From Candidatus Dadabacteria bacterium (GTDB lineage: Bacteria > Desulfobacterota_D > UBA1144 > Nemesobacterales > Nemesobacteraceae): 64,000 nucleotides of DNA. Every line of letters starts with the position of its first letter. The first letter of the stretch is position 1. The notes under the pieces were generated by a model, which had not been told where the DNA came from, did not search any database, and saw only the letters and a list, made by a program, of their open reading frames with translations. Where the stretch lies: assembly GCA_951812735.1 (NCBI GenBank), contig OX638332.1, positions 814,732 to 878,731 of the forward strand, written 5' to 3'. This document shows, piece after piece, positions 1 through 64,000 of this stretch. Made by a program: the position numbers and the translations under genes.

Positions 1-466
1 CAAGAACCGATTTCTTGTTGATCCCCGATATCCTTGCCCCGTAGGCAACGTTCTCGTAGATTGATTTGGGAAACGGGTTTGATTTCTGAAACACCATGCC
101 GACACTTTTCCTAAGATCGGTAATGTCGACATCCGGATCGAATATGCTTTTGCGGTTAATGGATATGTTTCCCTCGATCCTGCAGCTGTCAACGAGATCG
201 TTTAAGCGGTTAAAGCAGCGAAGCAGCGTGGACTTGCCACAACCCGAAGGACCGATAAACGCAGTAGCCTTTTTTCTCGGTATGTTCATGCTGATATTCC
301 GAAGAGCCTGTTTCGTACCGTAAAAAAGACTTAGGTTTTCAACCTCGACCAAGGGGTCTGGAACGGTCTTCGCCTTCTCCGATCTTCGGGTCTCGGGAGC
401 CGGGGATATTCCGTTTGCCGGCGGGGCTTTAAATTCTTGCTTTTGCATCGCTTCTCCAGATATCAT
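1..466 (-). CDS. pstB: Phosphate ABC transporter ATP-binding protein PstB (3' part outside window)
   Basis: PstB is the cytoplasmic ATPase that drives the PstSCA phosphate importer. About 155 N-terminal residues are visible. A variable N-terminal extension of about 40 residues is followed by the ABC core with a Walker A motif reading GPSGCGKST and a Q-loop segment reading [14 protein letters not shown], which is typical of PstB. The signature and Walker B lie beyond position 1. I chose ATG 464-466 because a GGAGG lies 8 nt upstream; an in-frame ATG at 446-448 is the alternative. It is the last visible gene of pstSCAB, 33 nt after pstA. Identity is secure from motif and operon position. Confidence 0.95.
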
Positions 467-499
467 GAAACTTTCCTCCAAATACCATACTCTATTACA

Positions 500-2119
500 T
501 TATACTGCGGAAGTCGCGTATTTTTTCCTTAGCCTGTTTCTTATTATTATTGCCGTTATGTTGAGGATAATCACTATCAGTATGAGCAGAAACGCCGTCA
601 TGAACACCATGGGTTTTGCGGCCTCGGCGTTTGGAGACTGAAAGCCGAGATCGTATATGTGAAACCCCAGATGCATGAACTTTCTCTCAAGGTGAAGAAA
701 AGGGAAATGCCCGTCTATGGGAAGATCCGGGGCAAGCTTCACAACGCCCGTTATCATAAGCGGCGCAACCTCTCCAGTGGCCCGGGCAATCGCCAGGATA
801 AGACCCGTGAGCATGGCCGGAAGCGCACTCGGAATAACGACTTTCCATGTGGTCTCGAACTTCGTGGCCCCGAGCGCCAGTGAGCCTTCCCTTATGTTTC
901 TCGGAACAGACGCAAGCCCCTCCTCAGTCGCAACTATCACGACGGGAACCGTAAGAAGCGCCAGGGTAAGCGACGCCCACAGTATGCCCCCCGTGCCGAA
1001 AGTCGGGTTTGGAAGCGCTTCTTTGAAGAACACCGAGTCGATTATGCCTCCTATTCCGTAGAGAAAAAATCCTACTCCGAAAACTCCGAAGACAATCGAC
1101 GGAACACCGGCTAGGTTATTAACGCATATCCTGACGATTCTGACCATTAGCCCCTGCTTTGCGTACTCCCGCAGATAAAGGGCCGCTATGACTCCGAAGG
1201 GCATGACCACTATGCTCATTAGGAGCACCATGAGCACCGTGCCGAAAATGGCGGGAAAGATCCCGCCCTCAGTGTTCGCCTCCCTCGGGTCATCGGATAT
1301 GAATCCCCAGAACCTCTCGACATAAAATCCCGCTTTCTGGGCAAATCCCATGTCGTTTGGGCGAAAGGCAAGGACGATCTTCCCAAGCGGCATTACCTTC
1401 TCGTCTCCCGCCGCGGAGAGCATCACCACCTCGTTTCTGGTAAGCTCCGTGTAGAGCTTCCCAAGCTCGGCCTCGCTTATCTTGTAGCGCGCTTCGTACT
1501 CCTCTATTTTCAGGCGGATCTCGGACTCCTTGGCTGGATTCGACTCGCTGCGCATGGAAAGGCCCCGGAGCTTTAGGCGCTGCTTTTCTATCCCATAGTT
1601 TATGTCCCCTATCTCTCCCTTTTCTATCTTGAGTATCTCGTCGTATATCTTGTTGGCGTCGTGTATGAGGTCCTCAAGCACCCCGAAAGCCCCGGGGGCG
1701 GTACCCGGGATTACCGTCCCGTTCTTTCTTATTTCCTTGAGGTAGCCATGGTAGTTACCCCACTCGCGCCGCTCAAGGATCACGGCCTCCGGGGGGTAGT
1801 CGATCGAAGCTATGTCCGTCTCGTCTATCCACCTGAAATCAAGGCCGTAGAGGTCCCTGTTTCCTATCTTGAGCTTGACGCGAAAATCCGAGTCGCTTTT
1901 TACTCCGCTGGTTCCGCGCACCAACTCCCTGCTTTGAAGCTGCCCCAGGTAGGTCGAACCGTCTTTGAGCGTGTAGTGCCCGATATCAACCGGCCACATG
2001 GAACCCAGTCCCTTTGTCGCTATCAGAAACAGGAGCCCCCCTATCATCACCAGCGTGACCATGAGGGCAAGGCCCGATATCCATACGTAGGCGTCGCCTG
2101 GTTTCCAGAGTCTAGGCAT
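500..2119 (-). CDS. pstA: Phosphate ABC transporter permease PstA, long form
   Basis: One of the two inner-membrane permeases of the Pst phosphate importer. At 539 aa it is much longer than the ~280-aa E. coli type. Residues about 15-37 form a membrane span. Residues about 40-290 are a soluble, probably periplasmic insertion with a charged, coiled-coil-like stretch (about 150-230). Residues about 295-535 hold the transport membrane domain with the EAA loop (LALGATKFETTWKVVIPSA) and the following ARATGEVAPL segment. Its start overlaps the pstC stop by 8 nt, implying translational coupling. Long PstA/PstC pairs with extra periplasmic domains are known in several proteobacteria; what the insert does is not known from sequence. 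Confidence 0.95.
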   Translation of the reverse strand: MPRLWKPGDAYVWISGLALMVTLVMIGGLLFLIATKGLGSMWPVDIGHYTLKDGSTYLGQLQSRELVRGTSGVKSDSDFRVKLKIGNRDLYGLDFRWIDETDIASIDYPPEAVILERREWGNYHGYLKEIRKNGTVIPGTAPGAFGVLEDLIHDANKIYDEILKIEKGEIGDINYGIEKQRLKLRGLSMRSESNPAKESEIRLKIEEYEARYKISEAELGKLYTELTRNEVVMLSAAGDEKVMPLGKIVLAFRPNDMGFAQKAGFYVERFWGFISDDPREANTEGGIFPAIFGTVLMVLLMSIVVMPFGVIAALYLREYAKQGLMVRIVRICVNNLAGVPSIVFGVFGVGFFLYGIGGIIDSVFFKEALPNPTFGTGGILWASLTLALLTVPVVIVATEEGLASVPRNIREGSLALGATKFETTWKVVIPSALPAMLTGLILAIARATGEVAPLMITGVVKLAPDLPIDGHFPFLHLERKFMHLGFHIYDLGFQSPNAEAAKPMVFMTAFLLILIVIILNITAIIIRNRLRKKYATSAV

Positions 2120-4406
2120 CGGACTGAGCGTACTTCCTTCTTAGTCTCTGGCGGAGAATTTCCGCCAGGGTGTTAAGCAAAAACGTGGCCAGAAACAGCA
2201 GGATCGCCGCGAGGAAAAGCACCCTGTAAAGTGTTCCCCCGTGCGGAGCCTCGGGAAGCTCGACCGCGATGTTGGCCGAAAGCGCCCGGAAGCCGTTAAA
2301 GAAGCTCCAGTCCATAACCGGCGTGTTGCCCGTGGCCATAAGCACGATCATCGTCTCTCCCACCGCTCTTCCGAAACCTATCATGACGGCCGAGAATATG
2401 CCGGCGCTTGCCGCGGGCAGAACTATCCTGATGGCGGTCTGCCATCTGTTGGCCCCGAGGGCCAAAGATCCCGAGGTCAGTGTTCTGGGGACGCTTGACA
2501 ACGCGTCCTCAGAGATGGTGAATATGATGGGAATCACAGTAAAGCCCATCGCGAATCCCACAACCAGCATGTTTCTCTGGTCGTATCGAAGATCGAATAT
2601 CCTGAAAAACCAGTCTTTAAAGTCCCCGGCAAAAATAAGGCTCTCGAGGGGGCTGTTTAACCAGAGGGAAAGCGCAGCCGCGATCCCTATCACGCCCACC
2701 AGCGTGAAAAGTTCGACTCCCATCCGGAACCTCCCGGAGAGCGAAAACGGAAGACGGTACCAGAGAAAAAGCGCAAGCAGAGTGAGCCCGATCACCATAA
2801 ACGGCATCACGAGGATCGCGACGAAGATATTCTCAAGCAGCGGTGCAAGCCAAAGGCCCGCCAGGAATCCGAGAACGACGCTCGGAAGCGCCGCCATCAC
2901 TTCTATTACGGGCTTTACCACGTTCCTTATTGATGGATGCAGGAACTGTGAAACGCAGATGGCCGCCAGGATCGCAAGAGGAATCGAGAGTATCATCGTG
3001 TATAGGGCGCCCTTTAGGGTTCCGTAGGCAAGCGGCGTCAGGCTGAACTTGGGCTCAAACTCGTCCGTTCCTCCCGTTGACTGCCACACGTATTCGGGCT
3101 TGTCGTAGCCCTCGTACCATATCTTTGCGAAAAGGGAGCGAAAATTCGTCTCGGGGTGCGGGTTATCAAGATAATAGCTTGAAAGCACCATGTCTGAATC
3201 CACCGCCACCACCCCGTTTGCCTTGGGAGAAAAGGTAAGCCCGGCATAGGGTTTTCCCTCACCCGGAAAGTCAACCTGCTTTACCGCAGAAGTCGCCTGG
3301 TAAAGAGAAATGTTCCCGGAGGTGTCGGAAGCTATGAAGCTCCTTCCCCTCTGCGATGCTGAGAACTTGTCTACCGGGCCCGGAAGCGGGGGAAGAGCGT
3401 GTACTTTCGTGAGCTTGTTTCCTTCGCCACCGCCTGTGGTCTCAAACCACACGCTCACGTTTCCCGCGGCGTCACCGACAACAAGCGAGCGGTGACCCAG
3501 AAGAAAACCTAATTCGGTAACTGCCACCCCGGGATCCGCGGTAGCCTCAAGCGTGGATTTAAGTTCAGGAGAGGAGGAATCTGAAAGCGACCAGTGATAA
3601 AGCTTCCCGCCTGCAGTGGAGACGTAGAGGTTCTCCGTTTCGGAATCGACTTGCACCGCGGTGACCGCTGCTCCTCCAAGTTCCATGGTAAGATCAGTTG
3701 TGAATATCTCGGTTTCGCTCTCCCCCAAAAACCCTTCCTCTTCGACCTCAGCGTAGATGACAAGACGCCCGGAAGCCGTGTAGGCCGCAACCACTGGAGC
3801 TCCGGTCTCGGGAGAGCTCTGGTAGGCGAAGATTTCTATCGGTTCCCCCGTTACCTGAATAGCCTCTCTCTCCGTCACCCTCGACACTATGGTTCTTTCG
3901 ATCCCCTCGCGGAACTCGACTGTGAAACTGACATCGAAAGGAACTATGCGACCTTCCCGGTCAGAAATCGCATAGGAAGCATTGGTTTCTGCGTTGTAAA
4001 AAGAAGTGTAGCCAGCTGTTTTATGGGAAAGGGTATGGGTTCTGAGAAGCTTCGGTTCTTCCCCAAGCGTGAAGAAACGGACGGAACCCATAGAGTCTAT
4101 AGTGAAGATCTGCTTCCTGTACTCATCCACACCTATGTCAAAGACGCGTATTTTGTCCGAAGCCGCCCCGGAACCCAGACGATCCCCCATCTCCGAGACG
4201 CTTTCAAGCCTCTTCTCAGGGCTTTTCCACAGAGGAATGGTCTCGAGCCCTATGAAAAAGAGTATCGCTATGATGCAGAAGATGATCCCCGCGCCGCCGA
4301 CAAATACCACGTGCCTTGCAAGCCTGTCGTAGAACTTTCTTCTCTGTATCTGCTTTCGCTTCGAACTTTCGGTTGTTCCCAGCAGGTCGGGGTTATCGTT
4401 TGACAA
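2112..4406 (-). CDS. pstC: Phosphate ABC transporter permease PstC, long form
   Basis: Partner permease of PstA. It has 764 aa, against about 320 in the short form. One N-terminal span (about 33-53) is followed by a ~400-residue insertion (about 60-455) with recurring beta-strand blocks that look propeller-like, such as DSMGSVRFF, SASGRLVIY and DAAGNVSVW. The conserved permease domain (about 460-755) carries the EAA loop (LALGANRWQTAIRIVLPAA) and GRAVGETMIV. The gene lies 129 nt after pstS and overlaps pstA by 8 nt. The propeller-like reading is by eye only. A role in sensing or in docking PstS is inference. Confidence 0.95.
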   Translation of the reverse strand: MSNDNPDLLGTTESSKRKQIQRRKFYDRLARHVVFVGGAGIIFCIIAILFFIGLETIPLWKSPEKRLESVSEMGDRLGSGAASDKIRVFDIGVDEYRKQIFTIDSMGSVRFFTLGEEPKLLRTHTLSHKTAGYTSFYNAETNASYAISDREGRIVPFDVSFTVEFREGIERTIVSRVTEREAIQVTGEPIEIFAYQSSPETGAPVVAAYTASGRLVIYAEVEEEGFLGESETEIFTTDLTMELGGAAVTAVQVDSETENLYVSTAGGKLYHWSLSDSSSPELKSTLEATADPGVAVTELGFLLGHRSLVVGDAAGNVSVWFETTGGGEGNKLTKVHALPPLPGPVDKFSASQRGRSFIASDTSGNISLYQATSAVKQVDFPGEGKPYAGLTFSPKANGVVAVDSDMVLSSYYLDNPHPETNFRSLFAKIWYEGYDKPEYVWQSTGGTDEFEPKFSLTPLAYGTLKGALYTMILSIPLAILAAICVSQFLHPSIRNVVKPVIEVMAALPSVVLGFLAGLWLAPLLENIFVAILVMPFMVIGLTLLALFLWYRLPFSLSGRFRMGVELFTLVGVIGIAAALSLWLNSPLESLIFAGDFKDWFFRIFDLRYDQRNMLVVGFAMGFTVIPIIFTISEDALSSVPRTLTSGSLALGANRWQTAIRIVLPAASAGIFSAVMIGFGRAVGETMIVLMATGNTPVMDWSFFNGFRALSANIAVELPEAPHGGTLYRVLFLAAILLFLATFLLNTLAEILRQRLRRKYAQSDA

Positions 4407-4488
4407 TGGAAGTTACCTTAGCCTGAGATATCGCTTAGCAAACAGGCAATTTTAAATGAAATTTCGTATGCGGTAAACGGCAACCGCC

Positions 4489-4513
4489 CGCGGACCCCAC
4501 CCCGGGACCCGCG
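4489..4513 (-). other. GC-rich inverted repeat between pstS and pstC
   Basis: Arms CGCGG (4489-4493) and CCGCG (4509-4513) bracket a C/G-rich loop in the 129-nt pstS-pstC gap. No U-tract follows on the minus strand. In binding-protein operons such stems often protect the 3' end of the upstream message, giving more PstS than permease. That role is inference here, and the stem is short. Confidence 0.25.
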
Positions 4514-4535
4514 CGCAAGCCGTATGACCTGTTCG

Positions 4536-5528
4536 TCAGTTCGCACCTATAGTGGCTCTCAGTTCGGAAACCTTGGCGGCAGACAGCGGAAGATAGCCAT
4601 CTTTTATGACTATTTCCTGTCCCTGCCTGCTCAGAATGTATTTCAGGAACTCGAGGCGAAGCGGGTCAAGCGCTTCGTTCGGCTTCTTGTTAACGTAGAG
4701 ATAAAGATACCTTCCGAGCGGATATTTTTTGCCGACGATATTTTCGAGGTTGGGCTCAAAACAGCCCTTCTCGACAGTCTTGGCAAGCTTGATCGCCTTC
4801 ACCCCGGATGTCTTGTAACCGATACCACTGTAGCCGACACCCTGGAGATCCTCGGTAACTCCCTGCACAACGGCGGAGGATCCCGGCTGCTCTTTGACTG
4901 TGTCCTTGTAGTCGCCTTTGCAAAGCGCCTTCTTCTTGAAGTAACCGTAGGTGCCCGAAGCCGAGTTTCGCCCGTAGACACTTATCGGTTTATTGGCCCA
5001 GTCGCCACCGATTCCCGTGGCCCCCCAGATGTTGATGTCGCTTCCGCCGCCGCATTTTCTATTCTTCGAGAAAATGGCGTCAACCTGCTTTATCGAGAGA
5101 CATTCGGTCGGGTTATCCTTGTTAACGTAAACCGCAAGAGCGTCAATTGACGTCGGAATTGCGGTCGGCTTGTAGCCAGCTACCTTCTCGAAGGCGTCGA
5201 CTTCTTTTGATTTCATCATTCTTGACATGGGTCCGAACTGCGAAGTCCCCGCTATGAGAGCCGGAGGAGCAGTGCTTGAGCCCTTGCCCTCTATCTGGCA
5301 TTTAACGTTGGGATAGAACTTGGCGAATCCCTCGCACCAGAACGTCATAAGATTGTTCATGGTATCGGAACCCACGCTGTCTATGTTTCCCGAAACACCC
5401 GGCACTTTAGTGTAGGAAGGTATGGCCGGGTCAACCTTAACCGTTTGGGCACCTGCGACAAAACCGAGGGCAAGTGCGCAGACAATCGCAAAAAGCGTAA
5501 AAGACAACGTAACACTCAAATTCTTCAT
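4536..5528 (-). CDS. pstS: Phosphate-binding periplasmic protein PstS
   Basis: High-affinity phosphate receptor that delivers phosphate to PstCA in the periplasm; 330 aa. Residues 1-27 are a signal peptide ending in VAGAQT-type cleavage context. Typical PstS blocks follow: GSDTMNNLM near the mature N-terminus, GKGSSTAPPALIAG, the hinge SIDALAVYVNKDNP, and GRNSASGTYGYF, whose Ser/Thr/Arg residues normally bind phosphate. It heads the operon (pstS-pstC-pstA-pstB) and a Pho box lies upstream at 5590-5633. An AAGGAGG ribosome-binding site supports the start. PhoU is not in the window. Confidence 0.96.
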   Translation of the reverse strand: MKNLSVTLSFTLFAIVCALALGFVAGAQTVKVDPAIPSYTKVPGVSGNIDSVGSDTMNNLMTFWCEGFAKFYPNVKCQIEGKGSSTAPPALIAGTSQFGPMSRMMKSKEVDAFEKVAGYKPTAIPTSIDALAVYVNKDNPTECLSIKQVDAIFSKNRKCGGGSDINIWGATGIGGDWANKPISVYGRNSASGTYGYFKKKALCKGDYKDTVKEQPGSSAVVQGVTEDLQGVGYSGIGYKTSGVKAIKLAKTVEKGCFEPNLENIVGKKYPLGRYLYLYVNKKPNEALDPLRLEFLKYILSRQGQEIVIKDGYLPLSAAKVSELRATIGAN

Positions 5529-5589
5529 TACGAGAATCCTCCTTAAGATAGTGGAAACAAACTAAGTAAGTTGGATTAATTTAAACTCA

Positions 5590-5633
5590 GAAAGGTTAAG
5601 CGGGTGTTAAGAAGCAATTAAAGAAAGGTAAAC
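5590..5633 (-). promoter_or_regulatory. Pho box (four 11-bp units) upstream of pstS
   Basis: Read on the minus strand, four consecutive 11-nt units are GTTTACCTTTC, TTTAATTGCTT, CTTAACACCCG and CTTAACCTTTC. Each starts with a (C/G)TTAAC-like 7-mer followed by a 4-nt spacer. Eleven-nt periodic TTAAC-type direct repeats are the known architecture of PhoB/PhoP binding sites. The array ends about 60 nt upstream of the pstS start, as expected for an activator site. The promoter -10 is not obvious. Confidence 0.75.
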
Positions 5634-5680
5634 AAAGAAGACGAGGGAAGCAGAGGAAAGAAAAGGGCCGCGGAACCGTA

Positions 5681-6520
5681 CTAGCGTTTGGACCCCTCAG
5701 CGATCATGATGCGATTGTTGGGAACCTTCTCACTGTTTTCATAGTATTCCATGGCCTCGGGCATCCACCTGCGGAGGTTTTTTATCCTGGTTCTGTACCC
5801 CGGGTGGGTAGATAGAAACTCGGGCGGGGCTCCCTTGCCCGCGGCCCCCATCCTCTCCCAGAAGGGAATCGCCTCGCGCGGGTCATAGCCGGCCTTCGCC
5901 ATGTATATGAGGCCTATCCTGTCGGCTTCTGCCTCCTGCTTTCTTGAAAACGGCAATGCGACCACAAGGGCCGTCCCAATCCCGTAGGCCGCAAGAACTC
6001 TGCCCGTGGTTTTTTTATCCTTTTTCTTCATGGCCGACGCAAGGGCCGCAGAACCCATCTCGAGCAAAATCCCTAGACTCATCCTCTCCCCGCCGTGGCG
6101 CGCCGTGGCGTGGGCGACCTCGTGGGCCATCACGGTAGCTAGTCCCGCGTCGGTCTTCGCAACGGGCATCATCCCGGTGTAGACTCCGATTTTCCCCCCG
6201 GGAAGCGCAAAGGCGTTTACCTGCTTGTCGTTATCAAAGACGGTGTACCGCCACCGCAGGTTAGGGGTGTGCGAGACCGCGGCTATGCGCTGTCCCACCC
6301 TCCTCACGGTGCGGGCGTAGTGCTTGTTCGACGAGATTTTCTCGGTCTCGAGCATGTTCAGGTACGCACTTGCGCCGAGTTGCATCTCAAAGGCTTGGGG
6401 AAGAATTATAAACTGCGTTCTGTTGGTAATGGGCGCCTTGGCACACGCAACCAGAACAAACACAAGGAGCAGTAAGCCCGCGGGAAAAAGTTTTCTCTTT
6501 GAGATCATCTCTTTTCTCAT
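5681..6520 (-). CDS. M48-family zinc metalloprotease, lipoprotein
   Basis: Probable envelope zinc metallopeptidase of the M48 family, related to the BepA/LoiP quality-control proteases. It has 279 aa. Residues 11-26 form a lipoprotein signal with the lipobox LVAC (Cys26), so it is probably membrane-anchored in the periplasm. The zinc motif HEVAH is at 133-137 (MAHEVAHATARHGG), and the third ligand is probably Glu198 in the QEAEAD helix. There is no TPR tail, so it is the short LoiP-like form. Start is ATG 6518-6520 or the in-frame ATG at 6506-6508. It lies 152 nt upstream of pstS on the same strand with the Pho box in between, so it is probably a separate unit. Confidence 0.9.
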   Translation of the reverse strand: MRKEMISKRKLFPAGLLLLVFVLVACAKAPITNRTQFIILPQAFEMQLGASAYLNMLETEKISSNKHYARTVRRVGQRIAAVSHTPNLRWRYTVFDNDKQVNAFALPGGKIGVYTGMMPVAKTDAGLATVMAHEVAHATARHGGERMSLGILLEMGSAALASAMKKKDKKTTGRVLAAYGIGTALVVALPFSRKQEAEADRIGLIYMAKAGYDPREAIPFWERMGAAGKGAPPEFLSTHPGYRTRIKNLRRWMPEAMEYYENSEKVPNNRIMIAEGSKR

Positions 6521-6629
6521 AACAAGGCCGGCGGAGCCGCAATACCAAAAACCATGCCCGTGAAACTGTCAGAGACCAAGCTTAACTCACTCCAAACTTC
6601 TTTGCCATCCCCGCAGATTCGATCCTTTT

Positions 6630-7010
6630 TCACTGGTAACATCTTGAAAAAGCCATGAAGCGGTAATTGGCGTTCAGCGCACACTGGTGGTAAGCCTGGA
6701 AATTGGCGGCCATGATCGAATCTCCCGCACCCGCTCCATGGCCGTAACCCTGCGGGTTAAGGACCAGAGCAACGCACCTTGACGAAAAAGTGTAGGCGAG
6801 TCTGCAGTTAAGCCCGCCGCGGAGCATGCAGTCAGTCGCTGAGAAAACAACGGACAGGCTGCTGTTAGGGCTTGTGCCTACTCCCCACGCGCAACTTCCC
6901 CCCTTCCTTTCGTCAAGCGAGATGGAGATGTAGGTCTTCGGTTTTTCGTCAAAGGCGTAAACGGATCCAGCGAGAAAAAACACAACTGAAATGAAAACAA
7001 TTCTTCTCAT
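6630..7010 (-). CDS. Small secreted Cys-rich protein, DUF4189-like
   Basis: A 126-aa exported protein of unknown function. The signal peptide is residues 1-19 (ends SVYAF). The mature part has a Cys-A-W-G start, two further Cys near GGLNCRLAY, then SRCVAL, and a Gly-rich GYGHGAGAGD block followed by an alanine-helix Cys (HQCAL) and a terminal Cys. This spacing resembles DUF4189, a disulfide-rich domain found in secreted bacterial proteins. I start at ATG 7008-7010 because GGGGAGG lies 9 nt upstream and the signal peptide begins there; an in-frame extension to 7064 lacks these. Family assignment is by pattern only. Confidence 0.7.
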   Translation of the reverse strand: MRRIVFISVVFFLAGSVYAFDEKPKTYISISLDERKGGSCAWGVGTSPNSSLSVVFSATDCMLRGGLNCRLAYTFSSRCVALVLNPQGYGHGAGAGDSIMAANFQAYHQCALNANYRFMAFSRCYQ

Positions 7011-7087
7011 CGCCGAAATCCTCCCCGGACTAAAAAAACTCTCCCCGTCCCCGCGAAAAAACACTCAATCAGAAAGCGACGGCCCCT

Positions 7088-8260
7088 CTAGGAAAGATCC
7101 GCCTCCCTCATTCTCTTCATGCCCTCGTCTATATCATCATCTGCACAGGCGTAGGTAACCCTGACGTAACCCTCTCCCTGGCTTCCGAAGGCAGTGCCCG
7201 CAACGACGGCAACCGCCGCGCGCTCAACCAGTCTGTCGGTGAACTCCTGAGAGGTAAGTCCCGTGCCGGATATATCGGCAAAGGCGTAAAAAGCTCCGTC
7301 GGGAGTGTCACATGTTATGCCATCAACACTGTTCAGTCCGGCGACCATACGGTCCCTTTTCTGCTCAAGCAAAACGAGCTTGTTATCGACCCAGTCCTGC
7401 GGTCCCGTAAGAGCGGCGTGCGCGGCTTTCTGTATGAATGCCGCAACGTTCGTGATCGAGTCCTGAAGGAATATCGAGAGCTTGTCGATAACGGGTTTCG
7501 GAGCCACTGTCCATCCTATTCTCCATCCCGTCATAGCCCACGTCTTTGAGAACGTATCTATGCAGATCACCCTGTCGCGTATGCTCTCTATCGAGGATAT
7601 GGAGAGATGGGGTTTTCCGAAGGTGACCTGAGAAAATATCTCGTCCGATATGATCATAACCTGCGGGTGGCGCTCAAGCATGTCGGCTATCTCCTGGGGG
7701 TTTTCCACCAAGTGACCGTTCGGCCTCTGCGGGGTGTTTATGATCACAAGCTTGGTCTTGGGGGTGATAAGTTCTTCGAGCTTCTCAACGTCGAATTGCC
7801 AGTCGGGCTTCGTTAACGGAGTGTGCTTTACCACGGCGTTTGCGTACTTGGCCCATACCTCATCAGGGGGATATCCCGGGTTCGGGAATATAACTTCGTC
7901 CCCGTCCTCAAGAAAGGTAAGAAGGTTCATTGTAAGGGAGTGCTTGGCTCCCGCCGTCACTATAACCTCATCAGGTTCCGTAGGTCTTCCCCGCTCAAGC
8001 ATCTTCTCCGCTATGGCTTCCCTGAGCTCCGGAAGTCCCGGGCCTGGATCATACCTTACGTAACCGTCTCTAAGCGCCTGCTCCGTAGCGTCAAGAACAT
8101 GCTCCGGCGTATCGAAATCGGGCCCTTGATAATCACCTTTTTCAAAGTGAATGATCTTCTGTCCCGTCTTTCTCTCGATCTCCCTGGCGACCCTCATGCT
8201 CGCCCACTGCTTCGGCGGAACAAAGTGCTTGGTCCGCGAACTGTATCCATATGATGACAT
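7088..8260 (-). CDS. Class I/II PLP-dependent aminotransferase
   Basis: Fold-type I aminotransferase of the aspartate aminotransferase group (subgroup I-gamma-like), 390 aa, cytoplasmic. The PLP lysine is Lys239 in SKTWAMTGWRIGW. The cofactor Asp/Tyr region is SDEIFS (206-210), and a C-terminal YVRVTYA motif carries the carboxylate-binding Arg. Oddity: the usual NPTG loop reads QRPNG (178-182), with Arg where the conserved Asn sits, so substrate or cofactor contacts may differ. It follows the tetR gene by 33 nt on the same strand and is probably co-transcribed and autoregulated with it. Substrate cannot be set from sequence. Confidence 0.9.
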   Translation of the reverse strand: MSSYGYSSRTKHFVPPKQWASMRVAREIERKTGQKIIHFEKGDYQGPDFDTPEHVLDATEQALRDGYVRYDPGPGLPELREAIAEKMLERGRPTEPDEVIVTAGAKHSLTMNLLTFLEDGDEVIFPNPGYPPDEVWAKYANAVVKHTPLTKPDWQFDVEKLEELITPKTKLVIINTPQRPNGHLVENPQEIADMLERHPQVMIISDEIFSQVTFGKPHLSISSIESIRDRVICIDTFSKTWAMTGWRIGWTVAPKPVIDKLSIFLQDSITNVAAFIQKAAHAALTGPQDWVDNKLVLLEQKRDRMVAGLNSVDGITCDTPDGAFYAFADISGTGLTSQEFTDRLVERAAVAVVAGTAFGSQGEGYVRVTYACADDDIDEGMKRMREADLS

Positions 8261-8293
8261 AACTCCTCTCCTCCTTAATTTTTTTCAAAAAGC

Positions 8294-8923
8294 TTAAGAG
8301 TCTGTGTTTACAAGCAGTCCCGAAGCAAGCTGCGAGAAGACGGCGTCAGCCACCTCTCCCGCGTCAATCGAGAAATCGTGGTGAACCATTACCGCGCCCA
8401 CGGCCCCGTAGAGCATAAGGGCGCGGAGTCTTGGGTTCTGTTTCACGAAGCTTCCTTCGTCAATGCCTTTTTCTATTATTCTTTCGTAGAGCCTAACGCG
8501 CCGCGTTCTCCATTTCTCGGTAAGCTCAAAGTGCTCCTTAAGAAGATGAGTCTCGTCGCGGCTGAGTATCCGAAGAACCTTGAGGTTCTGTCTGTAGAAA
8601 GTGAATATGGTTGAAAGCAGCTTTCGAAGCTTGAGGGGAGCGGGGTCTGAGTTTTCTATTTCCTTGTGCAGAAGCGTTTCTATTGCCTCGAAGCTTTCCT
8701 TGAGGATTTCGAGGTAGAGGTTCTCTTTCGAGGAGAAATAGTTGTAGATGGTTCCCTTCGATACGCCCATCTCTTCAGCTATCTCTTCCATGGTGAGTTC
8801 GTGATAGCCTTTTTCAGAGAAAAGATCGGTCGCCGTTCTGAGTATCTCATCGCGGCGGCGGAATCTTCTGGATGTTTTTGCGCTTGACGTGCTTCTCTTG
8901 GGAACGCTGTTTGCCTGAACCAT
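8294..8923 (-). CDS. TetR/AcrR-family transcriptional regulator
   Basis: DNA-binding repressor, about 209 aa from ATG 8921-8923 (a GTG three codons upstream, at 8930-8932, is possible). The helix-turn-helix covers residues about 25-70: ILRTATDLFSEKGYHELTM, EEIAEEMGVSKGTIYNYF and SSKENLYLEIL are textbook TetR. The C-terminal ligand/dimer domain is divergent. A 20-bp perfect palindrome sits just upstream of the start and touches the promoter -10, so it very likely represses its own transcription and that of the downstream aminotransferase. The ligand is unknown. Confidence 0.92.
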   Translation of the reverse strand: MVQANSVPKRSTSSAKTSRRFRRRDEILRTATDLFSEKGYHELTMEEIAEEMGVSKGTIYNYFSSKENLYLEILKESFEAIETLLHKEIENSDPAPLKLRKLLSTIFTFYRQNLKVLRILSRDETHLLKEHFELTEKWRTRRVRLYERIIEKGIDEGSFVKQNPRLRALMLYGAVGAVMVHHDFSIDAGEVADAVFSQLASGLLVNTDS

Positions 8924-8935
8924 ATTCCTCACCCA

Positions 8936-8955
8936 CTGACTGACTCGTCAGTCAG
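8936..8955 (-). promoter_or_regulatory. Palindromic operator for the adjacent TetR regulator
   Basis: Perfect inverted repeat with arms CTGACTGAC and GTCAGTCAG around a 2-nt centre. It overlaps the last two bases of the predicted -10 and extends to within 13 nt of the ATG. Arm length and position are as expected for a TetR-family operator that blocks transcription initiation. Confidence 0.8.
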
Positions 8956-8982
8956 ATTAACAATTTTCGAAAAAGTTGTCAA
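8954..8982 (-). promoter_or_regulatory. Sigma70 promoter of the tetR-aminotransferase unit
   Basis: On the minus strand, a consensus -35 TTGACA (8977-8982), a 17-nt spacer and a -10 TAATCT (8954-8959) lead into the palindromic operator. Spacing is ideal. Transcription would begin inside the operator about 20-30 nt before the start codon. Confidence 0.75.
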
Positions 8983-9163
8983 GCAGTTTTAAATCTATTG
9001 TAAAAAAGTTATAATTTCCCCGATAGTTGAAGTTGCGTTTTGCCCGTACCGTGCCTAGAATCGGACGTCATATGGCGGGAGAGGAAACCGTTGTTGCCGA
9101 TCAGACGGCAGGCCGGATTGAGAAGGTAAAACACGATAATCAGAACCTGAAACAGACGAAAAG

Positions 9164-9451
9164 ATGGTTAAGCCGACCAAAGTAGAGCCGCGGAACGGAT
9201 ACCGTATCTGGCTTCATTATTCTGACGGCGCCACCGGAGAAATCGACCTGTCCAACCTGGCAGGACACGGCGTATTCAAAATCTGGAATGACCGTGGCTG
9301 CTTTGAAACGGTACGCATAACTCCATACGGAGCGATAGCTTGGGGAGAAGACGTTGAGCTTTGCTCAGACGCCCTCTATATGCGTTTAACCGGGAAGTCT
9401 TTCCCTAAAACAACGCCGGACGCAGACGCCTCTTCTTATGTAAATGCCTGA
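9164..9451 (+). CDS. DUF2442 protein, possible toxin-antitoxin-type partner
   Basis: A 95-aa protein with the DUF2442 pattern: a first strand (YRIWLHYSDG), the EIDLSNL segment, the VFKIWNDRGCFETVRI core, AIAWGEDVELCSDALY, and a variable tail. DUF2442 proteins commonly pair with DUF4160 proteins in small mobile two-gene modules suspected to be toxin-antitoxin systems; function is not established. Here the order is DUF2442 first, overlapping the following DUF4160 frame by 8 nt. A TATAAT (9010-9015) lies about 150 nt upstream, divergent from the tetR promoter. Confidence 0.75.
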   Translation: MVKPTKVEPRNGYRIWLHYSDGATGEIDLSNLAGHGVFKIWNDRGCFETVRITPYGAIAWGEDVELCSDALYMRLTGKSFPKTTPDADASSYVNA

Positions 9452-9712
9452 ACTCTGCCGTTTCTACGGAATCATCATACGCATGTATTTTAATGATCAT
9501 GCGCCCCCTAACTTCCACGCATTTTATGGCGAATATCAAGTGCTTGTGGATATTGAAAACCTGGCTGTACTGAGCGGACATTTTCCCCCTTTCCCCCGCG
9601 CGCTCAGGGCTTAGTCGTAAAATGGGCGTCTCTTCGACAAGAGGAGCTGCGAGAAGCGTGGAATCGGGCAAAGAGACTGGAACCACCCGGCACTATAGCT
9701 TCTTTGGAATAG
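9444..9712 (+). pseudogene. DUF4160 protein, frameshifted
   Basis: The first frame starts at ATG 9444, overlaps the DUF2442 stop by 8 nt, and reads a typical DUF4160 N-terminus (CRFYGIIIRMYFNDHAPPNF, then HA.YGEY and the PFPRAL segment). It stops at TAG 9612-9614. From about 9609 another frame continues the family exactly (GLVVKWASLRQEELREAW, then RLEPPGTIASLE) to TAG 9710-9712. One lost base or two extra bases near 9605-9608 explain the break. The partner of DUF2442 is therefore probably dead, unless this is a sequencing error. Confidence 0.65.
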
Positions 9713-9792
9713 CCCCGCGTCATGCATCCCGGGATAGACGGCACCTCATCCCAGTATCCGCCCTCTTCCGCCTTGTGAATCTTAACCTGCAA
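9694..9792 (-). pseudogene. HicB-like antitoxin N-terminal remnant
   Basis: The minus strand from a TTG at 9790-9792 encodes about 33 residues that match the HicB antitoxin N-terminus (EEGGYWDEVPSIPGCMTRGY, then SKEAI). A GGAGG lies upstream. After SKEAI the similarity stops where the opposite-strand DUF4160 frame ends. No intact HicA is visible upstream, although an IPI(A)H/T-like shard near 9925 is suggestive. It reads as a truncated relic of a hicAB locus abutting the DUF2442/DUF4160 module. Confidence 0.45.
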
Positions 9793-9969
9793 TTCTACGC
9801 CTTCCTCCAGACAACTATCTTGCCCTGTTCAATTATTCGTCAAGGCAAAGTTTGTCGAAACCATGGTCCGCTGATTCCGGTTCGGATTCTCCTTCGCCAT
9901 TCAAATAAAATCCGCGTGCGCTATGGGAATCTTTAAATTCACGAAAATTCCCTTACCATATATCTTCAG

Positions 9970-11397
9970 ATGAAAAGGATATTGGCCATTCTCGCATTCG
10001 GGGTAATTCTCGCGGCGGGGGTTTTCCTCTCGGAGAACGTATCAAGGTTCGACGCCGAAAGACCCATTCCCAACACTCCGGCGCTTGAGCCGCTTGCGGA
10101 GCAGCTTTCAAGAGCAACTATCCCGGTCTCCATTCCAATAGACGCCGTAGAGGAAGTGCTTGAGCGCAAAACGCCGAAGCGGGAGTCGGGCTTAAAGAAA
10201 AACGCTCTCGCAGGACGTTTCGCAGAAAACGAGCTCATCTGGGATCTTGCGCGCTCTGACCTCCGGGTATCGGGCCGAAACGGGGCGCTGAACGTAGCGA
10301 CCAAACTCAGCGGAGAGGCCCGCGCGACGGGAGCCATTCGACTGCTAAGAAAAATCGACTTCAGCGCACGCGGCGACGTGGTTGGAAGCATCTCCCTCAC
10401 CGCAAGTCCAACCCTCAAGCCCAACTGGCGCGTCTCCCCGAATCTCTCTGAAACAAAAATAGATATCCAAAGGGTCGATATCCCCATAAAGCGCATTGGA
10501 AATCTTGACGTAAGGGAGCATATCCTCCCCGGAGTCGGAATCACGGCCGACAAGCTCCGCACGCAACTTAACCGAAGCGTGGCCCGAAGCGATTTCTTCA
10601 GGCAGGCGGCCAAAAAAGGCTGGGGGAGGCTTTGCGGCTCAACGCCACTTGGAGAGGACTCGGGGCTATGGCTTGAGACAAAGCCCGTAGTCGCGCGCGC
10701 GGCGCAGATCCGCATCGACCGCAAGGACATCCGCTCAACGATCGGAGTTGAAGTAAAAACGCGCATCCTGACCGAGCAGACCCAGCCCCGATGCCCCTTC
10801 CCGAAAACCCTGCTTATAGAAAAGCCAAAGCCGGGAGGCTTCGAAATCGTCATGCCCACCATAATCGATTACGAGACGCTTGAGCGAACGCTTGCCGAAG
10901 AAACAGTCGGCAAGTCTCTTGGCAAAAACATCTCCGTTGTGATAAAGGCAATCAGGGTTCGCCCGTATGGAGAAGGGCTTCTGCTCGAAACCACGGTGGC
11001 AGTGGAGACGAATTACCTCTCAGGCACGGCGGCGAAGGGAACCCTGTACGTGCTTGCCGAACCGAAACTAAACGCCAAGGCGCAGACCATAACGCTTGAG
11101 AACGTAGAGCTTGAAACCGATTCGCAAAACGTGCTTTTCTCAATGGCGGGAAAGGCCGCGGAGCCCCTGCTGCTGGAAGTCGTCTCAAGGCACATTCCTC
11201 TTGACCTGGGTCCGAAGCTCAAGGAGCTCAAAGAGGAGGCCGAGAACACGCTTTCGGCGCTTTCATCAGAAAATGTCTCGGTTACAGGCAAGGTAGGCCG
11301 GGTGCGCCTCACGCGCCTTGACGTGGGGCCCACGCACCTGCGTTTGGTCCTCACGGCAGAAGGCAGGGTGAGGGCAAGGGTGCAGGCGATTCCCTAG
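9970..11397 (+). CDS. DUF4403 family envelope protein
   Basis: A 475-aa protein with an N-terminal membrane/signal segment (residues 3-18) and no other span. It has repeated beta-rich blocks: STIxxPI-type (ATIPVSIPIDAVEEVLER), a central WRVSPNL strand, a Gly/Lys-poor middle, and a C-terminal repeat (HLRLVLTAEGRVRARV). This layout fits DUF4403, a two-repeat lipid-binding-like (SMP/BPI-related) family of unknown function in Gram-negative bacteria. It stands alone between the decayed module and the djlA-like gene. The domain call is from pattern recognition and is moderately sure. Confidence 0.65.
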   Translation: MKRILAILAFGVILAAGVFLSENVSRFDAERPIPNTPALEPLAEQLSRATIPVSIPIDAVEEVLERKTPKRESGLKKNALAGRFAENELIWDLARSDLRVSGRNGALNVATKLSGEARATGAIRLLRKIDFSARGDVVGSISLTASPTLKPNWRVSPNLSETKIDIQRVDIPIKRIGNLDVREHILPGVGITADKLRTQLNRSVARSDFFRQAAKKGWGRLCGSTPLGEDSGLWLETKPVVARAAQIRIDRKDIRSTIGVEVKTRILTEQTQPRCPFPKTLLIEKPKPGGFEIVMPTIIDYETLERTLAEETVGKSLGKNISVVIKAIRVRPYGEGLLLETTVAVETNYLSGTAAKGTLYVLAEPKLNAKAQTITLENVELETDSQNVLFSMAGKAAEPLLLEVVSRHIPLDLGPKLKELKEEAENTLSALSSENVSVTGKVGRVRLTRLDVGPTHLRLVLTAEGRVRARVQAIP

Positions 11398-11479
11398 CCG
11401 CATTTTCTGGGGTCCAGGAGTTTCGCAGACGATTTCTAAGGGCGATTTTTCGGTTAGACTTTTTCGAGGAGAAAATCAT

Positions 11480-12211
11480 ATGAGCGTATGGGGAAAAATA
11501 ATCGGCGGCGCTGCAGGCTTTGCTCTCGGCGGCCCGATCGGGGCGTTGCTAGGCGCTATGGCGGGGCACGCGTTTGTCGATACCGGTGAGCGGCCGACTG
11601 ACACGCACTCGAGAAAACAGGTCGCCTTCACGGCCGGGGTCATAGTGCTCGCGGCCAAGATGGCTAAAGCCGACGGGGTCGTTAGGGAAGAGGAAATCGA
11701 GGCTTTCCGCAAGGCGTTTCATCCAATCCTAAGAGACGAGGTGAAAGAAGCCGAGGTCGCCCGCGTCTTCAATATCGCCAAGGAAGACTCAGAGGGCTTT
11801 GAACCCTACGCACAGCAGCTCGCGGAGATGTTCAAGGGTAACCCGGCGGTGCTTGAGGAGCTTCTGAACTGCCTATTTCTAATCGCTAAGGCCGACAATG
11901 TCTACCACCCCAAGGAAAACGAGTATCTTCGGAGCGTAGCTGAGATATTCGGGCTTAGCGAGGCGGCGTTTCGCCGTATCCGCGCTGCACACGGCGTCGA
12001 CAAGCCGGATCCGTACGAAATCCTGGGAGTGGAGAGAGACATTTCCGATCAGGAACTAAAAAGCAAGTACCGCGAACTTGTCCGGGCGCACCACCCCGAC
12101 ACACTGATAGCCCAAGGCGTTCCCCAGGAGTTCGTTGATGCGGCGAACGAGAAGCTCTCGGTGATAAATGACGCCTACGACCGGATCGAGAAGGAGCGAA
12201 AGGCGGTCTGA
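11480..12211 (+). CDS. DjlA-like co-chaperone (TerB + DnaJ domains)
   Basis: 243 aa. Residues about 6-32 are a Gly/Ala-rich hydrophobic segment (GKIIGGAAGFALGGPIGALL) as in DjlA membrane anchors. Residues about 45-165 form a TerB-like helical domain with acidic metal-type motifs (KADGVVREEE, KADNVYHPKE). Residues about 177-240 are a C-terminal J domain with the DnaK-activating HPD at 205-207. DjlA proteins stimulate DnaK at the inner membrane. It lies 52 nt before the DUF71 gene on the same strand, possibly in one transcript. Confidence 0.88.
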   Translation: MSVWGKIIGGAAGFALGGPIGALLGAMAGHAFVDTGERPTDTHSRKQVAFTAGVIVLAAKMAKADGVVREEEIEAFRKAFHPILRDEVKEAEVARVFNIAKEDSEGFEPYAQQLAEMFKGNPAVLEELLNCLFLIAKADNVYHPKENEYLRSVAEIFGLSEAAFRRIRAAHGVDKPDPYEILGVERDISDQELKSKYRELVRAHHPDTLIAQGVPQEFVDAANEKLSVINDAYDRIEKERKAV

Positions 12212-12263
12212 TCCCTCTGCGCAGACGGTCCCCCTGCAACACCCTGAAAGGAGTATTATCCCA

Positions 12264-12923
12264 TTGAGCGAACCGATTGCCCTTTGCTTCAGCGGTGGCA
12301 AGGACAGTGTCATGACGCTTCAGGAAATCCAAAAAAGCAGAGAATACCGCGTGGTGGAACTCATAACGACTGTGACCGACGCCTACAACCGGGTGAGCAT
12401 GCACGGAGTGCGCCGTTCACTGCTTCGCAGGCAGGCGGAGTCCCTGGGCCTGCCGCTTGTGGAAGTCGTGGTGCCACCGGAATCGTCAAACGCCGTCTAC
12501 GAACGGGAAATGGGAAAGGCGTTCTCCAAGATCCGCGACAAGGGTATTTGCCGGATCGCCTTCGGCGACATCTTTTTGGAAGACCTGCGGGATTACAGAG
12601 AGCTTCAACTTGCGGCCTCGAGGTTAACCTGCCTCTTCCCTATATGGAAGAAACCGACGCAATCACTTGCCCGAACCTTTATAGACGAGGGATTCCGTGC
12701 GGTAACGGTATGCGTGGACTCAAAGGTGCTGGATAGATCATTCGTGGGACGCCGTTTCGACACGGAGTTTCTTGACGACTTACCAGACAAGGTCGACCCC
12801 TGCGGCGAAAACGGGGAATTTCATACGTTTGTTTTCGACGGGCCGATATTCTCCCGGCCGATTGAGTTCACGGGTGGAACGGTAGTGGAAAGGGACGGTT
12901 TCTTTTTCTATGACCTCTTGTGA
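12264..12923 (+). CDS. DUF71/Dph6-like PP-loop ATP-binding protein
   Basis: An N-type ATP pyrophosphatase-fold protein of about 219 aa, with the PP-loop SGGKDS at residues 10-15 and the DUF71-specific C-terminal block CGENGEFHTFVFDGP. Eukaryotic/archaeal members (Dph6) amidate diphthine on EF-2. Bacteria lack diphthamide, so the bacterial substrate is unknown and diphthine ligase should not be assumed. I start at TTG 12264 because AAAGGAG lies 10 nt upstream; a longer frame back to 12168 runs into the djlA-like gene. The stop codon is inside a small inverted repeat (12917-12940). Confidence 0.82.
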   Translation: MSEPIALCFSGGKDSVMTLQEIQKSREYRVVELITTVTDAYNRVSMHGVRRSLLRRQAESLGLPLVEVVVPPESSNAVYEREMGKAFSKIRDKGICRIAFGDIFLEDLRDYRELQLAASRLTCLFPIWKKPTQSLARTFIDEGFRAVTVCVDSKVLDRSFVGRRFDTEFLDDLPDKVDPCGENGEFHTFVFDGPIFSRPIEFTGGTVVERDGFFFYDLL

Positions 12924-12940
12924 AGATAACTCCTCACAAG
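12917..12940 (+). terminator. Weak stem-loop at the end of the DUF71 gene
   Basis: Arms CTTGTGA (12917-12923, including the stop codon) and TCACAAG (12934-12940) with a 10-nt loop. Only a weak T-rich tail follows, so this is a possible rather than a clear terminator. Confidence 0.3.
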
Positions 12941-13035
12941 TCCATTCACTTTACCAAGGAAATGATAGAATGTATTTGATCATAAAATTAACCGATACCT
13001 TATACCAATAAACATGGAGCACTTTTGTGTCTGAC

Positions 13036-13482
13036 TTAATTTGTCCTCGGATGCTGTCTGGACTTGTGTGACCGGCGAAATATATCCGCAAGAGCCTTGC
13101 GTTCTCCCTGGTTAAACTCGGATGCTATCTCGACGATAACTTCAACAATTTGCTGCTTTCGCCTTTGGCGCTGCGCTAGCACCTTATTCATGCTCTCCCG
13201 GTAAGCCGCGGCGTCGAAATGTTCCGCCTCGAGAATCGCTATCGCCTCCTCGTGCAGTTGCCGTTTTGCCTTTTTCCCCTCTGCGTCGGGAAGCACGGCT
13301 CGCAGTTTTTCCTTAAGCTCGGAGCGCTTTGCTTCCGGAAGGGAAGATCCGTCAAGCAGGACGATTATGTGCTCTCCCTTCTTCACCTGATGACGGTCAC
13401 AGCCGCGTCCCGCGGTAAAACCGATTACAACAACGCCGAAGACAACCAATAACAGCACGAATAACCTAGCAGGGTTTCTCAT
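13036..13482 (-). CDS. Periplasmic CpxP/Spy/CnrX-like heavy-metal-resistance protein
   Basis: 148 aa, N-terminal membrane/signal segment (residues about 5-26, ending GRGC), then an all-alpha, charged region. Residues KLRAVLPDAEGKK, the FDAAAYRESMNKVLAQRQ helix and the long C-terminal helix resemble the 'heavy-metal resistance' group that includes CnrX and CpxP. Such proteins sense periplasmic metal or misfolding and hold the anti-sigma factor. Start ATG 13480-13482 overlaps the anti-sigma stop as ATGA, which strongly implies coupling; a longer upstream frame only shadows the anti-sigma gene. Family assignment is by architecture and neighbours. Confidence 0.68.
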   Translation of the reverse strand: MRNPARLFVLLLVVFGVVVIGFTAGRGCDRHQVKKGEHIIVLLDGSSLPEAKRSELKEKLRAVLPDAEGKKAKRQLHEEAIAILEAEHFDAAAYRESMNKVLAQRQRRKQQIVEVIVEIASEFNQGERKALADIFRRSHKSRQHPRTN

Positions 13483-13769
13483 AACAAACCTTCCTCTTCG
13501 CCCAGCAACTGTTCGATAACGCTCTCGGGAGCCGCATGGGAATCCGCCCTGCCGTAGTTCATAACGCCCGCCAAAAACCCGACTGCAAGGAACAAGGCGA
13601 GGCAAAAAGCGGGAACGGGCGACCAGAATACCTCGAAAACCCATCTCCAAACGCCCTGCTTCGGCGGAACGCGCAACGCCGCGCTTATGATTCTCTCGGC
13701 CAGATCGCTGCGGGCGGGGGGGACGTCATACGAGCGCAACAACTCCTCAAGTTTCCTGTCCTTATCCAT
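13479..13769 (-). CDS. Membrane anti-sigma factor (no zinc motif)
   Basis: About 96 aa. The cytoplasmic part (LEELLRSYDVPPARSDLAER) precedes one strong membrane span (about 45-64 of the short form, AFCLALFLAVGFLAGV) and a short periplasmic tail. There is no HxxxCxxC zinc motif. It lies directly after the ECF sigma gene, 8 nt from its stop if translation starts at ATG 13767-13769; a TTG at 13781 overlapping the sigma stop is the alternative. The position between sigma and the CpxP/CnrX-like gene gives the identity: a CnrY-type anti-sigma that holds the sigma factor until a periplasmic signal arrives. Confidence 0.7.
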   Translation of the reverse strand: MDKDRKLEELLRSYDVPPARSDLAERIISAALRVPPKQGVWRWVFEVFWSPVPAFCLALFLAVGFLAGVMNYGRADSHAAPESVIEQLLGEEEGLL

Positions 13770-13777
13770 ATGCCTTC

Positions 13778-14341
13778 TCAAAGATAACGGTCCATCTCCC
13801 GTCTGAGTGTCTCCTTGGCCCTCATTAGCAAAGAGCGAAGCGCCGAAACGCTTACCTTCATGATCCCGGCGGCGTCTTCATGTCTCAGTTCCTCATAGAA
13901 GCAGAGGATCAAAGCGGTTTTCTGCCTCGGAGGCAGCCTCTTAATCTCTCTTGCAAGCAAGGCCCTCTCCTCACTCTCGGCAACCTTACTTTCCGAGTCA
14001 GGGTTTTCGTCTTTTGGTTCAAGAGATTCGGGGATCGCCGCCTCGCCGCGTTTTTTCCTGCTGTCAAGACAGAGATTGACCACCACCCGGTAAAACCAGG
14101 TGGTGAACCTAGCTCCCCTTCGAGAGTTCCATATATCCGGGGTCTCCCAAAGCTTTATAAATGCCACCTGCACTATGTCTTCTGCTTCCTCGTGCCTGGC
14201 AGTGTAGCGGTAGGCAAGCCGATAATATCTGTCGCTATGCCTTCTTACAAGCACGGCGAACGCCGCACCATCACCTTCCCCTACGCGTTCAAGCAAGCTC
14301 TCATCGTCCGGTGACTCTTTTGCCATGCGGTCCGTTCCCAT
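13778..14341 (-). CDS. ECF (RpoE-type) RNA polymerase sigma factor
   Basis: 187 aa. Region 2 covers about 25-90 (FAVLVRRHSDRYYRLAYRYT, then EEAEDIVQVAFIKLWE and FTTWFYRVVVNLCLD). An acidic linker (about 100-125) follows, then region 4 (RLPPRQKTALILCFYEELRHE, ...VSALRSLLMRAKETLRR). All signature positions of group 4 sigma factors are present. Start is ATG 14341 or the in-frame ATG at 14326; neither has a strong Shine-Dalgarno. The downstream anti-sigma and CpxP-like genes suggest control by an envelope or metal signal, and the EF-hand gene 46 nt upstream may be part of the same unit. Confidence 0.93.
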   Translation of the reverse strand: MGTDRMAKESPDDESLLERVGEGDGAAFAVLVRRHSDRYYRLAYRYTARHEEAEDIVQVAFIKLWETPDIWNSRRGARFTTWFYRVVVNLCLDSRKKRGEAAIPESLEPKDENPDSESKVAESEERALLAREIKRLPPRQKTALILCFYEELRHEDAAGIMKVSVSALRSLLMRAKETLRREMDRYL

Positions 14342-14387
14342 TTAGCCGTGGCCGCAAAGCGCCACCGATCTTACTGCCGTTTCCGCG

Positions 14388-14717
14388 CTATTTGCCGGCG
14401 CACTGCCCGGAATCTTTTTTCTTGTCTTTATATTTCTCTTTCTTGGCGGCCCAGTAGCTCTTTACTTCTTCCTTTGTAAGACTGCCGTTTTTGTCAGCGT
14501 CCATCTTGGCGAACTTTTTCTCCGCGTGAGTTAAAAGCTCGGCCTTTGAGATAACGCCGTCAGAATTTGAGTCTTTTTTCTCAAACATTTTATCTATTTT
14601 AGCAGACTTCCTGGGGCAATCTGCTTTCTTACCACAATCTCCGCAATGGGCCGAGGCAAATGTCGCTCCACCGAGGAATAGAACCGCCAATACGGAAAAC
14701 ATCAATACTTTTCTCAT
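14388..14717 (-). CDS. Secreted EF-hand calcium-binding protein
   Basis: 109 aa with a signal peptide (1-23, ends ASA-HC). After a Cys-rich start (HCGDCGKKADC) there are two EF-hand loops: DSNSDGVISKAE and DADKNGSLTKEE, each with Asp/Asn/Ser at positions 1, 3, 5 and Glu at 12. A Lys-rich tail ends in CAGK. It is likely a periplasmic Ca2+ (or other metal) binder. It is the first gene of the minus-strand unit with the ECF sigma, anti-sigma and CpxP-like genes, which suggests a metal-linked signal, although it may be a sigma target and not a sensor. Loop residues are clear; the role is inferred. Confidence 0.85.
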   Translation of the reverse strand: MRKVLMFSVLAVLFLGGATFASAHCGDCGKKADCPRKSAKIDKMFEKKDSNSDGVISKAELLTHAEKKFAKMDADKNGSLTKEEVKSYWAAKKEKYKDKKKDSGQCAGK

Positions 14718-14899
14718 TACGCACCTCCATGTGGTTTATGAGCTTAGAACTAGTTTACAAGTTTATACGAATGAAAGGGAAAAAGTGTTCGGGAGGGGGC
14801 TGGATAATTCATTAAAAAAACGAAAAGACTGCCCTAAAGTTAGAGGTTACTTCTCAAGGTCTATTTAAGCTGATCCTCACATTACATAAGACCAAGAAC

Positions 14900-15770
14900 T
14901 TACTCGACAGTGACTCCAACCCCCTCAATTATTTTTTCAACCCTCTTCTCCCACGTGTACTCTGCCGCGTCCGAGCGTGCACCCTCCGAAATCCGCGTGC
15001 AAAGCGCTGAATCAGCAAATACTAACTCAAGCGCCCGAATAAACTTTCCTTCGTCATCAGGAGGAGTAACGACCGAATTCTCTCTCGGACTCAGTATTTC
15101 AAGAACCGACGGAACCCCGGTCGCAACAATGGGTTTTCCAGCGGCCATATACTCGAAAAGCTTAAGCGGAGAAGTAAACTTACCGGCTTCTGTCCCGTCC
15201 CTTATAGTCACCCTGGACGAATAGGGCATGACTAAAACATCTGAGGCGAGAAGGTAAGAGGGCACTTCCCGTTGTCGCACAAACCCCTCTATTTGAAATT
15301 GGCTGGTCCCTCCTGTCTCACCATCTCACGCCAAAGCACATTGTCCCGTTCCCTACCTCCGACAATGAGAAACTCAACCTCGGACATCTGCGCCGCGGCA
15401 CGCACAAGGATCTCAAGCCCCCCCTGTAAGTGTTCCCACAGTAGCACATTATTTTTCTCTCGAGCGGAAGACCAAGGTACTCCCGAAGCGAGGAAATGTC
15501 GTGTTCTCCCTCGAACACCTCCCGTTCGAAGCCGTTCGGCGCCACTATGGGGTTTTGCCCCATTATCTCGAGGCAGAAGTACATATCGTGGAGCCCCAGC
15601 GAGTTAAAGGACATCCCGAGCAGGTTCTTCGAGCGGGAAAAAGAGTCTATTGTCCTCTCGGCCGCTCAGTTAAGCGGGTGGTGGGCGTAGCAGACCGTTG
15701 GAATCCCGAAGGCCCTAGTCGCGAACCAGGCGAAGACAAAGTCCCTTGTGGGCACGAATTTGTAACCGCA
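14900..15770 (-). pseudogene. Decayed GT4 glycosyltransferase, paralogue of the 24895-26052 gene
   Basis: Fragments in several minus-strand frames follow the intact gene at 24895-26052 from about its residue 100 to the end. The C-terminal frame (14900-15280) matches closely (for example TSPLKLFEYMAAGKPIVATG and DAAEYTWEKRV). The middle (15318-15614) keeps MSFNSLGL, NGFERE and ERKIMCYCGNTYRG. The 5' part (about 15650-15770) keeps TRDFVFAWFATRAFGIPTV-like residues, then an in-frame stop after AHHPLN. At least two frameshifts and a stop are visible, and the first ~95 codons are missing. It is a dead duplicate. Confidence 0.85.
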
Positions 15771-16114
15771 AGATCGCCCCGCTTGCCCAATCTTCAATTT
15801 GTCATAAGATTATCTCTGCCAAGAATTGAGCCTAAACTAAACTTCAGGAAGTTTTTTCAAGTGATCTTAATATGAACAAAGTTCTCCTCGGCTAAATGAT
15901 AAAGAAGGCTAAACCACAACAATTATGATAGCAGATCACTCAGAAAAAGAATAGAAAATACACGAGATGTTCATATCCCCGATGGGGAAAAACTCATGGG
16001 CGCTTAATTTTCTTATGGTTGGTTGCCACATTAGATTAAATCGTACGCATCAACTTAGAAGTCAACTTCTTGTGACAGGGCTAACAAGAAACGGACTTTC
16101 TGCTGAAAAAATTC
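15771..16114 (+). other. Intergenic region upstream of HTTM cassette 1
   Basis: AT-rich, no convincing frame on either strand. The only structure seen is a 14-bp palindrome AGAAGT-CA-ACTTCT at 16057-16070, about 45 nt before the GTG start of the next gene, which could be a regulator site. No promoter is clear. Confidence 0.35.
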
Positions 16115-16738
16115 GTGAATAAAAATACAGTGAGAAAAAAACGTGTAAAAATATTTATAACGGTTCTAATAACTATCCAAGGATTGTATGTGGTTTCCCC
16201 CTTTCCTGATATTTGGCCGTTTTCAAACTACTCGATGTTCAGCAAGGCTAATCCCGTAACCGTGGCCTCGAATTTTGAGTTCTATGGTCTTACAAGCGAC
16301 GGAAAAGAAGTTTTGCTAGACAGCAAGGAAGTTTTTTTTCCTCTCGACTGCATTAGATTGAAAAAAGGGGTAACCAGAATCTTGAACCAAGAATCTTTCG
16401 TCAACAAGCAGGAAGAAAACCTTGAATCCACTCTCAAACGATTACGTTTCCTGCCGGTAGATCATAACAGCCTAAAAGAAAGCGTAAGACACCTCCTGCT
16501 TCCTTACAAAAAGAACAATGCTACTCAAGACAAGGAAAAAGAGCTTCATATATTGTTTGACTACTTGCTTTCGCAATATGAACATAACCGTGAGGTAAAA
16601 CTTCATGACGGTCCGTCGATCGTTTCTATGAATCTTTACTTAACTAGGTGGGACTGGACGGACACGCCGCCGCGACAGGTCGTTCCCGAAATCAAGTTGG
16701 TTTATTCTTCCGAATACGGGTTGTCAGAGGATGAGTAG
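16115..16738 (+). CDS. HTTM-cassette partner protein, copy 1 (single-span, unknown function)
   Basis: 207 aa from GTG 16115. A single hydrophobic segment (about 11-30) follows a basic N-terminus, so it is probably a membrane-anchored protein with an outer domain. The core motif is PFPDIWPFSNYSMFSKA just after the span, then a mixed alpha/beta domain ending in WDWTDTPPRQVVPE and EIKLVYSS. The paralogue at 30277-30888 keeps the same motifs (PLPDIWPISNYSMFSRA; KWDWTETP; LIYS). Both copies sit directly upstream of an HTTM-type gene. I do not recognise the family; co-occurrence suggests a functional pair with the HTTM protein. Confidence 0.75.
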   Translation: MNKNTVRKKRVKIFITVLITIQGLYVVSPFPDIWPFSNYSMFSKANPVTVASNFEFYGLTSDGKEVLLDSKEVFFPLDCIRLKKGVTRILNQESFVNKQEENLESTLKRLRFLPVDHNSLKESVRHLLLPYKKNNATQDKEKELHILFDYLLSQYEHNREVKLHDGPSIVSMNLYLTRWDWTDTPPRQVVPEIKLVYSSEYGLSEDE

Positions 16739-16752
16739 AAACTCAAAAAAAA

Positions 16753-17676
16753 TTGAGTTCCGCCTTTTTCAGCTTTTTCTTCAGGGACGCCTCTTGCGAA
16801 AATCTGGGAATATGCAGATTTTTGTTCTATGGAATTATCCTGTGTCTTTATCTGGAAGCGGATTTTTCCCAGTGGGCCAAGGTTCCAGATGTGCTTTGGC
16901 ATCCCATATTTATCTTCGATTTTTTCCGCATACCGGTTCTTTCGGCAGATACCCTCAGGTTCCTAGGAATTTTATGGCTGACAAGTCTCCTATTCAGCGC
17001 CGCAGGGTTCCTGACGCGTCCAAGCACTCTTTGCTCTTTTATTGTGGGTTGTTATTTGCTTGGCATGCAAAACAGCTTTGCCAAAACGCACCATACGGAA
17101 TCACTGATGCTAGTTGTGTTCTGCGTTCTGTGCTTCTCGCGTTGCGGTGACGGATTTTCACTGGATGCCATGCTTAAGAGCAGATATAAATGGTGGCCAT
17201 GCGGATCTGGCGTTAAAAGGCTGAGCCCTGAATATCACTGGCCCGTAAGACTGATCTGGGTGATGATCGCGCTTGTTTTCTGCACCGCGGGGATATCAAA
17301 GTTGAGAAACCCGGATTTTGAATGGATTACTTCTGAGTACATGGCGACTTTGTTCGTAAACAAAGGACTTACGGGAGACAGGGTCGACCCACTTATAGGG
17401 TGGCTTCCTTTCTGGCTAGGAAGCAAGGTCTGGCTATCTTCCATTCTGGCAGGCCTAGTGGTTCTGCTTGAAAGCTGTGCCCCTTTGGCTCTGGTTAACG
17501 GATATTTAAGGGCAGTCATAATACCCGGTCTGTTTTTCATGCTGTTGGGTTTCTGGGCTATTATAGGAGCACCCTTTCCCCAGTGGCTCGCGGCATTTGT
17601 CTTCTGGGTCCCTTGGGGTGAGCTCGCGGTTCGGCGCCCGGCTTTTTTCAGGAACACGCGTTCTGCTATGTTTTGA
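16753..17676 (+). CDS. HTTM (VKGC-like) membrane protein, copy 1
   Basis: Multi-span membrane protein of about 300 aa with the HTTM/vitamin K-dependent carboxylase-like pattern: NLGICRFLFYG at the start, a first span, HPIFIFDFF, several helices, NSFAKTHHTE, SRCGDGFSLD, a helix ending AGISKLRNPDFEW, and a C-terminal helix pair. The paralogue is 30881-31789. Oddity: in the paralogue the start ATG overlaps the partner stop, but here the ATG at that position (16731) is out of frame because of an A8 run (16745-16752). Removing one A gives an N-terminus of exactly the paralogue's length. As sequenced, translation would need TTG 16753. Confidence 0.75.
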   Translation: MSSAFFSFFFRDASCENLGICRFLFYGIILCLYLEADFSQWAKVPDVLWHPIFIFDFFRIPVLSADTLRFLGILWLTSLLFSAAGFLTRPSTLCSFIVGCYLLGMQNSFAKTHHTESLMLVVFCVLCFSRCGDGFSLDAMLKSRYKWWPCGSGVKRLSPEYHWPVRLIWVMIALVFCTAGISKLRNPDFEWITSEYMATLFVNKGLTGDRVDPLIGWLPFWLGSKVWLSSILAGLVVLLESCAPLALVNGYLRAVIIPGLFFMLLGFWAIIGAPFPQWLAAFVFWVPWGELAVRRPAFFRNTRSAMF

Positions 17677-17710
17677 GAGCTCATTTCGCCAAATTTAAAA
17701 GATGACTTTG
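17674..17710 (+). repeat. TTTGCCA repeat array, copy 1
   Basis: TGAGAGCTCATTTCGCCAAAT begins exactly at the HTTM stop codon region, and a second GCCAAA follows 23 nt after the first. The block is shared with 21886-21929. It resembles the multi-site ends of a transposable element, with no transposase present. Confidence 0.5.
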
Positions 17711-17939
17711 CCAAAGCTCTGCATCTCGTAATTCCCTGTCATTATTGTATATTTCCGGCGAAATCGAGCTGACCGAGGCTAAAATTAGGACATAGCGCTC
17801 CTATAGCGATTTTAGCGATTTTCAAGCGCTTGTGACATTAAATTGCCCGGAAAACCAGAGGAAAACCCCGAAAAAACACAGTAATAGCAGGGGATTAAGC
17901 GAAAATAACACGAGCGCTATATAATCGCTAGTTTTATTT

Positions 17940-18086
17940 CCGGGAGACATTTCCGGGAGACATTTTTCAGCCCCGCATTTTCCGGGAGACATTTACGAAT
18001 AATTGAAGAATATCAGGTGGTTGCTATAGGGTTTCGCTGAGGTTTTCCGGGAGACATTTCTTTTTTTTTATTTTCGGGAGACATTT
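17940..18086 (+). repeat. Five direct copies of CCGGGAGACATTT
   Basis: Copies at 17940-17952, 17953-17965, 17982-17994, 18047-18059 and 18074-18086 (the last has T for the first C). All are in the same orientation, with spacings of 13, 29, 65 and 27 nt. The flank 17795-17940 also repeats TAGCGATTTT and AGCGCT. No gene overlaps. The layout resembles transposase-binding sites at an element end, and no transposase is visible. Together with 17674-17710 this accounts for the gap between HTTM copy 1 and the next gene. Confidence 0.75.
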
Positions 18087-18102
18087 CCTGGGTTTAAGTC
18101 AA

Positions 18103-18441
18103 TTACTTAGATTCCCCCTGATTTTTATTGCATTGATTAAGAGCCTTTGTAAAGCCGCTCAAATCGAATTCTGCTATTTGTTGGTTTCCTTTTGTCATAA
18201 ACAACTCCAACTCCAGACGCATTGTTCTTCCTTTTTTCATTGCAGAAATTAATTTACTGATAGAATGCCTAATGTGCATACCATCATTGTTGTTTTTCCA
18301 AACTCCGAATTCAATATCAGAAGGAGGGCTCTCGTCAAATTTAACTCGTCCAAACTGAATTGAGTCGCAGGAATAGCTTCCACAACTCACATGATCCGTG
18401 TGGAAGGAATGAAAAAAAGCATAGAGATGATGAAGTGGCAT
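18103..18441 (-). CDS. Hypothetical protein, possibly truncated at its N-terminus
   Basis: 112 aa, not recognised. The C-terminal half looks genuinely coding: IQFGRVKFDESPPSDIEFGVW, a long basic helix (ISKLISAMKKGRTM) and a FDLSGFTKALNQC end. A strand-helix-FDxxGFxxAL..C ending recalls small envelope proteins of the IalB/VasI kind, but this is weak. The N-terminus (HHLYAFFHSFHTDH) is not a normal signal or start, and an upstream part may have been lost. It sits just beside the GGGAGACATTT repeats. Confidence 0.4.
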   Translation of the reverse strand: MPLHHLYAFFHSFHTDHVSCGSYSCDSIQFGRVKFDESPPSDIEFGVWKNNNDGMHIRHSISKLISAMKKGRTMRLELELFMTKGNQQIAEFDLSGFTKALNQCNKNQGESK

Positions 18442-18609
18442 ATTGGAGGTCCCGTCGCTGTCGGGTTAGTTATTGTCGGGCTATAGCGGTAAGGTCTCTG
18501 CGTACTCCCAGTCGGTTAAATCTTCATAATTCAAAGGCCGTTCGGCAATTTGATTTTCCCCGTTATACTAACAAAAGCTTTAGACAGGTAATTAGGTGAG
18601 GCTGCTTGA

Positions 18610-18792
18610 ATGAAGGAAAAGCCAGAAGAGAAAAATCCTTACGAGAGAGTTTTTGACGACGCTCAACGCAGTCTGAAGAAAACAGGGATATCTGTAGACC
18701 GTCTGGATAGAGTTCCGGATATTAAACACGATTCAGCGACGATTCCTTTTCCTTACGGCGGAGAACCCAGCTCTGCTCCCTGGAAGAAATAA
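18610..18792 (+). CDS. Small hydrophilic protein, candidate partner/antitoxin of the PIN protein
   Basis: 60 aa, highly charged, no recognised domain. An N-terminal acidic/basic helix (EEKNPYERVFDDAQRSLKK) is followed by a Pro/Gly tail with IPFPYGGEPSSAPWKK. Its stop overlaps the ATG of the PIN-domain gene (TAATG at 18790-18794), a layout typical of antitoxin-toxin pairs. Antitoxin function is an inference from size, order and coupling. Confidence 0.6.
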   Translation: MKEKPEEKNPYERVFDDAQRSLKKTGISVDRLDRVPDIKHDSATIPFPYGGEPSSAPWKK

Positions 18793-19931
18793 TGCCGAAC
18801 CTGACTGAAGAAAAAATCAAAGCTAAAATTGCAGATGGGTCGATCTTCGCCATGTCTGTCGATACGGAGATATTCGAAAGATATCAGCTCAATCTCAATT
18901 CCCCAGTTCTGAAGAAACTCGGCCAGTTTGCGAACGGGCTAATACAGGTACTGCTTTCAGAAATCGTCGTTAACGAAGTTAAAAATCATATCGCGCTTGC
19001 CGCAAAGGAATCCCAGAGCAATCTAAAAAAAGCGATCAAGGAGCAGGGCAAGCGGTGGAGTCGAACATTGGACTTAGCGGCGTTACCGGATGAACTTGCG
19101 CTGTCGAATGATCCAAGAGAAGCGGCAGAATCCTACGTGACGGACTATCTCGCCGCCATTGGCGCTGAGGTTGTTCCCGCGAGTGGTAAGTTTGATGTGT
19201 CAGGAGAATTGCTGCGACGATACTTCTCGAAAGAGCCACCATTTGAGAACAATGATCGAAAGAAGCACGAGTTCCCCGACGGCTTCGCGTTGCTTTCTCT
19301 GGAAATCGTTGCCAAGCCAAGGCGAGGGCTAGTTCTTTGCGTTAGCAGGGACGAAGGATGGAAAAGATTCGCGAAGCACTCGGATTTTCTTGTCTGCGAA
19401 TCTGAACTTGATCTGGTGCTCTCGTATTTCAATGACTCCGGTCGAACTACGGCGGATCAAACCATGTCTCGGTGGAAAGGCGGAGCAGCTTCCGAACTCG
19501 TTCAGGAAGTCGATCGGGCGTTTGAGTATCAGCTTGGTGATACAGATTTCTATCCGACGGGATCAGCGCCACTGTTTTTTGAAAGCAGACCGATCGGCGC
19601 CGCCGTGCAATGGGTAGATCTTGAATCGGCAAGTAATCCCGTGGTTATCGACACCAACGACGAAACAGTTACCTTCACTGTAAATATCGAGGCAGTGGTA
19701 GAGTTCGAAGCGAATTTCAGGTTTTACGTAAGAGATTCTATCGACAAAGGCCCCTTTTTATTAAGCGCAGAAAACTTTTTAACTAAGGACAGGGTCGAAT
19801 TTCAGCTAGCAATCACCGTTTCTCGAGATCTTGATCCTGAACCCGAGGTCGTTGACGTTGAGATCTTTAAGAAGCACATCAAAGTGGATTTCGGGGAAGT
19901 TGAGCCATTTTCTGGTTTAGAAGGAGACTGA
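18792..19931 (+). CDS. PIN-domain (DUF4935-like) putative ribonuclease
   Basis: 379 aa. Residues about 15-200 form a PIN-like fold with acidic residues at the expected places: Asp24 in MSVDTEIF, Glu57/Glu62 in LLSEIVVNEVKNHI, Asp163 in HEFPDGFALL and Asp187 in SRDEGW. PIN enzymes are Mg2+-dependent RNases and the larger DUF4935 type is often encoded in defence or mobile contexts. The C-terminal 170 residues are beta-rich and unrecognised. It overlaps the preceding small gene by one base. Its stop codon lies inside repeat A (19917-20125), so the 3' end is a repeat boundary. Confidence 0.7.
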   Translation: MPNLTEEKIKAKIADGSIFAMSVDTEIFERYQLNLNSPVLKKLGQFANGLIQVLLSEIVVNEVKNHIALAAKESQSNLKKAIKEQGKRWSRTLDLAALPDELALSNDPREAAESYVTDYLAAIGAEVVPASGKFDVSGELLRRYFSKEPPFENNDRKKHEFPDGFALLSLEIVAKPRRGLVLCVSRDEGWKRFAKHSDFLVCESELDLVLSYFNDSGRTTADQTMSRWKGGAASELVQEVDRAFEYQLGDTDFYPTGSAPLFFESRPIGAAVQWVDLESASNPVVIDTNDETVTFTVNIEAVVEFEANFRFYVRDSIDKGPFLLSAENFLTKDRVEFQLAITVSRDLDPEPEVVDVEIFKKHIKVDFGEVEPFSGLEGD

Positions 19932-20125
19932 GAAGGGTTTTAAACCTGATTTAAAGCTCGTTTAGAGTTCCCATAAAAGAGCCTTAAACAGCCCTCAACT
20001 ACCCATTAAAACTTAAGTCAACTACTTAAATTATCGGCTTTTTTAGTTAACATAATATGCCCATTTCTGCGAATTTTGTGGCCATTTCATGTCATAAATT
20101 TGGCCATTTCATGTCGCGCGTTATA
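19917..20125 (+). repeat. Direct repeat A (209 bp) flanking the collagen-like gene
   Basis: Nearly the same as 21991-22198 and in the same orientation. It begins with TTAGAAGGAG at the PIN gene stop and ends with three 22-nt units, each starting GCC(C)ATTTC, at about 20062-20125. The copy difference is roughly one in eight bases. Resembles the end of a mobile element with multiple protein-binding sites. Together with the start of the next gene it explains the 19932-20217 gap. Confidence 0.85.
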
Positions 20126-20217
20126 ATAGCAATACCGGATCAATTTCAGCAGATGCTCTATTGAGTTTCAGTTTTCCGCCAAAGAATGCAATCCTCCAGA
20201 ACAACTTCACAGTCTCA

Positions 20218-21726
<1,509 letters not shown>

Positions 21727-21885
21727 AATTTCCTCCAGATAATCCTTTATAAATTCAGAAGATAAAACTCCTGCCCCCTATCGTAAAAAAAGAATATCGG
21801 CTTTTTTTAATCTGCAACCACCACCCCAGATTCTATTTTCCCTCCCCCCGACTTGTCAAGACATTTTTTCTCGCTGCTGGTATAG

Positions 21886-21929
21886 TTTGAGAGCTCATTT
21901 TGCCAAATGAATAAGACAGTTTTGCCACT
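21886..21929 (+). repeat. TTTGCCA repeat array, copy 2
   Basis: TTTGAGAGCTCATTTTGCCAAAT is followed 22 nt later by a second TTTTGCCA. It matches 17674-17710 and lies just upstream of repeat B. Two copies of the array at the two sides of the 17.7-22 kb block suggest an element boundary. Confidence 0.55.
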
Positions 21930-21990
21930 AAGAACTGACCTGGCTATCTGTCACACCTGCTTTGATGCAGGCTTAACTAAAATACATATA

Positions 21991-22198
21991 TTAGAAGGAG
22001 GTTGAGAGGGGTTTTAAACCCGATTTAAAGCCCGTCGGAGCTTCTATAAAAGAGCCTTAAACAGCCATTAAATACCCATTAAAACTTAAGAGAATTACTT
22101 AATCTATCGGCTTTTTTAGTTAACATAATATGCCCATTTCTGCGAATTTTGTGGCAATTTCATGTTATAAATTTGGCCATTTCATGTCGCGCGTTATA
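21991..22198 (+). repeat. Direct repeat B (208 bp)
   Basis: Second copy of 19917-20125, same orientation, starting TTAGAAGGAG and ending TTATA, with the same three 22-nt GCC(C)ATTTC units. The 21727-22370 gap otherwise contains AT-rich sequence, the TTTGCCA array and no gene. Confidence 0.85.
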
Positions 22199-22370
22199 TC
22201 TGCACCATGATGAGAAACGCGTTCTATCGATCATGTTTTTGGCTAACAAAACCGGATCGGGTATTTTCTAGTGTTCGTTTTCAGGACGCACTCGCGGAGG
22301 CTTAAATTCTCGGATATAGAAAAAACCGCCATAGGCGTCCGCTTATTCATCTCTGCGGAGATTTGAATAA

Positions 22371-22790
22371 ATGAAAAAGTTTTTTCTACTCCTGCTGTTT
22401 TTTCTTGCGTTTTCAGCTTCCCCTTACGCTAAGGAAGAAGTTTACAAGACATACACCGATATCGGAAAAGTCGAAAAACCCTCATTTGCCATCTCAGAAG
22501 TTATTTCTAACGGCGAGAAGTTCCACAGGAAGATGATAGCCCTTGAAGGGCGCGTAGGAAAACTTGAATTCAAGGAAATGGCGAACGGGCGGAAATTTAC
22601 CCTGTTTCAGTTCTTCGAAGACGATCCCGAAAAAAGAATAAATGTTTACGCAAGGGGGTTCGTGGAAGGCATTGAGAAAGGAAGCAAGATAAGGATTTGG
22701 GGGTTTTACAGCAGGCACAAAAGGTATTTTCTGATAAAACGCAAGAATATCATGAAAGCGAACAAGATTCAGTTTCTTTGCAACCAATGA
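22371..22790 (+). CDS. Small exported protein, OB-fold-like
   Basis: 139 aa with a clear signal peptide (1-20, ends SPYA). The mature part has alternating strands: KMIALEGRVGKLEF, RKFTLFQFFED, INVYARGF, GSKIRIWGFY, RYFLIKRKNI. This looks like a small OB-fold (tRNA_anti/YgiW-type) domain, which binds nucleic acid or oligosaccharide in other families. Not recognised as a named family. It stands alone next to repeat B, convergent with the asparagine synthase gene. Confidence 0.65.
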   Translation: MKKFFLLLLFFLAFSASPYAKEEVYKTYTDIGKVEKPSFAISEVISNGEKFHRKMIALEGRVGKLEFKEMANGRKFTLFQFFEDDPEKRINVYARGFVEGIEKGSKIRIWGFYSRHKRYFLIKRKNIMKANKIQFLCNQ

Positions 22791-22900
22791 ATCGCAAACA
22801 TTTTTTGTCAGGTGAAATCTTGTGCGAAGCAAAAAACCCGCGCAAGGCGCCAGACCACTATCCTCGGAATTCCCCGCTTCCCCTTATTTCCCCGCCCTTT

Positions 22901-24814
22901 TTAATGCCACCTTTCATACCACATCTGGAACATTAGCAGGTTCCATATCCGGTCAGGCTTAATGGAGGAGTCGTTGTAGAATTTGTCGGTCCACCGGGAA
23001 ACTTCCTCCACGTTAAAAAATCCGCTTTTCCTTATTTCGGCGGCGCTCAGGTGCTCCATGACCAAAGGTTTCAGCTTGCCTCTAAGCCATGAATCCACCG
23101 GACCGACGAATCCGGTCTTGGGACGATCGTAGAGTTCTTCGGGTATATGGCGGGAAAGCACTTTCTTCAAAAAATATTTACTCTCTCCGTTTCTGTACTT
23201 GAGATCAAGAGGGAGCCTCGATGCGAACCGAACGACCCTGTGATCGAGCAACGGTTCCCTCGCCTCAAGTCCCGTGCTCATCGAAGCCCTGTCAACCTTC
23301 GTTAATATGTTGTCCGGAAGCCACACGTTAAAGTCCGCGTAAAGCATCTGCGTCATGAGCTTCCCATTTTCTATGGAGGCGAAATCCGCGTTAAAAGTCT
23401 CATCGAGGGTATCCACGGGTTCCTTGAAAAGACCCGGGAAATCCTCGGGGGCCCAAGCGCTCCATTTGCCCCTGTACATCCGCGCCATGTCTTTTTCCAG
23501 GATTCCGAGCATGACCTCGCGAATCTTTCCGTAGTTCCTAGCAAGCGAGGACAGTCCCAGGGTTTTTCCCAGGGATTCAACCCTAGAAACTCCCAAGCCT
23601 CCAAGCGCGGCTTTAAGTCCGTTTCTTACAACCCGGGGAGCTTTTCCGATCATATCGGCCGAGCGGGCAAGTCTCGAGTAGTGGTTATAACCGCAGAAAA
23701 GCTCATCCCCTCCATCGCCCGACATCACTACCTTTACGTGCTCGCGGGCAAGTCTTGACACTATGCATGTGGGTATCGAGGAGTCATCCCCGAAAGGCTC
23801 GTCGTATATCGACGGAAGTTCGGGAACCATTCTCACCGCTTCTTCCTCGGACACGTAGAATTCCGTATGCTCCGTCCCGAGATGTTCGGCAAGCTTCTTA
23901 GCCCAGACGGCCTCGTTGTATTTCTCTTCCTCGAACCCTATGGTAAAGGTCCGTATCGGCGTCGAAACGTTTTTTTGAAGCAACGTGGCCACCACGCTTG
24001 AATCTATTCCCCCGCTCAAAAAAATTCCCACGGGCACATCTGAAACCAGCCTGTGCCTGAGAGAGTCAACCATTATCTCCTCAAACTTCTCGCAGGTCTC
24101 TTCCTCGGAAAAGTCATAGGGTTCCATGTTAAAAGACTCCGTTATGTCCCAGTACCTGTGTTTTTTTACCTCCCCGCCGCGAACACGGAGATAGCATCCG
24201 GGCTCAAGCTTGAAGGTATTCTCGAAAATGGTATAGGGGCTTCTTACGTAGTCATATTTTAGGAAAAGAAGCAGGGCGTCCGCGCTTATTCTCTTGCTGA
24301 AACCCGGATGCTTCATTATGGCCTTAAGTTCGGAACCGAAGAGAAAAAGTCCGTTCTCCCTGTAGTAGTAAAGAGGCTTTATTCCCACGCGGTCTCTCGC
24401 TAGGTAAAGCTTGTTGCGTCTTCCGTCCCAGATAGCCAGGGCGAACATTCCTATGAACCTTTGAAGACACTCAATTCCCCACTGCTCATAAGATTTGACA
24501 AGCACCTCGGTATCGCAGTCGGTTCTGAAAACATGGCCCTTGGAGCGCAGTTCCTCTCGGATTTCCTTGTAGTTGTATATCTCCCCGTTGTAACTCACCT
24601 GTATTCTCCGGTCGTCGCTTGCCATGGGCTGTCGGCCCCTTTCAGAGAGATCTATGATCGAGAGTCTTGAGTGGCCCAGGCCCACGCATCTGCTTTCATC
24701 AACATAGGTGCCGGAATCATCCGGGCCCCTGTGAGAAAGAGTGTCGGTCATCGACAGAAGAACCGAGGGATCAACAACCGCATTTGGACTGTAAATTCCG
24801 GTTATACCGCACAT
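22901..24814 (-). CDS. asnB: Glutamine-hydrolysing asparagine synthase-like protein
   Basis: Cytoplasmic amidotransferase, 637 aa from the ATG at 24812-24814, so the catalytic Cys is residue 2 (MCGITGIY). The glutaminase part (1-~210) has HRGPDDSG and NGEIYNY. The synthetase part (~240 on) has the PP-loop SGGIDSS and SGDGGDELFCGYNHY. Frames extending further upstream add an unrelated leader and are not used. In glycan clusters such asnB paralogues often amidate sugar acids instead of making asparagine for growth. It ends a three-gene unit with the nucleotidyltransferase and a glycosyltransferase, which supports that reading. Confidence 0.93.
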   Translation of the reverse strand: MCGITGIYSPNAVVDPSVLLSMTDTLSHRGPDDSGTYVDESRCVGLGHSRLSIIDLSERGRQPMASDDRRIQVSYNGEIYNYKEIREELRSKGHVFRTDCDTEVLVKSYEQWGIECLQRFIGMFALAIWDGRRNKLYLARDRVGIKPLYYYRENGLFLFGSELKAIMKHPGFSKRISADALLLFLKYDYVRSPYTIFENTFKLEPGCYLRVRGGEVKKHRYWDITESFNMEPYDFSEEETCEKFEEIMVDSLRHRLVSDVPVGIFLSGGIDSSVVATLLQKNVSTPIRTFTIGFEEEKYNEAVWAKKLAEHLGTEHTEFYVSEEEAVRMVPELPSIYDEPFGDDSSIPTCIVSRLAREHVKVVMSGDGGDELFCGYNHYSRLARSADMIGKAPRVVRNGLKAALGGLGVSRVESLGKTLGLSSLARNYGKIREVMLGILEKDMARMYRGKWSAWAPEDFPGLFKEPVDTLDETFNADFASIENGKLMTQMLYADFNVWLPDNILTKVDRASMSTGLEAREPLLDHRVVRFASRLPLDLKYRNGESKYFLKKVLSRHIPEELYDRPKTGFVGPVDSWLRGKLKPLVMEHLSAAEIRKSGFFNVEEVSRWTDKFYNDSSIKPDRIWNLLMFQMWYERWH

Positions 24815-24894
24815 CGCATTTCCATTTTTCCTCTTGCGACACTTATAGCACGAAAAGCTAGGGTAGGATACATAAAACCGGACCGGTCGGGAAA

Positions 24895-26052
24895 TTACGG
24901 GGTGGCGATTCCCATGCCGTCGATTATTTTCCGGACTCTCTTCTCCCACGTGTACTCAGCCGCGTCCAAGCGGGCCCTTTGCGAAATCTGTTCGCGAAGC
25001 AGCGGATCTTCAAGCACAAGCCGAAGCATCCGAAAGAATTCCTCCTCGTCATCGGGAGGGGCAACGACAGAATTTTCCCCCGGCCTAAGCACCTCAAGAA
25101 CCGACGGAACGCCGGTAGCGACAATGGGCTTTGCGGCAGCCATGTATTCAAAGAGTTTGAGAGGGCTTGTAAACTCGCCCGCTTCCGTACCATCCTCTAT
25201 AGTCATCCCGGACAAATAGGGCATGACCAAAACGTCGGACGCCTGAAGGTAAGCAGACACTTCCCGTTGCGCAACGAACCCCTCCATCCTGAAATTTTCC
25301 GTTCCAGCTTCCCTAGCCATTTCGCGCCAAAACAGATTGTCCCACTCCCTGCCCCCGATGACCAGAAACAAGACGTCAGGCATCCGCTCCGCGGCCCGGA
25401 CCAGAAGCTCAACCCCCCTGCCCTTGTAGGTGTTTCCGCAGTAACAAACTATTTTTCTATCAAGAGGAAGTCCGAGACGCATCCTGAGCGAAGACACTTC
25501 GCACCCACCTTTAAACGCCTTCCGGTCAAAGCCGTTATGGGCGACAACAGATTTTTGCCCGGCTATCCCCAAGCGGGAGTATGTTCTGCGAAGCCCGTCC
25601 GAGTTAAAAGACATACCCAGCAGGTTCGGAGAACGGGAGAAAGAGCCTATTATTTTTTCGGCTATCCAGTTCACCGGAGGGTGGTGAGCATCATAGACGG
25701 TGGGAACCTCGAAAACCTTAGTTGAAAAATAGGCGAAAATAAGATCTCTCGTAAGTATAAAATCGTAGTTTTTTCTTTTCCTCCGCGCGTAAAACGCGCT
25801 CAGCAGTCCATGTAAGGGCCGACGCGCGGGTCCAGTGGCAAGGGGGATTGAAGTTACGCGGAAATCGGTTGTGATGCTGTAATATTCAAACAGTCTTTCT
25901 TTTTTTACCCAACCGGGAAGAAGGCACTCTATTTCAATTCCCAAGTTCGCCATCGCCTGACACATCTTGAGCATGTGAATGGCACTTGCCCCTTTAGTAA
26001 AAAGCGGATGACTTCCCACGTAAAGCACCCGGAGTCCTTTATATTTTTTCAT
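24895..26052 (-). CDS. GT4-family glycosyltransferase
   Basis: 385 aa, GT-B fold. The N-terminal domain has GSHPLFTKGASAIHMLKM. The C-terminal UDP-sugar-binding domain has YCGNTYKGRGVELL, SDVLVMPYL and EFTSPLKLFEYMAAAKPIV with the E(x7)E-type signature, then VAPPDDEEEF. It is intact, unlike the decayed paralogue at 14900-15770. It lies between the nucleotidyltransferase (50 nt) and asnB (80 nt), so it is probably part of one surface-glycan transcript. Acceptor and donor unknown. Confidence 0.9.
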   Translation of the reverse strand: MKKYKGLRVLYVGSHPLFTKGASAIHMLKMCQAMANLGIEIECLLPGWVKKERLFEYYSITTDFRVTSIPLATGPARRPLHGLLSAFYARRKRKNYDFILTRDLIFAYFSTKVFEVPTVYDAHHPPVNWIAEKIIGSFSRSPNLLGMSFNSDGLRRTYSRLGIAGQKSVVAHNGFDRKAFKGGCEVSSLRMRLGLPLDRKIVCYCGNTYKGRGVELLVRAAERMPDVLFLVIGGREWDNLFWREMAREAGTENFRMEGFVAQREVSAYLQASDVLVMPYLSGMTIEDGTEAGEFTSPLKLFEYMAAAKPIVATGVPSVLEVLRPGENSVVAPPDDEEEFFRMLRLVLEDPLLREQISQRARLDAAEYTWEKRVRKIIDGMGIATP

Positions 26053-26102
26053 GCAGGAAGATCCTCATCATTCTACTTACAGAAACAAAAGATGGTGGCG
26101 GG

Positions 26103-26885
26103 TTATTCGGAAGAATAAACAATCCTCAGAAGGCTTGGCACGCGGTATTCCTTTTTCAAGAACCTGTCAGCCTGCTTCCTCGCCCTGAAAAGATCAAGTG
26201 GACAGTCTACGTCCATCCAGTAAAGCTCACCTATATCGAGAGGCTTGATTTTATACCCCTTGTTTATAAGCCTGTGTATTGAGGAAATGTACCATTTCCC
26301 CTCGGCACCGGGATTCCTCATTTCCTCCTCAACCGCTCTTTTGAGAAGCTCTACTCCAGTATCCCTGAACACCCTTATGCCGACCGATTCAGCGGAGGTC
26401 TCGGCGTTTGATATCTCCTTGCTGATCTTAGTGATCCTGGTGTCGTCAACAACAACTTTCATGTCTTCCCTTTCGTACCGGGGCCGCTTCTTTATGGGAA
26501 GACATATCTTTTCATCCCTTACAGAGAGCGCCTTGTCCAAAACGCCTATCTCGTATACATCATCTCCGTTCATAACCACTAAGTCTTCATCGAATTCGCT
26601 CCGGGCTATCCAGAGAGACACAAGGCTGTTTGTGGATTGGTAGAAGGGATTGTAAAGGGTATTGATTCTCATCCCCAGGCCATCGTAGCTTCTTAGGAAA
26701 TCCTCCACCCTCTCAAAACCGAAACCCACGACGATCACAACTTCGTTTATGCCGCAGTCCCTTATAAGGTTTATCTGGTGTTCGAGTATGGATATGTTCC
26801 CAATATCAAGAAGACACTTGGGCTTGTCGTGAGTGTAAGGATATAGCCTGGTTCCCCTACCCGCTGCGAGTATTATAGCTTTCAT
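26103..26885 (-). CDS. Sugar-phosphate / choline-phosphate-type nucleotidyltransferase
   Basis: 260 aa with the NTP-transferase signature MKAIILAAGRGTRLYPYT, then KPKCLLDIG, and an acidic metal site (LVVMNGDDVYE). This fold makes NDP-sugars or CDP-choline from NTP and a sugar- or alcohol-phosphate. The short C-terminus and LDIGN/SILEHQ pattern lean to LicC-like or glucose-1-phosphate transferases; substrate undecided. First gene of the unit with the GT and asnB genes, 50 nt upstream of the GT. Confidence 0.88.
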   Translation of the reverse strand: MKAIILAAGRGTRLYPYTHDKPKCLLDIGNISILEHQINLIRDCGINEVVIVVGFGFERVEDFLRSYDGLGMRINTLYNPFYQSTNSLVSLWIARSEFDEDLVVMNGDDVYEIGVLDKALSVRDEKICLPIKKRPRYEREDMKVVVDDTRITKISKEISNAETSAESVGIRVFRDTGVELLKRAVEEEMRNPGAEGKWYISSIHRLINKGYKIKPLDIGELYWMDVDCPLDLFRARKQADRFLKKEYRVPSLLRIVYSSE

Positions 26886-27157
26886 AAATCAGATTTTTTA
26901 AATAGATACCTGCTCGCTCCTAAGAATTGCGAAATACAAGCTATGTTTTCCAACAAAGGAGGAGGATCAACACCTTAATTTCGCAGGATTTTTAGTATAA
27001 CTACACATATAAGTTATGTCACCACGCTAGGAACCCTTCAAGCAACTCAAGATTTGATTTGCCAACCCCTCGCGAGGCTCCTTAAATTTAGAAGGCCTGC
27101 CACGCGTCATTCCAAGACCCAAGAAAACAGCCCAAGCTATCAGTTACAATTAGCCGC

Positions 27158-28372
27158 ATGAATCCGCTGCTTTCAGTCAACATTTCATACAGGGCCATAA
27201 AAAGCAACAAGGTAAGATCGTTTCTCACTACCTTGGGAATAATCATAGGTGTCGCGGCCGTGATCTCGCTTGTCTCCATAACCGGCGGGGCTAAAAATAT
27301 GATAGAGGGGCAGCTTGCATCCCTGGGATCTAACTCTCTTATAGTAAGAAGCGGTAAAATCACAAAGAGCGGAAAACCGCTTCTTGCTAGCAACCTAAAA
27401 CCGCTTACCAACAATGACGTTGAAGCAATAGGAGAGCTTGAAGCAGTAAAATACGTCTCGGCGATAGCCAACACAACCGCTAACATTGTTTCGGGAAACA
27501 GAAACGTTTTCACGGCAGTGATAGGAACTGGAGAGGATTTTATATTCATAAACGATTGGTTCCCAGCTAGGGGGACGTTCTTCAACGAGCTTGACGTAAG
27601 GGAAGCATCTCTTGTGTGCGTACTTGGAAAAACCGTCAAGGAAAATTTGTTCGGGAGTCAAAATCCTATAGGAAAAAACCTAAGGATCGGCAAGTACACT
27701 TACAACGTTATTGGGGTGATGTCCTCGATCGGACCTACGCCAAGCGGAAGAGATCAGGACGACATAGTGTTACTTCCCTACACTTCCATTCAGAAAAGAC
27801 TTCTCGGCACAAAATCGCTTAACAGAATCACTATTTTCGTAGATCCCGCCTATGATCTAGGATATGCTCAGGCGGAAGTGGAAAAAGTTCTGCGCAGACA
27901 GCACGGGATCAAGAATGAAATGGAAGACGATTTTTCTGTAAGAGCCCAGCAGAACCAGATAGAAACCATAAAAAACGTCTCAAAAATCCTCTCTATACTT
28001 CTCGGAAGCATAGCCTCGATTTCGCTTGTTGTCGGAGGAATCGGAATAATGAATATAATGCTGGTTTCGGTAGGGGAAAGGACGAGAGAGATAGGAATCA
28101 GGCTAGCCGTCGGGGCTAAAGAGAAAAACATACTGATTCAGTTTCTTATAGAATCCATTTTGCTCTCCCTTGTCGGCGGGGTAATTGGAACGGCAGCCGG
28201 CATACTGATCTCGAAGGTGGCCTCAGCCCTTACGGGCTGGCCTACCCAGATATCCATGCTGTCTATAATAGTGGCTTTTCTGTTCTCAGCACTTGTGGGA
28301 ATCGTCTTCGGCATGTATCCAGCGAAAAAAGCGGCAGCGCTCAATCCAATAGAAGCTCTGAGATATGAATGA
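27158..28372 (+). CDS. MacB-like ABC transporter permease (FtsX domain)
   Basis: 404 aa: an N-terminal span (SFLTTLGIIIGVAAVISLVS), a ~220-residue periplasmic MacB_PCD-type domain (GKTVKENLFGSQNPIGK, DDIVLLPYTS), then three C-terminal spans with SLVVGGIGIMNIMLVSVGER and REIGIRLAVGA. This matches the permease half of MacB/LolC-like exporters. No ABC ATPase or membrane-fusion protein is encoded beside it, so its partner must lie elsewhere. Perhaps a lipid or peptide exporter; substrate unknown. Confidence 0.88.
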   Translation: MNPLLSVNISYRAIKSNKVRSFLTTLGIIIGVAAVISLVSITGGAKNMIEGQLASLGSNSLIVRSGKITKSGKPLLASNLKPLTNNDVEAIGELEAVKYVSAIANTTANIVSGNRNVFTAVIGTGEDFIFINDWFPARGTFFNELDVREASLVCVLGKTVKENLFGSQNPIGKNLRIGKYTYNVIGVMSSIGPTPSGRDQDDIVLLPYTSIQKRLLGTKSLNRITIFVDPAYDLGYAQAEVEKVLRRQHGIKNEMEDDFSVRAQQNQIETIKNVSKILSILLGSIASISLVVGGIGIMNIMLVSVGERTREIGIRLAVGAKEKNILIQFLIESILLSLVGGVIGTAAGILISKVASALTGWPTQISMLSIIVAFLFSALVGIVFGMYPAKKAAALNPIEALRYE

Positions 28373-28609
28373 GGAAACTAACTGTTGTCCGAAAAAATTC
28401 TTTTCATCTCCTCGAATGTTCTAGCCAGAAAAGAGGACTGAAAATTCCCTTGACGAGAGTATGAAGATATTTCCCTCGTCCTGCATACCGATTGTGAAAA
28501 ACCTGAAGTTTCTCAATCACCAGTCATTATCGTACATCTAAAATGAGAAACACTGGAGATTCCTACCTTTTGGTCACGTAACCGGAATTTTACAGTGGCA
28601 ATACGCAGA

Positions 28610-29746
28610 CTATATTTCGGTGAACAGTTTTTCATATCTGGAAATCATTTTATCTATTGAGAAGTTTTCCGATCTTTTTTTTGCTTCTTTCTCCAAGCTT
28701 TCCTTTAACTCCTGGTTTTCCAGTGTTTTTATAATTGCGTCGGCCATTTTTTGCGGGTTTTTGACTGGAACTAGGATTCCGTTCTTGTGGTCCTCGATGA
28801 TTTCGTCAGCTCCATGTTCATGGTTCGTAGATATTATCGGTTTCCCCAGAGCAAGAGCTTCAAGTATGACATTTGAGAATCCTTCATATAACGAAGAGCA
28901 CACGAAAATATCGGCTTTTGCTATATACGGAAAAGGATTTGCCACTGCACCTAGAAAATCTATTTTATCTTTTATTAGAAGTTTTTCTGAGAAACTCTGA
29001 AGCTCTTTTTTCTTTCCCCCGTTTCCGATAATTATGAGTCGTACGGTTTTCGTCCTGTTTACTATTTCAAGAGCTTGCAATAGATAGGAGAATCCTTTCT
29101 GAGATTTAAACGATCCTACAGCAATTATTAGGGGGATCTCAGTTCCAAACCACTTATGATTCTTTTCTTTTTTCGATCTTTCTATTACGTTCTGAATGTC
29201 GATCCCGTTATAAATTGTCTTGACTTCTGATCTTAGCTTAAAAACCTCTTTTGTTTCTAGCGCAAGGCTTTGCGAATTGGCCACTACTTTATTCGACAGC
29301 CGCACCCCAAATTTCCTCAAATAGAAACGCAGGGGGATTTTCTCCATAGAAAATGTCTGTTTCAGGTTGTTCCCTTCACCGGAAATTGTTTTAAATCTGA
29401 GCATTCGACCTATTATAGCCATGGGGATCTTGGGCCAGTGGCGGCTGTAGAGGATATCCGGTCTTTCGAACAGAGCAGTTTTAAAAAAAATGATTATTCC
29501 GTAACCAACCCAGAGGATTTTAGACTTTTTCAAGAGCGGAATAAATGAGGGGGAAAATATTTTTATGCTTTTATCAAGGGAGTTTTTAAGTTCTCCTTCA
29601 TCGTAAAACAAAAAGACAGACACCTCATACCCTCTCCGGTGGAGACCATTTGCGATATTGATTGTCTGCCTTTGAGCTCCTCCAGCACTCAAGTTAGGGG
29701 AAGCAAAAAGGATTTTTTTCGTGCGAAACTTACTTCCCTTGCTCAT
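28610..29746 (-). CDS. GT4-family glycosyltransferase
   Basis: 378 aa with a GGAQRQTINIANGL donor-domain start, then the C-terminal domain with VGSFKSQKGFSYLLQAL, ICSSLYEGFSNVILEALALG and GADEIIEDHKNGILVPV. A paralogue of the 31990-33147 protein with strong C-terminal similarity. It is divergent from HTTM cassette 2, just as the decayed GT is divergent from cassette 1. A shared ~90-nt leader lies upstream (29789-29880). Confidence 0.92.
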   Translation of the reverse strand: MSKGSKFRTKKILFASPNLSAGGAQRQTINIANGLHRRGYEVSVFLFYDEGELKNSLDKSIKIFSPSFIPLLKKSKILWVGYGIIIFFKTALFERPDILYSRHWPKIPMAIIGRMLRFKTISGEGNNLKQTFSMEKIPLRFYLRKFGVRLSNKVVANSQSLALETKEVFKLRSEVKTIYNGIDIQNVIERSKKEKNHKWFGTEIPLIIAVGSFKSQKGFSYLLQALEIVNRTKTVRLIIIGNGGKKKELQSFSEKLLIKDKIDFLGAVANPFPYIAKADIFVCSSLYEGFSNVILEALALGKPIISTNHEHGADEIIEDHKNGILVPVKNPQKMADAIIKTLENQELKESLEKEAKKRSENFSIDKMISRYEKLFTEI

Positions 29747-29788
29747 ATCTCAGAATATCCCGTATGTTACGCCGTGGTCTTAAACCCC

Positions 29789-29880
29789 AAACGCAACTTT
29801 TGAGTTAGGCAAACTAAAATGACAAATCGGCAGTCTTAACAACTTTCTTTCAGCCACAATATCAAAAGGAGCGTTTGAAC
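29789..29880. repeat. Diverged ~90-nt repeat, copy 1
   Basis: Begins AACGCAACTTTTGA..TAGG and ends CAATATCAAAAGGAGCGTTTGAA. A second copy, about two-thirds identical, is at 35941-36030. Both lie just upstream of a leftward gene of the glycan cluster, so they may be a conserved control region or a decayed mobile end. Confidence 0.5.
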
Positions 29881-30006
29881 CAAAAACCAAAGCGCCCCCA
29901 CTCAAAGATACCAGATCGCTATTTTCTTAAAAGCGAAATTCAACCAGACTCTGACAGCAAAAAGGTTAGGTGCATAAATCCACCACTAGCCGGAAACTGA
30001 AAAATC

Positions 30007-30037
30007 TTAACAGGTGGGCAACTGGTTCTGCTATAAT
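30007..30037 (+). promoter_or_regulatory. Possible promoter for HTTM cassette 2
   Basis: An extended -10 TGCTATAAT (30029-30037) is preceded by TTAACA (30007-30012) at a 19-nt spacing. The spacing is long and the gene start is 240 nt away, so this is tentative. Confidence 0.3.
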
Positions 30038-30276
30038 GGATAGTATAAGTTATGAGGGAATCTATCGACTAAGTAAATGCCTTGGATTCAAAAAAGTGAA
30101 TTAGGTATTCTTTAGAGTTGATCTGCCTGTTGCGGTTGAACGAGAAAATATGATACGAAAAAATTACCGGAAAAAAAGGGGCATCTCTGTGTTCCGACAA
30201 ACAGGCATATTTTGCGAATACTCCCCGGTTAGTCCGAAGCGGATATGGGAGGATCCCTTCACATCTCAGATGCCAG

Positions 30277-30888
30277 ATGAAAAACAGCGCTGGAAAGCGA
30301 GCAAAGGTATTTATAGTTATCTTGGTAGTTATACAGGGCCTGTACGTAATTTTCCCTCTTCCTGACATCTGGCCCATTTCGAACTACTCGATGTTCAGCA
30401 GGGCAAAGGTGAAAACTGTCGCATCCAAGCTCGAAATTAGAGGCGTAACCAAAGATGGTGACGAACTGTTGTTAAACGCTAATGATCATTTCCGTCCTCT
30501 CAGCAACTCTAGAATTAACAAAGGAATTAGTCGCATTCTGAACGACGTGGGGTACAAAAGGAAGAACGAAAAAAGAGTAGATCGTATCATTGGATATTTG
30601 GATTTTCTTCCCATAAACAAAACAATGCTGAAAGAAGGAATACAGGACAAACTTCTCTACGACAACGAAATTAAAAACAAAAAAGAGGCGATAGACAAGC
30701 TTTTCAGCTACTTGCTCGCTCAATATAAACTAAACGCGGAAACGTCCGGTGCCGACCCTGTTATAGGAATATACGAGCTTAGACTCTACAGGGTTAAATG
30801 GGATTGGACGGAAACTCCGATTCACAACGTAATTCAGAATGAAAAGCTGATTTATTCAACTACTGCAGGTCTGTTTCAGTATGAGTAG
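30277..30888 (+). CDS. HTTM-cassette partner protein, copy 2
   Basis: 203 aa with an N-terminal basic segment and a membrane span (about 10-28), then the same core as copy 1: PLPDIWPISNYSMFSRA, an inner helical region and a KWDWTETPIHNV block. It is the intact-looking copy, and its last codons overlap the HTTM start by 8 nt (ATGAGTAG). Family not recognised. The tight overlap suggests it works in a 1:1 pair with the HTTM protein. Confidence 0.75.
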   Translation: MKNSAGKRAKVFIVILVVIQGLYVIFPLPDIWPISNYSMFSRAKVKTVASKLEIRGVTKDGDELLLNANDHFRPLSNSRINKGISRILNDVGYKRKNEKRVDRIIGYLDFLPINKTMLKEGIQDKLLYDNEIKNKKEAIDKLFSYLLAQYKLNAETSGADPVIGIYELRLYRVKWDWTETPIHNVIQNEKLIYSTTAGLFQYE

Positions 30889-31789
30889 TTTTTACGAAAA
30901 CTCCAGAGCAGAGATTAACAAATTCTTTTTCCATCCCGTGACACCGTATAACCTGGGTGTGTCAAGATTTCTGTATTACGGAACAATCTTTTTCCTATAT
31001 GTCGGAGAAGATTTTTCGGAATGGGGAAAAGTTCCTGAAGTTATATGGCATCCCATATTTTTGTTTGATTTTTTTTCAATACCGGTCTTGGGCCCAGAAG
31101 TTCTAGGGATTCTTGGTAAAATCTGGATCATTTCTATCCTGTTCAGTTCCATTGGTTTTCTAACCCGTTTGAATACAGTTCTGGCGTTTCTGATCGGATG
31201 TTATTTGCTGGGAATTGTGAATAGCTTCGCCAAAACTAATCACACAGAAACGCTAATGCTTCTTATTTTTGGCATAATGTCTCTTTCCAGATGCGGAGAC
31301 GGATTCTCGGTTCACAATCTGTACAGGAATCCTAATAAAAGAAATCAGCAGAATGTCGAATATTGCTGGCCCACCAGTTTGGTCTGCGTTATGTTCACTC
31401 TTATGTTTTGTGCCGCAGGATTTTCAAAGCTAAGAAATTCGGGGTTCGAGTGGTTTACCTCAGACTTTTTATCGTCTCTTATTATAAACCGTGGATTTAC
31501 GTCCAGCGGATCAAATCCGTATATTGAGTGGATTCCGTTCTGGGTAGGTAGCAACAAGGGATTGAGTCATATTATAGCAGGTCTGGCATTCTTCCTTGAA
31601 ATATTCGCACCTCTGGCGTTATTTAACAAATACTTTAGGGCCGTAATCTTACCATCTCTATTTTTCATGCTGATAGGTTTCTGGATGGTACTGGAAATTC
31701 CTTTTCCGCAGGTTATGGCAAGTTTTGTCTTCTGGATACCTTGGGACAGACTTATTAGACCTACAAGAGGTAGTTTGATAGCAGATTGA
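30881..31789 (+). CDS. HTTM (VKGC-like) membrane protein, copy 2
   Basis: 302 aa, multi-span. Shares NLGVSRFLYYG, HPIFLFDFF, NSFAKTNHTE, SRCGDGFSVH, AGFSKLRNSGFEW, EWIPFWVGS and a PFPQVMASFVFWIPW end with copy 1, at roughly half identity by eye. HTTM proteins resemble vitamin K-dependent gamma-carboxylase and are scattered among bacteria; their enzyme role is mostly untested. The start ATG is translationally coupled to the partner gene. Cytoplasmic or lumenal catalytic residues cannot be assigned with confidence. Confidence 0.82.
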   Translation: MSSFYENSRAEINKFFFHPVTPYNLGVSRFLYYGTIFFLYVGEDFSEWGKVPEVIWHPIFLFDFFSIPVLGPEVLGILGKIWIISILFSSIGFLTRLNTVLAFLIGCYLLGIVNSFAKTNHTETLMLLIFGIMSLSRCGDGFSVHNLYRNPNKRNQQNVEYCWPTSLVCVMFTLMFCAAGFSKLRNSGFEWFTSDFLSSLIINRGFTSSGSNPYIEWIPFWVGSNKGLSHIIAGLAFFLEIFAPLALFNKYFRAVILPSLFFMLIGFWMVLEIPFPQVMASFVFWIPWDRLIRPTRGSLIAD

Positions 31790-31989
31790 AAAGAGTAAGA
31801 AAAAGACGTAAAAGACAGTACAGATATTCCTGTGTGGACAGGAAGAGAGCTCCGGCTTCTCGAAATGAATTCATGGGGAGGACTCACTAGGAATTTTGAT
31901 ATTTTCTAAGTGTGGTGTTGGGGGGTCAGGCGGAGGAAACGGTTATTAGGCGCGTTTTACAGATGTTCGGCTAAAATTAGAGTCTCGAA

Positions 31990-33147
31990 ATGAAAATTCT
32001 AATAGTTCTTCCACATCTTCAGACAGGTGGAACTGGAAGGCAGACAATTTCTCTTGCGAAGGGATTATCAGAACTGAAAAATGTAGAGGTTTCTCTTTTG
32101 GTTCTGAGCAGAGGTGGAGGTTTATCAGGGGAATTATCTCCTGAAATAGAAAAGAAAATTGTATATTCCGAACTCGGGGCGCGATGGTCCAAATCTGCTT
32201 TGAAGAGGCCTGTAAGATCCGTGTTGCGAATAGCTTCCATTGTCCGTGCGGCGAAAAAATTCGATCCCGATGTCATATATGCCAGAGTGAGACCTTTCCC
32301 CGCCATTGTCGCAGGGAGAATGCTTGGAATACCCGTAGTGATAGCGGAGATGAATAATCCGTCAAAAGGTCTAGAAACAAAAAAATCCACACTGTCCAGA
32401 TTTCAGGTCTTTACTGTGCGAAAAACAAACAGAAAGCTCGCTTCAAAAATTGTGGCAAATTCATACAGACTGGCTGATGAGTCAAAAAGATTCTGGAAAC
32501 TCAAGTCAAAACCATCTGTAATTCATAACGGCTTGGATATTGAATCTATAGAGAAAAAAAGCCTCAAAAGCATTGAGCATCCTTGGCTGAATGACAACAG
32601 TGTGCCGCTTATTGTCTCGGTCGGCAGGCTTGTTCCGCAGAAAGGATTCACCGATCTGATAGAAACTGTCGCCATCGTGAACCTGAGGATAGAAACAAGG
32701 CTTATGATAATTGGAAGAACAAATGAAAGGGAGGTAGAAAACAGACTTCAAAAACAGATTGACAATCTGAAAATCGCTGACCGCGTCTTGCTTGCTGGGG
32801 ATAAAGCGAACCCGTATCCGTTTATGAAAGCAGCAGATGTCTATGCTTCTTCATCAATCTATGAGGGATTTTCAAATTCACTACTTGAGGCCTTGGCTCT
32901 CGGTCTTCCAGTTGTTAGCACAAATCACGACTTTGGGGCAGACGAAATTATTGAAGATAACAAAAGTGGAATCCTTGTTCCCGTCGCGAACCCTAAGGCT
33001 ATGGCTGAGGCAATTGTGAAAATCCTAGAGGATCAAGAACTAAGTAAAAGACTTTCCCGGAACGCACGCCGTAGGGCAGAGAATTTCACAATTGAAAAAA
33101 CAGCTTCAGAACATGAAAAGCTGTTTCGGGAGCTCTTGAAGAGTTGA
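31990..33147 (+). CDS. GT4-family glycosyltransferase
   Basis: 385 aa. N-terminal block HLQTGGTGRQTISLAKGLSEL, then VSVGRLVPQKGFTDLIE and the donor-site block YASSSIYEGFSNSLLEALAL with GADEIIEDNKSGILVPV. It is a clear paralogue of the 28610-29746 protein. It lies 200 nt after HTTM cassette 2 on the same strand and may be co-transcribed with it. Confidence 0.92.
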   Translation: MKILIVLPHLQTGGTGRQTISLAKGLSELKNVEVSLLVLSRGGGLSGELSPEIEKKIVYSELGARWSKSALKRPVRSVLRIASIVRAAKKFDPDVIYARVRPFPAIVAGRMLGIPVVIAEMNNPSKGLETKKSTLSRFQVFTVRKTNRKLASKIVANSYRLADESKRFWKLKSKPSVIHNGLDIESIEKKSLKSIEHPWLNDNSVPLIVSVGRLVPQKGFTDLIETVAIVNLRIETRLMIIGRTNEREVENRLQKQIDNLKIADRVLLAGDKANPYPFMKAADVYASSSIYEGFSNSLLEALALGLPVVSTNHDFGADEIIEDNKSGILVPVANPKAMAEAIVKILEDQELSKRLSRNARRRAENFTIEKTASEHEKLFRELLKS

Positions 33148-33400
33148 CGTGGTCCGGGGCTTGTGTGCGGAATCAGCGTTCAAGGGGCGAGTCGTAATAC
33201 GCGGTCTGAGGGAAATAATTCCGGACTCATAGAATTTTTACTGCACCAGATAAAAATTGTAATCATTCTCCGACACATTCAGAGAAACGGAAAAAAACAG
33301 AGGTGGACAAATCACAAAAAGGACTTGGCTTAAGCAGAACGGAAGCGAGCTCCTACCTAGGTGTCAGGAAAATTATCACGCTGATAGATTATCAGTGCGG

Positions 33401-34720
33401 CTATGATTTGGAATACCGTTTACGCCGGTAAATATAGGAAAACATAGGTATTCCCACAAAAATACCGATAAATACGGGAACAAAGCAGGCGTAAGCTGCT
33501 CCCATGTAAGAATACCGCGGCACAAGTATCAGCATAGCAAGTATCATAGAAACACCGGACAACATTACAAAGACCGTTCTTAATCCCGACATCCCAAAAG
33601 CCAGCAGCCCCCGTTGTACCCAAGATACCAATCCGCCAACCGTAAGAGCAATTATTAAAACTCTGACAGCACTAGAGGCCGGGGCGTACTCTTCGCCAAA
33701 AGCAATATTTACTATCAAGTCTGCTGAAATAAAAACAGCAATACAGACGGGTATCGTGTATTTAGCCATTTCTTTTAGTGAAAAGACAATTACCTTTCTG
33801 AGTTCTTTATAGTTTTCCCTGCTGCTAAGTCTGACCATGGCGGGATAAAGAACGGAATAAACAGGTCCTCTGATTTTTTCTACAATTCTGGTAATACTCT
33901 GAGCAATTTTATACAAACCCGAGGCTTCCGCTCCAGAAAAATAACCGAGCAGCACAATGGGAATATGTGTTGAAAAAGCTAAATTGCTGAAACCGGAAAC
34001 GGACGTATTCATAACAAACCAGAGTGTTCCCCGCATCTTGCTTCTGATCCTCGCAAGATTGGCAGACATCCACCCACCCATTTTTTCTCGGGCAAGACTT
34101 CTATTGACGAAAAGCTGAAGAACAACAAAATTAATAAAGGCGGCTACAACATAAGCTCCAAAAAAACCTTCTATTCCAAGTTCCGCGATAAATGCCACGA
34201 GAATAAGTACAATTCTCATAGCATTGTGAAAAACTCTCAAGAAAGCTGACTCTTTAAATTTTTTCAACGACTGGAGAATCGCGTGCGAGTTTTGATTGAC
34301 GGTTGAGATAAGGAGACTGAAAGATAATATCAGAATGTACTGAAAAGCTTCTCCAGATTTAATAAAAAAACTGTTAGCAACTTTAGCTAGACCAATACAT
34401 ACTGCAAACGCAATAACACCGCTTAAAAGGTCTATAATATAGAAAAATTTTATAAAAGAACGGACGCTTTCGGTATCCCCCATTTCCCTATATTCAGAAA
34501 CATACTTGATAGATGCTTCATATATCTTAAGGTCAACGAAGCTGTTTACCAGTCGGACATAAGACATTACAAGGGTGAATAAACCAAACTGCTCGACTCC
34601 GAGAAAACGGGCAAGGAGGACAACCTCAACAGCAGAGAATATGGATGCACCTATGCCGCCGCTGAAAAGCCATAAGGCGTCTTTCTTAATATCTTTTCTT
34701 TCATCCTGAGGAGTTGACAT
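33401..34720 (-). CDS. Polysaccharide flippase, Wzx/MATE-like
   Basis: 439 aa with about 12-14 membrane spans and few charges between them. The N-terminal block DALWLFSGGIGASIFSAVEVVLLARFLGV with EQFGLFTLVMSYV is characteristic of the PST/Wzx lipid-linked oligosaccharide flippases. It would move an undecaprenyl-linked glycan across the inner membrane, in keeping with the surrounding glycosyltransferases. Which glycan is unknown. Confidence 0.88.
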   Translation of the reverse strand: MSTPQDERKDIKKDALWLFSGGIGASIFSAVEVVLLARFLGVEQFGLFTLVMSYVRLVNSFVDLKIYEASIKYVSEYREMGDTESVRSFIKFFYIIDLLSGVIAFAVCIGLAKVANSFFIKSGEAFQYILILSFSLLISTVNQNSHAILQSLKKFKESAFLRVFHNAMRIVLILVAFIAELGIEGFFGAYVVAAFINFVVLQLFVNRSLAREKMGGWMSANLARIRSKMRGTLWFVMNTSVSGFSNLAFSTHIPIVLLGYFSGAEASGLYKIAQSITRIVEKIRGPVYSVLYPAMVRLSSRENYKELRKVIVFSLKEMAKYTIPVCIAVFISADLIVNIAFGEEYAPASSAVRVLIIALTVGGLVSWVQRGLLAFGMSGLRTVFVMLSGVSMILAMLILVPRYSYMGAAYACFVPVFIGIFVGIPMFSYIYRRKRYSKS

Positions 34721-34960
34721 CGAGAAAGCCGCTAGTTTCTATATGGCAAGTTGTAGGTAAACGAAGAATTACGTGTAATATTTCTCTTCATTTTTTTATA
34801 GTTACTTATATGACATTTAAACCCAGCATTGACGAAAGACACTGCCCGACTTCTTTCCAACCAAAAGCGGAGTAAAAAAGAGGTTCAGAACCTACAATTC
34901 ATGAATAAGATAGGCTGGGTTGATAAATTCTGTGAAAGTCAAATTGCCGTTTGTTAAGCT

Positions 34961-35851
34961 TCACCTCATAGGCAGTTCCAGAAGATTACCAAGCTTTTCA
35001 TCCCAATGCTCCGGTAAAACCTTTTGCCATCCACCACCAGGGTAAAATGTTACCTCGCCAAAAATTGCTTTTCCTCCAACATCATACATATCAACGCGCG
35101 CAAATATGAAATCATCTGAAAGTCTGCGCGCAATTTCCATCATATCTGTCAAGGAATCCGGTCGTTTAACTTCTTTTTCATAGCGGTGCAGTTTCCACTC
35201 ATTTCCTATAAAGAAATCAAGTTTTTGCCAGTCGGGAGAGTAGAAAGTCCTCATGTGTCCAGAATATTTATCCAAGTCCACCTGTATAAAACTAGGGGTT
35301 CCATTAAAACAAAAAACTTTATAGTCAATAAGCGACCCGTCTTTGTTTTTCATGTATTTTTCACAGACTATTCGCGGGAGAATGTGTTTGTATGACCATT
35401 CACGGGATCGCGTGTAATAACTGGTCGCAAGCCACTTTTTCATTTTCTTTTTCGCTTCTTTTCTGTTCATCGTCATTTTGTCTTTGACTATTATGTTCCA
35501 CCCTGAACCATGGGTTGCCTTGAGAACAAAGGACTCGGGCAAGGAATCAAAGTCTATTTCGTCTACATCTTCAAAAAAACCGTATAGTTCATTCAGTATG
35601 CGAGTCCCAATCTTGCTTTCAATAATCTTTCTGACTTCGTATTTATCCGCGTAAGATGTCATAAGAGGATTTCTATCGTGAAGTTTTATCCACTGTAATT
35701 TTTCATTAAAAGTCTTTGGGCTTTTCAAGTTCAAGGTTCTGCCGAATCTGCTTCTGAACCTCAACCGTATAGCTGCTTCGTCATTTAGAAATGGTTTTAT
35801 TAACCGCCTGTAGAACTTTTTTTTCAACCGGCGTCTATGATAGTAAAACAT
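34961..35851 (-). CDS. TupA-type ATP-grasp protein
   Basis: About 296 aa. The conserved block LNLKSPKTFNEKLQWIKLHD, then NPLMTSYADKYEVR, FVLKATHGSG and VCEKYMKNKDGSLIDYKVFC, matches TupA-like ATP-grasp proteins of polysaccharide and teichuronopeptide clusters, which probably add an amino acid or peptide to the glycan. I start at ATG 35849-35851 because GGAG lies 8 nt upstream and the frame further out (to GTG 35989) overlaps a repeat and lacks a ribosome site. It is divergent from the DMT exporter gene. Confidence 0.82.
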   Translation of the reverse strand: MFYYHRRRLKKKFYRRLIKPFLNDEAAIRLRFRSRFGRTLNLKSPKTFNEKLQWIKLHDRNPLMTSYADKYEVRKIIESKIGTRILNELYGFFEDVDEIDFDSLPESFVLKATHGSGWNIIVKDKMTMNRKEAKKKMKKWLATSYYTRSREWSYKHILPRIVCEKYMKNKDGSLIDYKVFCFNGTPSFIQVDLDKYSGHMRTFYSPDWQKLDFFIGNEWKLHRYEKEVKRPDSLTDMMEIARRLSDDFIFARVDMYDVGGKAIFGEVTFYPGGGWQKVLPEHWDEKLGNLLELPMR

Positions 35852-35940
35852 CGCAAACTCTCCAGTGAATATTTCCGTGAATCTTGTTCCCCGAAAATAC
35901 CACTTAGCAAATACTAACTCCCTCCGTGCTTTCAAGTTTG

Positions 35941-36030
35941 AAACGCAACTTCTGATGTAGGTTAAAAGAGAAGTTGCAGTAATCTTCACAGCTTTTTTTT
36001 AACCACGATATCAAAAAAGAGCGTTTGAAT
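35941..36030. repeat. Diverged ~90-nt repeat, copy 2
   Basis: Begins AACGCAACTTCTGATGTAGG and ends ATATCAAAAAAGAGCGTTTGAA. Homologous to 29789-29880 with a few indels. Lies 90 nt upstream of the preferred TupA start. Confidence 0.5.
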
Positions 36031-36576
36031 GAGAAAATCAAAGCAACTTGTCTTGATAAAAAGATACCTGATTGCCGTTTTACTGAAAGCAGGTCTAGAG
36101 ACTTGCGGTAAGTCACGCTATTGCATGCTCTTGGTCTCAGAGGATAAAAAAGCTAGTCCCGTCTCCCGGTCCATACTTAAGGCAGCCTCGCCTATACCCA
36201 AGCCGTTTACCAGTAACCAAATGGTATTATCATCCGCTACATCTATATCCTCAGTTCAAACGGCTCAACCAAATTCGCCGACTGAATAACGCACCGCGTA
36301 ACGAAAGACACCATCGGGCAAAAGTCGAACAAAAAATTGATTGACTCTCCAAAGGAAGTGTCCTACAATCCCTCTCGGTTTGTTGAGAAGTGACGGGAAA
36401 AATACGGGAATAGTTGTGGATAACACCGGGATCGTTAACTACAGCGCAAGACTTGACGCACGGCTTTTAAAGAACAGTTAATTAAATCATATAGTTCCGC
36501 ACCGAATCCCGATTATTACAGCCAAGGCAGTTCCCGCTACCCTTCAGGCCTCTATTTGGGCAAGGGAAAATATTTA
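36031..36576. other. Intergenic region with a weak coding shard
   Basis: No intact gene. The minus strand from about 36250 to the stop at 36118-36120 reads DVADDNTIWLLVNGLGIGEA, then LSMDRETGLAFLSSETKSMQ, which looks like a relic of some protein but has no start and an in-frame stop just upstream. Not identified. The rest is AT-rich leader. Confidence 0.3.
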
Positions 36577-37461
36577 ATGCAAGCAACGCTGATCGGATTT
36601 AGCGCAATCCTTATGTGGTCGCTGCTGGCCTTTCTGACGGCCTCATCAGGGGAAGTGCCGCCCTTTCAGCTTGCCGCGATGTGTTTTTCGATCGCCGCCT
36701 CCATTGGACTGATCGCCCTTGCCGCAAAGCCGTCGGGTTTTCGCAACCTGCGCCAGCCCTTGCAAGTATGGTGTCTCGGTGTTGGAGGGCTTTTCGGCTA
36801 TCACTTTTTCTACTTCACCGCACTGCGCAACGCACCGGCTGTCGAAGCTAGTCTGATCGGTTATCTCTGGCCCCTGCTGATTGTCGTCGGTTCAGCATTC
36901 CTTCCTGGAGAGCGGCTCCGCTGGCACCACATAACAGGCGCACTGGCAGGTCTTGCAGGAACAGTGCTGATCGTTTCGAAAAACAGCTTTTCTTTCAATG
37001 ACAGCTTTGCCCTCGGCTATGGCGCGGCACTGCTTTCCGCCTTTACTTGGTCCGCTTACTCTCTTTTGTCACGGCGGTTCGGTGCGGTTCCGACCGATGT
37101 CGTCACCGGATTTTGCGCGATAACGGCCATTCTTTCGCTCATCTGTCATCTGGCGCTGGAACAGACGGTCTGGCCGCAGGGAACCGGTCAATGGCTCGCC
37201 GTCGCCGGACTTGCCCTGTTGCCGGTTGGCGCTGCCTTTTACGCTTGGGACTTTGGTGTCAAACGCGGCGATATCCGGGTATTAGGAACTGCGAGCTACG
37301 CAGCGCCGCTGCTTTCAACCTTGATCCTTATCGCATCAGGTGTCGGCCAGGCCGACTGGCGAATCGCTCTTGCCTGCATCCTGATCACCGGGGGCGCCGT
37401 TCTGGCCGCAAAAGATCTGCTGTTTGCGCCAGCGCGCCGGGAAGGACAGGCAAAAGAATGA
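36577..37461 (+). CDS. DMT-superfamily (EamA, YddG-like) exporter
   Basis: About 294 aa with ten membrane spans in two EamA halves. N-terminal IGFSAILMWSLLAFLTASSG, mid VEASLIGYLWPLLIVVGSAFL and C-terminal ACILITGGAVLAAKDLL are typical of YddG-like aromatic amino-acid exporters. Start ATG 36577 (AAGGG 10 nt upstream); a TTG at 36556 is the alternative. GC-rich codons (many CTG, GCC, GGC) differ from the nearby AT-rich glycan genes, a possible sign of transfer. It stands alone in the island. Confidence 0.85.
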   Translation: MQATLIGFSAILMWSLLAFLTASSGEVPPFQLAAMCFSIAASIGLIALAAKPSGFRNLRQPLQVWCLGVGGLFGYHFFYFTALRNAPAVEASLIGYLWPLLIVVGSAFLPGERLRWHHITGALAGLAGTVLIVSKNSFSFNDSFALGYGAALLSAFTWSAYSLLSRRFGAVPTDVVTGFCAITAILSLICHLALEQTVWPQGTGQWLAVAGLALLPVGAAFYAWDFGVKRGDIRVLGTASYAAPLLSTLILIASGVGQADWRIALACILITGGAVLAAKDLLFAPARREGQAKE

Positions 37462-37621
37462 TGCGGATATTCGAATGCGGTCTCAATTCACCAAAGCTCG
37501 GCAGTGGGCACGAAACGCCGAGACGAGGGACTGCCAGCAAGTCTCGAGCGCATCAAGCCGGCTATGGCGGGCGCCATCGTGCATTTTTCAGCGAACCATT
37601 ACCGGAATGTTGCTATGACAG

Positions 37622-38083
37622 TTATCCAGTCTTGGACCAGACCTCGGCAGCAATGCTAATGAACTTCGTGACAGAAAGCGCACCACGCTCGTTGCGCGCC
37701 TTGCTGCCTGGTTTAACGAGAGCTTCCTTTATAGACTTTCGGTCGGCTTCATAAATTGCGAAGGGTTCGAAGAGTTCATCCATGAGTACAAGAACAACCG
37801 AATTCCATCCGCGGTCAAGCCGAATAGTGCCGATGCGCTGCCCGGAAAGTTTCTTGCTTCGCGGGATGGAACGAGATTTGATTTGGATCAGTCGGCCATC
37901 CTTTCCGTAAGCGTCAAACCCGGGCGTTCTAGCATCCGCCAGTTTTAGCCCAAGGTGCTTGGCAGCGAAATACTCTCCCATCTCTCCAGTAATTCCGAGC
38001 GGCTTTCCAGTCAAACGATAATAAGCAACGGCAGCTCGCTTCGCGGCTTTCAGAACGGAACCAATCATATTCAGTTTCGTCAT
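37622..38083 (-). CDS. PD-(D/E)XK-like hypothetical protein
   Basis: 153 aa, not assigned to a named family. A GITGEMGEYFAAKHLGLKL helix (with Glu) is followed by GFDAYGKDGRLIQIKSRS: Asp, then Gln-Ile-Lys, in the spacing of the PD-(D/E)XK nuclease core, with DRGWNSVVLVLMDELFEPFA after it. This resembles DUF6998-type proteins. A catalytic role is plausible but unproven (Gln in place of Asp/Glu is tolerated in this fold). Base composition is GC-rich, like the exporter. It lies between the exporter and a DUF4143 ATPase. Confidence 0.6.
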   Translation of the reverse strand: MTKLNMIGSVLKAAKRAAVAYYRLTGKPLGITGEMGEYFAAKHLGLKLADARTPGFDAYGKDGRLIQIKSRSIPRSKKLSGQRIGTIRLDRGWNSVVLVLMDELFEPFAIYEADRKSIKEALVKPGSKARNERGALSVTKFISIAAEVWSKTG

Positions 38084-38128
38084 GGCTGAACAGTGTTATT
38101 GATTTTCCCTGACTACGGCTGCAAACTT

Positions 38129-39376
38129 TTATTCCATCTCCCAGAGCGACCGCAGAGGCACTGCATAAAGACTTTCACCAAAGCGCAAGCTTCTTCCTCC
38201 GTTATAAAGCACGACTCCGCAGGAAAAACGGTCGCCCGCGGCGGCCTTGAGCTTGCGAAGCCCCCGAAAATCCGAATCTCTCACGGTGGCTGACGCCTTG
38301 ACTTCAACCCCGGCAAGGGCACCCGCCCCGCGTTCTATAACGATATCAACTTCCGCCCCGTCTTTTTCCCGGTAGTGAGAGAAAACGTGCGGCTCTCTGT
38401 GTCCGCTCAGCTGCCTGCGCAGTTCCTGCAGCACCCAGGTTTCAAGAAGCTGACCATAAAAGGGCCTGTTCGCCGAAAGCGCGGCGGCATTCATTCTCCT
38501 AAGTGCGCAGGCGATACCCGTATCCGTGATGTGAAGCTTCGGAGTCTTGATCAGGCGTTTCAGGTGATTGCGGTGCCACGCCGGCAGTTTTTCAAGCAGG
38601 AACATTTTTTCCAGCAAAAAAATATAATCATGAATCGTATTGCGGCTCAGTTTAAAAGACGAAGACAGACCGTTTACGCTAAGAAGCCTTGCGGTCTGCG
38701 CGGCCGTCAGTCCGAGCAGGCTCGACAGAATTTCGGGCGAACGGATTGCGGCAATGTCGCGTGAATCGCGCTCCAAGAGTATCTCGGTATATTTCCTGTA
38801 CCAGTCGGCACGTCTTTCCCCGGAGCGCTGAAGCGCAACCGGGTATCCGCCGGCAGCCACTTTGTCCATGATAACCGTCTCCAGTGAATCACTCTCGCCC
38901 TGCCAGATACCAAATTCCGAGGAAAACAGTGCGTCAGGGAAACCGGGCGCGGTCCCCTCAAGTTCGCTTTGAGAAAAAGGATGCAGCCTGATTATATCCA
39001 TGCGCCCGGCAAGCGAATCGGTTATCCCGCGGACATGCAGCACGCTGACCGAGCCGGTCAGTATGAAACGCCCCGGAGCACGGTTGCGGTCAACCGCAAG
39101 CTTGATGGATGAGAAAATCTCTGGCACTTTCTGGACTTCGTCCAGAATGACGCGTTCAGGCAGGGTTTTTACGAATCCCATTAGGTCCGCCTCGGCGGCG
39201 GCGCGAGCATTCTCATCGTCAAAACTTATGTAGTCATAGCCCTCGGTCCTGCCGACCATGCGTGCGAGGGTAGTTTTTCCGCACTGGCGGGGCCCCTGAA
39301 TCAGCACAACGGGAGAATCTTCAAGAGCTTCTCTCAGGCGTGATTCAACATGCCGCGTATAATCTGGTTCAGTCAT
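38129..39376 (-). CDS. AAA-type ATPase with DUF4143 domain, copy 1
   Basis: 415 aa. Walker A GPRQCGKTTL (about 29-38), Walker B VILDEVQ, sensor GSVSVL, then a DUF4143 C-terminal domain with EVDIVIERG and GVEVKAS, a Lys/Glu-rich PD-(D/E)XK-like end. Such ATPases are common in repeat-rich bacteria, often in several copies and near toxin-antitoxin genes; function is mostly unknown. A second, related copy is at 41690-42934, and the two flank the HipBA pair. Confidence 0.88.
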   Translation of the reverse strand: MTEPDYTRHVESRLREALEDSPVVLIQGPRQCGKTTLARMVGRTEGYDYISFDDENARAAAEADLMGFVKTLPERVILDEVQKVPEIFSSIKLAVDRNRAPGRFILTGSVSVLHVRGITDSLAGRMDIIRLHPFSQSELEGTAPGFPDALFSSEFGIWQGESDSLETVIMDKVAAGGYPVALQRSGERRADWYRKYTEILLERDSRDIAAIRSPEILSSLLGLTAAQTARLLSVNGLSSSFKLSRNTIHDYIFLLEKMFLLEKLPAWHRNHLKRLIKTPKLHITDTGIACALRRMNAAALSANRPFYGQLLETWVLQELRRQLSGHREPHVFSHYREKDGAEVDIVIERGAGALAGVEVKASATVRDSDFRGLRKLKAAAGDRFSCGVVLYNGGRSLRFGESLYAVPLRSLWEME

Positions 39377-40040
39377 GATTGATTAACTGTAAACAAATCT
39401 CCAACTAATTGCAACTTTATATTCTGACTAATTGTCAGATTTAGATATAATTAATTACCAGATGAACAATTCTTATAGAATTTTTAATGTTATAACAGAT
39501 AGTTATAAGATGCGGCCAGTTGTCAGACTGAAGGACGACTGATTGTCAGATTTAAGGATGGCTAATTATCAGACTGATGCACATCCAGTTATAAACCACA
39601 GTAGACCGACAGTACTCAGAATTTTCCCAAATTAGGGGGGGACATTTTTTCATATATCCGGTTAGATGAATAGTGCCCAAGTGATTCATCAAGGAATACG
39701 GCGATTGCCCGAATCATCTTATATTCGCGTGCGGATCCGTATTTGCGCAGTTTAGGGGAAAATCCCCGCAATGAAACAGGAACTGGCTGAATCCACCAAG
39801 GGCAAGATGTTTGGGAGGAAAACATATTAAAATCTTCCGCAAATTCAAATAAGCATGAAATAACATATGAAGACTATACTTAAGAAGAGCAAATTAGATC
39901 TGCTATATGCTCAAGTCAGATTGTACTGCAGGATTGCGACAATTCAATTTTCACAAACTATTCATAAAATCAAAACTTGATAAGCAACTAACTAATATTA
40001 TAATATTAATTAGCTTCATAAATGAAAAATTATTAATACG
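39377..40040. other. Intergenic region with iterons upstream of hipBA and DUF4143 ATPase 1
   Basis: AT-rich gap shared by the diverging ATPase gene (minus) and hipB (plus). It holds the three 23-bp units (39518-39586), an isolated related motif at 39430-39443, and several ATTAATT/TATAAT-like stretches near 39990-40030 that may hold the hipBA promoter. A 69-codon frame (39616-39825, minus) has no recognisable content. Confidence 0.4.
39518..39586. repeat. Three tandem 23-bp iteron-like units
   Basis: Units at 39518-39540, 39541-39563 and 39564-39586 each contain (A/G)(A/G/T)TTGTCAGA or ATTATCAGA followed by (C/T)T(G/T)A. A related copy (AATTGTCAGATTTA) is at 39430-39443. Exact 23-nt periodicity points to cooperative protein binding. 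Nearby candidates are HipB-type or ATPase-linked regulators. Confidence 0.65.
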
Positions 40041-40352
40041 ATGATATCACTTATTACAGTTTCAAGAGCGCAGCAAAAAATTGCCGCGAATCTGCGAAAG
40101 CGACGCGTCGCCACGGGTCTCACTCAGCAAGGCCTCTCGAAACGGTCAGGAGTGAGCCTCGCGACCCTGCGGAAATTCGAGCAGAAGGGAGTTATCTCCC
40201 TTGAGTCGTTCCTCAGGCTCGCCATGGTTCTTGACGCGCTTGAAGATGTGGTAGGGGCAACCGAACCGCCAGCTCGCGCGTATTCATCCATTGACGAAGT
40301 ACTCGAGGCGGAGAGGAAAAAATCACCCCGCAAGAAAGGGTGGCGGGAATGA
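40041..40352 (+). CDS. HipB-like XRE antitoxin
   Basis: 103 aa. The helix-turn-helix at about 18-70 (NLRKRRVATGLTQQGLSKRS, then GVSLATLRKFEQKG) is of the XRE/HipB kind. Its C-terminal tail is short and basic. It is the first gene of a pair with the HipA-like kinase, its stop overlapping the next start as ATGA (40349-40352). It is expected to bind DNA as a dimer, repress the pair and block HipA. Confidence 0.82.
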   Translation: MISLITVSRAQQKIAANLRKRRVATGLTQQGLSKRSGVSLATLRKFEQKGVISLESFLRLAMVLDALEDVVGATEPPARAYSSIDEVLEAERKKSPRKKGWRE

Positions 40353-41608
40353 AATACTCTCCCATCTCCCAGATAACGGTAAGCCTTGATTTCGGAGGAA
40401 ACCTTCTTATCCAAATCGGCAGGCTCGCTTCTGCAGAAAAAGGGAGGATATATTTCGAATACTCCCCAACTCTTGTTCGCGGTCTTAAGATCTCGCCGTT
40501 GCGGCTTCCGCCAAAACCCGGGCTTATGACGTTTGATCCCATGCTGTTTGGGGGTCTCCCCGGAGTTTTTTATGACAGTCTTCCTGACGGATGGGGTCGT
40601 CTGCTGCTTGATCGGCTCGCAAGATCAAAAGGGATAGCGCCCAATCAGCTGACCGCTCTCGACAGATTGGCCCACGTGGGTCGCTCAGGCATGGGGGCAC
40701 TTGTTTATGAGCCTGATCTCAGTGGCGACAAACCTTCCGATGCTCTTGACATGGATGATCTGGCGTTAAAAACGGAGCAAGTTCTGAGAGGCTCGGCTGA
40801 AGATGTGCTTGAAGAACTCGTGGCGTTGGGCGGATCTTCTGCGGGAGCACGCCCCAAGGCGATGATCAGCATCAATCCGACCGGCAGTCGAATCATCTAT
40901 GGTGAAACCGATAAAACATTCAAAGGCTACGCCCCTTGGCTTGTGAAATTCCCGAACACCCAGGACGACCGGGATGCCGGCGCCATTGAATACGTTTACT
41001 CGCTTATGGCTAGGGAAGCAGGAGTGTTTATGAGCGAGACCTGCCTTTTCCCGGCAAAAAACGGGCCGGGATATTTCACCACCAGACGATTTGACCGCAA
41101 AGAATCGGAAGGCGGGATGACCCGTCTGCATATCCATACGGCCGGCGGTCTGCTCCATTCGGACTTCCGTACGCAGTCTCTTGATTATGAAGACCTGCTT
41201 GCGTTAACGGAGATAATGACACGCGATATGCGCGAAGTCGAAAAAATGTACCGCCACGCCGTTTTTAACGTTATGTCCCACAACCGCGATGACCACGCAA
41301 AGAATTTCTCATTTGTCATGGATTTTAAAGGCAAGTGGAACCTGTCCCCCGCCTACGACATTACTTTTTCTTCCGGCCCGGGCGGCCAGCAAAGCACGAC
41401 GGTGCTCGGTGAAGGCAAAAATCCCTCATCCGAAAATTTAAGGACCTTGGGGAAAAAAGCCAAGCTTGATGATAAAACGATCGCGGAGATCATCGAGCGC
41501 ACGCGACAAGCCCTCGCAGGATGGAAGACCCTTGCGCGAGGACACGGGGTCAGTAAAACCAATATAAAACTGATTGGCGACGCTGTCGACCGGCTTAACC
41601 GGCACTAA
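40349..41608 (+). CDS. HipA-like serine/threonine kinase toxin
   Basis: About 419 aa from ATG 40349 (a GTG at 40340 would add three codons). HipA landmarks: N-terminal GGLPGVFYDSLPDGWGRLL, GGSSAGARPKAMI, the ATP-site PWLVKFPN, the catalytic HNRDDHAKNFSF and the metal-binding YDITFS. HipA of E. coli phosphorylates glutamyl-tRNA synthetase to stop growth; the target here is unknown. The N-terminal half is a little longer than in the short HipA lineage. Coupled to the upstream antitoxin by overlap. Confidence 0.87.
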   Translation: MKYSPISQITVSLDFGGNLLIQIGRLASAEKGRIYFEYSPTLVRGLKISPLRLPPKPGLMTFDPMLFGGLPGVFYDSLPDGWGRLLLDRLARSKGIAPNQLTALDRLAHVGRSGMGALVYEPDLSGDKPSDALDMDDLALKTEQVLRGSAEDVLEELVALGGSSAGARPKAMISINPTGSRIIYGETDKTFKGYAPWLVKFPNTQDDRDAGAIEYVYSLMAREAGVFMSETCLFPAKNGPGYFTTRRFDRKESEGGMTRLHIHTAGGLLHSDFRTQSLDYEDLLALTEIMTRDMREVEKMYRHAVFNVMSHNRDDHAKNFSFVMDFKGKWNLSPAYDITFSSGPGGQQSTTVLGEGKNPSSENLRTLGKKAKLDDKTIAEIIERTRQALAGWKTLARGHGVSKTNIKLIGDAVDRLNRH

Positions 41609-41689
41609 CCGGAGGACGGCGCGAGTCAGCGGGACAAGAACGAGCGTAACGGATCTTCCCGTTTCCCGGGGAATCTGACATGCCTTCGG

Positions 41690-42934
41690 CTACTTCCAGA
41701 GAGCGGAGAAAGGAACGGCAAGGAACCTCTCGCCGAAAGGAACCACCTCCTCTCCCGAGTAAAGAACGACTCCGCAGACAAAATCATCTTTCGTTAGGTT
41801 CCGAAGCGCTTCCATACCCTTAAAATCGGCGGAAACCACCCGCTTCGAAGCCTTTACCTCGACACCGGCAACCGAGCCGTCCGGGCGCTCAAGAACGAAA
41901 TCCACCTCCTTGCCGTCGGCGGTACGAAAATGAAAAAGATCCGCCCGCGTATCGGAGAAGGAAAGCAGCTTTCGAAGCTCGGAGGCAACGAAGTTCTCGA
42001 CCGCATGACCGTAAAAATCGCTCCATCGTGCGCTCGGCCCCTCAAAGTCGCGGTCAAGCAGATGGCAAAGCAGAAGGGTATCGACGATATAGCCCTTGGA
42101 GGATTTCACAAGTCGTTTTCCGACGTTCCGGTACCACGGCCCGACGTCAAAGCTGAGAAACATGGCCTGGAGAATGCCGCGATAGCTTTTGCTGGTAACG
42201 GGATTAAGTCCCACATCACGCGCAATCTCGGCATCGTTCATGAGCTTGCCTGCGCGGGCCGCCAGAACTCGAAGCAGTCTCGGCAGAGTGCCGATTTTTT
42301 CAAGCTCGGCAACTGTGCGCACATCACGCTGCAGTATGGTCGTAAGATAACCGTCAAACCATTCCTCCCGCTCACGCGCAGGTTTTTCCGATATCTCGGG
42401 AAACGTGGCAGACTCAATGGCTTCACTGAGCGCGGGTCCTTTTCCCAAGTCGGCAAAATCGGCCGAAAAAAGCCTCTCCGGAAAATCTCCCTCCGCAGAA
42501 AAAACCTCGCAGGCTGAAAACGGGTAAAGAGTTCTTACACTCATGCGTCCGACAAGAGAATCGGAGAGCTTCGGCAAAACCATTATATTCGCCGAACCCG
42601 TAAGCAGGAACATGCCGTTGCTCCGTCCCCCCTCCCCGAGACGCGCTTCGTCGACGACAATCTTGAGGGCGCGGAATAGGTCGGGAACCAGCTGGACCTC
42701 GTCAATAATCACCGGCCCACTTCGTCGGCCGAGAAAACTCTCCGGAGAGGCGTAGGCAGCCTCCATATGAGTAACGCTATCAAAAGATAGGTACTCGGCT
42801 GGATACTCGTTGCGGGCAAGCTCCCGCACAAGCGTGGTCTTGCCCGACTGGCGCGGGCCGTTGAGAAACACCACGGGGTTCCGTTTCAGGGAGAACAAAA
42901 CCCTCCCGGATAATTTACGTGTTCTGTACTTCAT
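41690..42934 (-). CDS. AAA-type ATPase with DUF4143 domain, copy 2
   Basis: 414 aa with Walker A GPRQSGKTTL, Walker B VIIDEVQLVPD, sensor GSANIMVL, and the DUF4143 tail (KEVDFVLERP, AGVEVKASKR). It is a diverged paralogue of 38129-39376, same strand. Convergent with hipA (82 nt apart). Together they frame hipBA; whether they act on it is unknown. Confidence 0.88.
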   Translation of the reverse strand: MKYRTRKLSGRVLFSLKRNPVVFLNGPRQSGKTTLVRELARNEYPAEYLSFDSVTHMEAAYASPESFLGRRSGPVIIDEVQLVPDLFRALKIVVDEARLGEGGRSNGMFLLTGSANIMVLPKLSDSLVGRMSVRTLYPFSACEVFSAEGDFPERLFSADFADLGKGPALSEAIESATFPEISEKPAREREEWFDGYLTTILQRDVRTVAELEKIGTLPRLLRVLAARAGKLMNDAEIARDVGLNPVTSKSYRGILQAMFLSFDVGPWYRNVGKRLVKSSKGYIVDTLLLCHLLDRDFEGPSARWSDFYGHAVENFVASELRKLLSFSDTRADLFHFRTADGKEVDFVLERPDGSVAGVEVKASKRVVSADFKGMEALRNLTKDDFVCGVVLYSGEEVVPFGERFLAVPFSALWK

Positions 42935-43169
42935 ACCTTTTTCTTCCGATATATAAATTTAGTCTTTATGATTTCTAAAAGCAAGCTTTATTTTTACAAA
43001 ATTCGTTCATTACGTTTGAACAGATCTTTCTTCGCTCTTCTCCCGTAACCGGGATGATCGGACGAAGAGTCTTTCGTTTACCATGGGAGAGGACACGACT
43101 ATTTCCCCCCCTGTCGGCATCGCCAAAAAAGCACGAAAGCGCAAGATTCAAAATCCAGGAAGTCCGGTT

Positions 43170-44276
43170 TTAAATTCGTAAATCGATATTCAGATGGTAG
43201 CGCGTGGACTTGCGTTGCCCGGTTCTCGCAAGCGCGCCTTTAGCGACCAGATCCGAAAGATCCCGAGTGGCGGTCGGGCGTGTGGCCTTCGTGATGCTTA
43301 TATAATTCTCTGCGCTGAGACCTCCGGTAAAACCTTCGGGGCCCTCCTCGAACATCCGAAGCAGGCATTTTTCCTGCCGCGGATTCATTCTTCCCCGCAT
43401 ACGCTCAAGCAATTTGGCCTTTTCTATAAGAAATTCCACATAGGTCTGCGTATACGAAAGCGCCTCAAGCACGGTACGGGCAAAATAGGAAAGCCAGTCG
43501 GTTATCTCATTTTTCGTGTTCGCCTCCCCGAGAGCCCCGTAATAAGCACTTCTATTTCGGCTGATCACAGTAGCAAACGCAATCAGCGTAGGGTGGCCGA
43601 AGGACTGGGCAAGCGCTTTTTCTGACACCGCCCGGCCTATGCGACCGTTTCCGTCCTCAAAAGGATGAATGCTCTCGAAATAAAGATGCGCCATGCCGGC
43701 ACGGGTAAGCGCCGGAAGCGGCGCCTGGGCGCCCGGGGCACTTCGGTTAAACCAGCGGACAAATCCGTCCATCTCCCGTCCCACCCTCTCCGGCGGAGGG
43801 GCTTCAAAATGAATCCTGCGTCTGTGAAGAGGTCCCGAGACCACCGCGACCCCGTGCTCACGGTAACAACCTACGCACCTCAGGTCAGTGCGCCCGAGCG
43901 TGAGCATCTTGTGCCAGCGGTAAAGCGTTTCGTGGGAAAGCGTATCTTCGCAAGGGCTGTAGAGGTCGACCATGAGATCGGCAATCCCCTCTTCGGCGGG
44001 AGTTACTTTCCGGTCGTCTGTCTGCAGGCCGAAATGCCGGCGAAGAGACGACTGCAGGTTCTCGCGGTCAAGATACTCTCCCTCGATTTCAGAAGTCTTG
44101 AGGGCTTCATCGCCTATAATTTCCACCCTGAGCCGGTCCCGCTCATGTTCGTCAAGATGCTTGTAAGCCCCGAAAAGCAGACCCGTCCCGCGCAGAAAAT
44201 CATGCTCCGAACCCTCGAGAAGTTTCGGTTCATAGGTAAAATCAGGCCATTCGGGCCGTTGCCAATTCCATCGCAT
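43170..44276 (-). CDS. Fic-domain AMPylase with N-terminal inhibitory motif
   Basis: 368 aa. The N-terminal DUF4172-like part contains TSEIEG at 61-66, which fits the [S/T]xxxE[G/N] inhibitory helix that blocks ATP in class II Fic proteins. The core motif is HPFEDGNGRIGR (204-215) with all catalytic residues, and a C-terminal winged-helix part follows (RDLSDLVAKGALAR). Fic proteins usually transfer AMP to target proteins, here held in check by its own N-terminus. No separate antitoxin gene is near. Lies in the toxin-rich island. Confidence 0.9.
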   Translation of the reverse strand: MRWNWQRPEWPDFTYEPKLLEGSEHDFLRGTGLLFGAYKHLDEHERDRLRVEIIGDEALKTSEIEGEYLDRENLQSSLRRHFGLQTDDRKVTPAEEGIADLMVDLYSPCEDTLSHETLYRWHKMLTLGRTDLRCVGCYREHGVAVVSGPLHRRRIHFEAPPPERVGREMDGFVRWFNRSAPGAQAPLPALTRAGMAHLYFESIHPFEDGNGRIGRAVSEKALAQSFGHPTLIAFATVISRNRSAYYGALGEANTKNEITDWLSYFARTVLEALSYTQTYVEFLIEKAKLLERMRGRMNPRQEKCLLRMFEEGPEGFTGGLSAENYISITKATRPTATRDLSDLVAKGALARTGQRKSTRYHLNIDLRI

Positions 44277-44495
44277 GAGCTATAAGCATATCATTTATAA
44301 ATCATTTTATATCCCTTTTGTGATTAATAAGATATCGTTAAAATGGAAAACCCGGCACGAGAAATCATGGAAGAAAAACATTTGCCGAGCGAGGCGACAG
44401 CAACTTCACCTGAAGTCGGATTCCCGCCGTTTATGAATAAGGAAAAACAGGTGATGCGATCAGACCAAGATTTTCAGGCACGGAACCGCGCGAAA

Positions 44496-46599
44496 TCACG
44501 GCAGAAAGCCCCCGTGCGGGTGGTGCTTCTGGAAATGTAGAAGGATAAAAGCCAGAATGCAAGCGGCCAGAATAATGCTGGTTAAAAGAACCGCTCTCCC
44601 CATCTTGGGCGGCGGCACGGGACTAAAAGAATCAGAAACCTTTCTCACGGTCCAACTATATGCGTCAAGTTCGGATTCGGTGTACTCCCTTGAGACATCC
44701 GCCACGAACAATTCCAGATATTCGTCGCTTCCGCGGTGCAACCCCGTAAGACCCGCGGCTATCGCTTCCTCGGTATTCTGCCAGAAATCGTTAATAGTCC
44801 TTTCACAGTCAGCCCAGACGTTTTCTTCGCGTACCCGTCGCGCAACCTCGGCCGCAAGGCCTCTTTGCCAAGAACCGGCACCTCCGCCCTGATCGGGACA
44901 GCCGATCGCCGCAGTCGATAAAAAACCTAGGGTCACGGGTCTGCCGAGGGCTGCAACAAGGGAAGCGGCCCTTGTGGCATGATTCGCAAGCATGAGGGAA
45001 AGCAGATATCCCTCGGCGTTCCCGATAAGCACTGTCTGCCCCATGTTGGCAGCCAGAAAAGATCTCACGTAAAATGACATCGCTCCCAGGGTATCGGGGC
45101 CCCTTAGTCTTTCTATGAATTTCGCCCGTGGGTCAAAAGCGGACATGCCGTGATCGGGGTCTTTCGCGCCGGGCAAGGCTTGGAGATGCCACATCGACGG
45201 CTGAACTCTCTTCCACTCCGCGAGCAGCTCTTCGACCTCGGCCGATATCAATTTGCCGCTTTTCTCCAAAACGCTCTCAAGCCTGAGCGCAAGCAGCTGT
45301 CCGACGTAACTGCCGATATCTTCCCGTGCTTCTTTTTCATCATCGAAGCTCTCCTCTATCAGGGCCGCCAGAAATTTCTCGGAAACTATCGCCTCAAAAT
45401 AATTGCTCATCGACTCAAGATCAGAAGACCTCTTCCCCTCGCAGGATTTCGTAAGTTCCGTGAGCCGGCTCACAACCCTCCCCACTTCGCTATCACGGAA
45501 ATGCTCGATATGACCCTTTAGCTCCTCCGATCTGTCGGACGCTTTTTTCATCGTGTACTGAAGGGCTTCTGCCACGTCAATCGCGTTATGAAAGACCCTG
45601 TTTAGGCGGTTAAGCGCCCGGTCTATGTCGTCCTCGACGGTACGCTGGTTGTTAAGGACCAGATACGCGGCCATGTCGTTAATCCTTCCAAGTGTCTGGC
45701 TTGCCAGACGCTCGCTTTCGCGCGAAAACGGCTGAACCCTCGCGGCAAGCTCCTCTTCGCCCGGAAGCGCGTTTATAAGATCGGCTTCTTCCAAGAACTC
45801 AAAGGCCGTATCGTAAAGCCGTCTTTTCACTCTTTTAATCGCGGCGTCGGAAACCGCACGGATCTCCCCAAACTCTATATCACCGCAGCGGGACTGAACG
45901 AAAAGCATGTGGTTCGTCACCTCATAAGCCTCAACCGGCGGGCACCGGCGTATAATGTTCGAAAAAAGCCCAAGATCATCCTGTCGCAAAAAGCCGGAAT
46001 GCGGAGAAAGCTGGACAAAACCGTCTGCAAACTCAACGCTTCTAAGCGTTTTCCCCCCGCCGGGGCCGTAGAGATCTCCTGGGGTATCCATAAGCCACAC
46101 GTGGCGGCAAATGTCGGCTCCGCAGAAGACCACGGCAAAATGCGCTTCGCCCGTGCGGGAGAACAGTTCCGTACCGCCCTGCTCAAGCAGATGCCCCGCA
46201 AAGTGATCCGGATCGTGAATCATGTGGGGATTGAATCCCTCTTTGAAAAGCGCGATCTTGGCCGTGAGGGAAGCCGGCCTATGTTCGGTGTGTCCGACTA
46301 AGGTGACCAGACCGGTGGTGAGACTCTCTCCCGTCGGCAGAAAATCCTCGCCGATAACGGTGTTAATAAGAGTCGATTTGCCAGAGCCCGCGGTGCCGAA
46401 AAAGCCTATGACCGATTTTTTCGGGAGGTTCGCAAACAGCTTTTCAGTTTCATCAAATGCGTCAAGAAGTCTTAGTGACGGCAGGAAATCAGGTTTTACG
46501 GAAGCTACCTTTGATTTAAGATCGGCAACCTTGCTAAACCCGTCGGAGAGCCGCTCGGAAATTTTATTCTTTTTTCCAAGGGGGATAGGACTTCACCAT
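44496..46599 (-). CDS. Dynamin-like membrane GTPase, 5' end disrupted
   Basis: A large GTPase of about 690 aa ending in a C-terminal membrane span (LTSIILAACILAFILLHF). Uninterrupted frame from about 46592: P-loop FFGTAGSGKST, then TTGLVT and MDTPGDLYG (G3). Helical stalk parts follow. This matches bacterial dynamin-like/LeoA-type proteins, some of which are in phage-defence or envelope roles. There is no ATG/GTG/TTG in frame upstream of the P-loop. An ATG at 46599 lies in another frame and would join it if one base were removed from the C5 (46580-46584) or A6 (46570-46575) run. So either an indel (natural or sequencing) or an unusual start. Confidence 0.72.
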
Positions 46600-46763
46600 C
46601 CTTGTTCGCAAGTAAGTTTAACTGGTCAATTTTTACCGTTATCACAAAGAAAAACAACCCTCTTAACACTTCACGCCGAGAGACCAAACGACTCTGTTCG
46701 CCCTTAATAATAGTTTCCTTATCCCTTGTCCAAAGCAAATGAACGTATATATTTGAAGAGTAG

Positions 46764-47639
46764 ATGAACGAACTGCTCGAAAGCTTTATAAAACACCTCT
46801 CGGACGAAAGAAACTACTCGGAACACACGGTAAAGGCCTACAGGGGCGATCTTGAGAATTTCCGTGATTTTCTCCTAAAAGAAGAAAAAAAAATCGAGGA
46901 CGCAGACATAGCGACCATAAACGCGTACGTATCCACGCTCTACGGGAAAAACTCCCCCGCCTCGGTCGAGAGAAAAATATCGGCCGTTAGATCCTTTTTC
47001 TCGTATCTCGTAAGAAAGGATATAGTGGCGCAGAATCCCGCGAAACTCGTGCGCACCCCTAAAAAAGAAAAACATCTACCAGTGTTTTTAAGCGTGGATG
47101 AGGTGTTCAATCTAGTCGACGTAAAGGACCCGGAGCAAAGCCCGCTTCGCGTGCGGGACAGGGCGGTTCTCGAGCTTCTTTATTCAAGTGGTCTCCGGGT
47201 AAGCGAACTTGCCGGAGCCACGCTTGCCGATCTCAGCATTGGAGAAGCGATAATAAGGGTTCGCGGGAAGGGAAACAAGGAGAGGATTGTTCCCGTGGGA
47301 TCAAAGGCGCTTTCAGCCCTCGGGGAATATCTCGACATAAGGGAGGAGCTAAAACCCGTATCCGACCGTATATTCCTTAACTCCCGGGGGCGCGGGATAA
47401 CCACTAGAAGCCTCGCACGGATAATAAAAAAATACGGCCTAGTATCGGGGATATCGAAAAACGTAAGCCCTCACGTGCTGCGGCACTCGTTCGCTACCCA
47501 CCTGCTCGCGGGCGGCGCGGACCTTCGGGCGATCCAGGAGATGCTCGGCCACGCAAGCCTCTCGACGACCCAGAGATACACCCACCTCTCGGTCGAGCGC
47601 ATAATGGAAGTGTACGACAAGACCCACCCGAACGCTTAG
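46764..47639 (+). CDS. xerC: Tyrosine recombinase XerC
   Basis: 291 aa, typical length. N-terminal SAM-like core-binding domain, then the catalytic domain with Arg145 (SSGLRVSE), Lys169 (GKGNKE), His237 and Arg240 (HVLRHSFATH), His263 (GHASLS) and Tyr272 (RYTHL). XerC with XerD resolves chromosome dimers at dif. It starts the xerC-hslV-hslU unit, 24 nt before hslV, an order also known in other bacteria (the codV-clpQ-clpY arrangement). No dif site was seen in the window. Confidence 0.93.
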   Translation: MNELLESFIKHLSDERNYSEHTVKAYRGDLENFRDFLLKEEKKIEDADIATINAYVSTLYGKNSPASVERKISAVRSFFSYLVRKDIVAQNPAKLVRTPKKEKHLPVFLSVDEVFNLVDVKDPEQSPLRVRDRAVLELLYSSGLRVSELAGATLADLSIGEAIIRVRGKGNKERIVPVGSKALSALGEYLDIREELKPVSDRIFLNSRGRGITTRSLARIIKKYGLVSGISKNVSPHVLRHSFATHLLAGGADLRAIQEMLGHASLSTTQRYTHLSVERIMEVYDKTHPNA

Positions 47640-47663
47640 GCGCCGGGGAAAAGGAAAAAGACC

Positions 47664-48200
47664 ATGAGCCAGTTTCACGGAACCACGATACTCTGCGTTA
47701 AAAAAGACGGCCGAGTGGCCTTGGGGGGCGACGGCCAAGTGACCATGGGGGCAACCGCGGTAAAGCATAACGCGAATAAGATAAGGAAAATGTACGGCGG
47801 GAAGATCTGCGCCGGATTCGCGGGCTCAACCGCAGACGCCATGACGCTTTTTGACAAGTTCGAGGGAAAACTTGAGGAATTCAGGGGTAGCCTCAAGCGC
47901 GCGGCGGTAGAACTCGCAAAGGAGTGGAGAACGGACAGGATCCTGAGAAGACTCGAGGCCCTGCTTATAGTTGCTAACGCTGAGACCATGCTCATAATCT
48001 CGGGAAGCGGAGACGTAATAGAGCCCGATGAGAGCGTGATCGCCATAGGTTCTGGAGGTCCCTTCGCCCAGGCGGCCGCACTCGCGCTGGCAAAGCACTC
48101 AGAGCTGTCCGCCACGGAGATAGTAGAGCGCTCACTTGAGATCGCAGCCGGCATCTGCATTTACACAAACAGCCATATATCCATAGAGGAAATAAAGTAG
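47664..48200 (+). CDS. hslV: ATP-dependent protease peptidase subunit HslV
   Basis: 178 aa, N-terminal nucleophile hydrolase. A short propeptide (MSQFHG) precedes the catalytic Thr7 of [10 protein letters not shown]; other landmarks are [19 protein letters not shown] and a C-terminal [13 protein letters not shown]. HslV forms a double hexamer capped by HslU hexamers and degrades cytoplasmic proteins. It ends at 48200, next to the HslU start at 48201. Confidence 0.97.
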
Positions 48201-49550
48201 ATGTCCCAGGAATCCTACCTCACCCCCAGAGAGATAGTTTCGGAACTCGACAAGTACATAGTTGGACAGAACATGGCCAAAAGGGCCGTGGGGGTAGCCC
48301 TTAGAAACAGGTGGAGAAGACAGAAGGTATCCCCTGAGCTTCGGGATGAGATCTCTCCTAAGAACATCCTGATGATGGGACCAACCGGGGTGGGGAAAAC
48401 CGAAATAGCCCGCAGGTTGGCAAAGCTAGCCCAGGCGCCTTTCGTAAAAGTCGAGGCATCGAAATTCACCGAGGTCGGCTATGTGGGGCGAGACGTAGAG
48501 TCGATGATACGGGACCTCACGGAGATAGCCGTCAACATGGTCACAGAGGAAGAAACTCTTTCCGTTAACACGAGGGCAAGAGAACTTGCCGAGGATAAGC
48601 TCATAGACCTGCTCGTTCCGACGCGCCCCGACACGGAGGCGGATGGAGATGTGGACGAGGCAAAGAAAAAAATGAGCGAGACCAAGAAGAAGATGAGGAA
48701 GCTTCTTTGGGACGGAAAGCTCGACGACAGGGAGGTCGAGATAGAGATAACGGCAAGGTCCCTTCCGATACAGGTGTTCAGCCAGGCGGGAGTGGAGGAG
48801 ATGGACCCCGGCATCTCGGAGATGATCGGAAGCCTCATGCCCAAAAAATCCAAGGTAAGAAAGGTAAAAGTACCCGAGGCTCTGGACATCCTCACGGAGG
48901 AAGAAGCCCGCAGGCTAATAGACGTGGACCAGGTAACCCAGCTCGCTTTAGAGAGAACCGAGAACTCTGGGATAATCTTCATAGACGAGATAGACAAGGT
49001 CGCCGGGAAAAACGGCGTCTCCGGCCCTGACGTTTCAAGGGAGGGGGTGCAGAGGGATCTTCTCCCTATAATTGAGGGAAGCAGCGTCACCACCAAGCAC
49101 GGGATGGTGAGAACCGATCACATCCTTTTCATAGGAGCCGGGGCGTTTCACGTCTCAAAACCGTCTGATCTCATACCCGAACTCCAAGGACGCTTTCCCA
49201 TAAGGGTTGAGCTTGAGGCACTCACCAAAAACGACTTCATACGTATCCTCACCGAGCCCGAAAACGCTCTTATAAAACAGTACACCGAGCTTATGAGGAC
49301 CGAGGACATAAACCTCGTGTTTAGCAAAGAAGCGGTAGAGAAAATAGCGGAAACCGCGGCCGAGGTTAACAGTTCAACGGAGAACATAGGAGCCAGAAGG
49401 CTTCATACCGTTCTTGAAAAGCTGCTTGACGAGATCTCCTTTAACGCTCCCGACATGAAGGAGAAAAAAATCGTTATAGACAAAAGCTACGTAGAAGAGA
49501 AAATAGCCGACATAGTCAAGGACAGGGATTTAAGCAGGTACATACTCTAG
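48201..49550 (+). CDS. hslU: ATP-dependent unfoldase HslU
   Basis: 449 aa AAA+ unfoldase of HslV. Walker A GPTGVGKT at 60-67, the I-domain (about 110-245) with many Lys/Glu repeats, Walker [13 protein letters not shown], and a conserved C-terminal DLSRYIL tail that inserts into HslV. Directly follows hslV with no gap, so translational coupling is likely. Confidence 0.97.
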
Positions 49551-49611
49551 GGGGTCTTTGTCATAACCCTAGCTTTTGGTTAGATTTTTCGAAAAAATCC
49601 TTGGAGCCTAT

Positions 49612-51087
49612 ATGGATTTTAAAAACTACGACACGGAAGGATTTTACGACGAGGTCTTCGAGGATAACGCCACGCCGCATGAGTGGACCCGCTTTCTAAC
49701 CGACAGGATAGAAAGCTTCTCAGAAGGAGAACTTATCGAGAGGCAGAAAGCGGCCGAGATGAACCTGTTTGAGATGGGGGTCACCTTCACCCTCTACTCG
49801 GAACAAAAGAAGGCTTCCGAGGAAAACATCTTCCCCTTTGACATAATTCCGAGGATAGTATCGGCCGAGGACTGGGAACTCATAGAAAGGGGCCTCAAAC
49901 AGAGAATCCACGCGCTTAATCTCTTCATAGACGACATATACAACGACCGGAAGATTCTGAGGGACAAGGTTGTTCCGAAGGAGCTTATTCTCTCGAGCAG
50001 AGAGTTTCGCCTTGACTGCGTCGGTTTTTCCCCGCCTAAGAATATCTGGTGTCACATCACGGGAACGGACCTGATAAGACATTCGGACGGAAACTTCTAC
50101 ATCCTGGAAGACAACCTGCGCTCCCCCTCCGGTGTCTCTTACGTGCTTGAGAACCGCGAGCTTCTGAAGCGCACGTTCCCCAAGGTGTTCGGCACCGTCG
50201 AGATAATGCCCATAAGCGATTACGGACTCCATCTCCATGATACCCTCCAGTACCTGCTCTCTGACAGAACAGCCAACCCCAAGGTGGTGCTTCTCACCCC
50301 CGGGATCTATAACTCGGCCTATTTCGAACACTCATTTCTGGCAAAAGAGATGGGAATAGAGCTTGTCGAGGGAAGGGATCTCGTGGTAGTTGACAATTTC
50401 GTTTACCTAAAAACTACCAAGGGGCTTGAGAAAGTGGACGTCATATACAGAAGGATAGACGACAACTTCCTCGATCCTCAGGTGTTCCGCCCGGATTCCG
50501 TGCTGGGAGTTCCGGGGGTTTTCAGCGCCTACAAGGCTGGAAACGTCGCCATAGCTAATGCTCCCGGAGGAGGGGTGGCCGACGACAAGATAATATACGC
50601 CTACGTGGAGAAGATAATAAAGTACTATCTCGGGGAAGATCCCGTGATCCCGAACGTACCGACGTATATATGCGAGGAGGACGAGGCCAGAAAGTATGTG
50701 CTCGACAATATAGAGAAGCTGGTCGTAAAACCCGCGAATGAATCCGGAGGATACGGAATAGTGTTCGGGCCCAAGGCCACCAAGGAAGAGCTCGCCCAGG
50801 CTAAAAAAGCCATAAAAGCGGATCCCAGAAACTACATAGCCCAGAAGACCATGTCCCTCTCCCGGGCTCCCGTGATAGTGGACGATCACTTCGAGGGACG
50901 CCACGTTGACCTGAGACCCTTTATCCTCTATGGAAAGGAGATATTCGTCCTGCCCGGAGGTCTGACCAGAGTAGCTCTCCGTAAAGGTTCGATGATAGTT
51001 AATTCGTCTCAGGGCGGGGGAAGCAAGGACACTTGGGTACTTGCTCCTGCAAAGAACACCAAGGGCAAAGGAGGCAGAATATCCTAA
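49612..51087 (+). CDS. Circularly permuted ATP-grasp protein (DUF404/DUF407)
   Basis: About 491 aa. Start ATG 49612 (GGAG 5 nt upstream); a 12-residue frame extension is less likely. Motifs: FNIYNDRKIL-like helix (LFIDDIYNDRKIL), GTDLIRHSDGNFYILEDNLR, RSPSGVSYVLENR and a C-terminal KPANESGGYGIVFG Mg/ATP site, and FILYGKEIFVLPGGLTRVAL. This family occurs with alpha-E, transglutaminase and Anbu genes and is thought to make a peptide or amide link; the product is unknown. Its stop overlaps the next gene. Confidence 0.88.
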   Translation: MDFKNYDTEGFYDEVFEDNATPHEWTRFLTDRIESFSEGELIERQKAAEMNLFEMGVTFTLYSEQKKASEENIFPFDIIPRIVSAEDWELIERGLKQRIHALNLFIDDIYNDRKILRDKVVPKELILSSREFRLDCVGFSPPKNIWCHITGTDLIRHSDGNFYILEDNLRSPSGVSYVLENRELLKRTFPKVFGTVEIMPISDYGLHLHDTLQYLLSDRTANPKVVLLTPGIYNSAYFEHSFLAKEMGIELVEGRDLVVVDNFVYLKTTKGLEKVDVIYRRIDDNFLDPQVFRPDSVLGVPGVFSAYKAGNVAIANAPGGGVADDKIIYAYVEKIIKYYLGEDPVIPNVPTYICEEDEARKYVLDNIEKLVVKPANESGGYGIVFGPKATKEELAQAKKAIKADPRNYIAQKTMSLSRAPVIVDDHFEGRHVDLRPFILYGKEIFVLPGGLTRVALRKGSMIVNSSQGGGSKDTWVLAPAKNTKGKGGRIS

Positions 51088-52061
51088 GCCGCGTCGCAGA
51101 ATCAATATACTGGATGAGCCGCTACGCTGAGCGCGCCGGGAACACCGCGAGGCTCATAAGCGTCAACTTGGGCCTTGCCATCGATACCCACGATTCCGTT
51201 GAGCAGGAATGGGACCCCATAGTAAAGGTGACAGGAGACATGGAACTTTTCAGGAGCCTTTATGACAGCACTACCCGGGAGAATGTAGTAAACTTCATGG
51301 TCCTTGACCGCAACAACCCGAACTCCATCATCTCCTGCGTTAACTGCGCCCGTGAGAACGCAAGTTCCGTTAGGGAAATAATATCCTCTGAGATGTGGCT
51401 TCTCATAAACCGTTTCTACCACAGGCTAAACAGCGAGGAAGCCAAGGAGAAGCTGCTCGACAATCCCGGCAAGTTCTGCGAAGTGGCAAAAGTGCAGAGC
51501 CTTCTTTTTCACGGATCGGGCTACATCAGCATATCCCACGGGGAAGCGTGGCATTTCTCGGAACTTGGAAAGCAGATGGAGCGGGCCGATAACACCTCCA
51601 GAATCCTCGACGTGAAGTACTACACCCTGCTTCCCAAGGCGGAGCTCGTGGGAACGTCGATAGACAACATGCAGTGGATAGCGCTGCTGAAATCAACAAG
51701 CGCCCTTGAGACCTACAAGGCGAAGCACCAGCAGATATCCATTGGCAACGTGCTTGACTTCCTCATCCTTGATAACCAGTTTCCCCGCTCGATAATCTAC
51801 TGTGTCACACGGGCCGACGAGTCGCTTCACTGCATATCCAACAGCCCGGCGGGATCCTACAACAACGAAACCGAAAAGGAAATGGGAAGGCTTCTATCGG
51901 ACCTTCGATTCATAAGCGTCGGGGAGATAATACAGCGCGGAATGCACCAGTACCTAAAGAGTTTCCAGTCCCACATAAACGAGATCGGAAGCTGCATATA
52001 CGACGACTATTTCAGCTACAGTGTAAAAGATAGCGCCCTTCGGGGCTTTGACGACATCTAA
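51081..52061 (+). CDS. Alpha-E domain (DUF403) protein
   Basis: About 326 aa, all-alpha, with the family start SRVAESIYWMSRYAERAGNT and later DNTSRILDVKY and FPRSIIYCV. Alpha-E proteins are the steady partners of the permuted ATP-grasp proteins. The usual M-L-S-R-V start reads I-L-S-R-V here: AAAGGAGG is 6 nt before ATC 51081-51083, where ATG would be expected. Either an uncommon AUC start, a base change, or start at TTG 51033 or ATG 51114. The first overlaps the ATP-grasp stop by 7 nt. Confidence 0.87.
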   Translation: MLSRVAESIYWMSRYAERAGNTARLISVNLGLAIDTHDSVEQEWDPIVKVTGDMELFRSLYDSTTRENVVNFMVLDRNNPNSIISCVNCARENASSVREIISSEMWLLINRFYHRLNSEEAKEKLLDNPGKFCEVAKVQSLLFHGSGYISISHGEAWHFSELGKQMERADNTSRILDVKYYTLLPKAELVGTSIDNMQWIALLKSTSALETYKAKHQQISIGNVLDFLILDNQFPRSIIYCVTRADESLHCISNSPAGSYNNETEKEMGRLLSDLRFISVGEIIQRGMHQYLKSFQSHINEIGSCIYDDYFSYSVKDSALRGFDDI

Positions 52062-52074
52062 TAGGAAGAAAAAG

Positions 52075-52812
52075 ATGACTTTCTGCGTGGGAATGAAACT
52101 CAAGGAAGGGATAATCGGGCTTGCCGACAATCTCATAATAACGGGGAACGAAGCCATAAGGGCAAAGAAAGTCACCTCTCACAGGGCCGGGGAGAATTCC
52201 TTTTTCCTTATGACCTCGGGACTTCGCTCAGCCAGAGACAAAACGATCACCTATCTTGACGAGGCGCTTGAGCATTCAGAAGAACCCCTAGACCGTCTTT
52301 ACAAGGCCGTTAACCTGTTCTCAAAGCAGCTTCGAAGAGTAAAGGAGGAAGACGGGGAGGCACTTTCCGATTCGGGACTTCCCTTCAACATGTACTCCAT
52401 AATAGGAGGACAATTCGAAAACGACCCCGAACCCCAGCTTTTCCTTGTCTACCCCCAGGCAAACTGGATTAACGTGGGAACTACTTCCCCCTACGTGATA
52501 ATAGGCGAATCGAAATATGGAAAACCCATTATAAAAAGGACCCTTACCTACGACACAAACCTTGATACCGCACTTCGCATCGCGTACCTCGCGTTCGATT
52601 CAAGCCGCATAAACGCCATAGACGTCGATTTTCCCCTAGATATTATCGTTTACAGAACCAATTCCTTCTGCCTCGAGCAGTACAGCTTCACCGAAAACGA
52701 ACTGGCGGACATATCCGAGTGGTGGCAAGAGAGGCTTAGAAAATCGGCCGAGGAAATGCCTGCGGAATGGGTAAAGAAGGTTCTCAACGGAAGCCCTAAA
52801 AGTGCTCCTTAG
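52075..52812 (+). CDS. Anbu-type proteasome-like peptidase
   Basis: 245 aa from ATG 52075 (AGGAAG 6 nt upstream), giving MTFCVGMKLKEGIIGLADN: Thr2 would be the catalytic nucleophile after Met removal, with Lys and Asp motifs following. Matches Anbu ('ancestral beta subunit'), a bacterial Ntn-hydrolase relative of the proteasome beta subunit and HslV that forms a helical assembly. Placed after the ATP-grasp and alpha-E genes. Its end overlaps the transglutaminase start by 11 nt. Substrate unknown. Confidence 0.88.
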   Translation: MTFCVGMKLKEGIIGLADNLIITGNEAIRAKKVTSHRAGENSFFLMTSGLRSARDKTITYLDEALEHSEEPLDRLYKAVNLFSKQLRRVKEEDGEALSDSGLPFNMYSIIGGQFENDPEPQLFLVYPQANWINVGTTSPYVIIGESKYGKPIIKRTLTYDTNLDTALRIAYLAFDSSRINAIDVDFPLDIIVYRTNSFCLEQYSFTENELADISEWWQERLRKSAEEMPAEWVKKVLNGSPKSAP

Positions 52813-53683
52813 CATAAATCACAACACGACCTACTCCTACGGGAAAAGAGTCGTCCTGGCCCCGCACATCGTGAGGCTTCGCCCTAGAGACGGGGGCGGA
52901 CAGATGACCCACATGTTCTCGCTCAAGACCGATCCCCCGGAAACGGGAAGAAGCGTAAACTCCGACCTTGACGGAAACACCACAATTACGCTCTGGTTTA
53001 CGGACGAGTGCGATAGCCTCGCGATCGATACCCATTGCGTCGTTGAAACTCTTCGCGAAAACCCTTTTGATTTCATAGTATCAGACACGAGGTTCCTCGA
53101 CCTGCCGATGCAATATCCTCCTGAACAGAAGGCCGCTTTAGGTCCTTACCTGGCGGTGAGCAGAAAAACCGTCCTTGCGGTCACAGAACTCAGCGAAACC
53201 ATTCTTTCCGAGACCCGGGGGAGGACCACGGATTTCATTCTCTCGCTCTGCGAGCACATATACGAGAACTTCCCCCACGTGGTAAGAGATGAGGGCGCCC
53301 CCTGGCCCGCCGAAAGAACTCTCAGAGAGAAAAGGGGGTCATGCAGGGATATTGTGGAGCTTTTCGCAAGCGTCTGCCGCTCCGCGGGGCTTGCATGCAG
53401 GCACGTAAGCGGCTACGCGCTAAGTGAAAGGAGTAGGACAGGGAACGAGCTTCACGCCTGGGCAGAGGTCTATTTGCCGGGTGGGGGGTGGAGAGGATAT
53501 GACCCTTCAGCGGGCCTTGCGGTCGCAGACCACCACGTCGCGGTCGCAAGCGGGGCGACTAACGGGCTTATCGCCCCCGTTTCGGGAAGTTTCTACGGTG
53601 ACGGAGCCGAAGCCGAGCTGCAGTTTCAGGTAAGGGTGAGAAAAACCCCAATAAAGGAAAAAAAGGCGCTGGGACTCCTTTAG
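52802..53683 (+). CDS. Transglutaminase-like cysteine protease/transferase
   Basis: 293 aa from GTG 52802. The N-terminal beta-sandwich (residues 1-~110, INHNTTYSYGKRVVLAPH) precedes a transglutaminase core with the triad Cys181 (KRGSCRDIVELF), His218 (ELHAWAEVYL) and Asp234 (GYDPSAG). Members of this bacterial group work with the ATP-grasp/alpha-E/Anbu module, probably hydrolysing or forming isopeptide bonds. Last gene of the operon, 127 nt before the TonB receptor gene. Confidence 0.9.
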   Translation: MLLSINHNTTYSYGKRVVLAPHIVRLRPRDGGGQMTHMFSLKTDPPETGRSVNSDLDGNTTITLWFTDECDSLAIDTHCVVETLRENPFDFIVSDTRFLDLPMQYPPEQKAALGPYLAVSRKTVLAVTELSETILSETRGRTTDFILSLCEHIYENFPHVVRDEGAPWPAERTLREKRGSCRDIVELFASVCRSAGLACRHVSGYALSERSRTGNELHAWAEVYLPGGGWRGYDPSAGLAVADHHVAVASGATNGLIAPVSGSFYGDGAEAELQFQVRVRKTPIKEKKALGLL

Positions 53684-53743
53684 GTACCCAACAACCCCCT
53701 CACCGCTCCGCCCTAAAAAATCGTGCGATCAAGGTCCGATTCA

Positions 53744-53752
53744 TGCTATAAT
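53744..53752 (+). promoter_or_regulatory. Extended -10 promoter upstream of the TonB receptor
   Basis: TGCTATAAT, a consensus extended -10 element, lies 59 nt before the TonB receptor start. No good -35 is seen, as extended -10 promoters can tolerate. Confidence 0.5.
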
Positions 53753-53810
53753 GGAGATTTGAGAAAAGTATCGTCTATACCTAAAGAATGCAATAAGGGG
53801 GATTACCAAC

Positions 53811-56102
53811 ATGATTCACAGGAAACTAAGATCTCGGATAAAAGCACTTTTCGCCACGTTTGTCGCGGGAGCAATCTTGATTCTTATCACCAGCACAGGA
53901 GCCAATGCCCAAGAAGCCTTTGGCGTAAGCAGCGTTCTTCTTGAAAAGATCACGGTAACCGCCCGGAAGCGGGAAGAACCGATTCAAAACGTTCCGCTCT
54001 CGGTAACGCATTTTAGTTCCGAACAAATCGACACCCTTAAGGTAAGAGACCTCGAAAGTCTCTCGGTGACGATGCCCAACGTCGCGCTTGATGATATCGG
54101 AACGGTGGGAGGAATCGCCAACTTCTCGATCCGCGGCCTCGGGATAAACAGTTCCATACCGTCTGTCGACCCGACCGTGGGAGTATTTGTTGACGGCGTG
54201 TACGTAGGGGCTACAAACGGCACTTTGTTCGATACGTTTGATATTGAAAGCATCGAGGTGCTGAGGGGACCCCAAGCAACGCTTTTCGGCCGTAACGTGA
54301 CCGGAGGCGCTATACTTGTGAACACAAAAAAACCCGGCGATACACTTGAGATGTCTTTTCGCACTTCGTTTGAAGGAGGCGGGGAGAGCTTGAACAGCTA
54401 TTACATGGGTACGGTGGGAGGACCTTTGGGTGAAACCGTCAGTGCAAGGATAACCGCGTACACGAACCAGGATAACGGCTGGTTCAAGAACCTCCACACC
54501 GGAGAAGCTTTCGGCGATCTGGATGTCCGGATGGTACGGCCGGTGCTCGTCTGGGAACCCACGGACGACTTGAGCCTGGTGCTCAGATATCAGTACGAGA
54601 GTGTTGACGGCGATGGCCCCGCGGCCCAGAGCCACACAAACGGGTTCGGGAACACAAACGCGCTGGCCCCCTTTGACCGCGACAGCCACGACTTCAGCAT
54701 CGATGAAGAGGGCAAAAGAGAAAACGATACTCACTTCTTCACCGCCCAGATGGACTGGGACGTGGATGTTGGCGACGGCACCATAACAAACATCTTCGGC
54801 TGGCGCGATTCAGAAACTTTCTCCGCGCTTGACCTTGACTCTTCGCGGCTTAACCTCCTCCACGCGGAGGCATGGAGCAATTACAGCCAGTTGAGCAACG
54901 AGCTGCGTTATTCGGGCAGATTTCTCGAGAAGCTTCACGCGACCACGGGAGTTTACTACTTTACAAACGAGATTAACTATCATGAGCGCCGTTCTCTGCT
55001 TACCGATGTTCTTGCGATGTCTGGTCAGCTACCACCGGGAACGGACGTAGCTCAGCCTGGAGGCGGAAACTATGACATTGAGACTCTGGGCCTGTTTATG
55101 TCCTTGGATTATGATCTCACAAGTAAGCTGACGCTTACTGCGGGAACGCGATACACGCGCGAGAAAAGAGAGGCTGAAATAGCCTTGATCTCCACCATCC
55201 AGCCCCCAGCGTCTTTAGCACCATCCTGCAACATCGTGGAAGGTCCACCTTGCGAGTTTGACTTTACCGGCGAGGAAACCTGGCACAGTTGGTCACCCAA
55301 GCTCGGCGCCGCCTACCACATAAGCCCCGGGGCCAACGTTTACGGACACTGGACCAGGGGATTCCGATCCGGAGGCTACAACCTTCGAAACCTCTCGCCT
55401 GACTATTCCCCGGGACCATATGATGAAGAAATGATCGACAGCTTCGAGGCCGGATTCAAGATCTCAAAAGACCGCGGCCGTCTCTACGGGGCGGTTTTCT
55501 ACAACATGATTGATGACATGCAAAGGGAAATTAACTTTCCCGATCCAGCACTCGGTATAGTTCAGTTGATCGACAACACTGCCGACGTTGAAACCTACGG
55601 CTTTGAGCTTGACGGATTGTTCGCCATCACGGAGAACCTGCTTTTGATCGGCTCGGCAGGATACGTAAACCCCGAGTACACAAAAGTGAAACACGATCTG
55701 AATCTGGATGGCAGCGTGGATGAAAATGATCTAGCCCTCGAACTTCCCCGCGCCGCGAAGTGGACTTACAGCGTGGGACTCACCCATGACACGGGAACGA
55801 CCAGCTGGGGTCGGATGACCTCTCGCATAAACTACGCCTACCGCGATAAATCATACTTCACCGATGACAACAGGGGCTATATACAGGAGCAGAACATCCT
55901 TGACGCCGGGGTGGATATTTACCCCAACAACTGGCGGTTCTCCATCGGTCTTTACGCCAAAAACATCCTTGACGAAGTCAAACATGGAGGCGACAGCCAG
56001 CTACCCCCAGACTTATCGGGTGTGCCCCTAGGCGGCACATTCTCACCGCTTGCCAAAGGCAGGATTCTCGGAGTGCAGCTGACCTACAGGCACGGGAGTT
56101 AA
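53811..56102 (+). CDS. TonB-dependent outer-membrane receptor
   Basis: 763 aa. Signal peptide 1-34 (ends GANA-QEA). A TonB box-like ITVTARKREEPIQNV leads into the plug (FSIRGLGINSSI, GVFVDGVYVG, IEVLRGPQATLFGRNVTGGA), then a 22-strand beta-barrel. Substrate (siderophore, vitamin or sugar) cannot be told from sequence. The C-terminus ends LTYRHGS and not with the usual aromatic residue. Transcribed from an extended -10 promoter and ended by a strong hairpin. Confidence 0.93.
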   Translation: MIHRKLRSRIKALFATFVAGAILILITSTGANAQEAFGVSSVLLEKITVTARKREEPIQNVPLSVTHFSSEQIDTLKVRDLESLSVTMPNVALDDIGTVGGIANFSIRGLGINSSIPSVDPTVGVFVDGVYVGATNGTLFDTFDIESIEVLRGPQATLFGRNVTGGAILVNTKKPGDTLEMSFRTSFEGGGESLNSYYMGTVGGPLGETVSARITAYTNQDNGWFKNLHTGEAFGDLDVRMVRPVLVWEPTDDLSLVLRYQYESVDGDGPAAQSHTNGFGNTNALAPFDRDSHDFSIDEEGKRENDTHFFTAQMDWDVDVGDGTITNIFGWRDSETFSALDLDSSRLNLLHAEAWSNYSQLSNELRYSGRFLEKLHATTGVYYFTNEINYHERRSLLTDVLAMSGQLPPGTDVAQPGGGNYDIETLGLFMSLDYDLTSKLTLTAGTRYTREKREAEIALISTIQPPASLAPSCNIVEGPPCEFDFTGEETWHSWSPKLGAAYHISPGANVYGHWTRGFRSGGYNLRNLSPDYSPGPYDEEMIDSFEAGFKISKDRGRLYGAVFYNMIDDMQREINFPDPALGIVQLIDNTADVETYGFELDGLFAITENLLLIGSAGYVNPEYTKVKHDLNLDGSVDENDLALELPRAAKWTYSVGLTHDTGTTSWGRMTSRINYAYRDKSYFTDDNRGYIQEQNILDAGVDIYPNNWRFSIGLYAKNILDEVKHGGDSQLPPDLSGVPLGGTFSPLAKGRILGVQLTYRHGS

Positions 56103-56145
56103 CGGACCGGCAGCTTCGGGGAAACCTCTTAAACCGAAATTGCAT

Positions 56146-56181
56146 CTCCGGCCGCAAGTGGTTTCTCATTTGCGGCCGGAG
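56146..56181 (+). terminator. Strong stem-loop after the TonB receptor
   Basis: Perfect 12-bp stem, arms CTCCGGCCGCAA (56146-56157) and TTGCGGCCGGAG (56170-56181), 12-nt loop. Only a weak T run follows, so it may be a Rho-assisted or processing hairpin instead of a classic intrinsic terminator. Confidence 0.6.
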
Positions 56182-56313
56182 TTCTCCACCTACGATACCC
56201 GCATCTTCATGCTCTGCCCCAAGACCCGAATTCTCGTATATGATTATCCCCGGGATGTTGTAATAAAAATCCTGGTTGCTATATAATGTTTCTTTCGCAG
56301 AAAGGAATTTTTC

Positions 56314-57195
56314 ATGGATAGTTCGGCAAAAAAGGCGGAGATACTGGTTGAAGCCCTTCCGTACATAGAGGCTTTTCACGGCAAAACTGTAGTGGTCAAA
56401 TACGGGGGTAGCGTCGCCAACGAAGATCTCGTGAATTTCGTGCGTGACCTGATACTCATGAAGTACGTCGGGATAAAACCGGTGGTAGTGCACGGGGGTG
56501 GCCCTCAGATCCAGGAGCATCTCAACAGACTAGGAATAGAATCCGACTTCGTCGCCGGGCTTCGAGTTACCGACGAGCGGGTAATGGAAGTGGTCGAGAT
56601 GGTGCTGGTCGGAAAGATAAACCAGCAGATCGTAACGTCGATAAATAAACACCAGATGGAAACCGTGGGACTTTCGGGAAAGGAAGGAAAGCTCATAAAG
56701 GCGAAAAAATTTGACCTGCAGAAATTCGCCGCCGAGCACAAAATAGACATACCCGAGGACTCGGACCTCGGGTATGTCGGGGAAGTCCAAGAAGTAAATC
56801 CCGAGCTAATCAAGATGCTCGAAGGCAAGGACATCATACCGATAATAGCCCCCATAGGCGCGGGGGAGGACGGAACCACCTACAACATAAACGCGGACCA
56901 TGCTGCGGGAAAAATAGCCGGTGCGCTTCGCGCGGCAAAGCTCATCCTGCTGACCAACGTGGACGGCATCCTTGATAAAAAAGGGAATCTCATATCCTCA
57001 GTAACAAAAAGGCAGGCCAAAAAATTTATCAGGAACGGAACCATAAACAGCGGAATGATCCCGAAGGTGATGTGCGCGCTTGAGGCTCTGGAAGAAGGTG
57101 TAGAGAAGGTTCATATAATAAACGGGACTGTAAAAAGGGCCCTCATACTCGAGCTTCTTACCGATTCCGGAATAGGAACGGAGATAACCCTTTGA
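56314..57195 (+). CDS. argB: Acetylglutamate kinase
   Basis: 293 aa; phosphorylates N-acetylglutamate in arginine synthesis. Amino-acid kinase fold: VVVKYGGSVANEDLV, then PVVVHGGGPQI and a C-terminal NSGMIPKVMCALEAL regulatory end. Starts the argBDF run: its stop overlaps the next frame. The C-terminal length fits the hexameric, arginine-inhibited type, though that is inference. Confidence 0.96.
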   Translation: MDSSAKKAEILVEALPYIEAFHGKTVVVKYGGSVANEDLVNFVRDLILMKYVGIKPVVVHGGGPQIQEHLNRLGIESDFVAGLRVTDERVMEVVEMVLVGKINQQIVTSINKHQMETVGLSGKEGKLIKAKKFDLQKFAAEHKIDIPEDSDLGYVGEVQEVNPELIKMLEGKDIIPIIAPIGAGEDGTTYNINADHAAGKIAGALRAAKLILLTNVDGILDKKGNLISSVTKRQAKKFIRNGTINSGMIPKVMCALEALEEGVEKVHIINGTVKRALILELLTDSGIGTEITL

Positions 57196-57206
57196 GGCCA
57201 AGGGAA

Positions 57207-58400
57207 ATGGAAGACCCGAAGGGAAAACACCTGATGGAAACCTACAGCCGCCTTCCCATAACGATGCGGAAGGGAAGCGGTTCGTGGCTCTGGGACACGG
57301 AAGGAAAGAAGTACCTTGACTACACAACCGGTATAGCAGTTAACAACCTCGGGCACTGCCACCCGAAAATCACAGAGGCCATAACAGCCCAGGCCGCCAC
57401 CCTAGTTCACACTTCGAACCTCTTTAACATAGAAAACCAGAGCGCGCTCGGAGAAATGCTCATATCAAACTCCTTTGCCGACAGGGTGTTTTTCTGCAAC
57501 AGCGGAACCGAAGCGGTTGAGGGCTCGATAAAGCTCGCCAGGAAATGGGGAGCGCAAAACGGCGGAAGACACGCGATTATCTCAACCGAAGGAGCTTTTC
57601 ACGGAAGGACCCTCGGAGCGCTAAGCGCCACGGGATCGGAAAAATACAGGGAAGGGTTCTCTCCTTTTCTCGAAGGATTTCACTTCGCTCCCTACGCGGA
57701 TTCTGACGCGATCGCGCGACTCGTCGCCGAGACAAGTCCCTGCGCGGTGATTCTCGAGCCGGTGCAGGGAGAAAACGGGGTCATCGTTCCGCCTCCGGGA
57801 TACCTGAGGCGGGTAAGTGAGATCTGCGGGGAGAATAACATGCTGCTCATACTCGATGAAATCCAGGTCGGGATGGGAAGGACGGGAAAGCTCTTCGCCT
57901 ACGAGCACGAGGATATAAAGCCCGACATAGTGGCCCTCGCAAAGGCTCTCGGCGGCGGTGTGCCGTGCGGCGCGGTTCTCGCTACTGAGGACGTGGCGAA
58001 GCATTTTACCCCCGGGGCCCACGGAAGCACTTTCGGCGGAAATCCTCTGGCCGCGGGCACAGCATGCGCCGCGATGGAAACGATACTTGAAGAAAACCTG
58101 GCCGAGGAAGCAGGCAGGCTCGGAGACTATTTTCTCGGCAAGCTTGGGGAGCTATGGAAAGAATATCCCGGGCACATAAAGGAGATAAGGGGAAAAGGGC
58201 TTATAATCGGGGTTGAGTTCTCAGACAGGCGTTTCGCGCAGGAGTGTTTTTCGGTTTCAGTCAAAAACGGACTTCTGGTTATACTTACGGTTGAATGCGT
58301 GTTTCGGATTCTTCCTCCGCTTAATACGAACGAAGAGGAAATTGATTTTGCCGTCGCGACGATAACGAAATCCATCGAGGAGGTAATTTCAAGTGGGTAG
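57207..58400 (+). CDS. argD: Acetylornithine aminotransferase
   Basis: About 397 aa, PLP-dependent class III. Blocks: YSRLPITMRKGSGSWLWDT, VFFCNSGTEAVEGSIK, ILDEIQVGMGRTG (the DE(I/V)Q block) and the PLP lysine region VALAKALGGGVPCGA. Transfers an amino group between glutamate and N-acetylornithine. Start at ATG 57207 or TTG 57192, which overlaps the argB stop. Its own stop overlaps the argF start by 8 nt. Confidence 0.95.
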   Translation: MEDPKGKHLMETYSRLPITMRKGSGSWLWDTEGKKYLDYTTGIAVNNLGHCHPKITEAITAQAATLVHTSNLFNIENQSALGEMLISNSFADRVFFCNSGTEAVEGSIKLARKWGAQNGGRHAIISTEGAFHGRTLGALSATGSEKYREGFSPFLEGFHFAPYADSDAIARLVAETSPCAVILEPVQGENGVIVPPPGYLRRVSEICGENNMLLILDEIQVGMGRTGKLFAYEHEDIKPDIVALAKALGGGVPCGAVLATEDVAKHFTPGAHGSTFGGNPLAAGTACAAMETILEENLAEEAGRLGDYFLGKLGELWKEYPGHIKEIRGKGLIIGVEFSDRRFAQECFSVSVKNGLLVILTVECVFRILPPLNTNEEEIDFAVATITKSIEEVISSG

Positions 58401-59298
58401 GAATCTTCTTGCCGTCTCAGACCTTAAGAAAAAGGACTTCAGGGGATTAATCCGCCGCGCGGGCGAACTCAAGGAACTGAAAAAACAGGGGGAGAGTCCC
58501 AAAAACCTTGAAGGAATGTCGGTAGGTCTTCTTTTTGAAAAACAGTCGACCAGAACCAGGCTTTCCTTTGAAGCAGGCCTTTTTGACCTGGGCGCCCAGG
58601 CAATTTACATGAACCCGGCGGATACCCAGCTCGGAAGGGGGGAAACCATAGCCGACACGGCGAAGATCCTCTCTTCTTACCTTGACGGGATAATAGTAAG
58701 AACCTACGGGCAGGAAAAAGTCCTGGAACTCGCTGAGAACTCGGCAGTCCCCGTGATAAACGCTCTTACGGACCTTGAACATCCCACGCAGATAATTTCT
58801 GACCTTTTCTCGATTTCGGAGCAGGGAATAAACCCCGAGAGATTCAAGCTTGCTTTTCTCGGCGACGGAAACAATATCGCCAACTCCTTCGTGGCCGCCT
58901 CTGCGATAATGGGATTTGACCTCTCGGTTGCGGTTCCCGAGGGATATGAACCCAACCCGACGATCATGAGCGAGGCCGAGGAGCGCGGAAACTCCAAAAT
59001 CGAAGTTACCCACGATCCCGCCTCCGCGGTAAGAGACGCCGACGTGATCTACACCGACGTCTGGGTAAGCATGGGGGAAGAAAGAAAGGGAACCAAGGTC
59101 TTCAGGCCTTTTCAGGTAAACAAAGATCTTCTCTCCTTCTGCCACAAAGATCCATTGATAATGCACTGTCTTCCGGCACACAGGGGAGAAGAGATAACCG
59201 CGGAAGTCATGGACAGTCCACGTTGCGTCGCCTTCACGCAAGCCGAGAACAAGCTTCACGCGGGAAAGGCCATACTTGAATTCTGTCTTCAGGATTAG
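58393..59298 (+). CDS. argF: Ornithine carbamoyltransferase
   Basis: 301 aa from GTG 58393. Carbamoyl-phosphate site FEKQSTRTRLSFE; DLEHPTQIISD; ornithine-site motifs DVWVSMGEE and MHCLPAHRGEEI. Makes citrulline from ornithine and carbamoyl phosphate. Convergent with uvrC, 70 nt apart. Confidence 0.96.
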   Translation: MGRNLLAVSDLKKKDFRGLIRRAGELKELKKQGESPKNLEGMSVGLLFEKQSTRTRLSFEAGLFDLGAQAIYMNPADTQLGRGETIADTAKILSSYLDGIIVRTYGQEKVLELAENSAVPVINALTDLEHPTQIISDLFSISEQGINPERFKLAFLGDGNNIANSFVAASAIMGFDLSVAVPEGYEPNPTIMSEAEERGNSKIEVTHDPASAVRDADVIYTDVWVSMGEERKGTKVFRPFQVNKDLLSFCHKDPLIMHCLPAHRGEEITAEVMDSPRCVAFTQAENKLHAGKAILEFCLQD

Positions 59299-59368
59299 CC
59301 GATACGGATCAGCTACCAAGTTCAGCAGGGAAATCCGCATGCCATGATCAAATTTGGTGCTCAACCAA

Positions 59369-61180
59369 CTAGCGCAAAAACTCTTTTATGTTCCGCGCAG
59401 CCCGTTTCGTCATGCCCTTAACGGAGGCAAGTTCTTCGGCAGTGGCCCCTTTTATCTTCTCCACGCTCCCGAAGTGGTTAAGAAGCAGAAATTTTCTTTT
59501 TTTCCCTATGCCCGGGACGCCGTCCATCTGCGAAGCCAAGGTTTTGTCCTTCCTTAGTCCCCTGTGATAAGTAATTGCAAAGCGGTGAGCCTCGTCCCTT
59601 ACCCTCATCAAGAAGTAAATGCCCTTTTTGTTGGAAGAGAAATCGCAGGGCTCGCCCTTCCCGTGCACGTAAATCCTGTCGACTCCGGATCGACCTTCGG
59701 TTTTCGCTATAGAGGCAAGATCGACTTCATCCTGCACCCCGCAGTCCCGAAGTGCCGCATAAGCGGCATTTAACTGCCCCTTACCTCCGTCTATGAGTAT
59801 CAGGTCCGGAAGATCCCAGTTGTCCTCCGCCGCCCTAAGAGCCCTTCTGTAAACTACCTCATACATCGATCGGAAGTCATCCTGCCCCTTGGTGGCCGTG
59901 ATTCTGTATTTTCTGTACCTGTCCCTCTCCGATCTTGCGTTTCGAAACCTTACAAGCGACGCGACCGTCTGGCTCCCCTGAATATTCGATATATCAAAAC
60001 ACTCTATGGTATAGGGAATCCGTTTTATCCCGGTTGACTTTCTTATGCTTCGAAGAAGCGTGCCCTGCCTAGCTTTTTCCTCGGCCTTTCTCGAAAAACC
60101 CTCCCGCGCATTTTTCATGGCGAAGCGTAAAAGCTCACTTTTGGGTCCCCTGCTGGGAACTTCAACGTAAACCCGCTTTCCTCTTTTCTCGCTGAGCCAC
60201 TCCGAGTACCCTCCGCGGTCCCTTATGGAAAGAGGTAGCAGGATTCTCTTAGGAACATAGTGATCTGAGAAATAAAACCTGCCTAGAAATTCCCTCACAC
60301 ATTCTGCTTCGTCGCCGTGGCGACTCCTCACGGAGAAATCAAGCTTGTCGACCACGGAGCCTCCTCTCGAGAGCAGAACCGTAAACTCGTACTGCTCCGA
60401 CTTCCGGTAAAAACCCACTATGTCTACATCCTCAAACTTCGAGGAGGTAACCTTTTCGATCTCGGCGTTTTCCCTAAGGCTGATTAGCTGGTCACGGTAG
60501 TAGGCCGCGTTCTCGTACCTCCCCTCCTCCGAGGCCTTCTCCATCATCTCTTTGATCATCTTCACGAGTTTTTTCCTCTCCCCGCGAAGAAACGATGTCG
60601 CCTGGCACACAAGCTCTCCATAATCCTCTTCCGAAATCTTGCCCGCACACGGTCCCGAGCAGAGCTTGATAAAGTAATTAAGGCAGGGACGGGCCCTGTG
60701 TCTTTCGAACTTGCCTTGGGTGCAGTCCCTCAGAGGAAAAAGTCTGTGGACGAGATTTACCGTGCTTTTGAGAAATTTCCCCGAGGAGAACGGACCGAAA
60801 TAAAGCGCCCCGTCATCCCGTATTCTCCTCGTGCGCGAAAGCCTGGGGAACTTCTCTCCCGCGGAGAGGCGAAGAGAAGAAAAAGTCTTGTCGTCCTTGA
60901 GCCGTATGTTGTACTTAGGCTTGTGGCGCTTTATAAGTGAGTTTTCGATGAAGAGGGCTTCGCTCTCCCCTTCGGTAATCACGTAGTCGACAGAGTCGAC
61001 TTCCTTTACGAGGTAGGGGATCTGTCCTCTATCGCTCCCCCTCTGGAAATAGGACATTACGCGGGCGCGGAGATTTTTAGCCTTGCCTATGTAGATCGGG
61101 GCGCCACCCGCCCCTTTCATTATGTAAACCCCAGTTGTGGAGGGAAAAGATTCGGAAATCTCAAGAATTTTTTCGCGCAT
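59369..61180 (-). CDS. uvrC: Excinuclease ABC subunit UvrC
   Basis: About 603 aa. N-terminal GIY-YIG nuclease (TTGVYIMKGAGGAPIYIGKA), Cys-bearing linker (ARPCLNYFIKLCSGPC), UvrB-binding helix pair (~200-235), RNase H-like domain (ECFDISNIQG and ILIDGGKGQLNAA) and two C-terminal helix-hairpin-helices ending AARNIKEFLR. Makes the dual incisions in nucleotide excision repair. I start at ATG 61178-61180; no ribosome site is clear. A truncated N-terminal duplicate lies just upstream. Confidence 0.96.
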   Translation of the reverse strand: MREKILEISESFPSTTGVYIMKGAGGAPIYIGKAKNLRARVMSYFQRGSDRGQIPYLVKEVDSVDYVITEGESEALFIENSLIKRHKPKYNIRLKDDKTFSSLRLSAGEKFPRLSRTRRIRDDGALYFGPFSSGKFLKSTVNLVHRLFPLRDCTQGKFERHRARPCLNYFIKLCSGPCAGKISEEDYGELVCQATSFLRGERKKLVKMIKEMMEKASEEGRYENAAYYRDQLISLRENAEIEKVTSSKFEDVDIVGFYRKSEQYEFTVLLSRGGSVVDKLDFSVRSRHGDEAECVREFLGRFYFSDHYVPKRILLPLSIRDRGGYSEWLSEKRGKRVYVEVPSRGPKSELLRFAMKNAREGFSRKAEEKARQGTLLRSIRKSTGIKRIPYTIECFDISNIQGSQTVASLVRFRNARSERDRYRKYRITATKGQDDFRSMYEVVYRRALRAAEDNWDLPDLILIDGGKGQLNAAYAALRDCGVQDEVDLASIAKTEGRSGVDRIYVHGKGEPCDFSSNKKGIYFLMRVRDEAHRFAITYHRGLRKDKTLASQMDGVPGIGKKRKFLLLNHFGSVEKIKGATAEELASVKGMTKRAARNIKEFLR

Positions 61181-61219
61181 AAGATACAAAAAACCAGAAG
61201 CCGCTATATGTTAAGGTCC

Positions 61220-61420
61220 TTACCACTGGTCTTCTAATTCCTTAATTAACCGATTTATTTGAGGCCTGTTGTTACCACTGACATTAAAATAAGAGCTGAC
61301 CCTGCTTCTCAAATTCTTGGCTTTTCCTATATAAATAGGCCTGCCGGATGCATTTTTCATCAGGTATCCGCCGGTTTTCTTCCGGAATGTCCTTAAACAG
61401 CAATTTTTTAATTCAATCAT
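61220..61420 (-). pseudogene. UvrC N-terminal GIY-YIG fragment
   Basis: 66 codons matching the UvrC start: KTGGYLMKNASGRPIYIGKA, KNLRSRVSSYFNV and PQINRLIKELEDQW, then a stop where UvrC continues DYVIT. It is a paralogous fragment, same strand, 39 nt upstream of the full uvrC start. Probably non-functional, or a standalone GIY-YIG peptide. Confidence 0.75.
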
Positions 61421-61560
61421 CTAAATATATTTTAAATGATTGAAAATACTTTTCAGATTATGAAGCTATAAAGACAGTACTAAGCCAGCGTGAAAATTTT
61501 GGAGATATGCATTGAAAGGAATTTAAGCGGGGCAGCTTTTTAATAATTTCAAGACAGCTA

Positions 61561-62988
61561 CTAGAATGTTTTATTTGTTTTTTTCGGTTCGATTAAAACC
61601 ATTGAAACCGTAATCAGCGTATTGACGGCAAGTAGTATTAAATCCGTGCGTAAATCCATTATCATTTTCGGTACGAGTCCAAAAAGCGTCATTAAAAACA
61701 CAACTAGGCTGATAGCTGTAACAACTGGGATTACGGTGCCGAAGTTTCTTCCTTTGCATAGAATTGAGGTAAGGACCATAGGTGCCATAAGAGCAGTACC
61801 CATGAATCCCGCCACGGCAAGAGATATAATTCCCTGAGAACTCTTCATGGCAACAACGAAAGAGGCTATGCAAAATACCAATATAACTAGTTTCACAAAA
61901 ACAATAGGAGATACTTTTAACTTTCCGCTAAACCTGCCAAGAGCATTGTTAATTTCAGATCCAAGAGCAAAAAACTGAGAGTCAGATGTGGACATAGCTG
62001 CCGCCAGAATGCCTATCAAGGCAATGGCACCTATAACAGGATTCTGTTCAAGTATCAGTTTACCGATGAACTCTGGACCCGTGTTAGCCGGTATTGCAAC
62101 TGCACCGTATAAACCAATTATAAGCCCTGCTATCAGAAGCAGAAAGGTGAAAGACGCATGCAAAACCGGAATTTTGCGTCTCTCGTTCAAACCCTTCAGA
62201 ATGCTGAGTCTCGAAGTCAACTGAGGCTGCGACACAGGTAGCAACACAATTGATATAAATCCTGCGATAAGCCACTGAACCGATAACAACCCCTTGGGAC
62301 CGGGAGTAGACAACAGTTCAGGTTTCTCCGCTGCTACGGCCTGAACTAACTTTCCAAGACCTCCAAAGTTTTCCAAAACAATGAATGCCATTATCCATAT
62401 AACGGTAAACAGCACAATTCCCTGGAGTGAATCACAGTACATAATACCCCTGAGTCCTCCTATGGAAGAGTAGAGATACATAAGAAACAGTATGGTTACA
62501 GCCCAAGCCCACTGGGGAACTTCATAGGGAACAGTGTGGGATAGAATGCCCGACGCTCCTTTTATTTGAATTGCTATGTAGGGAACGAGGAATATGACAA
62601 GGCCCAGAACATACACGAAAACTCCGGGGGAACTAAAAGTTTCACGTAGCAGATCCGATATGCTGCGAAAATCCGTTGAAGAGATCCTTTTCCTTAATTT
62701 GAGTGAGAGCCAAAGCGTGAAAACAGCTAAAACCATATCGGTAACGCCAAGGAATATCCACGTTCCCACACCGTGTACACGGAAGAAATTGGGCATCCCT
62801 ATCAATATGAATGTACTGTAGAGAGTAGCAAAAAAGGTTAAGAAGCCAATTATAGTTCCAAGATTGCCGCCCGCAAGAAGGAATTGGTACTCATCCCCTT
62901 TGTTTTTCCTGTTTCCTATAACAGCGAGGGTTATCAGCACTGCAAGATATACTAGTGCAACTGCAACAAATGCCATTCCCCTGTTCAT
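61561..62988 (-). CDS. Sodium:solute symporter (SSS family)
   Basis: 475 aa, about 13 membrane spans. N-terminal VALVYLAVLITLAVIG and GDEYQFLLAGGNLG with NxGxxIGF-like features; mid SIGGLRGIMYCDSLQGIVLF is the family's conserved Na+-site region; then AAAMSTSDSQFFALGSE. Belongs with PanF/PutP-like transporters; substrate unknown. The small membrane protein encoded 28 nt upstream is a probable partner. Confidence 0.9.
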   Translation of the reverse strand: MNRGMAFVAVALVYLAVLITLAVIGNRKNKGDEYQFLLAGGNLGTIIGFLTFFATLYSTFILIGMPNFFRVHGVGTWIFLGVTDMVLAVFTLWLSLKLRKRISSTDFRSISDLLRETFSSPGVFVYVLGLVIFLVPYIAIQIKGASGILSHTVPYEVPQWAWAVTILFLMYLYSSIGGLRGIMYCDSLQGIVLFTVIWIMAFIVLENFGGLGKLVQAVAAEKPELLSTPGPKGLLSVQWLIAGFISIVLLPVSQPQLTSRLSILKGLNERRKIPVLHASFTFLLLIAGLIIGLYGAVAIPANTGPEFIGKLILEQNPVIGAIALIGILAAAMSTSDSQFFALGSEINNALGRFSGKLKVSPIVFVKLVILVFCIASFVVAMKSSQGIISLAVAGFMGTALMAPMVLTSILCKGRNFGTVIPVVTAISLVVFLMTLFGLVPKMIMDLRTDLILLAVNTLITVSMVLIEPKKTNKTF

Positions 62989-63016
62989 GTCTATTTTTTC
63001 CTCTTATATAAATAGA

Positions 63017-63223
63017 CTATCTTTGGCCACTAGACGTCAGCATTGCCAAAACAAGCAGCACATATATGGAGAGTGATATTCCCAACCCAGCCCAGAGAGT
63101 CCTAGGAAGTCCTAGAAAAAATGGCTCCGTCACTCCATAGGGGATTACCAAGGGAGTGAAGGATACCGCTGCCAGAATAGATACCACCACCGCAAACAAT
63201 ATCCATCGACTCTTATTATTCAT
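63017..63223 (-). CDS. Small two-span membrane protein (DUF3311/DUF997-like symporter partner)
   Basis: 68 aa from ATG 63221-63223. Two spans (WILFAVVVSILAAVSFTPLV and LWAGLGISLSIYVLLVLAML) with an FLGLPRTLW hinge between. Small proteins of this sort (DUF3311, DUF997) precede SSS symporter genes in many operons. A longer frame to 63298 adds a leader without a signal and is not used. Confidence 0.7.
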   Translation of the reverse strand: MNNKSRWILFAVVVSILAAVSFTPLVIPYGVTEPFFLGLPRTLWAGLGISLSIYVLLVLAMLTSSGQR

Positions 63224-63576
63224 GTCTAAAACACAACAGCCTACTAACGTTAGAGCTTCTGAAGAAATCAACCTACTAAATCTACAAGAAAGCGCCAAAT
63301 AGATTAAAACTAACTATAAATTTCTTTATAATTATAGACAAATTAATATGCCGATAACCCTTCCATATGTAAATACCGTTTGTTAATAGCAAATGGAACT
63401 GTCCGCTTTTGCTTTCTTCATATCAGCCTCGCAGGGCGTAGCCCGAAGCGCCTAGTGACTTAAATTCCCCGGATCTGAATTCCAGATGGACTTTGCGGGC
63501 ACAAAAGTTCCAACACAGAGCTCTGTTGCTGACGGGAGAGAAGATATGCAAGGCGCGGGCAAAAGCCCCCAGCTCT

Positions 63577-64000
63577 CTATATATCAAGTTCCTTGCCTTT
63601 CGTTTCAGGAAGGGTAAAAACGATAAACGCACCGGCGAGGGCAAAAACCGAAATGGTAACAAGCGCCGGGCCGTAACCTTTAATTTCCGCCAAGTAGCCC
63701 ACGAGAAGCGGTGCGAAGGCCGCCACCCCCCTTCCCACGTTATAGCAGAAACCCTGGGCTGTGGCTCTCGCTCTGGTCGGGAACAGTTCGGAGAATATTG
63801 CCCCGAATCCCGAATAGAAACCGGCTCCGAAAAACCCTACCAGCGGACCGAGTATGAGAATCTGGGTAAAGGTCGTTGACTGCCCGAAGAAATAAATGAG
63901 TATGGCTAGGATAACCAGGAAGGAGGCAAAAATCGGCCTTCTTCCAAACCTGTCGCTTATCCAGCCGAAAGAGTTTTGTCCGAAGAAAGCCCCGAGGCTA
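63577..64000 (-). CDS. MFS transporter, C-terminal part (5' part outside window)
   Basis: The last 141 codons of an MFS permease: SFGWISDRFGRRPIF (the signature loop), several spans, ELFPTRARATAQGFCYN, APLLVGYLAE and a final PETKGKELDI. The PTRxRATAQG and PETKG pattern is that of sugar/organic-acid porters. The start lies beyond 64000. Confidence 0.88.
   Translation of the reverse strand, partial: SLGAFFGQNSFGWISDRFGRRPIFASFLVILAILIYFFGQSTTFTQILILGPLVGFFGAGFYSGFGAIFSELFPTRARATAQGFCYNVGRGVAAFAPLLVGYLAEIKGYGPALVTISVFALAGAFIVFTLPETKGKELDI

What the first reader, a model, noticed from the sequence alone, without database searches (positions are those of the whole stretch)
16115..17676. Two-gene HTTM cassette of unknown function, copy 1
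An HTTM (vitamin K carboxylase-like) integral protein is coupled to a 200-aa single-span protein with an unfamiliar, well conserved PDIWPxSNYSMFS motif. The same pair is repeated at 30277-31789. A conserved, co-duplicated pair inside a glycan cluster may be a membrane-bound modification system not yet described.
Basis: partly seen in the sequence, partly recalled or inferred. Interest (0 to 1): 0.75.

Follow-up and report, generated by a model that had tools for sequence, protein, structure and literature searches.

The report
Split vitamin-K-carboxylase-like membrane enzyme
Two neighbouring bacterial genes appear to be the two halves of one membrane enzyme related to the human vitamin-K-dependent carboxylase; one half is an undescribed domain that, wherever we looked, never occurs without the other and sits in sugar-, peptide- and radical-chemistry gene clusters.

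Summary
In detail: two copies of a two-gene cassette (small single-span protein, then HTTM protein) lie in a low-GC glycan island of a Candidatus Dadabacteria genome (44% and 53% identity between copies; both genes under purifying selection). The small protein matches no Pfam or NCBIfam family. It is a recurrent, undescribed module, not a local curiosity. Natural fusions in Dadabacteria, Myxococcales and another phylum carry it at the C-terminus of the HTTM protein, sometimes after a DCC1-like thiol-disulfide domain. In 294 genomes searched with the small-domain profile alone, all 17 hits were fused to or next to an HTTM gene, and the two parts co-diverge. The HTTM part is remotely homologous to human GGCX: GGCX is the only PDB match by profile (E 3e-10) and by predicted fold. 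The catalytic base Lys218 and His160 are conserved in both window copies. Best reading: a split, VKGC-like, quinol-dependent membrane enzyme whose substrate-side module is a separate subunit. It travels with glycan, radical-SAM and NRPS clusters, so it probably tailors exported molecules. Reaction and substrate are inferred. Sequence homology of the small module to GGCX's luminal domain was tested and not found. Copy 1 has a one-base A8 frameshift at the HTTM 5' end.

The parts
16115..16738 (+). small single-span partner protein, copy 1 (207 aa): one TM helix, then a juxtamembrane motif and an extracytoplasmic beta-helix-beta domain
   Evidence: 44% identical to copy 2; dN/dS 0.10-0.16 vs sister species; no Pfam or NCBIfam family
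16205..16243 (+). juxtamembrane motif PDIWPFSNYSMFS, copy 1
   Evidence: aligned with WPF..Y.MF-type motifs of homologues and fusions
16745..16752 (+). A8 run that puts the conserved HTTM start ATG (16731) out of frame in copy 1
   Evidence: DNA alignment with L005, L006, L007 and copy 2
16753..17676 (+). HTTM (VKGC-like) membrane protein, copy 1, from a TTG start; ancestral ATG at 16731
   Evidence: profile match among HTTM relatives; family profile match to GGCX
17092..17094 (+). His codon at the GGCX H160 position (NSFAKTHHTE), copy 1
17299..17301 (+). Lys codon at the GGCX K218 (active base) position (AGISKLR), copy 1
   Evidence: role of K218 from PMC12589487
30277..30888 (+). small single-span partner protein, copy 2 (203 aa)
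   Evidence: AF2 model pLDDT 83, pTM 0.65
30361..30399 (+). juxtamembrane motif PDIWPISNYSMFS, copy 2
30881..31789 (+). HTTM (VKGC-like) membrane protein, copy 2 (302 aa), start overlapping the small gene
   Evidence: family profile match to GGCX
31241..31243 (+). His codon at the GGCX H160 position (NSFAKTNHTE), copy 2
31427..31429 (+). Lys codon at the GGCX K218 position (AGFSKLR), copy 2

Best explanation
Each cassette encodes the two halves of one membrane enzyme of the HTTM / vitamin-K-dependent carboxylase (VKGC) superfamily. The HTTM subunit is the membrane core. By analogy with GGCX it would bind a reduced quinone (menaquinol) in the membrane, the conserved Lys would deprotonate it, and reaction with O2 would make a strong base that activates a substrate at the outer face; the conserved His would sit in the substrate pocket. 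The small subunit is a detached C-terminal module: one TM helix, a juxtamembrane [WF]P..Y.M[FY] segment and an extracytoplasmic beta-helix-beta domain that would cap the pocket and present the substrate. DCC1-like thiol-disulfide proteins, fused or adjacent in some relatives, would recycle or reduce the quinone or a disulfide. In the window the likely substrate is a surface glycan or its lipid-linked precursor, or an envelope protein made with it. Shown: genetic coupling, fusion, HTTM homology, Lys/His conservation, fold of a fused relative. Inferred: cofactor, chemistry, substrate, direct contact between the subunits.
For: Fusions HTTM+module (L052) and HTTM+DCC1-like+module (L053, L054, L063), found; DCC1-like confirmed by Pfam for L053 and L054. 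In 294 genomes searched with the small-module profile alone, 17 hits, all fused to or directly beside an HTTM ORF. Mantel correlation of module and HTTM distances 0.77 in 17 non-redundant pairs, 0 of 5000 permutations as high. HTTM profile against PDB hits only GGCX: E 3e-7, and 3e-10 with the fusion profile. Alignment puts the conserved Lys on GGCX K218 (20 of 21 sequences) and a His on H160 (17 of 21). AF2 model of the L052 fusion, pLDDT 90 and pTM 0.90; its 16 Foldseek PDB matches with E <= 0.001 are all GGCX. K218 and H160 roles from PMC12589487. Own genome encodes a VKOR and a DCC1-like protein elsewhere.
Against: No detectable sequence similarity between the small module and GGCX residues 372-509 (rank within shuffled decoys), and no PDB fold match for the small protein model alone. 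The TM-score of 0.54-0.56 for the fusion could come from the HTTM part alone. GGCX K217 is not conserved (Ser in the window). No gamma-carboxylation substrate or propeptide was identified. Copy 1 has a 5' frameshift, so it may be impaired. HTTM homologues might use the fold for something other than quinol chemistry.
Confidence: 0.5

Rival explanations
1. Maturation or export pair working like SdpA-SdpB of Bacillus: the HTTM protein and its single-span partner jointly mature a secreted peptide or protein, and the HTTM fold serves as a scaffold rather than as a quinol enzyme.
For: Same gene architecture (small protein plus multi-span HTTM-like protein) as sdpAB/yitPO, which belong to operons that produce a secreted toxin (PMC6818787; the HTTM relation of SdpB is general knowledge). 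One A6 member matches the SdpB model weakly (TIGR04033, E 0.0034). HTTM genes are also assumed to act in linaridin peptide maturation (PMC9927463).
Against: SdpA (PF17418) and SdpB (TIGR04033) models find nothing in this genome; the small module matches no SdpA model. Catalytic Lys and His are conserved, which a pure scaffold would not need. Contexts are glycan, rSAM and NRPS clusters.
Confidence: 0.2
2. Quinol-linked thiol redox pair of the DoxX/DoxD (thiosulfate:quinone oxidoreductase) kind: the complex passes electrons between a thiol or sulfur compound and the quinone pool, with DCC1-like proteins as the thiol partner, and does not modify a biosynthetic product.
For: Sub-threshold DoxX match for copy 1 (E 0.0078) and weak DoxD/DoxX matches in 4 of 21 family members each; DCC1-like fusion or adjacency.
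Against: The only PDB homologue is GGCX. Most pairs, the window's included, have no DCC1-like gene next door. Biosynthetic-cluster contexts point to a product.
Confidence: 0.15
3. True gamma-carboxylase: the pair carboxylates Glu residues of an exported protein, exactly as GGCX does.
For: K218 and H160 equivalents conserved; GGCX-like HTTM fold in a fused relative.
Against: No recognisable propeptide-binding domain; K217 absent; no Glu-rich substrate gene recognised beside the pairs; NRPS and glycan contexts.
Confidence: 0.08

Closest known systems
Human vitamin-K-dependent gamma-carboxylase (GGCX, VKGC)
   Same: Homologous HTTM membrane domain (E 3e-10), same predicted fold in a fused relative, active-base Lys218 and His160 conserved; a further TM helix and extracytoplasmic domain follow the HTTM in the fused relatives.
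   Different: The C-terminal module is a separate gene in the window, is smaller, and has no detectable sequence similarity to the GGCX linker/propeptide-binding domain; K217 is absent; no Gla substrate known.
SdpA-SdpB (YitP-YitO) of Bacillus subtilis
   Same: Two-gene architecture: small protein followed by a multi-span HTTM-like protein (operon in PMC6818787; the HTTM relation of SdpB is from general knowledge).
   Different: Neither curated SdpA nor SdpB model recognises the window genes; no sdpC-like precursor was recognised next to the pair.
Linaridin-cluster HTTM proteins (e.g. CrdG)
   Same: HTTM protein inside a biosynthetic cluster, assumed maturation role (PMC9927463).
   Different: Peptide cluster; a small partner with this motif is not described there.
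HTTM - DCC1-like (DUF393) gene pairs and fusions
   Same: Occur in this family: L053, L054, L055 fused by Pfam, L063, L037, L041 fused by eye; L016, L043, L057 adjacent.
   Different: The window pairs have no DCC1-like neighbour; the genome's only detected copy is over 340 kb away.

Membership tests
HTTM / VKGC superfamily (PF05090) | sequence membership of the multi-span domain | tested here: met
   Single window sequences miss PF05090, but their profile finds L052 at E 1.9e-32; L052 matches PF05090 above its cut-off (43.3 vs 27.7 bits); family profile vs GGCX E 3e-10
HTTM / VKGC superfamily (PF05090) | GGCX-like fold | tested here: met
   Fused relative L052: AF2 pLDDT 90, all 16 significant PDB matches are GGCX; the window HTTM itself was not modelled
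Vitamin-K-dependent gamma-carboxylase (VKGC) | active-base Lys (GGCX K218) | tested here: met
   Present in both window copies and 20 of 21 sequences, aligned to K218
Vitamin-K-dependent gamma-carboxylase (VKGC) | His160 of the substrate pocket | tested here: met
   Both window copies, 17 of 21 sequences
Vitamin-K-dependent gamma-carboxylase (VKGC) | Lys217 | tested here: not met
   Ser in both window copies (AGISKLR, AGFSKLR)
Vitamin-K-dependent gamma-carboxylase (VKGC) | luminal propeptide-binding domain | tested here: inconclusive
   Small module is the positional equivalent in fusions, but no sequence similarity and no PDB match alone
Vitamin-K-dependent gamma-carboxylase (VKGC) | Glu carboxylation coupled to vitamin K epoxidation | not testable with these tools
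   needs enzyme assay
SdpA/SdpB peptide-toxin maturation | match to SdpA PF17418 and SdpB TIGR04033 | tested here: not met
   No match in own genome; best family member E 0.0034
SdpA/SdpB peptide-toxin maturation | adjacent SdpC-type precursor | not tested
   Neighbouring ORFs are glycosyltransferases and others; short precursor genes were not searched for
DoxX/DoxD thiosulfate:quinone oxidoreductase | match above the DoxX cut-off | tested here: not met
   17.3 bits vs cut-off 23.6
Known family for the small protein | any Pfam or NCBIfam match | tested here: not met
   26 members scanned, only scattered chance-level matches

The most novel reading that the evidence does not exclude
A split VKGC-like enzyme family, with an undescribed obligate substrate module, that uses quinol-plus-O2 base chemistry to modify non-protein exported products (surface glycans, non-ribosomal peptides), extending vitamin-K-type chemistry beyond Glu residues of proteins.
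Probability: 0.2. Interest if true: 0.9.

Novelty: new variant of a known kind. Interest (0 to 1): 0.62.

Why it matters
Bacterial HTTM proteins are widespread but, apart from guesses, few have an assigned reaction. Finding that one large group has an obligate partner module, keeps the catalytic Lys and His of the human vitamin-K carboxylase, and sits in glycan, radical-SAM and NRPS clusters gives a concrete, testable hypothesis for what these proteins do. It also defines a domain that neither Pfam nor NCBIfam contains, and offers a minimal two-part bacterial model for the membrane chemistry behind blood-clotting factor activation.

Tried and rejected
Viral contigs searched three times with the small protein, its alignment and the HTTM: no relatives. 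Plasmids: only one remote HTTM relative, in Novosphingobium. SdpA and SdpB models: no match. Small-protein model against PDB: no match. Sequence test of the idea that the motif equals the GGCX linker (YSWDMMVHS): score inside shuffled decoys by HMMER and hhalign, so I do not claim that homology. The GGCX 372-509 letters used there were recalled and then checked against the PDB sequence. Matches L020, L021 and L023-L026 (E 0.003-0.034), and the second match in G384 (L029, E 0.03), contain no HTTM ORF and are treated as chance. A plan to predict the two chains as a complex was not possible with the tool; a natural fusion (L052) was modelled instead. Recent tandem duplication rejected: copies are only 44-53% identical and copy 1 is closer to sister-species genes.

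Full report
What is there. The window lies in a 1.59 Mb single-contig genome. Named relatives that carry the same genes are Candidatus Dadabacteria. Two cassettes run on the plus strand. Copy 1: small protein 16115-16738 and HTTM 16753-17676. Copy 2: small protein 30277-30888 and HTTM 30881-31789. No further copies exist in the genome. Small proteins are 44% identical, HTTMs 53%. Sister species have copy-1-like pairs (67-81% identity), with dN/dS 0.09-0.16 for both genes, so both have been under purifying selection. Copy 2 is an old divergent paralog. In copy 1 the conserved ATG overlapping the small gene is out of frame because of an A8 run; the intact frame begins at a TTG. Either it starts there, or the run is an error, a slippage site or early decay. 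A glycosyltransferase pseudogene lies directly upstream, so decay is plausible.

Neighbourhood. The 16-36 kb stretch has 41-48% GC, with the lowest values at 28-36 kb, against 51-54% over most of the rest of the window. It holds several glycosyltransferases, a Wzx-type flippase, an asparagine-synthase-like gene, a nucleotidyltransferase and a TupA-like ATP-grasp protein: a surface-glycan island. Pairs in sister species also sit beside glycosyltransferase or flippase genes.

The small protein is a module of HTTM enzymes. No Pfam or NCBIfam family recognises it or its relatives. Searching with the HTTM brought loci from Gemmatimonadales, Entotheonella, Acidobacteriota, Sumerlaeia, Myxococcales and others; a small single-span protein with a W/F/Y-P...M-F/Y-type juxtamembrane motif directly precedes the HTTM in most of them. 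In other genomes the module is fused to the HTTM C-terminus: L052 (459 aa), and with a DCC1-like domain between, L053, L054 and L063. A mixed alignment places every recognised motif of the module rows and fusions in one column. As an unbiased test, the module profile alone was run over 294 genomes of another phylum: 17 hits, every one fused to or directly beside an HTTM ORF. HTTMs are commoner (77 of those genomes), so the dependence is one-way: the module needs HTTM. The two parts co-diverge, Mantel r 0.90 in 23 pairs and 0.77 in 17 non-redundant pairs, 0 of 5000 permutations as high (shared species history contributes to this).

What the HTTM is. The family profile has a single kind of homologue in the PDB, human GGCX: E 3e-7, or 3e-10 with fusions. 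The alignment places the family's conserved Lys (AAGxSKL) on GGCX K218 and a His (FAKTxH) on H160; I checked the numbering offset of 31 by hand from the printed alignment. Lys is kept in 20 of 21 and His in 17 of 21 sequences, both in both window copies. In GGCX K218 deprotonates vitamin K hydroquinone and H160 helps hold the substrate Glu (PMC12589487). The AF2 model of the L052 fusion is confident (pLDDT 90, pTM 0.90) and its significant PDB fold matches are 16 GGCX entries and nothing else. This chain runs through L052; the window HTTM itself was not modelled.

What is not shown. The tempting step, that the small module is GGCX's ninth helix, linker and propeptide-binding lobe on a separate chain, is only positional: GGCX 372-509 scores no better than shuffled sequence against the module profile, and the window small-protein model (pLDDT 83) finds no PDB fold. 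GGCX K217 is missing. No substrate was identified and the interaction of the subunits was not tested directly.

Function. The pair appears in different biosynthetic settings: glycan islands (window; Gemmatimonadales L031), beside radical-SAM, HPr-kinase-like and nucleotidyltransferase genes in Acidobacteriota (L035, L037, L041), and between NRPS modules in Sumerlaeia L038 and next to NRPS modules in Acidobacteria L040. A general membrane tailoring step for exported products fits this better than a glycan-only enzyme. I judge the obligate two-part HTTM complex about 0.9 likely, VKGC-like quinol chemistry about 0.5, and the glycan as substrate in this genome about 0.3. The genome has a VKOR and a DCC1-like protein elsewhere, so a quinone-thiol cycle is possible.

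Comparison. It belongs to the HTTM/VKGC superfamily by sequence profile, fold and catalytic Lys/His; it is not shown to be a gamma-carboxylase. It resembles SdpA-SdpB in gene layout but fails both curated models. The literature searched has no description of this partner module; bacterial HTTM proteins are mentioned only as putative maturation factors, as in linaridin clusters (PMC9927463). Novelty is therefore a new variant of a known kind, with one undescribed domain.

Noticed in passing
14912-15764 (-): Decayed glycosyltransferase pseudogene, paralog of the intact gene at 24895-26052, with frameshifts and stops, directly upstream of copy 1.
   Followed up: partly
16745-16752: A8 homopolymer that shifts the 5' end of the copy-1 HTTM gene relative to relatives: sequencing error, slippage site or decay.
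   Followed up: partly
16000-36000: Low-GC island (0.41-0.48 against about 0.51-0.54 over most of the rest of the window), suggesting horizontal gain of the glycan region.
   Followed up: no
20218-21726 (-): Pentapeptide-repeat plus collagen-like repeat protein with a signal-peptide-like start, odd for a 1.6 Mb genome.
   Followed up: no
L038:5495-6831 and L040:5480-6834: The same pair sits with NRPS modules and an Ldh_2 reductase in two phyla: a possible NRPS tailoring system.
   Followed up: partly
L035, L037, L041 (upstream of the pair): Recurrent cassette of radical SAM, HPr-kinase-like and NTP_transf_5 genes with the pair in Acidobacteriota; HTTM of L037 and L041 carries a DCC-like C-terminal part.
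   Followed up: partly
L042, L044, L058: HTTM genes preceded by other small or medium proteins with a different juxtamembrane sequence (e.g. YRFFAPEPGP, SWALFAQ), not recognised by the module profile: perhaps further partner classes.
   Followed up: no
L060, L077, L080, L090: HTTM proteins of about 490-555 aa with a different conserved C-terminal domain, unlike the module here.
   Followed up: no
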